DNA of 64,000 nucleotides from NCBI RefSeq assembly GCF_000189635.1, contig NW_002476426.1:248001-312000 (forward strand), given 5' to 3'. Position numbers and translations under genes: made by a program. Origin of the DNA: Tetrahymena thermophila SB210. Taxonomy: Eukaryota; Ciliophora; Oligohymenophorea; Hymenostomatida; Tetrahymenidae. Of the stretch, positions 1 to 64,000 are shown piece by piece. Under the pieces are notes generated by a model. The model searched no databases. It was given only the letters and a program-made list of their open reading frames with translations, and had not been told where the DNA came from. Each line of letters begins with the position of its first letter. The first letter of the stretch is position 1.

Positions 1-997
1 AATTATCAATTTTCTTAAAAAATTATCGTTCTTTTTATAAGAAAAGGTAATCGCACTATAAACTTCTAACTCTAAACATGTATGTTTTTCAACTAAGAAA
101 AATCTTTCAAATTTTATATAAGAAATAGAGCAAAAGAAAATATTGATAATTATTGATTAATTAATTAGTATTTTATTTATAGATTAATTATGAAGAGTCT
201 CACAAAAAGGATTATTTATTTTTTTTAAATTCTCCATAATTATAAAATCTAAAAATAGAATAAATTTTAAAATTATCTCAGAGATATAAAATTACTCTAA
301 AGTTCTGATAAAAAATTTAGATAATAGTTAAAAAAATACACTAAATGAGTTTTTTCTTAAAAGTAATTAACTTAAAAATATTCAAATAATTGATAATATT
401 TGATAAAGATAGAAATTTTTACTTTAGAAAATAACAGAATAAATTGATTATTATTATTTAATAAAATCTCTTTCTTTAATTTTATAATTTTATTTTTTCC
501 ATTTATCTTTTAATAAAAATGAATAAATAAAGAAAAGATGTATAATTTTACCGAAATTTAAAAATCTAATTATTAGATTAGGTTTTAAATTTTAATTTCA
601 TCATAAAAAAATAAATTTTGTAAGATACAAGTAGAACTTGAAAAAAGAAGCAACTTAAAATTAAGCTGTGCTTTAAAACTAGATAAAAAAATTTTATTAA
701 AATAAATTTATGATTTTAACTTATATTTAGATTTAAAGTATTCATTTAATTTATTTCTAAAAATTTTTTAATTTTAATTTGAATATTTTAGTTTTATTGA
801 ATCAAATTGTAAAAGAACACTAATTAGCATGAAATTATATTGAAAGTAATTTAATTTATGATATGTTATGGCTGAGTAGAATAATATTATATATTTTAAA
901 TGACATATTTAATAAATTAAATATCAAAATATTATAAAATTAAAAATGGAGTATTATTTAAGTATCAGATGAAATCCCTCTAATAATTTCCTAATTT
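1..997. other. AT-rich intergenic region at left edge
   Basis: No conserved protein segment was found on either strand under the ciliate code. The sequence is mostly A/T runs. It presumably holds the promoter and 5' UTR of the WD40 gene to the right. No TATA-like element can be singled out in such AT-rich DNA. Confidence 0.6.
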
Positions 998-3885
998 ATG
1001 AAATTAATTTATTTTGGGGAACGCGAACAAAAAAACAAACTTAAATTATTTTGTAGAAACAAACAAAATCATTAATTTATTTAAAGAAAGTAAGTAAGTA
1101 AATAAATAAATACAATAGGAATAGAATAATTAAAATCATTTATAGATAGTTTAGAAGATACAAATAATGGCAATAGTTATAAAGTAAGATTAAATTAATC
1201 TTCTCATATACAAGTACCTACTAGAAGCAGGTAAGTTTTAAATTAAATTTAAAAAAAAAGATAGATATGTTATCTATGTTCTTTTAGAATGGAAATATTC
1301 ATTTCATTTTAAATTTGATTAAAGTATTTATCATGTATAAAATAATGTCTTAATTCAATTTTAGAGTATTTTAAGAATAGAATAGCAAATAGAATTAAAA
1401 AAATATTTGATATTTGATAATAAAATGTATTATATTAGGCCTTCAACATTCAGCATATTCATTGTACAACGAAGCTAAAATAGAGTAAATTTACAGAAAC
1501 TATGAGAATGATTTAAAAGCAGGTCACCTTATCCATCATTTAGAGAGATCGCTAATTTTTAATCAAATAGAGTCTCATATATACTTTGTAATATTTATAA
1601 ATTATAACAAGCGTTTGAGTTTGTGAAATATAATTGAAAAATGTCTGAATTATTTAAAATATCTTTAATATAGAGCTAGTATTGTGAATGCAAATAACCA
1701 ATGGAGTTAATTAAGCAGCATTAGTGTGATGTAGTTTAAAAAAAAAGGGAAATTAAATAAGAAATAGAAAAAGAGAGAGAAGGAATGTCTTTAGATACTA
1801 TTGGAAGAGTTGAAGGATAGATAGGTACATAAGGAGGAATATACTAAAGCAATGGATAAATACACTTCCCAGAACTTGACTAGAACTTTTTATTAGAAAA
1901 TCTCTGCCACATCAAGATTGATAAGGCCTAAGAATTTGTAAGTTCTTTTATGAGAAGAATTGGTTTATATAAATACAATATAAAGATATTTTTTAATTCT
2001 AAATTTATTTAAAAATGTTAACGATATTTTGTTTAAAATATTATGTAGGAAATATTTGATTGGAATCCTTAGACAAGCATGCTTCATTTATAGTAACTTA
2101 TAATCAATTCATTTTTAAAATAAGTTTTTTATGCTTTTTATTAGGCTAAAAATTAAATTATTTATTTATTTATTTCTAAATTATATAAGTACTCTCACAA
2201 AGCAAAAAAAAGAGAGCGTTGCTTATATTTATTACTTTTAATATTATATACATTTCTTTTTGACTACCTAGAATTTACTCCTTTTTAAGCACTTAGCATA
2301 TCTTTAAAAACTCTTATTTAAATAAATTAAAAATTAATAATTCTATTTCAGTTTGGAAATATGAAATAAATAAATAATTTAAATCACAATAAAAATATGA
2401 ATGATAGATTCTATCACCAATAGCTTTTGATTTATATTTTTCAATTTTCAAATTTCAAAAGTTGTCTCATTAATTAATTAACTTATTTTATTTCTTAAAA
2501 AATAGTGAGGAGAAACACAATTGGATTAAAATAATCTCATATAATCCTTAGAGTTAGAATAATCATTTAGTTTTTTAAACAGTTTAAATTTTTCCTTGCG
2601 TTATTGGGGAATTGCTTAAAAAACCAAAATTCATTTCATGGGAATCTGTAATAAAAAGCTTTTATATATGTAGATGTCTAAATATATTTTAACTTATTTT
2701 AACTAGACAAGCTACAGTTTTATGGTTATAGTGTATGAAGATGGCTTTATTTAGATACTTGATAAAAACTATAACCAAATAAATATCTTCTAGATAGATT
2801 AAATTGATAGTTTGAGGGCTTTAAAGTGGAATCCAGATTATTACAATGTTTTATGTTTAGAATTCTCCGAAGGATTCGAAGTAATTTTTTTATAAATATC
2901 CCTAAAAATTTAAATTTTATTAAAAGATTATAGATATTCCTAGCTTAGAATCTATAAAAAGTGTCACTGAAAATGTTTTGTAGTTTGAGTGGGTTTATGT
3001 TTAAAAATATGTCTATCTAAATAGCAATTTTATGATTTATTTATGCTCATTAACAGAGAGTGCTCCTTTACATTAAATTTAAGCAGATGTAAATTTAATT
3101 ATTCTAAAATGTTAAGTCAATAAAATATTTTATTGAATAAATAGCCCGGTACTTGTAGCTTTAGCCTTAATCACAACTCTTCTTTGATAGCTACTTTTTC
3201 TCAGCAAGAAAACAGTGTCAAAGTAACATTACTTAAAATAAAATAAATGAATAATAAATATGTTTTTAAAGATTTGGACATTCAATGAGACTTAACATGC
3301 TCTAGAATTCTTAGATGAAAATGATATCAAATTCTATACATGGAGTAAAGCTAATGGTAAAATAATTTATCAAAAGGAACGAATAAATTACAATTTTAAT
3401 TTATGAAAAGCTGATGGATAAGGCTGCATTATGACTTTAATCACTGAAAAATCAATTAAAATATGGGATGTAGAATTCGGTGAAATAAAGTACTCATACG
3501 AATTAAAAGAAACGTAAATATTTTTTTAAGCTAAACATAAAAATAATAAGTAAATAAATTTGTAAAATTAGGATTATGGAGTATAGTATATTACAAGGCA
3601 GTAAAAATTAGGATTTGCTAATTCTTTTTACTGAGGATTAAGACAAATATAAGATTTGGATATTTGATCAAAACAATAAAAATAGAAGAGAGATCACACT
3701 TAACAGTCATATGGAATCTATGTAAAATTATGAAATATTTTCTTTTAATAAAATTTCAATAAATGAATAGCTTAAAACTTGATGAAGAAGAGATGCTTGT
3801 TTTACTTGATGACGAATTGATGGTTTTGAACATAAAAAAAATAGAAAATCAATATGTTAATGAATCCTTCCCACCCTTTGCTTGA
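998..3885 (+). CDS. WD40-type protein with N-terminal Cys/His cluster (multi-exon)
   Basis: Read with TAA/TAG as Gln. The C-terminal half holds WD40-like segments such as VKIWTFNET (spliced near 3270), TEKSIKIWDVEFGEIKYSY (about 3440-3505) and DKYKIWIFDQ (about 3640-3675). It ends in NESFPPFA and TGA at 3883-3885. Introns of about 45-65 nt interrupt this half, for example 3723-3771 (GTAAAA...GAATAG). One intron near 2100-2715 is about 0.6 kb. An earlier exon carries CECKQPMELIKQHQC (about 1690-1730), a C-x-C-x9-H-x-C spacing that recalls a TRAF-type zinc finger. The assigned start is the in-frame ATG at 998, which opens MKLIYFGEREQKNKL. The junction between the first exon (to about 1231) and the exon at about 1440-1590 was not resolved, so the N-terminus is uncertain. 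A scaffold role is inferred from the WD40 fold. No specific orthologue was recognised. Confidence 0.65.
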
Positions 3886-4449
3886 TAGAAAAAAAAAGCA
3901 AGAATAATGCATAAATAAAATAAATACTGAATAAATGTTCTTTTTATACAAAGAATGCTATATTAAAAAAACAATACTTACCATACTTTAAAAATATAAT
4001 AATTTTGATACTTTTTCCTAACCCTTAATAAGAAGGTAAGATTTTAATATTTAATAACCAATTTTGATATGTAAATTATTTTTTATTTTACTCTGCTGTA
4101 TTCATTTATATAGAATAATCCATTATATTTCTATTCTTAACTTGTTACTAAGAATAGATCAATATTAAATTTTATTTATATCAATTTTGATTGCTTTCAA
4201 TTTTTCAAATTTAATTTAACTTATAATTTTTTTTTTTTACTAATTTCAAAAATAAATATTTGAAATTTGAAGAAACTATTTTAACAAATTTATTAACTAA
4301 TAAAAAGAATTTGATAAATTAATTGATTTTCTGTCTTAATTTAAAAAAAAATTTTTTCTTGCTTCAAAGAAAAAAACTTAATTACAAATTTATTTAGTTA
4401 ATAAACATATTTAATACAAATTATTAAAAGCTATAAATAAATTTTTCAT
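3886..4449. other. intergenic, convergent gene ends
   Basis: This lies between the TGA of the plus-strand WD40 gene and the TGA of the minus-strand RNA ligase gene, so it should hold both 3' UTRs. Nothing conserved was seen. It contains long T and A tracts, for example around 4228-4240. Confidence 0.6.
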
Positions 4450-7400
4450 TCATTTCTTTTTATAATATTATTTTTTGTTATTTTGTTAAGGTCCGTTTCC
4501 AAACCATGCTTTTGTTGTAGCATCAAACTTCATGATGTGATTTGAAGGCTTAATAAAATATATATCATGGAGTCCATTTTGCTCTTAAACTGGTAATCTA
4601 TATTTTCCTATTATTTCTTTATTAAGATCTAGTAAGCTTCCATTTTATAACTCCTTAGCTAAAGGAGCATCCTTATCAGTAAAGAGAGCTTGCAATACGT
4701 TATTTGAAAATTTAGCAGGCCATTCATCAATGAATAATGTCATGTGAGGGATTTTATTTTCAATGTCTATCATGTTAGGATCAGGAAGACAAACACCACA
4801 TATAATTTTATTAGGAACATAAGCCATTGCTAACACTTCTATAGGGATATTTAATCCTTCTTCGAAATTTTCATAGTAGATACCTTCGGCTTGCTTAACA
4901 AAATATGTGGTAATGTGGTGAGATTGTGGATATTTGAAAACCTTATTAAGCAATTCATCGTGGTTATTCTTGATTATATCGTCTTTATATTTATTAAAGA
5001 GAGATAGAAGATTCTACTTCACATACTACTTCTAAGTTTTTTAAACTAAACTTTCGTCATCAGCAAAAATACCTAAATAAATAGGTTTTCTTGGAGGGTT
5101 GAATTTTACTGCAGCTTTTCTTTTGTTGTTAATTCTAGCTGTTAAAGTATTGGTTTACTTATACTAGTGATTTTCTAGGATAACATCAGATTATTTAGCT
5201 TCTTCAATTTGATCAATTGGTACTTGCTACTTATGATTTTCATTATTTTATTTAATTTCCTAGACCTACTCTAGTTAACCTCCCTTTTAATTAACTTGGT
5301 TTATGCATTCCTTATAAGTTTCTTATGCTCTTAATTTAATCTCTTCAATTGGAGTATTTTCAAACTACAGATTTAAATTCTTAACTCTATCTGCAAATGA
5401 TTAAACCAAACCTTGATTACTACAAGTATTTCCTGGAATAGTTTGTAAAATTATATCTTCAAACCTATCAACTATGTCTTGTGGATATTATCTTGAGCTA
5501 TCATCTTTGATGAAAGGGAATTTCAAAATTATATCAATACCACTTGCTTACAAGCTGTGTTCACTCAGACTAGTGTTTCTGAATCTATTAAAATTAAAAA
5601 ACATAAATTAAAAATTTTTTAATTATTAAATTTTACAAGTTAAAGAACATGACCATCACATCCATACTCTTGCCTGATTTGTTTGTTAAAGTAGGATGCT
5701 CTGCACGAGTTTAAACTCTATTGGCACAGTTAAAGAAGAAATTAAGTGAGAAAGGAAATCCTATGTTAGAACCTATTTTATATTTATTAGGTTCAGTTTC
5801 ACTAGTCATCATAGAACAAATTTATAAGTTCATATTAGCTGGCTTATTTTCCAAAATTTCTTACACAGCCTTATCTATAGCATTTGGGGGATAATTTTTA
5901 TCAAGGAAAACAAAAACGTTTTATGCTTTTGTTTAAAGTGGTTTTTTGGAGACGCAATCTGAAAGACTTCTAGAAAATTCCTTGCCAGCTTGTTTACCAG
6001 TTTAGCTAAATAGCTAATCCTCCTTCAAGAAAGGTTTATTTTTTTTTAAGTTGTCCATCAAATCTCTTCTGATATTATCTGAGGATATAACAAATATTTC
6101 ATCATTATTTTATTTAACAATTTCAGAGAAATATTTGACGAATGTGCTTTTACCCATGCCAGGGATACTGATAGGTATGATAACGAAAAGATTTCTTTAG
6201 TTGGTGTTTAAAACTTGCTTGAGCTTTTAATCATTTATTGATTCAATTTCTATCTTTTCTTCATTGTTTTTGGCTTAAAAGCTACTATAGTTTGACCAAG
6301 GAACTTCAAGTAGTTTCTTCATATTTTCCTTTTAAAAGTGAGTAGGATTAGGCTTTTGATTATTTTCAAGGCAGTAAATTATAACTGAGAGGAATGATAT
6401 GTACTGATCAGCAACAATACCAGCTTAGCCAAGATATTGATCAACAAAATCAAATGAGAGTTTACCAATTTAGAAGTAAAAATTTAAAGGATGTGCAGGA
6501 GGATTGTTAACACAAAGCTGCTTAGTTTCTTCTTCAAATTTGCTTCTAAGACGTTAATCCTTTCTATTTATATAGTTTTTAAGTTTTTCACGCAACTTAC
6601 GGAAAATACGGTATTCTAAAGTCTTAAGTTTAGAAACACTTAAAGTCCTTTCTTACTAAGGAATTTATTTACTTTTTTTAACAAAGTACAAAACAGATCC
6701 TTCTTATTCACCTTCTATATCACTGCTAGCAACAAAGTCATAAACCTATTTCAACTTATTATTAAATGACTCAGATGTATTATAAGAGCCTTCATCTATA
6801 AGTTTAACAGTTGTTAGATTGTACTTGTTAAATACTTCATAAGCTTACAAAGGAGGAATACATGGATCGTTACTTTTATGGTTAACAATTGCATAAAAGA
6901 GAATATCAATATTCTCGTATTTTACCAAATGCTGATAATCTTAATTACCACAATATTCTCCTACCATTGTTTATTCTTAAAGATCTTGCTTGAGAGCCTC
7001 TACTTTATCATTACCCTATTCCTTTTAAATCTTCTCTAATATATTGAACCAAACCTATGCTATTAGTCTTGCAAATCCAAATCTATTATTTGAAATAAAA
7101 ATATTTTAATTAAATTAAATTTAGATCTATTTAATTTATATTTAATAAGTAAAAAAAATATCATCTTAACAATTATTTACCTATCTGCTGTATACAAATC
7201 TATATCTGAACGTTATCTAGCTAACAAAGCTACATTTTTAGAAGAAATAACCCAGCTATTTAAAGGCTTAAAGTAAGAAACCTAAGCGTTTTCACCATTA
7301 GCCTTGACTAATTTATAAATTGAGACTGAATCTCCAGCTGTGAAACTTTCCTAGGCTTCTTTAAAGATGATGCTATAAAGTTCCTTATGCAAGGAAGCAT

Positions 7401-7830
7401 TTTTGTTACCGAATTAGGTAAGCTCTTAGATTTCATGCAAATTATAATCAATATACTCTCTCTACAAATCAAAGAATTTCATTATACCTATTTTATTTCA
7501 AATATTTAATAAACTTTAAATATAATTCATTTTTTTACCTCTTCTACCCCAATAGTAATCAACAGGATTGTTTTATTCATCGACTTTAAAGATAACTGAA
7601 TTACCTCTTCTTATATTAGTACGCAACCTTTCATTAAAAGTATAGGCTTTATCTTCATCTTCACCCCTAAAACTAAGAGACAAGTCACTTAAAAAGTAGT
7701 CTTTTTAGAAGGGAATTTCAGTTTCAATAATTTTAACATCCTTATTAGATTGTTGCTCAATCATATAATCTTTAATGCTCATGAATTACTATTCTTATCC
7801 TTTTTTAACATAAATAATTTTATTTTTCAT
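4450..7830 (-). CDS. Trl1-like trifunctional RNA ligase (ligase, kinase, cyclic phosphodiesterase)
   Basis: Three modules are visible in the order of fungal tRNA ligase Trl1. First, a nucleotidyltransferase: KANGENAQVSY (about 7275-7310) is motif I with the adenylated Lys, preceded by WGRRG and IMKFFD. GEYCGNQDYQHLVKY and EGSVLYFVKK fit motifs III and IV, and KLKTLEYRIFRKLREKL fits motif V. Second, a P-loop kinase with PISIPGMGKSTFVKYF (about 6130-6180). Third, a 2H phosphodiesterase with two H-x-T motifs, HHITTYF (about 4905) and PHMTLFI (about 4733). Trl1 enzymes heal and seal tRNA halves after intron excision, and that role is inferred here. Several AT-rich introns occur, for example about 5590-5640 and 7085-7190. 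The start at 7830 is the first good ATG (MKNKIIYVKKG). The internal Met in QFMSIKDYM is an alternative start. The stop is TGA at 4452-4450. Confidence 0.8.
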
Positions 7831-8276
7831 TTTTTCTATTCTTTAATCTGTTTTGTTTGTGGATTTACTTTAATTTATAATTTTTGATGGTGTATTTTCT
7901 TTTATGATTTCCTGATATATTTTTTTTTAAAGAATAATAAATTAAATATCTTCTAGGTGATCTATAGACACTCTTAAAATAAAAATTTAAAGGATCTATC
8001 AAAACAATGTCGCTTTAATGAAACCTTCATATTATTTAATATCCTCAAATAAATTAAAAAAATGTATTTTATTTTGAGTCATTATTCGTGTGATTAAAAT
8101 GTTAATATAAATATCTTTAATAAAAATATAATTTTAATGGCTAAATTTAATTAATGTCTCCCATTTAAATAAAAGTTTAAATTTGAAAAAAAAGAATTTT
8201 ATTCGATAATTTTAAGATAGACATACTTTATTTTAAAAAAATCTACAAACAATAGTAATAAATTAAATTTTTTGAA
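7831..8276. other. AT-rich intergenic region
   Basis: This is the spacer between the start of the RNA ligase gene and the end of the membrane-protein gene, both on the minus strand. It should contain the ligase promoter and the neighbour's 3' UTR. Nothing conserved was seen. Confidence 0.6.
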
Positions 8277-9974
8277 TCAGGAATTCATGTCTTATAAGAT
8301 TCTTAATGGCTTAAATTAAATTTAGCCTTAGTAATATTTGTAAAATGCTACTAGCTGTATCGTAGCAGGGCAAGTTTTAATAAAACTTTAAACATAAGGA
8401 GTATAATCAATAATACCTCTTTTAACGAAATGTTCTAATATGTGTTCTTTTTTAATAACTAACTTGTATTCGTCAACAAAGATACAACTTTTGAGAAGTA
8501 GATGCATAAATTTATCAATTTTGGGAAGGCTGACTAAATCTTTATCAATTTCAAAATTAAATGAATTACTAGAGTTAAGTGCTGCTATGAAAACTTTTTC
8601 AATTTCTGACTAATTTCTTATACTATTTATTTTTAAATAAGTGTTACCTCTTTTACTATATATTTCGAATTCTTTCTCAAATTATAAATAAAATTCTTCA
8701 ATTTAGCAGCTCATCATTTATTCTAGCACAATTTGATCTTCTTCTGAAACATATAGCTAATTTTCGCTCTTAATTTAAATATATAATCTCAAAGAATCTT
8801 TATTTCTATACTAATCTGCTAAGACAATGTCTTCAGCCTAATAACTTTAATGACTTTAATATAAATTTTTAGCATAATATATACTAAATATCAGCAACAA
8901 AAAGTGCACAACCAAAATTTTAATTTATAGTACTGCTATTATCTTTGGTTAAGTTGTTTCGTCCAATAAAAAATATTTTATTATAAATAATTAAACAGCA
9001 AAATAAACTAAGATATTAATAAAATTAATTCTACTTTTGGCAATTTAATCATATTATCTCATATCTCTCTTTTGTAAAGGAATAATGAATAAAAGTTTTA
9101 GACCACTGAAAAACTAGTCATAGATTGAAAAATTTGTATGAATAAACTTTAAGTAATTTTTTGTTCTCAAAAAATACATAATTAGATAAATAGCAGCATA
9201 AAAAGTTAAAGTTTCAATACTAATCTTACTGCTCATAAGATATGCTATATTAAGGAAAGGTTAAACAAACTAGCAAATTAACTCTAAAATAACAAATAAC
9301 TTATCTCTCAAATCATAATCTAGGATAAAAAAGAAAGCTTAGACTTGAATATAGTTTAAAATTAATAAGCTTATAGTACTATAAATTATGCCAATAAACA
9401 AAAAGAAACCTATGCTACTTCTATTATACATTTCACATATGAAAATCATCATTCTAAAAGTAGTAAAAAACTTTCTTTCATGTAGCCAGACATACATTTT
9501 TTCACAATCGTATTTTTTACTTTCAATTTAATCTTTATTGTTTTGAATACTCTTTTTTAATCCTATTAAATCTAATTATAAATACTTAACATCAAGTTGT
9601 AATAATTTTAAGAATAGGCTTTAAAAGTTTAAAAAGCAACTATTTCTAATAGATCCTTCATTACTTATTGGGATTGATTTTTTATTTAAAATTGAAAATA
9701 TTGTTTGAACAATGCAACTATAAAAACCAATCTAAAGGAGGAGACTAACTTCTTCAAATATTAAGAAATTAAAAATTAAGCTTAATCTGATAGCGATATC
9801 AAATGCTAAAATTGTATCCTAAACTTAGCTTATTTTAAAGAAAACTCTATAAACTCTTCTCATTTCATCTATTTATGAAACAAACTCCTAATTTCTCAAA
9901 TATTTTAATTCTTTACCTAATTATATTTTAGATTCATCTTAAAATCTAGTATATTTTTGAAGAAACCTGATCAT
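8277..9974 (-). CDS. multi-pass (about seven-TM) membrane protein, 565 aa, intronless
   Basis: One uninterrupted frame runs from MIRFLQKYTRF at 9974 to TGA at 8277, with many TAA/TAG codons read as Gln. Hydrophobic stretches that look like membrane helices include LAFDIAIRLSLIFNFLIF, IGFFLFIGIIYSTISLLIL, LFVILELICQFVQPFLNIAY, ETLTFYAAIYLIMYFL, INFINILVYFAVQLFIIKYF and IKILVVHFLLLIFSIYYA. There may be one more near LLLQIGFYSCIVQTIF. About 200 residues follow the last helix. They form a charged, probably helical cytosolic tail containing DEYKLVIKKEHILEHFVKRG. The layout (about seven helices, then a soluble C-terminal domain) resembles ciliate GPCR-like or 7TM-RGS proteins, but no RGS motif was recognised, so no function is assigned. 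The absence of introns is unusual among the larger genes here. Confidence 0.75.
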
Positions 9975-10783
9975 TTTAATTTCAAGCTAGAATATTTCTT
10001 CTGATATCTATTTATTATTTTTGTAAATTATCAAAAAATTAACTCAAATAAGTTTTTAAATAAAAAATTTAATTAGTTCAAATTAATATATTTGGAGCGT
10101 TAATCAATAATAAATAAATATTTATAATTCATAAAAAAAGTGAATAATTTTGTAATAGCGTTTATCTGTATTAGATTTGATTTTGTAAATTAAAAAAATT
10201 TTGAAATTTTTTCTATATATTTTCATTTTGCAAATTTTTAAAAATTATTAAAAATGATGATAATGGTAATAATAATATTTGATGATACATGTTATATAAT
10301 TAATATAAACTTACATTTGATTTTACATTTAAATATATTATAAGTTAATTCTATGGATGCTATCTTTGTAATTATTTATTTAATAAATATATTTTTGATA
10401 ATATAATTATTTTTTAAGAAAACTTAAAAAATGTAATAAGAAAAATTAGGATCAAAAATTATATTAAGTTGGATTAGATTATTTTAGATTAGATACTTAG
10501 TTAATTGGTTAGTTTGTTATAAAATTGTTATGTTATTTAATTTTAAGCTTTTAAATTTATCATTACTATTTTTACTAGTTTTATATTCCATGTCTAGATG
10601 ATAGGTAGTAATCGTTTCTATAAGAGCTTGCCTAAGCCTATTCTTAATCTATGTTTACATTCTAAAATGAATACATTTACTAATTATGTGATTGGTTTTT
10701 TGTACTTTAGCTAAATATTTATTTACTCAATAAACTGTCATTTTAAGTAAGAGAATTACTATTTTATATTTGAGAGTTAGCCA
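9975..10783. other. AT-rich intergenic region
   Basis: No supported coding frame was found. It contains the upstream region of the membrane-protein gene and the 3' flank of the Q/N-rich gene. Short runs such as GATTAGAT repeats near 10471-10495 look like ordinary AT-rich drift. Confidence 0.55.
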
Positions 10784-13700
10784 TCAAATTTTGTAAATTT
10801 TTTTAGCTTAAATAACCCTATTTCGAAATTAAAAAATAATTATAATTATTATTGATAAAAAATAAATATTTATTACTTAAAATGTTTATGGTATCAACTA
10901 CTTAGATTAAGAGTTATTGATCATGTTAGAAAAATATTAATTTAAGTCTTTTTTAGATTTGAATGTATTTTAAGTAGATATAGGAACTCCTCTAGCAGAC
11001 GAAAATGCATCAGATTTTTAAAATCCTTTGCTCTAGCTATAGAAGGACATATTCTCTCCATTCGGGTAAGATGAAATTTCTGCTGTAGAATTTTCAGTGC
11101 TTTGAATAAAAAAATAAAATATTAAATTTTAAGAAAGTTTAAATTTAATTACTTCATATATTAATTAGAGTATTCTCCTTTATTTCTATTTGATTTTAAA
11201 TGGGAAGTGTTTAAATTATGTATATCATGTTGGCTAGTAATTCTTTAGAGTAGCTTTTCAATTGTGTCCTCTTGTTATCTGTTAATTAATTGAAGTTCCT
11301 CAATTTTTAGTCTATAAATTTCATTTTCCTATTATGTATTAATAATATCAAATTAATTAACAAAAAATAAATATTTTTATAATGAATAATATATTTACTT
11401 TTAATATTATATCTTTTTCTGCGTTTACTTTCTCAATATTTTAATTTAAAGATCTGTTTAATACTTCAAGGTTTACACATCTCTAGACTATTGAAGACAT
11501 TTCTAACTCTAAAGCTCCTAGCCTAGACTCTAATTTGTAATTGATTTGCTCTTACTTGTTAGTTTTAGAGCTATTTACTTTTTAAATGCTTTTATGTTTA
11601 TTGATATTATATCCTGCTTCTTAATTTGGTTATAAATTAGATTCTTAAGGCAAATCCTCAGATCCTTCAGTATTTACATTTTCAGAAAAAGTAATTATCA
11701 CATCTTGTTCTTCTTGATCTTCATTTTCTGTAGTAAGGTAGGGTTTAGGAGAGAGAGTAATTACCTTAGATGAAGGAGATATTACAAAATTGCTTATCAT
11801 AGGAGAAACTAAGGTTACTTACTACTTAGCATCGCATGTGGAAGGAGTAATTATTTACTAGCTGACTGAAGATTTAAGCTAAGCTTTCTGCTGACGATGA
11901 GGAGTATTATTACTATTTTAATTCTTTCCATTATGTGAACAATTTTAATTTTTCTTTATACTGCTGCTTTAACTGTAATGAGAAACAGTCTCTTCAGTTT
12001 AGAAATGTACTTGGCTTTCTTCTAAATTTAGTTAATTTATTTATAATTATTATGCACTGCTTTCTGTATGTGCTCTTTAGTACTCTTTGTTAGACTATAA
12101 GTTAGAGTTGATGAGATTGCTACTAAGTAAGTTTTAATTTGAGTTTCCTGACTTACTGTTTTGATTACTGCTATTTTTATTGCTAGTTGAATTAGTAATT
12201 AAAGAAGGAGTACCTACAATTTGTTATCTGCATCCAGAGTCTTATGATGAAGAGTTTTGTTATTTCTATTCTAAATAATCTTTTATTTTTTTATCAATTT
12301 CATTTTTCTTTTCAAGAGGTTATTTTTCATATCTTCTATTTGGCTCTTTACTACTTGAAGAACTTCTTAGGAAAGGAGAGCTATATTATTATAGTGCTAT
12401 TAATTCTTCATCATCTTCTAGCTACTAATTATTTACAGGAATTAATGATTGTCGAGAATTCAAAGATACCATTCTCTGCTTTTACTAAATCTACTGCTAG
12501 TTAATTTGTGTATTATTAATATCTTACAAAGTATTTGGATATCCAGCCATTGATATTAAGTCATTCTATCCTAATAATTCTTTAGTATTTTAAATACGGC
12601 CATATTAGTGCTAAGCTGCTTACTTTACCTCATTTAAATTATATTGTTGCCTATCAGTATTTATTTATTTCTGTAATTTATTTTAAATTACTGAAAAAGG
12701 AATTTCTTGGGTAGCTTGTTTTTCTTATGATTTTTATTTTTATTCTGAATTCTTTTTATGGTGCAGTAGTTATTGTATTTATTGTTGTTGCTGTTATTGT
12801 TATTAATAGGAATTTTGGAATTGTTAATTTTACTTTTGTATTTATGCTTTCAAGAATGGTTATTTTTAATGTTGTGTAATCTCTTAATTATTTGAATTAT
12901 CTTCTTGTTTATTTATTTGATTGGCTGGTTATTTTTTTTAATTTGAATTTGAGGTTTATTTTTTCTGTTGTTGTTAAAATAGTAATTAGATCTTTTAGAT
13001 TTCAGATTCTTTTAGCTTAAATTTACTTTCTTAGTTACTTTCTTAGCGTTTGTCTTAAGACTTATCAGAAGTCATTTTACTTTCTTAGAACATAGTATTT
13101 TAATTACTTGCAATAAATTAAGAGTTTTCTTTCAATTTATTTGCATTTTATTGCTGATTTAATTGATTATTTTTTATCTACAAGTCAGTTTAATTGGTAA
13201 TATTGCTATTTAGGTGCTAGTTTTTTAAAAGACCACTACTCTTTTAGTCTTAAGAGACTACTTTACAGGAGTCTACTACTTAGTTATGAATTACTTTTAT
13301 CTTTTCTTGTGATTTTTCACCTTTCTTTTTTAATATATTCTGAATTTACTCGATTTAAGGATTTTATCTAGTTAGAGTAGCAAACTGACTTTAGCTATTT
13401 AGAGTTAGAAGCTACTTCACTCCCATCTGCTCACTTCTATTTCTTTACTTTTTTTATAGATTGTTTTCATCAAACCTTAAATAAGCTTACTCAGTAGAAC
13501 CAACTGACTACTTCTTTTTGTTCCCATTTTTACTTACTTAATGTCTAGTATCTCTTTAAGAAAAAACTTACAATTATTATTTTATAAATTCTTAGTTGTT
13601 TCCTGACAAAGTATTCCTCTATTATGGAGAAGTACTATTAGTAGCAAGGATCTGCTTAAAATCTTCATCATCTGTTTGATTACTTCTTGCACGATCATTT

Positions 13701-14185
13701 AACAATGTTTAGTATTTTAGATGACAATTATTGCTATTTTTTTATTAAGAAATAGCTTACTAACTACTAATAGATGCTTTGTTAGGTACCTTTATATTTT
13801 TATAAAGTTGCATACTCTTTTGGGAATTACTTTTAGGCGTATTATTATTCTTTTAAATTTTTAAATTAATTCCATTTTTAATCAAATCTACCATTTGCAT
13901 ATTTTTATTATAATTGTCTATGCCAATTTTTGAGATAATGTCTGCGCTCAAGTCCTAGTCTAATTATATGGACTTTTTATCCTCTAATTTTGTTTTTTGG
14001 CAAAGAATTACATTTTCTTGGGCTTATGATATACTTATTTTATTTTAACTTTAATTTTATGCATGAACATTACCTCTTAAACAGAGGTCAGATATTTTAA
14101 TTTTATCATAGCTGACCTTTTTGCTAGGAAATGTAGTTTACTGCATGCTTTAATTAGAAAAGCTTGCCTTATTAGTTTTATCCAT
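10784..14185 (-). CDS. Q/N/S-rich low-complexity protein with C-terminal coiled coil
   Basis: The start is ATG at 14185 (MDKTNKASFSNQSMQQTTF) and the stop is TGA at 10786-10784. Most of the frame is rich in Gln (largely TAA/TAG), Asn, Ser and Lys, as in NNCHLKYQTLLNDRARSNQ, with no recognised domain. Toward the C-terminus there is an acidic stretch (TTENEDQEEQDVIITFSENV) followed by a heptad-like segment, KLESRLGALELEMSSIVQRC, that should form a coiled coil. Introns lie near 11105-11170 and 11345-11405. The final residues are hydrophobic and AT-driven (INIYFLSIIIIIIF), so the true C-terminus may be altered by an unseen intron. The likely state is largely disordered with a coiled-coil end. Function is unknown. 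Short standard-code frames on the plus strand here are shadows. Confidence 0.6.
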
Positions 14186-15122
14186 TTTATCGTAACGTAA
14201 GAATGTAACAAAACCTCAAAAATGGTAGTAAAATAAATTGCTTATGTAAATAAGATTAGTAGGTAATTTGGAAATCAAATGGATCTTATTTCCTATTCCG
14301 CTTAAATATATGTAATTTTTTTAGTTGTATTTTTTATTAATTGAGTTAATTGTTGTAATAATTTTATTTAGCTATAAAAATGTGAATTTTTTAAAATATT
14401 GAATGGTATGAATCTTTTAATATTCTTAACTAATGGATATTTTTAAATTAAAAATGTAGGAAAAGATTCTTTTGTATTTATTATTGGCGCTAATAAAATT
14501 TTGAAATTCAAAAATAAATGAAAATATGACCAATAAAAATAAAATTTGTTGGATTTCATTTTAATACATGTGGGAATGCATTCTACTTCTTAAATTTTAA
14601 TATTAATTTAGTTTAAATACTTTAAAAGATTAGCTTTGAAACAGTAAAATATAAAGTAAAAGTAACAATTACACACAACCACAATCAAAATACAAATCTC
14701 AAATTTTTAAATACTAAATTCAATTTTAATTTAGATTTGAAAAGAATTAATGATTTTTTGAATGAATGAATGAATGAAGGAAGGAATAAACAATATTAAA
14801 TAAATGCTATACAATAAGTATTATTAGTAATTTTGTTGAATTATTTATTAGCTTAAAATTTTAAATGAATTAAAAGAAAAATTTAAAATTGAATATAAAC
14901 AACAAACAATTTTATAAATAAAAAAACATAGAATATATTTTAATATGTCATGCTTAGTACAATTTAAATCCAAAATTTATCTTATCATTTATTGTAAAAA
15001 TTAGTTATATTTTATAGTTATTAAAAAGTTAGAAAATAAAGTAGTTAATATTAAGACAAATATAAATATTAATAAATTAATTATATAAAAAATATTTTGA
15101 ATAATTAAATAATAATTTTTAT
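14186..15122. other. AT-rich intergenic region with tetranucleotide repeat
   Basis: No conserved coding frame was found. It holds the probable promoter of the Q/N-rich gene and the 3' flank of the AP-3 delta gene. A short tandem GAAT/GAAG repeat occurs at 14760-14785. Confidence 0.6.
14760..14785. repeat. short tetranucleotide microsatellite (GAAT)n
   Basis: About four copies of GAAT/AATG are followed by two of AAGG. It is a simple intergenic slippage repeat. Confidence 0.8.
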
Positions 15123-18100
15123 TCAAGAATTATCTGCATCATTCTCTTCTTACAAAGCATTATATTATTATCCTCCATTAGCAATACTTGGCATTTAAAA
15201 TTTCTTTACTGTATATTTTGCTTATTATGGCTCTTATTTCTAAACTTGATTTTCAGTTAATTCTGTAGTTTCAGGATTAGCATCTATTTATTTTTCATTA
15301 TTTTTTAATGTTTTACCATTTTCAGGATTATTTTCATCGCTCTTATTTTCGCCATTTTAATTTAATTTTTCTTCTTCTTTACTCTCCTATAATTTCTCTT
15401 TGCTTTGCTCCTATTTATTTTATTTAAGATATATATTTTTATAAAATTAATTATTAAGAATAATATACTTGCTATTCTTTAATTCTTCCTTATACACTTA
15501 AAAATTCTTTACATTTTTAACTAATCTTATCAATTTCCTCTTAATTTTTTTAAACAGGTTCGTTAAGATCTACCAAAGGGGCAATATACTTTTAAGCCTT
15601 TATTTTTTATATTTAAATTAGATAAACACTTTTTTAAAAGTAATTTTCTTACATCAGGATGAATGGGCTCAAAGTCTATTAGAATTGAATTCAAATTACT
15701 TATGCTTTCAATAATATTTTTTTCAATTTGTGAAGGTATCTACTAAACTAAGTTGTTAAGACTTTCATTTTAGGGATTTACAATTCTTAATAAAAGATTT
15801 TGGCTAATATCAAGCTCAAAATTTATTCCTTTTATTTGTTATAGCTTAATCAATATTTCAATAGATTTTAATAAAATTTGTTAAAACTCCTCATTTTTCT
15901 CCAAGTTTTGAATTTTTTGTGAATATTTCACTAAACACTATTTTTATATTTTAAAAATTTATGTTGATTTGTTTTTAATTCATTAAAATTTACTTTGAGA
16001 AGAGCAGTTTGTATTTCGTAAGATGACTATTCAAAAACTTAAAGAAGTTAAACATTATTTAAAAGATTTAGCAATTTCATTACCTCATTACTATCCTATT
16101 AATTCATTAGAAAATAATTATTTTATAAATATTCTTTTATCAACTTACTTTCATTAATTATGAGTATTCTCCCACAATAAACATAAATGTTTAGAATATA
16201 ATTTCCTAAGCAGTGATAGGTGAATTACTAATTTTTTAATCGTTAGCTTCAATTGTTTTGATTCTAAAATAATTAAACGTTTCATCAGATTAGTTAAGCA
16301 TTAAATGGCTTAATTCACTTATAACCTAATACGACAATGAAAATATTGTCTTACTCAATCCATCTATTCTTACCATTATATCCTTTTTTTATTTTAAATC
16401 AATAGTTAATTTTATAAAAGAACTTATTTTTAAAAAATATTTCATTTACATATATCATATTTTAAATTTCGAGAGCATTTTCTGCAGAAAGTACATTTTT
16501 ACTTAAGCATGAAACAACAGTTTCTATCAACCAGTCATAATCGCTAACATATTCATAGTCATTTGCTTTGGTGCATGCAATTATACAAGAAATACTTCTC
16601 CTTTAGAGTCTCATGAATTGGGCAGATTCTGTTCTTTTTGATTTATTCTACTGCTTGATTACAATTTGCTTCAGTACTATTTCTATAAAGTCTTCATAAA
16701 TTTATTTGTTCATAAAATTCTAAAAGATATCTAATATTTAGAGTTTTGTGTAAGCATCGCTTGTTCCATCAAGTGTTTCCATTAAAAAGCTTTTGTATTC
16801 GTTGATCATGACTTGATTAGTAGAAATCATTTTATTTAAAAGGTTGAATCCTAAGCTTTGCAAATTTGCGTCGTCATGCTCTATAAAAATTTTTACTTTT
16901 TCGCAGGCTAAATCATATAAACTGGCATCTTCCTTAAAGAATTCAATGACTGAATTTAGTAATTCATATTCCAATGCTTTTGAATTTGTTGTTGTAAGAA
17001 GATTGCTATATATTTCTTACAATTTTTTAACTAAACGGGGTTCAAGTCTTATCATTTTGTGGAACTTTATTTTTTATAACATTATTATTTAAAATTGTTG
17101 TGTTGAAACCAATAATAATTACTGTTTTAACCATTTTAATCAAGAACCAATTAGATTTTTGTTTATTTATTAGTTCATAAAGAGGTTTGATGAATAATGG
17201 AAAGAGTTTTGGCTAAACATTTAACACACTATTAACTATACTTGTAAAGCATGCCAATACAGCTTTTTAGTTAAAAATAATAGATTTAATTTTTTTTCAT
17301 AATATAAAAAGCAAATACTTGGATTGTCTTCTTTTAAAATAATTGAGTCCAAAATGTTTTCTAAATTTCCTTGGATAGTTTAAGGGCATACTTAAAAAAT
17401 TTTTGCAACTAACGCCATGGCTTTCTTTCTAAGTATTGGTTTATTGCTTTTTAATATTTTTATAGAATCTTCAATCAAAATTGGACCCATATCTGCAGTA
17501 ACTATATTAGTAACGCAGCTGAGTATACAAGAAACCTCAACGTGGTTAGATTTCATAATTTCCTTTTGATTTAATTTAAAATATTTTACTTTATTTGTTA
17601 TTTTTGTTTTTAACATTAAAAATATGCTTTTAATCATAAAATATAGCTGATCTATTATCTACCTAAGTTATCTTATTTGAAATCATTGTTATAATTCAAG
17701 AAATTAATATGATTACCTTTTTAAACAGATTTGTTGCCATAAAAAGACTTTGGCTTGAAGGATCAATACAAACAGGTACCTATAAGCAAGCCATTTTTTT
17801 AGGTCCAAAAGATGAGCAACTAAGACAATTGACTATCAAAAAGTCTAACTATCTCAAATCAACTCCTTCCATTTTAAGCTTTTGGATTTATATTATTAAA
17901 TCATAAGGTTTATGTGTTTTTAAAATTAAATGTAAACACATATTAAAAAGTATGTATAATATAAAACCATCTTAAAAAATTAAATTACAAAGAATAGCTT
18001 TTGCAATGCAATTTGAAGTGTTTTTGGGTCAGAGGCTTTAAGTTCTTTTTTAATTTCTTCAAGTTAATAGCTTAAAATGGCTTTTTATTCTTATTAAGGA

Positions 18101-18168
18101 CTAGCTCTCACTTGCTTAATAATTTCGCTAATTGTTTTCTAAGGATTGAAGATTTTCTTGACTTTCAT
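15123..18168 (-). CDS. AP-3 complex subunit delta (adaptin N-terminal HEAT-repeat protein)
   Basis: Spliced exons give the typical large-adaptin trunk. From the N-terminus: KKELKASDPKTLQIALQKLF, then LKMEGVDLRQLDFLIVNCLS (cf. the KLxYLxMxGxD motif), then SLFMATNLFKK joined across an intron to EIMKSNHVEVSCILSCVTNI. RKKAMALVAKIF follows, then KSNWFLIKMVKT, then MIRLEPRLVKKLQEIYSNLL, then YELLNSVIEFF. The NW-LIK and LEPRL-KKL blocks are diagnostic of the delta chain of AP-3, which sorts cargo from endosomes to lysosome-related organelles. The start is ATG at 18168 (MKVKKIFNPQKTISEI) and the stop is TGA at 15125-15123. Several introns of about 50-170 nt are visible, for example around 17285-17338 and 17560-17730. 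The C-terminal part is low-complexity (TENQVQKQEPQQAKYTVKKF), as in the hinge of other delta chains, and no ear domain was recognised. Confidence 0.82.
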
Positions 18169-19010
18169 TTTTACACTATTGGCTATTTAACTAATATGCT
18201 TTTTGATGATATGATTTGGGCTATTTTTTTTAAGTTTTCTCAATAATTAAAGCAAGTAAATTTTTTTTTTCTGTTTTAATAAGATTATTTAATTGCCAAA
18301 ATCGCTTTAATAAACTTTATAATTAAAGGATGAAGCAAGCAGAAAAGTTATCAACATATAAAAAATATTAATTTTTAAAACGTGTATCTAATGAGTGCAA
18401 AATAAACAAAGAAATATCTATTTTCAATCACTTGAAACTCATATAAATTCATAATGACAAATCAAAACTTTTAAATTAATGCAATATCTTTTTTTTTGTC
18501 AAAAATCAATCAATTAAATCAATACTTGAATAGAAAAAATATTCTAAATTCCAAAACGTAATTCTTAAAAATGATGCAATTTGATAAATAAAATATATTA
18601 AAATAAAATCAATTAGTTAATAAATTTTAAATTAAAAATTTTGCCATCTACTCTTTTTTTGACGTTTAAGATATTCAAATCTACTCCAATTTCAGCTAAA
18701 AGTAAAAAAAAATAGTATATTGATGCAGGGTAATTTAAAATAATAAAGTAAATTAATCAAACAATTATGATTAAAACAACAAACTAAAAATTATATAAAG
18801 AAATTGTAATCGCAATTACTTTAAATAGTGAATTTATTCAAATTAGATTAAATAAGATAATTAAAATAAAGCGCTTTAAACAAATAAAAACATAAATATA
18901 AATAAATACTTTTGAAAAATTTTTATAATTTTGTACTTTTAGTTTTGAATCAATTATAAATATCTCATGAAAAATATTCATATTGATTTGTTGAAATAAT
19001 TTCTTTTTGC
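18169..19010. other. AT-rich intergenic region
   Basis: This is upstream of the AP-3 delta start and downstream of the aspartic protease stop. Nothing conserved was seen on either strand. Confidence 0.6.
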
Positions 19011-20552
19011 TCAATGTTTATGCTATATTTTACTATATTTCATTTATTTATGTTCTTTATTACTATCTTAAATTTTTTACTCCAATTTTTAACTCTTTTC
19101 TTTAACGGAATTATAGTCTTACTTTGTATTTATGAATTCTAAAGAGGTGTCTAGTATATCTTTTTGGAGCATTGGAGGTTATGTATTTTTATGACTTTAC
19201 TTCTTTTTATAGAAAGATATCGTAGAATCATCTTAATTAAACACAGTATATTATGTTCTTATAAATATATCTCCAAGAATAATCACATGTTCCATTTCTA
19301 AGCCTAGATTCATCCCACTCACTCTTACATAGCAAACAGACTCATCACAAAGCAAATATTAATTTGGATAAATAAGAATATGCCTGCTTTATTCGCAAAG
19401 AGTGAATTTGAAAATAGGGTATACTGATTCATCTGTAGCCTCACATCTCAACAAATTATATTTATCATCAATAGCACAATTTAACTTCTTGAGCTTTTTA
19501 AAGAATTTAACAAGTATCTTAAAATCATTGTCATTAAATACAATAAAACTAGTTCCAGAATCAATAATTGCCTACTTAGACTAAAAATGCAAATCGATTT
19601 CTACATCTGAAATAATTGGAGCTATCTTTTATACTTAAACTGACCAATACGATCTAAAAGAGCAAGGACAAGTAAAAAAATCGCTGTCATCAGCTAATGA
19701 GGGATCCACGGAATCACCTCCTAAAATAAAAAAATCTTTGTTAGTCATACCAAAATTTATATTTTCAGCTTCTCCAGAAAGAGAAAATGCAAATTATCTT
19801 TTAGTAATTTATCCCTGCTCTTTAAGATTATCTAAAATAGTTTTTCTTCCATCACTCATTGAACTAAATCCTAGTCCAAATAACCCGTGTCCTGGGAAAA
19901 AATCGAGATCAAGCATTGAAGTTACAAGTAGAAAATCTTGATTATTTGCAATAAATTTATTGTGAGCAAATCCTATTTGGTCTCTATAAACTGATGCATT
20001 TACTTCTCCTTTGCCATAAGTTATTTAAATAGTCTCATTTTAATTCCCACAGGTGGTACTCTTATCACAGTCAAAGAATTTCTTAATTCCTACCTACTAG
20101 CATGTGCTGCATGATGCATGAGATAACCAGGTGTAGGAACTTCCAGTATCTAGCATTACCTAAAACTCTTGCCTTTCAGATCCTACGTAAATATCTACTA
20201 AATAGGCATTACCATAAGTTGTGTATAATGGAAAACTAGTATAGTTTCCGTGGTTTGGCTTGGTTGTGTTATTATTTTGCTAATTATAATTATTTACATG
20301 TGCAATAAATTTTCTATTAAATTTCTGTTTGCTATTGCTTTGACTCTATTGAGTTTGATTGCTATAATATGTAGAAGAACTAAGCCAGCTGCTACTCCTC
20401 TCCTACTTTTGAAAAAAATAAACCTATTAATCTAATATTTGAACCATGCTATTTAAATCTTTATAATCATTTTATCTTTAAATCTCCAACACATATTGCT
20501 TGGTTAAAGCTTAGGAAATAAATAAAAGCTAAAGCACTAGTTTTAATATCAT
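19011..20552 (-). CDS. secreted pepsin-family (A1) aspartic protease, 513 aa, intronless
   Basis: A single exon runs from ATG at 20552 to TGA at 19011. The N-terminus MILKLVLQLLFISQALTK looks like a signal peptide. A Ser/Asn/Gln-rich propeptide-like stretch of about 90 residues follows. The first catalytic motif is VMLDTGSSYTWL with Asp near residue 135. The second is AIIDSGTSFIVF with Asp near residue 331. Other family landmarks are GHGLFGLGFSS, FFILGGDSVDP and the C-terminal VIILGDIFIRTQYTVFNQDD. After this the chain carries an unusual Lys/Gln-rich tail of about 60 residues ending in KYSKIQHKH, instead of stopping near the usual C-terminus. The enzyme is an endopeptidase of the secretory pathway, probably lysosomal/phagosomal or secreted. 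Location is inferred from the signal peptide only. Confidence 0.9.
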
Positions 20553-21020
20553 AACTATAATTTTTTTAATTGAATTGTTAAATATTTTTAAAAATTGTTA
20601 AGTAAAAAATTATCTTAAGGCTTTAGTTAAGTAATTAATAATAATTAATTAGTATATAGAATAATACCATATACCTTCTTGGTAATTAATTTAAAAAAAT
20701 TGTATAAGATTTATTTTTTTTTAAGGCTTCCATAGACAAAAAATAGACTAAATAATTCAAATTGTTCAATATTTTTTCAAGTTAAATTATGTGATAAGAA
20801 AGAAAAATCAGATAAAATTCATATTTAAATTGAAAGAAATAGATTTCTAAATCGGAAATACTTATCATCCTTAAATCTAAAAAATACTACTTTTTGTTTC
20901 TAAACCAAAATATTAATTTTATCAATAAATAATTTGTTTGTAAATTTATACTTAGATGTATCGTTTTTTATAAAAAACTACATATTCAAATGATTATTTT
21001 ATTTATATACTTCTTCATTT
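20553..21020. other. AT-rich intergenic region
   Basis: This is the spacer between the protease start and the end of the first giant surface-protein gene. Nothing conserved was seen. Confidence 0.6.
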
Positions 21021-24000
21021 TCATTATAGTATGATTAGTAACAAAAAAACAAAACAAACATTCAAAACTTTAGCGTTAATTGTCTAAACTACAAGAATTG
21101 TATCTTAGGTAGTGAAAGAAATTATTATAGGTTATGTTACTTCAGCTTCTGAGCTAGGATCATCTACAGAGCCAATAAAATATGCAGTATAACTATAATT
21201 TGAAAATAATTTATGAGAAAAATAAGAATATATTAAAATTTATTTACTCAGTTCCTGGCTAAAGTTAGATAAACTTGAATTCTTAGATTACTTCTCTTTA
21301 GCAGTATCTCATTTCAAAACTAAATAAATTTTAATCATAAAAATTTAATCCTTTCTTAATTTAGTCTGGGGAAGGCGAAGTATTTGATTTTCCTTACTCA
21401 ATCCCAACTATAATAAATCCATCCAAATTTTTTAACTTTAAATAAGTTAAAGCTGTGGTGGTAAACACTTGTTTTGGTTAAGCTACAGCAATATCAATTG
21501 TACGAGTAAATATATTATCTTAAGTTTAAACAGAAACTATTTGAGGATAATTTGAAGAACTTGGAAGATAGGGAATGAAGTTATTTATAAAGTTGCTCAT
21601 TATGATTTGTTATTTAATTAAAAAATTAGTGTTATCTTGTTATATTGTGTAATCAGGAAGAATGTAATACATGTACCTAATTTTTAAATTATATATATAT
21701 TTATATTTAAGTAAAAACCAATTTTATGAATAATTACGGGTAGTTAGCATTGATTGGGTTCCTAACATCTCTATTATTATAATTAAAATTCTTGTAATTT
21801 GGATATTAATTACAATGTGTATCCTTATCTGATAACACCCTTTAACTTGGCAAAGTGAAATATTTTTAAATTGAGCATGTTATTTACATAGTTTACTGAA
21901 ACGTAAGCAAGCCATTAAAAAAGAAAGTTATCTTTAAGAGATATGATCCATTACTAAGAGTTTTCCAAGTTACTGATTAAAATACACTAGTTAGTTAATT
22001 CTAATTTTAGCAATAATATTTAAATGAGTAGTAAGTATTTGCCTTTAAATTATCAAAAGTTTTATAAATAGGCTAATTAATATATGAAATATCAACTCCA
22101 TAAATTTTTTGTTTGAGATCTTTATAAGAAGAAACAGTTGGTTATAAACCTTTAACTCCAGTAACAATATTTAGAATATCATTAAAAGCTATATTCTATG
22201 TAGAAGGATCTATGCCTTTTATTCGAAAATAAATAAATTAAAACTAAAAATTATCATGAATATTAATTAAATCTTTGTTAAATTATATAATAATTAAAGT
22301 TTAATTTAAAAAATAAATTAAAGATAATCAACAGCTATGTCATTTATTTAATATTGTAAAAATACTACTTTAACTAGCAAATTCTATAATAATATAATTA
22401 TTTAATTGTTTTAGGTTACCTATTACCCAGAATGCCATTCCAGGCTAGTTGCATTGAATTTATAAAGAGACAGAATTTTATAAAACTTATAGAATTGTGA
22501 TTGGTGAAGCTAAAGGGGCTACATTGTTCTGAGAAATATACTTTATAGTAATTTAGCTTGGAGGTAAGTATGCTAATTAGTTTACTCCGCTAACTTAAAA
22601 TGTCAATAAAATTTATAAATTAACATTACTGGGATTATGAGTTAAATCTTTAAGTAAGAAATACATTCTACTATCATTTGAAGTACCAGTAATTTTATTG
22701 ATAAGGTAATTTCTATTATTTAATTCAAAATATAAATTTATTATATAAAAATGAAAGAATTGATTTACTAATCGAAGTCTAGATTGTTAGAATTTGTATT
22801 TTAAAGCAAAGGAGTAAATATCACATTATCTAACGGCATGCAATTATAAAAGTCTAATTCAATGGGTAAGGAAATACCACTTACAGGAATTTCATAGTAG
22901 TATTACCTCGCATTTATTTAGCAAGCCTCAGAACTAACTATTACTTTTAGGTTTGGTATTATTGAATATAAATTAGCATTATCATTAATTTTAGTTGCAG
23001 AGAGTGAATAAATTCCAGGCGCTGTAGTTGTCAAGGCTCCCATTGTAAATTAAATATTATTACTACCCCTAATTGTAAATAGGGTAGCGGGCTTTAATTT
23101 AAAAAGATTTGCGAATCCAGAAAGATTAATCCCGAATGATATAAGATAAGTTTGATTGTTTGCAGGTTATAGATTTATCAATTTACTGTAATATCCTATG
23201 TTGACTATCACTGTTCTTGTGTTAAGAAGAACTTAAGATTGTATTATCATATTTATATTTGTAGAATTTACTTATTTATTCATACCATAAATAAACCAAA
23301 TCAAGTCTATTTTAGTTGTATCATTGGTGAATGAATAATAATTTGATTATTAAATTAAACTTATCCCAACTACATTTGTAGTGTAAGAACCTATTGCCAA
23401 ATCAGGAGACTGAAAAAGATAAAGTCTGATATAATTTTAAATTTATTCAGGAATATATTAGGGAGAATATATTCCTTCTAATAATAGCTTATAGCTGTAC
23501 CAAGTATTTGTTGGAACTGATGAAAATGTTATTTTAATAAGTCTTTAGGTAAAAAATACACAAGCAGTATTTGATAAAACTGTGTTTGTATTTATTTGAA
23601 TAAGAGTGCATGTAATTACTTATCCTATTTAATTATTGGAGAAACTGGAAGGAAGCTAAAGATAAATTGGAATTGAGGAGCTTAGCTAAGTACTAGTTAC
23701 ATCAAAAGCTATATTTAAGTTGTAAACAGATCTTATTAAAGTATTTGAAATTTAAACTGAAGAAATTATAAAAGAATATTGACTAGGAACAGTTAGTTCA
23801 GCGCGTGGTGTGCTTATATAGGAAAATTATTTGATACCATTAGAAAGTATAGCATCGTCATCGATACCTATCCATACTTCATTATCACTAGCTGTTGGAT
23901 CTTTATTTTTCAATTCTGGTTAAGATATTCCATGGATAACAATATGGAATTCAATATTTGCATAAACATTTTAATTAAACCAAAGGACTAGTCTATTATC

Positions 24001-27000
24001 GTTAATTAACTCACAATAAGCTAATTTAAAATCTTAATACTAGATAGGTGTTGGAATATTTTTAACCCTTGTATAACACTCAGGATTAACTTCTCTATTT
24101 ACACCAACTCCTACATAATAAGGGAAATTTATATAGATTCTTGTGTAATAATTTAAATTTATTGTAGGCTTAATAAAGAAAGTGTAAGAAGACTCAAATC
24201 CTTATTAGTTAAATAATTTAGAGAAAAGAGATATGTAGAGAGGAGATAAAATGGTTGGATCAATAACACCTTTACTAATAGCCATTGCATAAGAGTAGCT
24301 ACCAGTGACTTAGCTAGTTTGGATTACTACTGCTCCATCCATCCATTATCCTTATATATTAAAAGTACTTGAAGAGCTACTTGGTGTGTATGTTCCTAAG
24401 CATTTCAAAGTAAAAATATATTAATCTGGATTTCTAAATTAAGTTTTTGGATATATTCTAATATCTCTCAAGTTAGCATTATATACTATATAACTCCATC
24501 TCCAACTTAACTTAAACTAATCGTTAGGAACTACAGTAATAGATGTAGGAGCTTCATAAACAGAGCATCTGATTATTAAGATAAATGAAAAATATGTTAT
24601 AAATAAGTAATATTGTTACTGAAATAATTTTTTTCATAAGATTTTAAATATTTAGGTAAGATAAGCATTTATATAGAAGATAGTAAAAAAAATTTACCTT
24701 ATAAATTTACTCCTTGAGGGTATAGCTTAGTACGGTGCAATCAAAAATCCAAAGTCAAAGGAATAGAAAGAAGTAGAATAAAATCTTTCTCTAGGTGATG
24801 AAGAAAATGTAAAATTAAAAGGAGATTTGTAATTTGCATTTTTAACTTCAAATTATAAGTTATTTATAGTCAACACTTTCAAATAAGGTTAAGTAGACAT
24901 TAAAAAGTTATTAGATAAGCATTGTGAAAAAAGAATAAAATTTCCAATAGTGGTTAAGGGAGTTGAAAGAATATTTCCAAAAACTCTTCCTCCTGTAATT
25001 TTTTAAGTTGGCAAGTATATTAAAATGTCATATTTAACACCAGATACAGAAGCTTAAGAGCTTGCTTTTATAATTAAAAAAAAAATTATGTTTAGCAATA
25101 AATTTTTGAAATTTAAAGTAAATTTAATTTTCTAAAATAATTTGATTACCATCAACATACACTGTGAAAAGGAGATATTCAATTACATCTAAAAGGTATT
25201 TTTAGGTCGGCTTTAAGACTACTTACCATTTCTAAGTTGATTAAGAAACTGAACATGTAAAATAATTTGATAAATAGTTATTTAAATCACAAACTGAAGA
25301 AGCTAAGGCTAGTGAAGATAAATTTACTGAGAAATTTATTTGGATTACTAAAAAACCATATCCTGTTTATGAAGAAGGATCTAAAGAAGTTTTAGCATTG
25401 ATTTAAATTGAAAAATCTACTGCTTATTTACCTACTGACATGGGGTAAATATTATTCATGACTTAGTTTACTATACATGTGTTATAATATGTAGCCACCG
25501 ATTATGATTCTTGTTAGTACGAATAAACTTTGCCTTATCCAGAAGAAAATGAATACATAAAAATTGGAGTGAGTTACAGTTAGTAAGCAAATTAGTAACT
25601 AAAAAAGGGATTTATCCAAGTTATAGATATAGTGCCTAATAGCTTAGCATCAATAGGACAATATACGTTGTATATTGTAAACTTGTCTTAGTCTGGATAT
25701 TATCCTATTATGTCATTATAAATATAATTAAATTTAGTACAATACTATGACACTCCGAAAGGTGGGTTTGTAAAGCCCAAAGTACTAGGCCCAAAAACAT
25801 TATAATACAAAGAAGAGATAGTAACACCTGCTCCTGATTATCCAGGATTAAAATTGTTATTATGATTTTGATAGACTTAGCCTTAATCTTAAATAGAAGT
25901 GTTTGCTGTGCCTAAAGGTTAAACATTAGTCATATCCAGTTTATATTAACTTTAGTTAGCTTTTTTATACAATAATATATTAAAATTATATCAAATATTT
26001 TATTCAATTACCTGGCGTAACAGACCATTAACTAGATGTGAATGATAAAGGTGCATTTGTGATAATAGCTGAGAAAATAGGGCTAATTGGATTAGCTATA
26101 TTACTATAAGTAGGAGCACCGTACACCCTAAATACATTAACTATTCTAAGTTAATTAGGAACTCCGTTTGATGTTTTCGAAAAATCGCAAAAGGCCACAA
26201 CAAGACGCTTTGGCATTAAAATTTGAGATCCATATAGTTTATTTTATATTGGTATTAACAAATTAAAATCATTTTCTATATCTGTTAGTCCTGTAGCCAA
26301 TACCATGTTGTAATTCATCCATGTTTCTTTTCCGCTAATTCCATTCGAATTATAAAAATAGCAATTGTTAGCTGAGCATCCAATATCCTTTTAAGCTTAG
26401 CCTTGAGGATTATAGAAATTTAAGTAGGGTTTTAGCTCAACAGATTCATCAAAAAAAACCTTTATAAATTTTATATATTATTAAAAGTTAAACATACAAT
26501 AAATATGGATACTGCTATTGCAGGAGCACCTAGGTATTCAGTTTAAGCTATGCTTCCACCTACTCTTAAAAAAGTAGGAAATCTGTGACCTGGGTTGATT
26601 GAATTCTCACTGAAGTTGATATAACTTATTTTAGAGGTTTTAAGAGGATTAAGCTAAATTGTATATGCATTAATTAGCTAAGCTGACTATACTGTATATG
26701 ATAAGGGTGTTCCAGCTGCATAATTAGCATAATCAAACCATATTACAAAATCTAATAAATCATCATCAGCTTACAGCTATGAGTGAAATCCCGTTCTAAA
26801 CTTAATTCTTCTCATAGCAAAAACTCCTCCGTTTCCATTTTATTAAACTGAAAATCCCCTCCAATTGTTGCAATCACTAACTTGAGTTGCTATTATAATA
26901 AGATTTTTATTAACTTAAGTCAAAGAAAAAAAAATATTTACAAATGCATTCGAATCTTTATATATTATATGGAACGGTAGCAGTTGGAGGGCTTGTTTAA

Positions 27001-29213
27001 AGATAATTTAAAGGACTCACAGCTGCTTGCTAATTGTACCAAGAACACTTTAATTTATTATAGCACTAGATTTAATCAACAGTCCATTTATTTGGATCAG
27101 AGGCAGTTGCTGTTTAAAAGGCAGCAAAGTCGAGACCCATTTAATCATATCCTTATTCATAAATTATAACATTAGGATTATATAAGATATTCATTCTTAT
27201 CATATACTAAGGAAAACTTGTAGATCTTTTGATTTTAAAATAGTAATTTATATACTTTAATAAATATAATGATTTTATATTTATAAAAATCTTACAAAGG
27301 AATCAATTAGCTTTAGTCAACTTTCAAAAAGAAAAGCAGCAGCTAGTTTGATACATCAGAAGGAATTATACCAACGGTATTTGACATATCAGATGACAGA
27401 AAATTTTCTACTGCATTTGGTACAGCTGAATATTATTCACTATCAGTGTAAGAAACGATTTATGTAGTTCCAAGTCCATACGCCAGACTAAATCCGTTAA
27501 CATCGTAAAATTCATCATTAATTTTAATATTAATATTTTCTCCAGGATATGGGTTGTATAATTTGTTGCTTGGATAATTTTTTAAAAAAATTTAAACTCC
27601 TCCATATCCTTATGCAATAGAAATTGTAGATGCATATGATACTTTCACTGAAACAAAGTAATCTTAATTTTACTATATCAATGCACCAACCTAAATGAAT
27701 TAAAACAAAAAGATCATTATTATTCCAAAATTTATAAAAAAATTACTTATTCACAAGCAACATAAACATTATTAAAAGAATCGACTTATTGGTAGCAGAG
27801 TGGATATTAGTTTAAGTTTAAAGCAGGAAGATTAGTTACAATAGAGTTTTCTATTATTCCCAATGCTTTTCCTAAGCATACTAAAACTTTATATTCCTAA
27901 CCGATTGGTATAGCTAAGTTGACTTAAAATGAAATGTAAACACTATTTACAGTAGGAAGATTAACAGAACTAAACAACTTATAAGGCGAATTTTATAGTC
28001 CTTGTTCTTATTATGACATTCCCCACATAAAATTAAATTTACTCTTTGTAATTTAAATAATTTATGTCTAAAGAGCATTTGCAGCAACTCCTTTCTCTGT
28101 TGTTCTTTAGGTAGTAATATCCTATCCATGCACCCTAATATCAGCCTTTTAAGGAGAAGAGAGAGGATTATAAATTTAAACATTAATTCTGAAAGTTTAA
28201 CCAACAAAGATTGGTTGATTTATCTAGAAACTAATTTAATTAAGATTTTAGTTTACGCTACAAGTTGAATTTTAAATCTATATTTAAAATTAGTTATTTA
28301 ATATATATTTTTAATTAATTTAGAATACCTATGGTATAGAAGTGCACATAGGAGAATAGTTAACTTAACAATCTAAAATGTCTGAGAAACATGAAAGTCC
28401 AAATTTAAAGTTAAAAATAGGATCTGTTATTTATTTTTTAAAAATATTAATTTATTTTTTTGAAAACCACAAAAATATTTTATAAAATTTGTGCTTAATC
28501 TTAATTTCTATTTAATTAAAGCCTCAAATTTAATTACCTGTTAAAGTTGTTGTAGGATTAATTGTAATTGTATAAATAGCACCACTATAGTAGCTTATTC
28601 CTGGTGTTATATCCAAATATGTATTATATATATAACCAGGAATTGTTTGTGAATTTATTGTTGTATTGAAACTCACTTTTATTAAAGTTGTTTGTATGTT
28701 AATTCCTATTTGGGTTCTTAAGAGATAGCCAAAGTAATTATTCATATCATATATTATTGGTGAACAATTTAATATACCATAGCAGGTATTTGAAACTGTA
28801 ATCATTTCGACAGGTTCAATTTATGAAATTGACCAATTTATTAATGATGGGTCGACGTGCATGACTATTGAATACCAAGTTGTAGCATTTAAAGCTATTC
28901 CGTATTAGCAGTAGTAATTTTTTAATGAAGGAACATAATTTATGCAATTGACTCCAGACACTAAAAGGAGAGAACTCTCATAAAGATACAAATCTGAGCT
29001 TAGGACTTTAATATTTGGATCAGGGAAGTTTATTTAAATATACTCCTTCTCAGATAAACCAGATTCTAGGTTAAAATACATCTAAAATCTATTAGGTGTA
29101 CCACTAAAATCATCTAATGTTATGATGTCCCATGATTTTATATATCCACATTTTATAAGCTATAAAGCACAGGCGATAAATACTATTATTAATTAGATTG
29201 TGAAATCAGTCAT
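21021..29213 (-). CDS. giant secreted/surface protein, paralogue A (probable GPI anchor)
   Basis: The start is ATG at 29213 (MTDFTIQLIIVFIACALQLI, a signal-peptide-like segment) and the stop is TGA at 21023-21021. After the signal come WDIITLDDFSG and MYFNLESGLSEKEYIQINFP. Threonine-, Asn- and aromatic-rich sequence then continues across the gene, for example CELINDNRLVLWFNQNV, IEFHIVIHGISQP and FYNCMPLDNVIFTPLL. The chain ends in KVLNVCFVFLLLIILQ, a hydrophobic tail with no basic cytosolic tail. With the signal peptide, this suggests GPI anchoring. Several introns of about 50-80 nt interrupt it, so the product should be about 2,500 residues. The next gene (30460-38655) has the same start, end, length and some of the same intron positions, so the two are tandem duplicates. 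No named domain was recognised and function is unknown. A role as a surface or mating/food-vacuole glycoprotein is only a guess. Confidence 0.72.
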
Positions 29214-30459
29214 TTTAGCTCAATTTATTAGTTAAACTTAATTGTAAAATCTAATTGTATAGTAGTTAGGAAATTGGGAAAACAAAAAATTTTCTACTTA
29301 TAGAGTTTTTGAGCTGATGATATTCTAGATTAGACCACAAAAATATTAAGAACTAACAAATCTTTTTTAACTATTAATTAGCTTTAGTTGAAATGTTTAT
29401 TACATCTTAATTTTGTAAGGCTAATAAATAATTTCAAAAATGAATTAAAATACATCAATCAATATATGTAAATTAATTATTGGTTTTTTTACATGAAATT
29501 CTAAGCTCTAATTTGCTTTTCATATCAATTTAAAGTTTATTTCTTACTAATATAAGAATTATCAATTCAAAAATATAAAAATATGAATCCTTTCTTTAAT
29601 ATTAATTGATAAACTATTATAAATATCTTATTAAGAATTTTCAATTTTTTATTTAATTATTTCTTTTTTAACAATAACTTCTCTACCTGAAAAAGCAAAA
29701 ACATAATTTAAATACTTCATATTTATTTTTTTTAATTCTTAAAATACTTTAAATATATATTTTTATGTAAAAAATATAAATAAATTACAATTTAAAATGT
29801 TTAAAATTTTAATTAAATGAAGATGAATTTTAATAATTTAATTAGTTGATAAACAATTTAATGAAAAATTTATTTTTAGAATGATTTACATCTTATTTAT
29901 TTTTAAAAATGTTTTGAAATACTGTAAAACTTATAAAGTTAGTCACTCTCAGTACATATATTTTCTGGCTGAAATTAAAGATGCCTTGGGAAAATTCATC
30001 AAAAAAATGGTAATAATTTAAACTGAATATTATGAAATTATCAAATTACAATAGATACGATGTAATATTTTGATTATTTTGTTTATTTACATAAAACTTT
30101 CACCATTTAAATAAATTCATTTATTTTAAAAAATTAAGAATGTGATTATTTAAAATAGATTCTGATAGATAGTATAGATTATATAATATTTTTAAATAAT
30201 TTTAAAAATTTATTTATTATTTATTGTACCTAATCTCATATATTACAAAAATACCAAATATTTTTAAAATTATTCACTAGTGGCTTTTGCTTTTAATAGG
30301 TTTTGAGGAGCCAAATTTTTAATGATAAAATAAAAAATAAAAATATTTTTTAATTAATTTATTTATTAATAAAGAATGCTGTAAGTTATATATATATATA
30401 AATCAATATAATAATATAGTTAGTTAAGTCAAATTAAATTATTTCATATTCTTATTTTT
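29214..30459. other. AT-rich intergenic region between the tandem paralogues
   Basis: About 1.2 kb of A/T-dominated sequence without a supported gene. It should carry the promoter of paralogue A and the 3' flank of paralogue B. No obvious direct repeat marking the duplication junction was seen by eye. Confidence 0.6.
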
Positions 30460-33400
30460 TCAAATAATTATCAGTAATAGTAATGATATCAAAATATATG
30501 TGAAACACAGTATTTTAGAACTAACAGTTACTACACTATAAGAATCACCAAGAGTCTTAAAATTTAGAACAATAGGCTAAGTAGTGACTGCGTTTGGACT
30601 TGGATCATCATTAGATCCATAGAAATAAGCAGTGTATCTTTTTTTAAATGCTTTTATAAGAAAATAAAAAAGTAAAAAAATTTTACGTTGTTCCTGGTTG
30701 AAGTTAAATAAATTTAAATTCTTATTGAACCTCTCTCTAACTATATCTCATCTCAAAAGTAAAAAGTGTAGCGTTTTAAGAGTTTAAGCCTTACTTAATT
30801 TGAGTTGCAGAAGGGATATTATTTTGTAATCCCTACTCTAATCCTACAATTATATATCCATCTACAGCACGTAGTGTAAAATAAACAAATGTAACTGTTT
30901 GCTAAGTTAATATTTATCCAGTTTATGCTATCTCAGGAGTATTTACTGAAACTACATCTTATGTTGATACATCAGATAGACTTGGTAAGCTAGATGAGTT
31001 TGATACTGTATTAAGGAAGGACATAATGAAATTATTTGCATTTACTTATTCTCTCACTACCAAGTTTGTCAAATCCGTAGTTGCTAAATAGTTAGGCTAT
31101 ATGTAAAAACTATACCTATTTTTTAATTTGATATATTAAATTTTTTTAATTAAATTTATAATTAATTTATTACAAATATTTTCCATTTTATTTTGACCTA
31201 ACTATAAAATTATTAGCATTTAAATTTTTATAATTAGGATAACTGCTACAGGTAGTATAAAAGTCTGTAATAACCCTTGCTTGTGGTATTTAGAAATATT
31301 ATGCCAGTGCACATGCTATGTTTTTCTACTAGTTAAAAGTTATATACTAAGAAAAGGAAAAAGTAAGTTTCATCAAAAATGATCCGTTATCGGGTATTTT
31401 CCAGCTTGTAGTCTATATTATGCTTTATTAGTTCATTTAATTTAAGCAAAAGTATTTAAAGTCATAATTTCCATTTGGCCTTAAACCATTGAAAACTTTA
31501 GTTAAAGGTGTAGCTGAGTAAGCAATTTCTGTACCAAACATTTTAAGGTTTGGGTCATTTGGATCAGTAATATTAGTAATTAGACCATTAGCTCCAGTCA
31601 CTTAACTTTTCATCACATTATCATCAATATTAGACAAAGAAGGATTTAAACCTATTAAATTATTAGTTTTAATCTTTATATATAATAATAATTGTTTTTT
31701 ACCAACAACCCAAAAGATAATAGATGGCTAACTACATTACATACTAAATGTTACATTATTTTATCCAATTTATACACTAGATATCTAAGAAGCTACAGGA
31801 GATAGGCTATAAGAACTTTAATTAGGATCAACTAAAACTAGTGTAATATCAGCAGGTGCTTAAAAAGATTGACCATTTGTTCCTCCAATTTTAAAATCTA
31901 AGGTAATAGCATTACCAATCTTGCTTCTGTCCTTTGATATCTCCTAAATAACGAAAAACATTCTAGGATCTAATTTGGCACCATTAATAGTATTCACTAA
32001 ATATTAACTAAATTTATTCAAATTCAAAAGTTAATTAATTGATAATTTCATTTTTATAAAAAATAAATTTCTTTAGATTAAAAAAAAATCTATTTCTTCT
32101 ACTTTAAACATAAAAGACAAAAAGTTTAAAAAAGCATATTCAAAAAAGATTTACCTGGCAATATTAAGATTATTAGAACTCAAGTTATTAAAAATTGGAG
32201 TATATGTAATGTCATTAACAGGCATACAATTAAAGAAATCAAGCTCTATTGGAAGTGAGAATCCTCCTATGGGTATGTTATAAGTCGAAAATCTTGAATT
32301 TATTTGGCATAACTAGCCACTTATTATTACTTTAAGTGCAGGTATAGGAGTGTAAATGTTTTGAGGATCACCAATTTTATTTGCGTTTAAAATTTCAATA
32401 CCTGTTGGGGTTGTTTAAAGTGCAGCCATACTAAACTGCATCATGTTATTACCACTAAAAACATTAAATGTATTAGGTTTAAAAGAAAACTTTGAAAGAT
32501 TTCCTAATAACGTTATATTCATGTTAAGCTAAAATACATTTTAATCTGGCTGTAATTAAATTAGCTTTTTGTAATATCCGATGTAAACATAAACAACTCC
32601 ATTCGATTCTAAATTTTAAGCCACTATGTTATTGTTTGAATTAGCTGGATCGATACTTTTTACTATGTTGTATATGTACCAGCCAAGATTTTGTCTATTT
32701 GGATCTGAATTAAAAGAGACAACTCCAGCTTAATAGTTCAACCCCATGTAATCAACATATTGATCAAATAAGTTAGATAATCCATATGAATTGTAAAGTA
32801 AGAAGCGGATTTTATTCTTTACCAAAAGAGGAACATAATTTGGGGTTGGGAGGTTTTAAATTGCTAAAACAAAGCTATTAGAAGTGGAAGCTGAGCTTGG
32901 AGTTTAATTATTTCTTTTGATGATAATTAATCTTGAACTCAAAAAATCGCATTCTTAAGCTAAATTTGTATTCATATCTCCTTGATTAAATAATGTGCAT
33001 GCATTAATTTAACCTAATTTATTCATGTCTGATAAACTTTAAGTCAGCAAGAGATACAATAAATATCCAGGCTGAAGTTAAGAGGGATCTTAAATGAATG
33101 TCACAGTCAATGTAAAAGTCGAACGAATAATCGTGTTGCTTACTTATACACTTGTGACAGTGAAGGGCTGTAAAGGATAAGATGGGGTAAGGGCTGGACT
33201 GGGTGTTTTTTAATCAGCTATGAAATTAAATTCTTATATTCCATTAGAAAATAATGAATCATTGTCAAATCCTATCCAAATTTGAGGATTAATTGTGTTA
33301 AAACGATAAAAAGTTGGTTACAAAACTCCGTATATATCTAAATAAAATACTGTTCCAAGTGTAATTTATTTATTTGACCAGACTGAGATTCTCCTCTCTC

Positions 33401-36400
33401 CTGTTACTTCACAGTATGCCAAAGAATAATCTGAAAATGCAGGAAATGAATTTGATGCCACAGAATTTAGTCTAATATAACATTCAGGATTATTTTCCCT
33501 ATTTATTCCTGGTGGAATGAAGTAAGGAAATTCTATATAAATACGAGAGAAGTAATCAAGGTTAAAATTGTTAGTCTATAGCTAAAAGGAGTATATTGCT
33601 TCGTTGCCATTGCTCACCCAGTATTTTCTTTACAATTGTACTATTGAACTCTAAATATTTGTAGTACTTATAACATTTTATGAAGGGTATGGATATGGGG
33701 AAGCTGTTTTTTAAAGAGTTTCAGTACCATCGATCCAAGAAGCCTATAAAACTTCTGATGCTTCAACTGCACCTGGAGCTGGCACTATACCTCCATAACA
33801 TTAAAGTAAGAAGTTATAATTACTTGGCTGCATAATATCTGCCTTAGGATATATTCTTACATCTTTTAGAGCTGCATTATACTCAATATGCTACCATCTC
33901 CAACTAATAGAATAACTTCCATAAGTGCTAGTACCTGTTTAAGTTAATGTGCTAGGTGCTTCATATACAACACACCTTTTTAAATATATTTTTGATTATT
34001 AGCTTTGATATAAAAAACTTTAATAATAATGTCGTTACCTAAATTTATTATCACCAACCAAATTAGCATTTCCTGCTCTTAAGAAACCAAAATCAATTGA
34101 AAAATAAGATGAAGAATAGAATCTCTCTCTTTGTTGAGGAATAAAAGTAAAGTTAAAAGGAGATCTAGCTCCAACATTAAATATATCAAATTATAAACTT
34201 CCAACACTCATATAATTACTGTAAGACATTGTTGAAAAGGAAAAGCTTCCTCCTGTGCACTAAGCAAATAAAACATATGTGTTTGAAGCTGCGTTAGTAT
34301 CAAGACCAAATATTCTAACATTTCCCCCTTTTAAGGTAGGTAAATTTACAGAAATTTAATAAGTTAAGTTTGGTATACCAGTAGTTAATCCATTTGCTTT
34401 TTTAAAATTGAAAATAAATAAAATAAACACTTTTAAAAAAGTTAATACTTTTAGCATAAATTTAGAAAGTAACAGTCTCTAAAACTTAAAACAAATAAGT
34501 AGATAAAGGCTAAATAACAAAGGTTATAGCATTTGGAGTTGTTGAAAAGGAGCAAGTTAGCTATGTTGAAGATTGAGTTAATAATGTGCAAGTATTTGCA
34601 ATAAAAGAGATTTATGATATTGATTAACTAAAAGTAAAAACTATCTATACAAAGCCAAAGCCTATTAATGCCTAACTATCAAGCTGAAGCTATGCTTTTA
34701 TTTGATACGATAACTATACTACTTACTTTCCTAAAGAGTTAGGATAAATTGGATTCATGATGTTGTTAATTATGCAAGTATTATAATTCAAAGAGCTTAC
34801 TTACTGGCTATCAGAATACATAGAAAATATTTTACCAACACTAGATGAAAAGGCATAAGTAAAAATACTTTATATATTCAAGTTTGCAGTAAAATATTAA
34901 TTGAAATACGGATTATTCCATACAATATTTCCTTACCTATTAAAATAGATATATAAATTTAGTTAATATCCTGAAATTAATATTAATTTTATTACGCTGT
35001 ATTGAGATTAGGATATGGCTAATCGATAGGACAAAATGAGCAATAAATTGTTTTTCCATCAAAATCAGCATAAAGACCTCCATTTGAATTATCATTAAAT
35101 GTATAACTAAAATTTGTACAGCTACCAACAACACCATAAGGGGGTGAAGCAAATTAAAGCTAACTAGGACCGAAAACATTAAAGTACAGACTACATAATG
35201 TAACTCCAGCACCTTTGTATGTAGGATTAAATGTGCCTGTTGGAAAAGTTGTTGAAGTATCTGCTGCAAAAAGAGTATTAGTACTTCCAATGGGTTAAAT
35301 ATTTAAAGTTTAAAGAGTATATTTAGCCAAATAACCTAAATTAAAAAATATTAAGTTTAATAAAATTATATTTTAAACTAAATCTTTTACCTGTATCAGC
35401 TTACCATGTTAAAGAGCTAAAGCTCAAAGTGTTAGGGAATAAATTTTGGTTCAGTCCGTTTATAGGAGTAATAGCTTGAGTAATTATTCCATTTACAGTT
35501 GCTCCATAAACTCTGTATACTGATAATACATTTAGTTAATTTCTCACCCCTAATGAAGTTCTGTTAAAGTTACAAAAAGCAATATTTAACCTGGTTGGGA
35601 AAGACACTGAAGATCCACCCATAACATTTTAAACTGGAATAAGCAAATTGAATTCATTTTCAATGTTCATGAGATCAGTAGCTAAAACCATCATGTTGTT
35701 CATCCATGTTTCATAACCGTTAACTACTTTGGTATCATATAAATAACAGGTACCTGCTGAACATCCTATTTCTTTGTTAGTTTATCTACCTAATGTACCT
35801 TACTCGTCATAAAACCAATTAACTTCAATTGATTAGTCAAAGAAAATCTATATTTTAAATTTTATTTTAATTTTGTATGTTTTAAGAAATCATTCATAAT
35901 TTACTGCTATTGCTGTAGCTTACAAGTTTTCAGAAGGCATTATACTACCTCCAATCCTTAAAAAAGTAGGTATTTTATGACCAGGATTGAGGGTTTTATC
36001 ACTAAAGTTAACAAAGCTGATCTTAGCATTTTGCAATTAGTTATATGAGATGGTATATGCATTGATCAATTATGCAGAAACAAGTGAATATTAAACTTGG
36101 TTGCTTCCAGTGATTAAACCTCTTTAGAATGCAATTACAAAATCAAGTAACTGGTCATCTGGCTATATTTAAGATTAAAATCCAGACTTGAACTGAACTC
36201 TTCTCATTGAAAAAACTCCTGAAAATCCTGAAGCTGTTGTTTTATATCCCTACCAGTTGTTACAATCACCAAAATTACTTGCTATTATTTATAAAAATCA
36301 TTGAATGAATAATAAAATACAACAGACTCTTTATATTATTTAATATTAAGAATAAATTTACATATGCAATCAAATCTTTATATATTATATACTGCTGATG

Positions 36401-38655
36401 TGGTAGAAGGACTATATTGTAAGTTATTGTTTGGTTTATTTTACCCATTTTAATTGTACCAAGTACAAGCATTTGCTGCATAACATGTTACTTAGTTAAC
36501 ATTCCATTAATTTGGGACAGAGCCAGATCCTAATTAAAATGCTGCAAAATCGATTCCAAATTAATCGAATCCTTGCTAATAAGATAAAACATTTGGATTA
36601 AACATTACTGACATTCTAAAATTGTAGACACTATTTCCTGGATTTCTTTAATAAAAATTTTATAATATTAACCAAGTTTAGATTAAAAATATTAAAAAGT
36701 TACTGTGTTAAACCAACATAACTATTTTAAGGTACTTGTAATAAAAACAGTAGTTATTAACTTTGATTAGACTATGGGATTATACCAACAGTATTTTTTT
36801 TACTTGAAGATAGGAATTATCCTATTCCATCAGCTGTTCCAGAAAGTGATTAATTATCAGGTACTGAAACAATTTAAGTATATCCAATACCAAACTGATT
36901 AGAATGAAATCCATTTAAATCTAAATATTCAGTATTTGCTTAAAGTTGAATAATGTCACCTAAAAAAGGGTTATATAAAGCAGCAGATTATTAGTTCTTT
37001 AATATTATTGAAACAGCACCGAAATTAGAAATTTATAGGGGAGTGCTGCTTGAATAATAAACTTTAGCTGCAACAAAATAGTTATAATTTTAATAAGCAA
37101 GAGCTCCAACCTTTTTTTATATTTAAAATTAGTTACTCAACAACAAAAATTTAATTTGAAATTTACTTGTTCACAGATAACACATGAATTAATAGCAGGG
37201 TTTATTTAGGTGTAGCAAGTAGGATTTAGGTTTAAATCTAAACGAGGAAGATTCGTAACAATAGAATTTGTCAGAATATCACTTGCTTGTCCGAAGCAAA
37301 CAGTAACAATAAACTCTTAGCCCATAGGTATAGTTTAATCAACAGTAAATGAAATTTTTACACTGTTCATTGTGAATAAATTAGGCCCACTTCTGAAAAG
37401 GGTGTATGGTATGTCTCCAGATAAAAGGGGTTAATTATCTGGAATTCCCCACAGGTAAGTGTATTTAGCATGAGAAATGTTGATTAACTGTGTTTTAAGT
37501 GCATTTTAAAAAACCCCTTTTTCAATAGTAGCCTAAGAAGTCTTTCCTACTGCATATATATTTATGTCACGCTAAGACTGGTAAATAGGATTTTCAATTT
37601 CTACTTTAATACGGAAAATCTAACCCTAAACTAAAGCTTGATTAATATTAAAAGTCAAACTACCAAATAATTAATCCATTATGCAAGTAGAATTCTGTAC
37701 CTTTGTTTAAATTTTAAGAAGTTTAATAATAATTTTTAAGCTACAAAAATTTACTTAAGTAATAGTAACACAACCTGGTAGACTATTTGAGTTACAGTTA
37801 ACAACATCAGAATAACATGCACCCTTAAATCTAAAATCTTAGCTGATTCCTAAAATTTTTATTTAAAAATAAAATATAATTTCTTTTCAATTACAGCAGC
37901 ATATTTTCTTTTTATAAATTTTGTAAAATATTCCTTAATTTTAAATAATTTTTATATCTGATACCTAACCCTAAATTTGCTGTACTTTGTTAAATTGAAA
38001 TGGTATAGGTAGCGCCTAAAGGATCTGATACAGTAGGAGTTATATCGATAAAAGTGTAATAGCTTGAGCCAGGAAGTAAATTGTAATTGTTTATGGCTTA
38101 AAATGAGACTTGAATGTTAGGACTTGGTAGGCTTTATGGTAGAGTATCATAAAGAAGTGCAAAAGAGTGATTCATGTCATAAATTATAGGACTACAACTT
38201 CCGCCTTGAATGCAAGGATCTGAAACAGTTTATATCATTATAGGGTCTTAGAAGAGTATCTAAGTAGGAGGCTTAGTTATTGAACTTAAAATTAAAGTAT
38301 ACCAAGTTTATGGCTGTAACTGATAACCAATTTAAAAGAAGTACCTAAAAGAACTCTAAAAGGGAGCAGGTTCCACAAGCCAGTATGCTAAGCTTCGTTA
38401 ATTAGCTATTAACATATTATTTTGATAAAGGTAGAGACTAGCCTTCACATTAATTCCCAAATTACGAGGAAATACTACTTAAATAAAATCACTAGGTCCT
38501 AATCCAGAATCCAAGTTGATATATAGTTTATATCCTTGTGTGGATCCATCATATCCTTGTATTTTTTCCAAATCCCATCCTTAAATGGTACCGCAGAGCG
38601 AGGATACTATTTGAAGTATTAATAGATGTATTGAAATCAAGATATATTTTTTCAT
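30460..38655 (-). CDS. giant secreted/surface protein, paralogue B (probable GPI anchor)
   Basis: The start is ATG at 38655 (MKKYILISIHLLILQIVSSL, a clear signal peptide) and the stop is TGA at 30462-30460. The mature N-terminus GWDLEKIQGYDGS, then LYINLDSGLGPSDFIQVVFP, parallels paralogue A. The C-terminus YTAYFYGSNDDPSPNAVTTQ matches YTAYFIGSVDDPSSEAEVTQ of A. It then ends in KILCFTYILISLLLLIII, a bare hydrophobic tail typical of a GPI-attachment signal. An intron next to the LQPGT segment (about 30635-30690) sits at the same place as one in A (about 21195-21250). The genomic span (8,196 bp against 8,193 bp) is almost identical. The sequences have clearly diverged, so the duplication is not recent. 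Function is unknown. The protein is large, extracellular and rich in Thr/Asn/aromatic residues, with no Cys-rich repeats like those of immobilization antigens. Confidence 0.72.
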
Positions 38656-40378
38656 TTTGCTGTATTGATATCAAATTATGAGATTTTATTTGACAGCTAA
38701 ATCAAAGTATCTAGCAAATAATTAAACAGTATATTGAGATTATAGCTGTTCTTATTTATTAATATAATTGGCTAATTAAAGTAGGAACGAACTCTTTAAA
38801 TTAGATGAGGGTCTTATTGTTCTTTCTTTTTTTTTTATTTTGTGAAAATTAGATATGTAAAATGCTTATTTATTTTGTATAATCAAACAAAAAAATAGTT
38901 AAGGATATTAATAATATTTTTGTTTTTGGTTGATAATTTGTTTATAAATTTCATATGAAGAAAATTAACAAAAATTTTTAATTGAATTTCATAGCAAATT
39001 TAAAAAAATAATAATTACAGAAGGTAACAGTGCTCATCAAAAAAGATATACTTTCAATAATAACCTCTAGTTTTATTATAAATCGTATTAGAAATATTAT
39101 CAATAAGAATTGGTATTTGAATACCAATCATTAGTGTTTAACCATCTTTTACTTTTGGTTTTTTTATATCCATATTCATTGAATAAATCCTATTTTTAAT
39201 TTACATATTTCAGTATTAACAAGCAATAATTTGATTTATAGATTTTATTTTTATAATAAATCTCTAAGTATTCTGATATTTTTAGCAAAGTAAATAAAAT
39301 ATATCAATCAAAAAATTAAATAAAATTGAATATTTTCAAAAAATTTATAAACTTATATTTTAAATTTAAATTCTATTTTTAAAATTACAAATGTTACTAA
39401 AACTTAATTTAGCTATCATTTTTCAAACCTTAAAATTTTTTAATTTTTTTTATTAGTTAAAACATATTTTTACAATTTTTATAATTTAGAGTTTTAAAAA
39501 AATAGTATCACAAAACTGTATTTAAATTAGATAAAACAAAATTTTTTTAAAAAAACAGATAAATATTAATAATATTGATTAAAATAAAAAATTTAAATTT
39601 CGATTAATGATAATAAAATATAATTTTGAAAAGTAAATAAAATAAAAAATATTTAATTTTTCTATTACAATTTTTAAGTTGATGGATGTTTGATAAAAAA
39701 ATTTTATGAAATGCTTTATCAAATTTAAAGAAAATATAATTAAATGCTTTATTTTTTTAAAATATGGATACTTATAAATTAGTTTACTCAAAAATTTGCT
39801 TTTTATCAATTAATTTTTATTTTATTACTAATTAAAAACATGATATAAAATAAAATATTCTAAAATATCTTAGTTAGGTATTATACTTCCAAAAATTTAT
39901 ACAATAAATTAAAAGAAGAAACAAAATGATATATCTAAATTCAAAATAAGAAATTGAAAAATATTATTTTTAAAACTAATTCATAATTAAGTACAAAACA
40001 TTTATTCGTATATATATAAAAAGCATTAAATACTATTACTTTATTTAAAGAAACTTTTGGCTTTTCAGCAAAAATATTTATTTATTTATTTAAATTATTT
40101 AATTGATAGGATTGTATTTGTTTTTACAAATTATAAATTTTATAAGAATTAGTTTAGCTGCCTAGCTAGCTATCAGCTGTCTATCAGTCATTATTAATAT
40201 AGATATAATTTATTTTTTGAGTTTAAGAAAAATTACACTTGCTTGGTTTCTATTTGCTAAGTTTTTTGTATTCAAATTATTTAAAAATAAATAAATGAGT
40301 TAAGGCTATTTTTAATTTATTTATTTATTGTATTATTTTATTTTAAAATTATTTAATTATTAATCAGCTTTAATTGCT
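38656..40378. other. AT-rich intergenic region (1.7 kb)
   Basis: This lies between the start of paralogue B and the end of the ING gene. Long open stretches occur only because TAA/TAG are sense codons, and composition is plain A/T. A minus-strand stretch near 39579-39809 encodes only Lys/Ile/Phe/Asn and looks like spacer. A small CTAGCTAGC repeat lies near 40161. Confidence 0.6.
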
Positions 40379-41695
40379 TCATTTCTTTTATTTCTTAAGG
40401 CAGTCTTTGCAAAACCAACTACCTTCAGGAGCTTCTGTAATACCTACACATTCATAATGGAACCATTCTCTTTCACAATATTCTGACTCACAATAAATCC
40501 TTTGTTATTTAATAAATAAAATGTTTAGAAAGCTATTTTTATGAGAAACAGCAAATAATTTTGAAGAAAAAGGGGAAATTTTAAATATTCTGTCAATATA
40601 GAATATTTAAAATGAATAAGTAAATTTTTATTTATTCAAATCATTATAAATGTAAATAATTACATATTTCCGTAATAAGGTTTATCACAATAGCAATATT
40701 TAGGTTCATTCTAATCAAATCCAGCATCATTATACTAAGCTTCTACATCTATTATTTTAAATATGGTAATTAAAATATGATATTTTCATAAATACTTTAT
40801 TTTAAATGTTTCAGGGTTTGAATGAAAATAAAAATAGACTTTATATCTAAATTTATTGAATATCTTTACTTAATTTTAATATTTTTAAATTGAAAAATGT
40901 TGATTTTAATCGCCTATAATCTTTCTATCTAATAGAGATGATTTTTTCTTTGCAAAGAATATGTATTAATGAATGACAAGAAATTTAATTTGTTGTCAAA
41001 ATTTGCATTTTATCATTTAATAATTTTCCTTTTATTATTTGACTGAAATTTTGTGTTTTTTTTTTTTTTGCATGCAAATTATCATAGGTGATTAGTAAAA
41101 AAAAATTTTATTGCTTGGTATAACTAACTAAGTGTTTGCTATTCTTAATAGGATAGGGGACTCTGAAACAAAATTTAGTGAAAAAGGGAATTTATTTATA
41201 TTAATCTCTACTTTAATATGTCTGTCTCTCTGTGCGTTTATTTGTTTTATCCAAATGTTTAGTTTCTTTTTTATTAGGCTTCTTCTTTATAGTCGTTTCT
41301 TATTATACATTCTTTTCTCTAGCCATATATTACTCTTGCGCAACTTAGTTTTATCTTAATTATTCATCTAACTTTTTCAAATCTTTTTCTAATTCAATTA
41401 TAGACTAATCTACTGATGAGTACATCTATTCTGCAATTCCTACTTTTTCTTTCGATTGACCTAGAACTTCTCTCTACAATCGTTCAATATTTCTTCTTTT
41501 TTCTTTTAAATTTTTAGATTCCTATTTTTTATCCTTCGCCTATCTCAACTATGCGAGGTATTCTTCTTGTAATTCCTACAATTTTCTTGACCCTTCTTAT
41601 ATTCTGATGTCTAATTCCTTTATTAAGCGCAATTATCTGTTGACATCAATAGGTAAATGATTTATTTTTTCTAAGTATTCTTCAAGCTAAGACAT
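40379..41695 (-). CDS. ING-family chromatin reader (N-terminal ING domain plus C-terminal PHD finger)
   Basis: The start is ATG at 41695. The N-terminus MSQLEEYLEKINHLPIDVNR, then LRLIKELDIRIQEGSRKLQE, matches the ING domain (YLExIxxLPxDxxR...LxLIxELD), followed by a coiled coil. A Lys/Gln-rich linker follows, then one or more introns between about 40760 and 41130. The C-terminal PHD finger reads KYCYCDKPYYGNM, is interrupted by an intron (GTAATT...AACAAAG, about 40506-40670), then continues IYCESEYCEREWFHYECVGI and PEGSWFCKDCLKK. Zinc ligands Cys4-His-Cys3 are all present, as are the Tyr and Trp of the H3K4me3 aromatic cage. ING proteins recruit histone acetyltransferase or deacetylase complexes to methylated H3K4, and that is expected here. 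The stop is TGA at 40381-40379. The central part was not resolved exon by exon. Confidence 0.88.
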
Positions 41696-41824
41696 GTTTA
41701 AAACTTATTTATATTATTATTTTTTGTACTTGTTTAGTAGTTTCCTCTTTGCTTTAAGCTAATTTTATTGTGCTGTGTAGGCCTTTTGTTGAGTATTTAT
41801 AAAATGAATATATTTATTAGTAAC

Positions 41825-42124
41825 TCAGATTGATAACAAAAGTGAATACCTTGTTTGATTCGACACCTGCAATTTCTTATATTTAGATGATGCTGTGAAT
41901 ATTAATTTGAAAGAAATTTTGTTTTTTCTCCCCGAGTGCTTTATTTTAATAATTTAGATAGCTAGCTAGCTAATAATCTCTTTCTCTAAGGACTTCTTAA
42001 TTTTATTTATTGTTATAACTCTATTAAATTACTTTCTTTTAAGAAACAAAATTTTCCTCATTTAATCCACTTCTGTTTCGAAAAAATTTGGTAAAGAGAT
42101 ATTATTAAATTAAATGTCTCTCAT
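41825..42124 (-). CDS. possible small gene, 99 aa or first exon of a spliced gene
   Basis: ATG at 42124 opens MRDIQFNNISLPNFFETEVD, followed by QMRKILFLKRKQFNRVITIN and IKKSLEKEIISQLAIQIIK, to TGA at 41827-41825. The charge pattern and amphipathic composition look coding rather than spacer-like. A GTATTC...CAAAAG intron starting near 41846 could instead extend it to about 41700, just upstream of the ING start. No family was recognised. It sits alone between the ING and coiled-coil genes, on the same strand. Confidence 0.35.
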
Positions 42125-42543
42125 TTTACAATGATCCTCTATTCTTAATTAGATTCATTATTAATTTGAATATTAAATATTTTAAAAAGAAATCCCTCCT
42201 AAATTCAATAATTCAAACAACCTTTGTTGAGATTCTAATAACCTTATTTTTCAAAATTATCAAAAAATGAATTTTACTTATTAATCTATTTTATCTTAAT
42301 AGATCATCAAATACTTTAGTTTTGGTTCTTTTACAAAAGATAGACTCTTACTTTATTAAAATTTCTGATATCAAAATATTAAATTAACAAAGTAACAAAC
42401 AAATTTTAAATTAATTTTTTTTGTTTTTTAATTTGGATAAAATCATTTGGAAATTTTTAAACACATAAAATAATTTTAAAATAAAAAATTATATTTGCAA
42501 TATCATTAAATATTAAAACTATTTTTATAATTATCTAACTAAT

Positions 42544-45500
42544 TCATAAAGCAAAATTTTAAAATAATTATTATTTTAATTTCAAATAAAAAAAATTATA
42601 ATTAAGCTAAAATTTTTAAATTTAATTAATTAAATTTTTTAAAAATAGAAAAATTTAAAAGTGAATTTAAACAAATAGAATGTAAAAAATATTTATATTA
42701 GGGTAATTATCTTCTTTTATTTCATTTAAAAAGCCCTAAATAATTTATTTATTTTCTTTGTTACTTATCTGCACTTATTTAGCTCCTAATATTTTGAAAA
42801 AAGTATTTAAAATAATGTTAATTTACTAATAACTATACTAATATAAATTGATAAGCTTTTCACTAAGTTAAGCAACCTCACTATTATTTTAATGATCCTA
42901 TTTAATTAAATTTAGTTTAATGATTTTTAAATTAAGTTAAAAAAAAATACTTTTTGCTGATTAAGAAAGTCTTTCAAAATATTTTCAGTAGCCTAACTCC
43001 AAAAATTAAGATTTTCGTTTATCTCATCAATTTGATTTTGTCTTAGGACAGAAAAAGTAGAACTAAGTTCTACTTTGATATTTTTCTTTTTACCAGCTTT
43101 CTTTGTTTTACTATATTCTATACTATTTTATTTTTCATATTCAATTAACAGCTTTAACTTTTCTTTTGTAATATCTCTTCCATAAGCTTTGACTTTTGGA
43201 TTAGAAAATGAGGCATTCAAGTATTATAGTCTTTAAGGTGAAGGAGATATCTATTTATAAAAAAGTATTGATTAATAACTATTAAATAAATTAGAGTATG
43301 ATACATTTGATTATAAAGACTTATTAAGCTCTTAAGTATGCTATTAATTATTGTTAGTTTTGTGAGGTTTTATTTAAGATAAATTTTCTAAATTTCCTTA
43401 TTGTACTTATTGTGTTTCCCCATTGTTCTGTCCTTCTTATTCATTTTATTTTTTATCTTCTTAAATCTAGCATTCATTTTATGTAGTATTCTGGACTTCT
43501 AAATATTAATGCTACTAATTACTTTTAGATACACTTCCTTGATTTTTTTTGTGGTGCTTTGATTTGCTTTCAATTTGTTAGTTGTTTTAATGAATATTTT
43601 CTTGAGAATGAGAATGAGTATTGTATTTGTTTTTTTTATGTTGAATAAATTGAGAAGAAGTTTAACTGTTTTCGTAATGAGATGAATTCAAGTTTTTTAC
43701 AGTTTAAGAATGGCTTTACATGAAGGACTCCTTTTTAGAGTTTTTCAAAGACTCTAATTCTAAAGCAAATTGTTTTACTAATCTTTGTTTTTCATCATTT
43801 AATTACTTTTTGAAATTTTCTCTGTTCCTTTTTTATTCTTCCTTTTCTTTTTATTACATTTCTATTCTGATTTAATCTTCATGCAATTTATTCAAAAGTT
43901 TTTGCTTTTAATAAGCTCTCATTTTCTCTACTCTTTCTTAGTTTTCTTTTGCTTCTTCAATCTTAAGTAGTTCTAATGCTACCCTCTTTCTTAATTGGTT
44001 AATATTTGACTATCTGTTTTCATTAACGATTATTGTTTTTCTCTCTAGCTCATATAAAAATGTTTTATTCTCTAAATTAATCTACTAAACACTTCTCCTA
44101 TTTCTGTCTAAAACCTCTTATTAATGCTACTCTTATGATTTTTTTCTTTCCATTATTTGTTCAAGTCTTTTCATTCTTTAATATTCAAGTTATTGCTATT
44201 TTTCTTCAAATCTTTAAAGTAACTTCTTTTTATTAGCTTACTCTTCCTTGAAATTCTATGAAAGTTATTTCTTAATTATTCTTTCTTTTTCCATCCTAAC
44301 TATAACTCTATTTTACAATTGCTATTCTTAAACTTGCTAATCATAAAGTCTTTTTTATTCTGTTTCATATAATTTTTCGTCATATTTCTAAATAAATATA
44401 AAAATTACACTACTTAAAATGATATTATAATTTTACTTGTTTCACAAGTTATTTCTGCCTAATTTCCTCAACCTTTTACTATTCTAATTTAATTCTGTGC
44501 TCTTCTTCTTTTTCTCTCATTTTCTTCATTCTCTCTACTAATTCCTCATGCTTTTACTAATAAATAATAATATTAAATAACTATATAAGTTTTAATCTAT
44601 TTTACTTGCTCGACTTTTGATAGTTTTATCTCTCTTTCCTACTTACGTTACTCTATCTATTCTTTTTTTTCTGCTGTTAAATATTATATTTTTGCCTATA
44701 TAGATTCCATCTTGTGTTTTCTTTCTACTTCTCGTTTTATCTGCTCCTGTTCTCTCTACCTTTACAGTTATTCATTTTTAATTTTAATTTTTAAATCTGC
44801 TTCTTAATATCTATCTAAAAGTTCTCCAGCCTTTAATTGCTAGATTTTTTCAGCTTCTTGCTTTTTACTTAGTCTATGTCTTTCAGCTTCTTCAGCTTCT
44901 TACCTCTTTCTTTCAAACTCTAATTACTTCCTTCTTTCCATTTCTAATACTCTCAATTCTTTCTATTCTTATTTCTATTTAAAAACAGACTTTAAAAAAA
45001 GAAACTCATTAAAATAAATAAATTACTTCCATTATTTCCTATTGCTTCCTTTAATTTTCTAACAAAAATTCTATTTATTATTCCTATTTATTATTATCAT
45101 AGTATTTTAAAAATTATTATAAATCATCAAAATTGCTTATATTTACTTGCTTTTTTTTTAATACTTAGAGCTTTAACTTTTCTTACTCCTAAGTAGGAGT
45201 TAAATTTGTTTAAGAACTTTCTCCACCTTAAGATTTGTAAAAGCTTTATCTCTAAAACTAACTATCTCTCTTTTATTCTTAAATTATATTATCCCTTTCC
45301 TTATTATAAATAAATGTTTATACTAACTAACAAGTAATTTATATATTTACCTATTAAACTTGTAGTATTCTCTCTTATCTTCTCTTTTCGTACTTCTCAG
45401 CTTTAAGATTTATATAAAACTCAGGATCATCCTTAAATTCATTAGGGATTTATTCTTTTTCAAAGTCTTTCTTTGTTTTCTTTAAAAGCTAATACTCTTC

Positions 45501-45918
45501 AACGCCTTATCTCAAGCATGCCTCTTTAGATCGTGGGCTTTTATAATATGCAAATAATATGAATAGATTTAATTGTTTAAAATTTTTCAATATATAAAAT
45601 TGCTTAATTCAAATATTACGATGTTAAGAAAGGATAGACTCTCGAATTTTCATCAAAATTAAACAAAGTAACATAATCGCTTCTTTCTTCGAATTCTTAA
45701 TATTTAGATACATATTTGTTTTATTACAAATTTTGTTAGTTTGAATAATTATTTTGCGCATTTGCAGATCCATTTCTATTTTAATTTTTATCTACTTAGT
45801 GTTATTCCTAAGCTTAATTTTATGATGAACGATTATTATTTTGCATGAAGTCATTATTATCATGTTTTTACAGTTATTCTTATTATTTATTGTGGCTCTC
45901 TATCTCACTCTAGCTCAT
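42544..45918 (-). CDS. long coiled-coil protein (possible cilia/cytoskeleton protein)
   Basis: The start is ATG at 45918 (MSQSEIESHNKQQEQLQKHD), followed by a disordered Gln/Asn region ending in FDENSRVYPFLTS. After an intron of about 80 nt comes a conserved-looking block, PRSKEACLRQGVEEYQLLKK, and then PNEFKDDPEFYINLKAEKYE. The KEACxRxG block recalls coiled-coil proteins of the CCDC177 type, a tentative match. The rest, from about 45400 to 43000, is Lys/Glu/Gln-rich heptad sequence such as AEEAERHRLSKKQEAEKIQQ and should be a long coiled coil. A 53-nt intron (about 42898-42950) joins DFLNQQK to DHQNNSEVAQLSEK. The last recognisable segment is IKEDNYPNI, after which the frame drifts through AT-rich sequence to TGA at 42546-42544. 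The true end may lie a little earlier, after an unseen intron. Confidence 0.6.
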
Positions 45919-46785
45919 TTTTTACTTAATTACAAATATCAATTGAATTAATTACAAATTTATTAGATACGCTAGTTTAATTTGCTGGTTGCAATTATAA
46001 TAATAACAAAGTTACCTAAATGAAAAAAAAAAAAACAGCTACAAACTAAAACAAAGTAAATAAATAATTTCAAATTAAAAATAAAATAAAATGAATTTTT
46101 ATCAGTAAGTATTAATTATTATGTTTATTTTCTTAAATTTTATTAAAGGATTTACAATTGTTAATTGATAAAATTAAAAATATTTTTGAATTAAATAAAT
46201 CAATCAATAAAATTAACTTTCAGTTAAATTTTATTCTCTCTTTATTCTGAAAAATTAAAAAAAAGAACTAGAAATTAATAAATTTATTAAACTTTTTAAA
46301 TTAAGGAGAGAGTATTTTATTTTAAATTAACAAATTTAATTAATTGAAATAGAGTCTTTAATTTAAATTTATGAAATATTTTAAAATTTCATTTCTCAGC
46401 CTTAGGGTTATAATTTAAGTAATTCTTATTAGATTTAATCATTTTATTAACTAAAAATGTTTTTATCAAAAAAGTATTTGATTTTAAATTATGAAAGTAT
46501 AATATTTGAAAGAAACCTTATTTTAATTCATGTAATAAAATGTGTTAATAATCTTAAAGTTACTTATCTATGCTATTATTATTTGATTTACTCGTATTTT
46601 CATAGGTGATTTGATAAAATATTTTTTATAGAGTTTAAATATATTTTAATTGATAGACAAAATGCAAATTAGTTATTTTAATTACTAAATATTGCTTAAT
46701 TACTTTTATATATATCTAATAATAAATATTATGTTTTGAATTAAGACATTCCAAATTTTGCTATTTATTAAAAAATATATTTAGT
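45919..46785. other. divergent intergenic region
   Basis: This lies between the starts of the minus-strand coiled-coil gene and the plus-strand SPF45 gene, so both promoters should be here. It includes a poly(A) run at about 46022-46034. No specific element can be named. Confidence 0.6.
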
Positions 46786-48450
46786 ATGGCTAGAAAAAGA
46801 TCTGCTTTATCTCAAAGGGCTCCACCAGCACCTGATTTTAATGAAGAAAAGCGTTAAACAGATAATGCTAGCATAGAAAGACACATGGCTAATTTTTTTG
46901 CTGACTTAAGCAAAAATAGTTTAAGTGATATCTAATAAATCAGTTTACCAAATAATAGTTCATAATAAATAGATTCTTAATAAAAAGATTAAAAACAAGG
47001 CGCTGATGCAAATAATTCTAGCAACTAAACAGCAGAAGCAGTAAAAAAAGTAGATTAATCAAAATTAGATAAAATAAGTCAATTGTTAGCATCTAAAAAA
47101 TAAGAAGTAAATGCAGCTACAGCTTCTTCTACACCAAAATAAGCTCTAACTGATAAATTGAAAAATTTATTTCAAAAAAATGGATTAACTGGAGCATCTT
47201 CTACAAGTTCTTCAAGCACAGCTACTTTATTAGTATAAATATAAGAAAAACAATCTACAGCACCATAAAGTCATGAAAATTTAATATTGAAGTAAAAAGA
47301 AGAATATGACCCTGCTCGTCCAAATGATTATGAAATATTAAAGAAAGAAATCAATAAATAAAAGCAAGACTTAGAAAAGTTTAAGAGTAAAAAATCTTTA
47401 GGAAACAGCACTGAAGAAGAAGTAATAGTATAGCCTCAAAATAATATATAAAAATTATCATACAATGATGATTATGAAATGGAAGAAGAAGATGAAGATG
47501 ATGATTTTAGACCTGCTTTTGGTTTAGGAATGAAAAATAGCCAGATGGAAATAGAGAAGGATACAGCAGATCTCTACTCTAAAGGAGATTGTAATTTAAA
47601 TAATAATTAATCGATGTTTAAAATAAATAAATAAATTTAACAGCTGCAGATTACAATTATAAATATTTTTTAAAATAAAAGATGAAACTTCAGAATAAAA
47701 AGCTTATAAAATGATGGAAAAGCAAGGTTTTAAATTAGGATAAGGTAAATAAATAAATAAATTAAATAAATAAAATGCATCTTATAATCTTAAAAAATAA
47801 ATATTTATTTATAGGTTTGGGTAAGAACTAGCAAGGTATTGTGGCTCCTATAATTGCACAGAAAATAAGTGACACTTCAGCTATCATTACATAAAGTACT
47901 ATGGATTTATCTACTATATTACCACAAGAATTAGTTATGAAGAGATATTTTGAATAAAGAAACTTGTAATACTTTTTGCAAATTTGAATACCTAATTTAA
48001 TGCAAAGTAATATGTATAAAGGATTCCAACAAAGGTTGTTTGCATTATCAATTTGATTGCACCGTGGGAAATTGATGAAGATTTAGAAGAGGAAGTTACT
48101 GAAGAGTGTTTCTAATATGGAGTGGTTGTGGTAAATAAAATTAATATTTAAAATTTTTTCTTTTTTTGATGTTATTTTTTATTAATTAAATAATATAGAA
48201 TTTAAAAATATACGTTATGTCTTCTGAAGATTGTGAAGATGCTGTTAGAATATTCATTAAATATAATCAGTAAATTTATTCTTAATTATACTTTAATTGA
48301 GTTTTTTGTTTATTTATACATAGAGTGGAAGAAGCTATGAATGCCTTCACAAATTTGGATGGGCGTATATTTAACGGAAGATCAGTTATTGGATATTTTT
48401 ACTCTGAAGAAGAGTTCGAAAAGAATTAGTTATCTTATAATCTCTCTTGA
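46786..48450 (+). CDS. splicing factor 45 homologue (RBM17/SPF45; G-patch plus UHM)
   Basis: Exon 1 (46786-47590) starts MARKRSALSQRAPPAPDF. It includes the SPF45 landmark EEYDPARPNDYEILKKEI and an acidic patch, EMEEEDEDDDFRPAFGLGMK. The second exon (about 47681-47744) plus the third give a G-patch: YKMMEKQGFKLGQGLGKNQQ, continuing GIVAPIIAQKI. After further introns comes the C-terminal RRM-type UHM: PTKVVCIINLIAPWEIDEDL, EDAVRIFIKYNQ, and LDGRIFNGRSVIGYFYSEEE. Here R-I-F is the R-x-F motif that binds the ligand tryptophan of UHM ligand motifs. SPF45 is a second-step spliceosome factor recruited through SF3B1/U2AF-type ligands. The stop is TGA at 48448-48450. Introns are about 50-95 nt, one of them rich in TAAA repeats (from 47745). 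Confidence 0.92.
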
Positions 48451-49292
48451 TATTAACCAAAATTTAAAACTAATTAAACTCTAATATATTAAAATAATTA
48501 TCAATTAATCAAAATAATTCGATCTATATAAATAAATTTGGTTTTAACACTTAAAAAAATTTTAATTTGGATCTTACAATGATTTCCCAGTAAATACTCT
48601 TTATGAAACTTTTAAATCGTTATTAAATATAATGATAAATGAAAAAGTTTATGGACTGATAAAATAGACGAAATAAAAAAAGATGATAGATAGATAATTC
48701 CTACAAAAAAAAGATACTAAAAAAATACAATCAGATAAATTCAGTAGGACAAAAATTAATTAATAAGCAATTACTTAAATTTTCTAAAATTCTGATGAAA
48801 AAACAAGATTTTATAAAAATAGCATTTATTTTACTTGAATTTCAACTATTTATATTTTATATTTCATTTGAGTCGATGTTCTTTTCAAAATTTGCATTTT
48901 TTTAATAATTTATCTTCATTTTTATAGGTAGAGTTCAATATAAAATGTCTTACAAAAACACTTTTAAATATTGTAAAATTATGCAAGATTTTTTTTGTCG
49001 CAGAGATATGATAGAATGTTTTTAGATGGCTCTATATATAAATTCAGTAATCAGTAATTGAATTATTCAATTTTATAAATAGAAAAATTATAATAAAAAA
49101 ATTACAAAAAACATTTAGTTTTTTATTTTATTTATCAAGGAATTAAGAACTTAAAAAAATATTAAACATTCATCAATAAAACAAGCTATTAACAGCAGCA
49201 TTGTCAGAAATATTTTCTAATTTATACTAAAAAGCTTAAAAAAAAGTTTATATAATCTAAAATAAGTTTCACACTGAAAAAGCTATATTATT
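48451..49292. other. AT-rich intergenic region
   Basis: This is the spacer between SPF45 and the small acylated-protein gene. A 39-residue ATG-to-TGA frame at 48944 has no coding character beyond chance. Confidence 0.55.
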
Positions 49293-49586
49293 ATGGGATG
49301 CTTTTAATCAAAACAGAAAAAAGTTGAATCAGCACCATCATAAAGATCTATGTCCAAGCAAGGTTCTCTAAAAATTGCTGCTAGAAGAAGTTCAATAGAT
49401 CATTATAAAACACATTCAGTGCATGGAGATCATTAGCATCAAAATAAATCTGAAAAATTTTTAGCCCCTTCAAGAGAAAATCTTGAAATATAGAATGATC
49501 AGAATGGAAATAATAGCAACAATAATAATAATAATAAGTTGAGCGGTTTTAACAAATCAGAGCCAATAAACAACTAAAATCTTTGA
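49293..49586 (+). CDS. small basic protein with N-terminal myristoylation/palmitoylation signal, 97 aa
   Basis: ATG at 49293 to TGA at 49584-49586, no intron. The N-terminus MGCFQSKQKKVESAPSQRSM has Gly2, Cys3, Ser6 and downstream Lys. This is the classic dual-acylation layout (N-myristoyl Gly2, S-palmitoyl Cys3, polybasic patch) that anchors small proteins to the inner face of membranes. The rest is disordered and rich in Ser, His, Asn and Lys (ARRSSIDHYKTHSVHGDHQH and a run of six Asn). Arg-Arg-Ser-Ser is a plausible basophilic (PKA-like) phosphorylation site. No family was recognised. Base composition (more G and C than flanking DNA) supports coding. The spacers on both sides are large, so it is a stand-alone gene. 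Confidence 0.65.
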
Positions 49587-50480
49587 CAAATAGCTATAAT
49601 TACTCACTCTCTCCTTCATTAAATCTTAATTTTTCAATACTTAACTTATTGCTATGTCTAGTTGATTTAAAAAATAAAAATAAAAAGCATGAATTTATAA
49701 ATGAAAGAGTATTTAGCATTTTAGAGAAATAGTGATATTAATCTACACGTTGATTCATTCTATTTATTTATAAAATTTATGTTTTTTGGAAGCCTTTAAA
49801 ATTTCAATAGAATTAAGATAAGAAAGTATAACTCTCGCTAAATTCGAAGAAACTAATAAATAAAAAAGCAAGCATTAAAATCTAATAAATAAAATTAGAA
49901 ACAAATATAATGATAGTTATAGGGTAAAAGCAAAGAATAAATAATAAAAGGAATGTATATACAATAAATAATTTAATTACTTAATATTAAATAAGGACAC
50001 CATTTTTCAGTTATTTTATTTATAATTTATTAGCTGAGATTAATTTATAAATATCCATAAAACTAACTAACACTAATTAGCTAATTAATATTATATGTCT
50101 ATAAAGTAAATATCTCCTAAATAATATAAAACTATTTAAAAACTGTACAATTTTTTTTGTTGAAAAAAGCTTTAAAAATCTTTATTATTAATAAAATATA
50201 TCAATAAATTTACCTAATAAGTAAAATTATTATAAAATTGTCTTAAAAGAATTAGAGTTAATATTTCTTCAAATTCATTTTTTTTCTTGTTTAATAATAA
50301 TTTACATAAATAATATTTATATGTTGTTTAAAAATCGTAAGCGTTTATATATAAATCAGTAAAAATGTATATACTCGTAAGCTTTTCAAAAATATCAAAT
50401 TGATCAGAAATAAATTATCCTTATTCGTTTTAAAAATAACTTTAAATCACATAAATCTATTATTTATATAAATACATCAA
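49587..50480. other. AT-rich intergenic region, convergent gene ends
   Basis: This lies between the TGA of the small acylated protein (+) and the TGA of the phosphatase (-). No supported gene was found. Confidence 0.55.
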
Positions 50481-50987
50481 TCATTGATTACTTTTATTTT
50501 TTTAGTTTTACAGATCTTATGAATACTCTATAAGTTGAGAAACAAAACCTTCATTTGGACTTACGCAACTTCTTTTTGATCTTACAAAATTTAAAGTGTC
50601 TAAGAAGTCCATTCCTTTTTCTTTCATCAAGTAAGCAATTACAATAGAGGAACTTCTAGAAATCCCCATCTGACAGTGAACGAATACATTTGTCTTTTTT
50701 AAGTTCTCATGTATAAAATCATAAGTCATTTAAAAGTGCTGCTTTATCTCTTCATCTTCATCATCTTCTGCTTAAATAAATAAATGCTTTACATTTTTTG
50801 ATGAATCGATTGCAACTGTATAGCCAATAATAGAGACGACAGCTCCGATTTTCATTTTTTCAATTTTATCCGTATAGACTAGGCCTATCTAACCTAAGTA
50901 GAGACCTCCTACTCCTTATTCATTAGGTGCAATAATTTCATCGCATTATTTAATTCCAAAAAAATCATATTCTTTACCACCGTACAT
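50481..50987 (-). CDS. small atypical dual-specificity protein phosphatase, 168 aa
   Basis: A single exon runs from ATG at 50987 (MYGGKEYDFFGIKQCDEI) to TGA at 50483-50481. The signature HCQMGISRSSSIVIAYLM is the HCx5R P-loop, with catalytic Cys near residue 105 and Arg near 111. LFIQAEDDEDEEIKQHF upstream supplies the candidate general-acid Asp (about residue 75). GLYLGQIGLVYTDKIEKMKI is the usual DSP beta-strand entry. Downstream, FLDTLNFVRSKRSCVSPNEG with the NxGF element (NEGFVSQL) is typical of the fold. The protein is little more than the catalytic core, so it resembles minimal atypical DSPs (DUSP3/DUSP22-like). It dephosphorylates phospho-Tyr/Ser/Thr or other phosphorylated substrates. 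The substrate cannot be inferred. Confidence 0.88.
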
Positions 50988-51538
50988 TTTTTTAAGTTTT
51001 CTTATTTATTTTTTATCAAGTAGTTAATTTACTTTTTATTAAAAAGTAGAGAATAATATATTTTCAGTAAAACTCAAATATATAAAATCATATAATATTC
51101 AAATTATTTTCTAAAAGGAGATCAAATAATCATATGTATATAAAATAGCCAAATGAAAAAATGAGTATATTTAAATATTGTTTTTATTGATCTATCTTAG
51201 TTAAATTATTTCATAAAATAAATATGAAAATTAAAATAAAAAAATCATTATAAATAAATATGTGAAAATAAATGAAAAAATTTAAAATGACATTGATAAT
51301 TAGCTTATTTTGAAAATGGTAACCTTTTTTAAGTTACTAACATATATTTGAATCAACTTAGTGATGATATAAGTTAAGTTATGAGCATAAATAATTATAA
51401 TTCTTCTGTGATGATGATACTGATGACTTTAAAATGTAAGTAAAATTGTTTAGCTTAATTTCAAAAATTTTATTAAAATAAAAGCATCCAAATATGAAGA
51501 CTCCTAGATAATATTTTTGCTCAAAATTTTTTTATTAT
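50988..51538. other. AT-rich intergenic region
   Basis: This holds the promoter side of the phosphatase gene and the 3' flank of the TraB-like gene. Nothing conserved was seen. Confidence 0.55.
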
Positions 51539-53952
51539 TCAGTGGTGCTTGGGCTTAATATTGTCATCGTAATCTTGGGGAAGTCCGTGATACATATGGG
51601 GATCCTTATGATCAACAAAGGCTACGTGACGAACTCTTTCAGCTTCGTAGTTATCTTTGTGATAAATGGTGCTGTAGTTCTTCCAGGTAGCAGGTTCAGT
51701 CTTACCAACCTTAGAAACGAAAGCTCTCAAGGTATCGTTAACGAGTTGAGATTCCATGTATTTATTAATATCCATATCACCAATAGGGTTAATAGCCTTT
51801 AAGGGTTCATGGGTGTTGGTGGCAGATTTCCAGTGGTTTTCAATACCAGGAACGTGCCATTGGTTAACGACAGCGACGATCTTCTTTCCAGGAGTATCTC
51901 TGTAAAGAGCATAGAATAAGTCAAGATCCTTTTGGTCGACAATAATTTTCTTTTGGTAAGGAGCTAGCTTTTCGAAGTATTTAACGAACCAGTTAGTTCT
52001 GAATCTATCCATAGATTCAGCATAAGCTTCACCTCCAACAACATCAAGAGTGGCGTAGTTATCGAAGTGTTCTCTTCTCCAGAAAGAGTTATGGAGAGCT
52101 CTGTAACCGTAGTATAATTGGGAGAAGGGGTCTAATCTAGGTTCGACCTTCAAGGCAGAGAGAGTGACATCATCAACTTCCAATCCACCAAGGACGACAG
52201 GGATATTTTATTTATTGGCTTCTTCGATGGCAAACTTCATTTCCAAGCCAGGAATGAAAGGATGGAAGTCATCAGGGAAAGCTATTTTTATGTAAAATAA
52301 ATAAATTAATACAATATTTATCACAAAGAAAACAAATTAAATTAAAAAATAAATTTTCAATCAGAAGTCTGTCTGTTTGTCTTTGACTTTCAAAACATAA
52401 AATTTAGATTTAATGTTTTTATCTGAATAAATTATCTCAAAATAAAGAAGAATGAATGATCAAAATAATTTTATTTAAGTTTCAATTCAAATAATCAAAG
52501 CTGTAAATTCTAGCAGATGATGTATGTAGTTTTTATATTGGATATCTTTTTTTAATTATATTTGCTTTTTATATTTTATTTGTTTGAAAATTTGCTAATA
52601 CCAAACAAACAAACAATTAAATTTTTCACTTCTCTTATTTCAAATGAAGTACTTAAGAAACAACACTACCAATAGAAATGATAGGCGTGCCAAGTAGTAA
52701 ATAAATTATTTATTCGTCCAATAAAATCAATATCTCCTATCAATGATAATTTACAGGTACTTCAGACAGAGATTTTAAAATGTTTATTTATAAAATCCTG
52801 CTTCTAAAATAAAATTTCTTTTTATTTGTTTTTTACTTTCTTTATTTTTCATTCATTAATTTGTAATTAAACCTTTGAAAATAAAAGGTCATGAATGCTA
52901 TTTTTTAACTATTTTGTATGTTTCCTATTCATATTTTAGTCCATTGCTAACAGCACCTTTGCACCTAATAATTTTTATTTAACTACACATCAACTAAATT
53001 TAAATTTTATATTCTCTGATTTTATCTAATTGTCATTTTTAGAATCTAACTTGTTTTAATGCAACTACAGATATTTAATACTGATTCTTTTATTGTAAAT
53101 ATTGATTCACTCTTGCTTAAGTTGCAGTAGTGCTAGTATAATTTGGTAGATCACTCATCTTTTTTTTTGATATCCATATTTAAGTCTTAATTTTTCTTGC
53201 TTGTGCTTTATGTTTTGTTAAACTAGTTAAAATAAAATTAATTACCCTTGAACCAATTAATAACAAAGAGCCATGAGTAGAACTTGGCCTTGAAAACAAG
53301 GTTTCTGATGGTATTGTCCAAAGACAAAGTGTAAGCTTGGCTTAATAAATCATTATATCTGTTGAGTTCTTATTGGCATTTAACATCTTAGATGTTCTTG
53401 GCAAGGTTCCACCATTCCTTATTGGTTTAAACAAATACAGCATCAGGCTTTTCTTTTTGGACCAAATCCTTAGTTCTGTTGGCTAATAAAGTAGATGAAT
53501 TGGTGGTACCAATAAGATATAAAGTTCTTCCGTTTTAAGGATCCTTCAAGACAGTCAAAGTGTTCTTGAAAGGGTCGAATCTATTAAAATAATTTAATTT
53601 ATCATAAATTACAATAAATTTGCATTGTTGATTTCATATATTATATTTTGAATATAAGAGCTATTGCATATAGATTTATTAAGAAACCTTATAGATATTG
53701 CTTCTTTATAAATACTTTTTATTTTTTAGGTAACAAAGAGAAATGACCTTCACATCTTTCTTAACCTAAAAGCAAAAAAGAAGCGAATTTCAATTCTCCT
53801 TCACCTTTAATTTTACGCCCTTATATGTTCAGGATGGCCAATAATAGCCAGATAAGCGAAAGTAAGTATTACCTTGTACCAGCTCTAAAAGCAGCACCAG
53901 TTTCAAGATTAGGATTTCTTAAAAATCTATGAACAGCACGAGCACTAATCAT
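51539..53952 (-). CDS. mitochondrial TraB-like family protein, 385 aa, three exons
   Basis: Exons 53873-53952, 53246-53580 and 51539-52281 join in frame (1,158 nt including the TGA). The N-terminus MISARAVHRFLRNPNLETGA is basic, Ser/Ala/Arg-rich and free of acidic residues until Glu17, so it looks like a mitochondrial presequence. Exon 2 holds GRTLYLIGTTNSSTLLANRT and VQKEKPDAVFVQTNKEWW, which match the start of TraB/PrgY-like domains (LxGTxHxS...KPDxVxVE), but the usual His after GT is replaced. Exon 3 has FAIEEANKQNIPVVLGGLEV and later KKIVAVVNQWHVPGIENHWK, again as in TraB proteins. It ends DDNIKPKHH. Exon 3 is visibly richer in G+C, with preferred codons (GGT, AAG, GTC, ACC), than any neighbour, suggesting high expression. 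The function of eukaryotic TraB-like proteins is poorly defined, and a mitochondrial membrane-complex role is an inference. Confidence 0.75.
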
Positions 53953-54974
53953 TTTGCCTTATCTTTTATTTTTCCTTATCTTTTTACTTTTCTTTGGAAA
54001 TTTTAATTTATTTTTATTAATTTTTTTTAGTTTTCTTCTTTGTTTTTCCCTCCTTGCATTAATGAAATTAGTAAAAAAATATATGAAATCATTTATTTTT
54101 CCTTTTAACTAAAGAGAGTTAATCGTCTATCAATAAACAATGGAATGGATTGATCATTTAAAGATAAAAGTTTTCTCTTCTTTTTGTATCTTGGATATCT
54201 TATTTGCTGATAATTTGTATCTAAATAAATAAAAGCTACAAGGCATTTTTTATTAGGTAATAAAATTATAAATATTATATTTAACTTTCTTTAACTCAAT
54301 AATATAATTTATAATTAATATATTTTAATAAAAAATTGTTATATTTTATTTATATTTCTCAATTCTTAAATAAATTATTAATAGTTAACGTCCATTTTAA
54401 AAAAGAAATTAAATTAATTTAAATTTATTTCAAATTACCTTTAGTTATGTTTTTATTGAATTTAAGTAATACTCTCTACAAATTAGTTATTTATTAATTT
54501 TTATTTTAATAAAAACAATTGAAAAAAAAATAATCGACTACTAGTAAAATTAACAAAATGATTTTTTATTAAATTTCAAAAAGCAAAATTTCAGCAAATC
54601 ATAATTTGATTAAATAAAAATTAGATTAAAATTTTAATATTAAGTTGAAATGAAATACTAATAATTTTAAATATATTTATATATATCTAATTATTTATCA
54701 TTTAGTATAATTAAAAAGAAAAATATATTTTATGAAGAGAGATAAGTGTGTACTATTATTATAAACAAAAGATTTGATACATTAAAATAACATTTATTAA
54801 AGTATTAAATTTGAAAATGAATCAGGTTATACCTGCTTTACTCCTTATGCATTATGTAATATAATAATTTTTGATTATATTTGATACATTTTATTAGAAA
54901 ACAACATTTGATATTATGTTTGGGTTGCTGATAAGATTTTTTATAATTTATTATTTTACTTATAAAAATATTGC
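53953..54974. other. AT-rich intergenic region (about 1 kb)
   Basis: This should contain the promoter of the TraB-like gene. The pyrimidine-rich stretch just upstream of its start (53953-54060, many C/T runs) is distinctive. No other feature was recognised. Confidence 0.55.
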
Positions 54975-57900
54975 TCAAGCTTGAGACTCATTGTTAACAG
55001 TATTTCCATTTATATTATTAGAATTATGAGTTCTATATACGGAGGTATCGTTCTCTTACATTTAATCGAATTCAGATACTTAATGAATTTATTCTCCAGA
55101 ATTTTTACGGGAATCTGGGTGAGCCAAGCCATCACGGATAGCTTTTCTTCTTTTGAAAGCAAAATAGAATGAAACACATGCTCCAATAAAGCTGAGTGAA
55201 GTTAAAACTATGAAAGTAATTAAAAGGGCTTTCTTTGTTGTGTTTTAAGAATTCAAAGTTGCGAATTTATTAGTTATCTAATTTATTATAAATTATTTAG
55301 TTATGATTAATTTTATTTTAATTTAATTTATTACCAAAGATTCATTGTAGTCCATATTGTAAAGATCCCAGTTATATGGTACGAAGCATTGATCTTAGAC
55401 ATGATACTTATCGAATAACAAATTATTAGTGAAGAGTAAATTATGCTTTATTATTAATGAAAAAAACATTAATATAATTATTTTAAATTTTGATTTAAAA
55501 ATTACTTGTTCATTTTATGCCAACTTAACAGTTTTGCCTGAATCAGGTTCTACTAGATAGTAAGAAGTAGCATCATCATCAGAAGTAGATTAAGCTTAAG
55601 GTGACTGGAACATGGGTTATCCATTAAGCTTAATATTATCTATTAAAGTTTAATTAACATTCTTGAAATATAAGTCTGAAACGAAAAGACCATTTCCAGC
55701 AGCAGAAGTAACATTCATCATGCCTTAAATAGTATCATAGAATTTTTGAGATTCTGATTTGCTTGGTTCATATGTATATTTGTAAACTTCTTATGAGTTG
55801 TGAGTGGTCTTAGATCCTTGAGATAATTTCTATATTCTGCCATACTTTTCATTCACTAATGTAAGGGAATCACCATCCTCTATTTTTGTCTTGAAACCAA
55901 ATCCAAGACTACCAGAAATCTTGTTTAAAGTAATAATTTTAATATTGATTTTTTACTTAATAATAAAGTTACTGTTTGATTTAAGTAATAAGGAAGAGCA
56001 ATACTTTGGATGCTATTAGTGTTTGTGCTATCAGCAGACCAAACGGTGTAGTATTGATATAATTGAGTGCTTCCTAGAATTTTTTGAATATTATTGACAT
56101 TTGACATTTATTCAAGACCTGTGTTTACCCAGTATACCTAAGTAGATTATAAGTTTGCTGCTTATTACCAGTTGTTTAATTGCAAAAGCTTTCTCTTTTA
56201 GTCAATCCAAGGTTAGCCACCATCGACTTACTTCCAGCTTGCCTAAAAATAATTATTAAATAAAAATTTATTTTAAAACAATTAAATAATAAATGTAAAT
56301 TAAAAAATTACTTTTTTCATCAAGTATAAATCTTAGTAACCCCAAAGTAATTCTTGTGAAGTTTTTTAAATATACATTCCGCCAAAAATTTCCTCAACAA
56401 CTATGTGCTTAAGATAATCCAATATAATCTTAGCATCTTCCATAGAAAGCTTGAAATCATGGTAAATATCAGATTCATCGTTCTTAGTGATTTGTAAGAT
56501 CAAATCATGAATTGATGACCAGGTCAAGATGGATCCAAGATTTGTATCTAACAAATTTTAAATACTTTCAGGAGTGAAAGTTATATTTTTTTGGTAAGCA
56601 GTTTATGTGTATGTGTAAATTTCAGGTAAGAGCTTTTATGGAAGTTTGTTCTTTTTTTTATATAGAAAATTAATTACATTTTTAGTTTTTTTTCAAAAAT
56701 TTACTTGAGAATCCCAATATTTAATGGAAGGAACGTTTTCTTCAGGGTTGAAGTATTTAGTTGGGAGGTTATTTGTTACATCACCAAAGAACCATTATTT
56801 TCTACCTAACTCATATTATGTGCAGATAGAAAGACATTTATATTAAGTCTGGATATCAGTTTGGAGTTGACTTAACAATTTAGCATAAGGGGATTTCTCT
56901 GTATTATATAAAAAGAATGCTAACTAGTAATCCTAGAGTTAGAAGTAGGTTAGAAGATTCTTAAAATCTTAGCTGTTTTAATTGCCTGTTAATAAAAATT
57001 TTTTAAAATATCTTAAATAATAATATTCTTAATAATTTTATTACCTATGAATGCATAAATAAAGGGCAAGTTAGCGCTAAAGCTTCTAACAACATTGTAT
57101 TATTGTAAACCTCTTTCGGTACACATTTTTAACATAGGTAAAACAACTTCATCTTAGAAAAGAGATTCACACTTAGTGCTTTTACGAGATAAATAATTAT
57201 AGGCAGCTCTACTGTATAGGTTACCAATTAATACATCAGAGAAGATATTGAAGATATCAGTAAAACCTCTGTACATAAACCAAGCTGAGGTAACAGTTTC
57301 CTAGCTACCTAATCCAGGATAGGTATCGTTCTTCAAAATAAGGTTATTTTCAAGGTTATTCAAATAAAGGACTAATGAAGGAACCTTATTAATGTTGTAC
57401 AGTTTTAAGCTTAAATTAATAAAAATAAATATTAAGTAAATATAAAACGTAATATGAAAATAAAATTTATTACTTAAAGTTAATGAGGCCATAATTGTCC
57501 TTGTTATTATATAAATTGGCCATATTGTAGTAACTAATTAAGGTGTATGTCTTACCAACGGTAAGAGGAGACCACATATCTCCAGTTGCTTCATTTATTT
57601 AAAGAAGGTTCATACCATCATTAGCATTAATAGGAGAAGGAGAATAAATACCAAGTTCAGCATAAGTAGGAATAGTTGAATTCAAAGAATTAAAATCGAA
57701 ACTGAAGGTTTTAGGATTCTTATCATATTTAAAGATTTGTTTTCTTGTTAAAATACCTTAAGCCCATTAAGAGCTGACTAATTCAGAGTTACTGCAATAA
57801 GTACCAATACCTTGACATGCAGAAGCACCATATTCATAAACGGCATCAGAAATAGTACCATTAAGGAGCCATGATAGTTTGTTAAGCATTGAAGATTTAC

Positions 57901-59560
57901 CTGCCAAACCTAACATTTAATCATCTCTTAATTAAAAGTAGTTTTAAATGGCCTTGAAATTTGGGTGGTTAGCATATTACTGGCTGAGTACAATAGAGAC
58001 CCACTTAGCTAAAGTTTATTTGCTATTTAAAAAAACAAATTTAATTTTTTTAAGATAATAAAAAATAAATAAATATTTTATATTAAAATTATAATTTCAA
58101 CAAATAAAACTAATTTCAAAAAAAAATAAAGTTTATACTTTTTCCAACCATATTAATCATCTTCCCACAACTTATCGATAATTTAAGGCTAGATCTTCAA
58201 AGGGTTGAAAACAACTTTATAAGTGTACTTTTAACTTCCGATGTTGAAAATTTGCATCATTTTAGCATAATAAGTAGGAAGAGTATCCATCATCTATTTC
58301 TTCAAGTTGTATAAATAGAGAGGCATTTTTCTTGCAATAGGAGCATATATTTCTTCATAATAGCCTTAAAGCATACCCTAATTAACAGTCATCAAAAGTT
58401 CATTTTGAGATTTGGCAAGTTAGTCAACTGGTTCAGTTAAGCTTTCATTTTTATAGTAAGTAGCGTATCCACCTGACTATTTAAATTAATTACAAATTTT
58501 TAATAATTCAAATTAATGCATCAATAAAAACCTAAAATACTAAAATCTTAAAGAATTCAATATAAAACTATTGTTTTCATTTATTCCTCTAAATATTATT
58601 ACCATTTTAGTATAATATTTATTTGAATTATTATTTATCTTAGGTTACATCTAAATTGAAAGAAAAATATCTTATAAATCTTAAAATTAATATATTACCC
58701 CAGTTTGAAGTGTAATATTCTTGAAAACGATATTGTGCTAATAACTGTAGGCATTACCATCTTTCAAGTTCACTTTATTGCAATTCAACTATTTTTTATT
58801 TAACAATACTTTAATTTCTTTATCCTCTTTTCTAAAAGACTGATTGGATGAATGAGCGTAATAATGCAAGCAATTAAAAAATAATAATATGAAAAAAATT
58901 CAATTAGTATAAAATTTTGTTTTCACAAATCGCTTTTTCAGCTAAAAGCATCACAATCAAGTCTTCAAGTTTAATTTTAATTACCCCAGGAGGCATATTT
59001 TAAACAGTTGTATCTGAAGGAACATCAATTGAGAAGAATTTTATTGTCTTATTTAATTGTAAATCATTGTAGCCAGGATAATCACCCCAAACTTTCACAT
59101 TGGTGCTATATTTTATAAAATAGACAAAGGAATTGTTAAGATGATTTTTTTCAATATGGAATTCTAAAGAGGCAAGAATTAAAAATGAAAATGAGATATC
59201 AAAATGCAAAAATAGTAAAAAAAATAAATATCTATCGCATTTTTAAGGTAATTAATAAATTGAATGAATGTATCAATGATATTATTCAATTTTATTCAAG
59301 CAAATTATCAATACAATAATAGTCTTTTTGGTCTTTTTATTGATTTAGAATGGTTTGTTTTGTTAATGCCAATATAATTTGATTGGCACTTAGTAATATG
59401 AAATGTAGAAGCGTATTTACCCTGTAAGTTAAGAAATGCTATTTATTGTTGAAGTAACTTAATCAGACATATAGAAATTAACTACAATGGTGGCTGATAG
59501 CAAAATAGCTGTAAGTGTGATCAGCGCACAAGTGATATTCTTTTAAGTTTTGTATTTCAT
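54975..59560 (-). CDS. two-TM protein with large ectodomain (CD36/LIMP-2-like candidate)
   Basis: The start is ATG at 59560 (MKYKTQKNITCALITLTAIL), with a membrane anchor right after a short basic N-terminus. The C-terminus has a second helix (ALLITFIVLTSLSFIGACVS), then KRRKAIRDGLAHPDSRK and a polar tail to TGA at 54977-54975. Between them lies a large ectodomain built from many exons. Recognisable pieces include VKVWGDYPGYNDLQLNKTI, ATYYKNESLTEPVDQLAK, FNPLKIQPQIIDKLW and QKTSQELLWGYQDLYLMKK. The TSQELLWGYQD block resembles the ELLWGYxD motif of CD36/LIMP-2 scavenger receptors, which share this hairpin topology. Other CD36 hallmarks (GPYxY, CNxIxGTDG) were not seen, so the family call is tentative. 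Introns are about 60-190 nt. The likely site is the plasma membrane or the endolysosomal/phagosomal membrane. Confidence 0.6.
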
Positions 59561-59868
59561 AACTTTCTTTTTTTCTCTTCTTTATTTGCTGTTTTCTTTC
59601 ACAAGATAAGGTGAAATATCAAAGTTTTTTTAACTTTTTTATTATTTCCTTTTGCCTTATTTTCTTTTACAATTAATAGACTTCACTGAAATACATACAC
59701 ACTTAATCATACATAATAAATAGAATGATTAAATGTAAAAATTATTGAAGAACAAGCATTCAAAATCACTGCATATATTATTGAATCAGTCTTACGCAGG
59801 CTCAATATATAAAAAATTCCTTTGATTTTGTAATATTAACTTAGTTATAATCCATATCTAAGTCAAGC

Positions 59869-60510
59869 ATGAAGAAATATCATACCCTTAATAATATTAT
59901 TAACTACTTAGAAGATAAATTTCTGAATTTTATTTTTCGACTCTTTTTGATATTCAAACTCTCATTAGTAATTCTTCTTCTTTGTTCCATTAATAAAATT
60001 ATAACTCTGCATATTTACCATAAATTTTTAAAAGATCTATACTCCCTCTCCATTTGCTTAGCATATGTTATATTTATATTTTTGTGTTTTAGACCGATAT
60101 TATTTATTACTCTTTCCTCCATTATTATCTCATAGTAATCTAATTTATTTCATGATTTAGTTACAAAAGAAAAGAATGCTTAGATATTATTATGTACTTA
60201 GGCTATCACGTTTCATACTATAAATTAATCTTATATTATTTTTTTTGACATTGATTTTTCTCAATCATTAATTTCTTCTTTTAATTTTTATATTCAACTT
60301 GTTTATTCTTCTTCTTTACATGCTTTCCCGTCATTTGCTACCTCACTTTATTTTTGCGTAATTTATTCTTTTATGCATCATTTTCTGTTCTGCCATTCAC
60401 CAAAATATTTAAATTCTTTAGCATGCTAAAAATAAAAAAAATATAAAAATAAATAACATTTAGATAATTTACACCACCCTTTCAACAATAAAATTTATAA
60501 AAATCAATGA
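59869..60510 (+). CDS. uncertain hydrophobic ORF, 213 aa
   Basis: Under the ciliate code an uninterrupted frame runs from ATG at 59869 (MKKYHTLNNIINYLEDKFLN) to TGA at 60508-60510. It has several Phe/Leu/Ile/Tyr-rich helices (LFLIFKLSLVILLLCSINKI, LAYVIFIFLCFRPILFITLS, FPSFATSLYFCVIYSFMHHF). The stretch is more C-rich than surrounding spacer and not simple AT drift. A polar tail (KQKKYKNKQHLDNLHHPFNN) follows. Against it: Tetrahymena-type coding strands are usually purine-rich, and this strand is pyrimidine-rich. A rival minus-strand frame rich in Lys exists over part of it. It could be a small membrane protein, a broken copy, or non-coding. No family was recognised. Confidence 0.35.
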
Positions 60511-61697
60511 GTAATTTAATTCCTTAAATTATTTTCCCCAAATTTTAAATTTCAAAAGAAAAGTTTCAAAAATTTCAGATTAAAAAATGTAAGCAATTCA
60601 TCAATTTAGTTTGGTTTTAAATAATATTATTTAAAATTTATTGCTAAGTCTTAAAGCTAAAATATGCATATAATGAAATTATAGATTTATTATTAGACAG
60701 GTTTTATTTAAGCAAAATTATCATTGTAATTATTTTCAATTAATTATTATCAAAACTAAAATTAATTATTTTAAAATTTACTAGCTTGAAATTTTAAATT
60801 CATTTTTGATTTATAATTTTATACTCAAAAATAATAGAAAATAGAATAAAAAATTAGGTATTGATATCAATAATCTATCATTAATTTTATTTAATATTTT
60901 CAAAATATTTTAAGTTTATTTTATTATTAAGAAGAATTTTAAAATATTATCTTCATTATCTTTTTCATTTTCTCTCAATAAATAAAAAAAAGTAATTTGG
61001 TTATATGACCAAATTATTAATTTAATAAAAAATAATTAATAGATATATTAATTATTACTAGATCTATTAAAAACTCCCTCTTTGGCTTTATTTGAAACAA
61101 GAGTCATCTCAAAAATAAAAACTAAAATAGAAAGATCAAAAATTGTATAAACAATTAAATTTTAAATATTCAGTACAAACATTAATAATATTTTTTTAGT
61201 TAATATTAATTTAGATGTCAACCTTAATAATTAGGCAATAATGAAATTTAAATTATTTAATCTAGAAAATTTTGATCTATGAATTATTATAAAAGAATAT
61301 TTTCTACCTTCTAATTGTGAGCTATTTATTGCATATGATATTCAATAATTATTTAAATTATTTAACAAATTAAAATGACAATTTTTTAATAATAATTATT
61401 TCATCTTATTATCTAGAAATTGGTTAAATTCATTTAAATTTAAAAAAAAAGGTTTTTTCAATTAATTTTTTATTTTTATTTTAGTTTAATATTTTAAAAT
61501 AATAATTTGATTAAATATAAAACATAAAATTTGAATAAAACAGTGAATTTTTATTTTTTTAAAAAATAAATGAATATTTTTTTACTATTACTAGATTATT
61601 TATTTTATAATATTAAAATTTTATTTAATTATTTTTTTTATTAAATTATTTTTAAATTAAATTAAATTAAAATTTATTTTTTGAAATTAAACTTTTT
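60511..61697. other. very AT-rich intergenic region
   Basis: About 1.2 kb of almost pure A/T with no supported gene. A 9-bp perfect inverted repeat with a 6-nt loop occurs at 60993-61016. Confidence 0.6.
60993..61016. repeat. small inverted repeat (9-bp stem, 6-nt loop)
   Basis: TAATTTGGT at 60993-61001 is the exact reverse complement of ACCAAATTA at 61008-61016. There is no T-tract or gene end beside it that would make it a terminator. It may be chance in AT-rich DNA. Confidence 0.5.
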
Positions 61698-64000
61698 TCA
61701 TATTGATTGATTATTGCTTGTTAATTTATTAAGTATCTTTTAGTGCTGCAAAGGAGAATTATATTAATAAAATGTTTAGTTAAACTCCTTATTTGAATTA
61801 TAGCATCTTGAATCCCATAACTCTACTTAACTGAGTTGGTGGGGTTTTTCAAGAGATTTAATTGATGTTATTTTTATTTATTGTGAAAAGTCTTTTTAAA
61901 AACTTTATTTTTCATTTAAGCTAGTTTGCTCTATAAATTATTTATTTGTTTATGAGCTTTATTTAGCTTATTCTTAGATACTTTAATTTAATTTTTATTT
62001 CAATGAGCTTCCTTGGAAATTTACTTTAATGTTTACAATTCTTCGTGGCCTTGTAGGAGATTAAAATGGTTAATAAAATTTTGTTTATCTTCTTGTTTAG
62101 TAAGGCATAAACTTTTTATTATTGATGACTGTTTAATTAGCTTAAAAATCTGAATCACTATTATTTTAAAGTGTCCTATTTTGATATTTCGACTGTTCTT
62201 AATTTGCTTAGTCATTATTTACTATTTAAAATTTTGATTATTTTTCCTAACTGCAGATTTCAACTTTTGACAATTTATTTTTAAGCTCAAAACTTTTAGA
62301 TGGAAGCCTTTCATCACTCTCAAGCATACTTTATTCTTTATCATCATCATTTATTTAATAAGTTTTTTTGATACTATCTTACTCTAAAAGAGTTGCTTGT
62401 TTTTCTTATTATTTTTACTTTTTTAAGTGGTTAGAAATACTCCATTCAATGTTACAAGTTTTGTTAGGAATTATTTATTTTATTTTATTTTAGGTTGTTT
62501 AAGGTCTTTGAACAGATTGATTTTAATCAAAATAAATTGAATTATCTCCACATAAATAATCATTTTACTGACTAATATTTAAATCTGAAAATTGAGTTTG
62601 GTTTTTCAATTCTTTAAAATTATATTTATTAAAATTTTTAGTTAATAAGCTATTTTTATCAACTTCAATTTCATCTCCTTGTTGAATCTAATTAACAAAT
62701 TTTTTTTGATTATATTCTTTGATTTAGTGTAAAATATTTTGTATTTCTTAATCCTTTGATGTTTAGATAGCTTTATCATCATAGTTGATAGATGATGAGA
62801 ATCTTTTTCTACTTTCAGTAGGAGAACTTAATTGGGAAGATGCAGCACTTTATTTTATATTTATTTTTTATTTTAATGCAATTATATCTTTCCTTTACCT
62901 AGCAGCAAGTATTTATTATTATTTTTTATTTTCAGGCGAATAAGACATATCATTTTCTTAAGTGAATATTAGAGAAGAATTATATCTCCAATCTGTTGTT
63001 GTTATTTTTTACTAATTTTTACCAAATTTTGTTTTTAGAAGTCTCATCAAAGAATCACTAATTGCTTGATTCTCTTCTATACTAACTGGTAAATTAGACT
63101 CATCAATTTTGTAATTTTTTAAGTGAGATGTTATTTTTTTTTCTTACTCTTAGCATATTTGCATTTTCTTTTACAATTATTTCTCAATTATTTCTACATC
63201 GTTTGAATTTATTAATTAACTTCTTAGGTTTATTTTTTCATTTGTAGGTTCATTCTGATCCTCCTATTCTGGGTAAATAAATTATATTTTAGATTATCTT
63301 TATCTTCTTTTTTATTTTTAGGTATTGTTACGAGAAGAATTCTCTTCTGTTTAACAGTTTTAAAGAAAAACTTAATCTGTTTAATTGTTAAGATTTATAT
63401 TTTTTTTATTCAATTATTATAAGCTACTAGAATCATCAGATAAAATTTTATTTTTTTACCTATTTTAGGAGCTTGAGGTATACATTTAATCAAATTGTTT
63501 TTTATAGTTTTTTTTATTTTAAATTATATTTTAATTGTCATATTAAAGCTCTTTAGAATTCTTGTTATTATAACTATCATTTAAATAAAGCTACTTTGGT
63601 AAAATATAGTGTCTTTAATAATATTCTTAATAATTATCTGATTAAATGTTAAAATCTTCTATCAAATTGTGTTTATAAAACTGTACATATTTTGTATCTA
63701 TTTATTTAGGGCATTCTGCAAGACCTTCTGAGGAAAATTTAAATCTATTATAAGTATGGTTTAGATCTTTTGTATTTGTCACTTAATTTTTAATCAAAGT
63801 ATCAGAGCTTTTTTGTATTTCTATCGACTAACAGTGCTCACTAAAACTGCTCTAGGAGGTAGAGGAAAAATTAGATGACTTCAGACTAGATACTCTTTTA
63901 AAATGATTAGGTTCATCTATTTGAGATTCTTCTACTTAGTTTAAAAAAATATATTTTTAATCTTTATCACATTAATCATTTCTGTCTTGGCTTGTATTTT
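61698..64000 (-). CDS. Q/S/N-rich low-complexity protein, N-terminus beyond window
   Basis: The frame enters at the right edge (DQCDKDQKYIFLNQVEESQI) and continues through Ser/Gln/Asn-rich sequence (KRVSSLKSSNFSSTSQSSFS). It reaches TGA at 61700-61698. Near the C-terminus is a basic, less simple stretch, KSFMPYQTRRQTKFYQPFQS, then PTRPRRIVNIKVNFQGSSLK. The last segment, EKPHQLSQVELWDSRCYNSN, also looks constrained. Introns may exist in the middle, where the frame was not followed continuously. No domain was recognised. The protein is probably disordered with a short conserved C-terminal region. Confidence 0.5.

Follow-up and report, generated by a model that had tools for sequence, protein, structure and literature searches.

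Two adjacent giant genes on the minus strand

The window, a stretch of 64,000 nucleotides of the Tetrahymena thermophila SB210 genome (contig C122, 248001-312000; NW_002476426.1), contains two genes, G1 and G2, that lie side by side on the minus strand (Table 1). A translated telomerase exon of the assembly is identical to Protein Data Bank entry 6d6v, the T. thermophila enzyme, at residues 1-48 and 70-204 of the 204 given, with the letters in between reading as an intron, so that by this comparison the genome is that of T. thermophila or cannot be told apart from it. The original prediction had reported two adjacent same-strand genes of 8,193 and 8,196 bp, and these figures equal the genomic spans of G1 and of G2 (stop included), respectively. 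Both frames are interrupted by introns, and the spliced coding lengths are 7,155 bp for G1 and 7,236 bp for G2. The two gene models are predictions from genomic DNA alone. Splice sites were placed with a purpose-written predictor (codon-position Markov model, GT..AG introns and the ciliate code with TGA as sole stop), which fused G1 and G2 into one model, and the gene ends were then fixed by hand from the frames. Guided by the comparison of the two genes, we re-placed one G1 intron (24697-24569) and removed one 42-base G2 intron; these two places were adjusted with the sister gene in view and thus do not count as independent evidence. The G2 exon end used in the pairwise alignment falls one base short of the last base of the stop.

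Table 1. Features of the tandem gene pair, in window coordinates
Feature	Position	Strand	Description	Basis
Gene G2	30460..38655	-	15 exons, 2,411 aa, 268.7 kDa precursor	Spliced model and alignment
G2 predicted signal peptide, about residues 1-20	38596..38655	-	Hydrophobic N-terminus; putative cleavage site	15-mer mean 2.19
G2 counterpart of first module	33216..33653	-	36% identical to G1 module
G2 counterpart of second module	32676..33191	-		Alignment
G2 C-terminal hydrophobic stretch	30463..30513	-	ILCFTYILISLLLLIII, stop directly after
Gene G1	21021..29213	-	14 exons, 2,384 aa, 269.7 kDa precursor	Spliced model and alignment
G1 predicted signal peptide, about residues 1-21	29151..29213	-	Hydrophobic N-terminus; putative cleavage site	15-mer mean 2.67
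G1 exon carrying most of the family's best conserved core	26513..26889	-	G1 residues 701-800	15 invariant columns, six paralogs
G1 first module	23812..24249	-	Predicted Ig-like beta-sandwich	Input to structure model
G1 second module	23293..23796	-	Possibly related to first (internal repeat)	Profile self-comparison, probability only 22-32%
G1 C-terminal hydrophobic stretch	21024..21068	-	VLNVCFVFLLLIILQ, stop directly after

When the spliced proteins were aligned with each other, as the original prediction had proposed, 1,011 of 2,346 aligned residues (43%) were identical from end to end. The terminal blocks that had been described as common to the pair are present close to the start (NLESGLSEKEYIQINFP / NLDSGLGPSDFIQVVFP) and close to the end (YTAYFIGS / YTAYFYGS), and the likeness extends beyond them over the whole length, which excludes chance as the source of the similarity. 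At least one shared intron position had also been claimed. There are 13 introns in G1 and 14 in G2, which has one extra, and in the pairwise alignment every G1 intron (13 of 13) is matched by a G2 intron of the same phase; ten fall in the same alignment column and the other three are offset by two columns, beside gaps.

A family of at least nine genes that includes G1 and G2

Searches of the assembly (101 Mb, 445 contigs) found at least seven further members on seven other contigs, which brings the family to at least nine genes; nine is a lower bound, as the search scored the best candidates only. With the G1 protein as query, loci were found on C17 and C184; the protein encoded on C184 led to a locus on C396, and a single conserved G1 exon to a locus on C390, whose protein core led in turn to loci on C441, C439 and C65. 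The core of the C396 protein returned no further members from the genome. Viral and prokaryote contigs scanned with the exon alignment gave 44 and 36 pattern matches, respectively, and no relatives among them. The existence of the family itself is near certain.

As modelled, the seven further members are 2,254-2,425 residues long (the C65 stretch is without the gene start), and the calculated masses of all nine models, counting signal and tail, are 249.3-269.7 kDa (G65 without its start). With an over-long start for the C439 member, pairwise identity across the nine proteins is 18-42%, 50 alignment columns are invariant, 14 of them cysteines, and the tree places G1 and G2 as sisters with a support of 1.000, with C17 joining next and then C184. 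Across six paralogs there are 97 invariant columns, and the densest hundred residues define the core listed in Table 1. In a four-sequence alignment, 2 of 13 G17 introns agree exactly with G1 introns in column and phase and two more lie within three columns; none of the 12 introns of G184 agrees exactly and one lies within two columns. Intron positions are thus well shared by the tandem pair only. On C184 we also observed, downstream of the member located there, a partial duplicate of its final ~70 residues.

The proteins are predicted to be exported and end in a bare hydrophobic stretch

The original prediction had assigned to each of the two proteins a signal peptide and a hydrophobic end that leaves no cytosolic tail. 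Both proteins have a hydrophobic signal at the N-terminus, and in both models TGA follows directly after the C-terminal stretch. On the Kyte-Doolittle scale, averaged in 15-residue windows, the final 15 residues reach 2.06-2.93 in 9/9 family proteins, with nothing after the hydrophobic stretch, and the last 12 residues are uncharged in eight of the nine, the exception being one lysine in G184. A hydrophobic signal is found at the N-terminus of 8/8 proteins for which the start was fetched (best window 1.61-2.67; the start of G65 is absent), with start codons that were picked by us; in G184 and G396 this signal does not exceed the best internal window of the same protein (1.61 and 1.81). The consistency of the tail and of the start signal across the members indicates that export combined with a bare hydrophobic end characterises the family, rather than being a chance feature of G1 and G2. 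Between the two ends, with the first and last 40 residues excluded, a single window out of 20,407 reaches 2.0, in the C17 protein, and, as judged by hydropathy windows, the family proteins show no conspicuous series of internal hydrophobic segments.

GPI signals in T. thermophila are described in the available text of PMC4136848 as an attachment site followed by a polar spacer (+3 to +8) and then by a hydrophobic region that runs to the end of the protein. Among the five tails that we read by eye for a small residue, a short spacer and a hydrophobic end, the pattern fits G2, G184 and G396 and is loose in G1 and G17. A GPI signal in this family is plausible.

A module with a predicted Ig-like fold

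Consistent with the original statement that no named domain was present, a Pfam scan of four members gave nothing above cut-off. Matches up to E 5 comprised five families. One of these, Transglut_C, was considered as a domain and set aside, its matches (E 0.041 at G2 residues 275-311 and 0.13 at G1 residues 272-308) being below its cut-off; that they occur at about the same place in the two proteins is a hint of an Ig-like fold. No PDB sequence matched significantly, and the sole match up to E 5 with a four-sequence profile, to a receptor tyrosine phosphatase eta domain (E 1.4), was not used. AlphaFold2 applied to a 599-residue exon returned a pLDDT of 38.8 and no usable fold.

The first module of G1 is predicted, with modest confidence, to adopt an Ig-like beta-sandwich. 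On comparison of the modelled fold, many Ig-like domains were tied, with none of the protein families set apart from the rest. Domains of the staphylococcal MSCRAMM adhesins (SdrC, SdrG, ClfA) and the receptor-binding domain of alpha-macroglobulin are among the structures compared, at sequence identities to the module of 10% and 8%, and they come from different organisms and carry different anchors from the Tetrahymena family. Neither descent nor function follows from the fold that they have in common with the module. A MAFFT alignment of the two repeat modules fell in the wrong register. Used as a genome query, the module gave no new loci and returned G1, G2 and C17 only, a sensitivity at which the other known members are missed as well.

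Downstream of G1 on the same strand lie genes for an aspartyl protease (Pfam Asp, E 3e-46) and a protein with an adaptin N-terminal region (E 2e-20). The nearby genes suggest no functional link.

Candidate GPI-anchored coat or adhesion proteins and the alternatives

We favour the interpretation, at a probability of roughly 0.6, that G1 and G2 are GPI-anchored coat or adhesion proteins, tandem members of this family of at least nine genes, and built largely of beta-sandwich modules. The signal peptide would direct the chain to the secretory pathway, where the C-terminal hydrophobic stretch, with no cytosolic residues behind it, would be swapped for a GPI anchor. Carrying disulphide bonds and N-glycans, the mature chain (~265 kDa) would then serve in a coat or in adhesion on the exterior of the plasma or ciliary membrane. 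The GPI attachment, glycosylation, disulphides, remaining fold, location and function in this scheme are what we infer. Export together with C-terminal membrane attachment appears likely, and GPI is the probable form of the attachment. Size, ends and the Ig-like module make a surface coat plausible, and to a coat or adhesion role as such we would give even odds. The surface-family reading offered in the original prediction holds as far as a giant, exported, bare-tailed family is concerned; the mating and vacuole-lining roles that it also suggested gained no support.

The same protein ends could be read differently. The C-terminal stretch might be retained as a single membrane-spanning helix, making these ordinary single-pass proteins without a cytosolic tail, and it is true that the stretches are strongly hydrophobic, that some are near membrane-spanning length (17 residues in G2) and that the attachment-site pattern is loose by eye in two of the tails. 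In type I proteins the helix is normally followed by a few basic residues. The family is without them: the chain stops in or directly after the stretch in every member, and the lysine of G184 is the one charge found there, which leaves us regarding a retained helix as rather unlikely. A cytosolic tail could also be supplied by hidden 3' exons, in which case the apparent ends would be artefacts of gene prediction. All models are ab initio with hand-set ends, and the predictor overran several of them into neighbouring genes before they were cut at TGA; that the same type of end would arise by error in nine paralogs so diverged in sequence seems highly improbable.

A signal peptide and an anchor cannot distinguish the plasma membrane from an organelle, and the proteins might instead belong to an internal compartment (mucocyst, food vacuole or contractile vacuole); exported T. 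thermophila proteins do reach mucocysts, according to the available text of PMC9159632. The hydrophobic end suits membrane attachment better than soluble cargo, a weak point against this reading since it favours no particular membrane. Equally weak is the argument from the mucocyst docking particle, which is described in that text as comprising nine proteins associated with Mdl1p and whose size of ~275 kDa, itself inferred, could scarcely accommodate a 265 kDa subunit; we rejected membership of the docking complex on this inferred particle size, and consider an internal location unlikely overall. The proteins might also be mating-specific adhesins of the pairing junction: large size and Ig-like modules would suit bridging, and the portion of PMC12029339 available describes a gap of ~50 nm between loosely paired cells and first adhesion molecules that are little known. 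The recognition proteins MTA, MTB and MRC1 and their partners differ from the family in helices and domains (see below), and a mating-specific role appears more doubtful still. GPI-anchored coat or adhesion proteins remain our preferred interpretation.

Comparison with known ciliate surface proteins

Giant GPI-anchored coat proteins are known classically as the surface antigens (SAg) of Paramecium. In the available text of PMC12113882 these are GPI-anchored proteins of 250-300 kDa that form a 20-30 nm layer over body and cilia, with a cysteine periodicity across the entire protein and with family duplicates that are mostly intrachromosomal; the functions of the giant coat proteins are described there as still poorly understood. 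The Tetrahymena family resembles them in mass (249-270 kDa), in predicted export, in its bare hydrophobic ends and in having one tandem pair. In contrast, cysteine makes up 1.1-1.7% of the Tetrahymena proteins and does not show the SAg periodicity, and the Paramecium surface-antigen model is absent from the five Pfam families matched up to E 5 by four members. We therefore rejected SAg membership for lack of the cysteine repeats.

The Ser antigens (SerH, SerJ, SerL) come from the surface of the same species and carry a GPI signal at the C-terminus, where the present family has a hydrophobic stretch that may act as one. As far as described in the available text of PMC4136848, Ser proteins are encoded in tandem arrays and consist of repeated blocks of 55-100 residues with 6-10 cysteines, and they were screened for by a six-cysteine block plus a GPI signal called with FragAnchor. 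That block (within 120 residues) has no match in six of the nine family proteins and a single match in the other three (G184, G441 and G439), never repeated, and Ser membership was likewise rejected for absence of the cysteine repeats. MTA, MTB and MRC1 are, like the proteins predicted here, large with long extracellular regions, and are described in the part of PMC10901506 available as having five helices and a growth-factor-receptor domain; other partners in mating recognition have two to eight helices or are P-type ATPases. An MTA/MTB-like identity was rejected on the near-complete lack of internal hydrophobic windows and on the absence of the growth-factor-receptor domain from the four members scanned with Pfam. 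Literature searches made without gene identifiers found no prior description of the family.

Annotation gains a single family, with its ends and a conserved core defined, from at least nine genes that lack a named domain. A giant family with a matching exported layout and without cysteine repeats, in a genetically tractable ciliate, would make coat function testable by tagging or knockout. A more speculative proposal, which we think doubtful, is that the family forms a second class of giant surface proteins beside the cysteine-rich Ser antigens. Its GPI-anchored chains, at least nine in number, would each consist of some 16-20 Ig-like modules (a rough count by length) and might act as extended rods, some 60-80 nm long by a rule-of-thumb estimate, that set the spacing between cells or between cilia, as a counterpart of the Paramecium coat on a different fold. 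Overall, size and ends match those of known ciliate coat proteins and the cysteine, helix and domain comparisons do not, so that the family is coat-like in its layout and lies outside the SAg, Ser and MTA/MTB families.

Weak domain match and genes neighbouring the paralogs

Both giant exported proteins of the tandem pair, G1 and G2, carry a weak match to Transglut_C, an Ig-like domain, in corresponding parts; each match falls below the Pfam cut-off, and their positions are almost identical. G1 is directly adjoined downstream, on the same strand, by a eukaryotic aspartyl protease gene. An adaptin N-terminal region is also encoded on this side, in a gene that our gene predictor joined to adjacent ones; its bounds are approximate. 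Elsewhere in the window, a predicted gene encodes a dual-specificity phosphatase domain preceded by a long part that is without a Pfam match, and this model may represent two genes joined by the predictor. A predicted protein of 1,106 aa, with one hydrophobic segment close to either end, had no Pfam match up to E 0.01.

As read by eye from translations, one neighbour of the paralog G390 encodes a cysteine-rich repeat protein, and the gene on its other side is protein-kinase-like. An incomplete copy of the final ~70 residues of a second paralog, G184, lies among genes that, judged by eye, are RING-finger-like in appearance. It aligns with G184 in two pieces (73% and 89% identical) and is a duplicated 3' end of that gene.

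Coordinates and Pfam matches of the features described
Feature	Position (strand)	Pfam match	E
G1, residues 272-308	window about 28125-28235 (-)	Transglut_C	0.13
G2, residues 275-311		Transglut_C	0.041
Aspartyl protease gene	window about 19011-20756 (-)	Asp	3e-46
Adaptin-region gene	window about 15123-19000 (-)	Adaptin_N	2e-20
Predicted phosphatase gene	window 46812-53952 (-)	dual-specificity phosphatase	5e-22
1,106-aa predicted protein	window 54975-59560 (-)		
G390	G000:C390, L056-L057		
G184 partial copy	G000:C184:786512-786722 (-), L055
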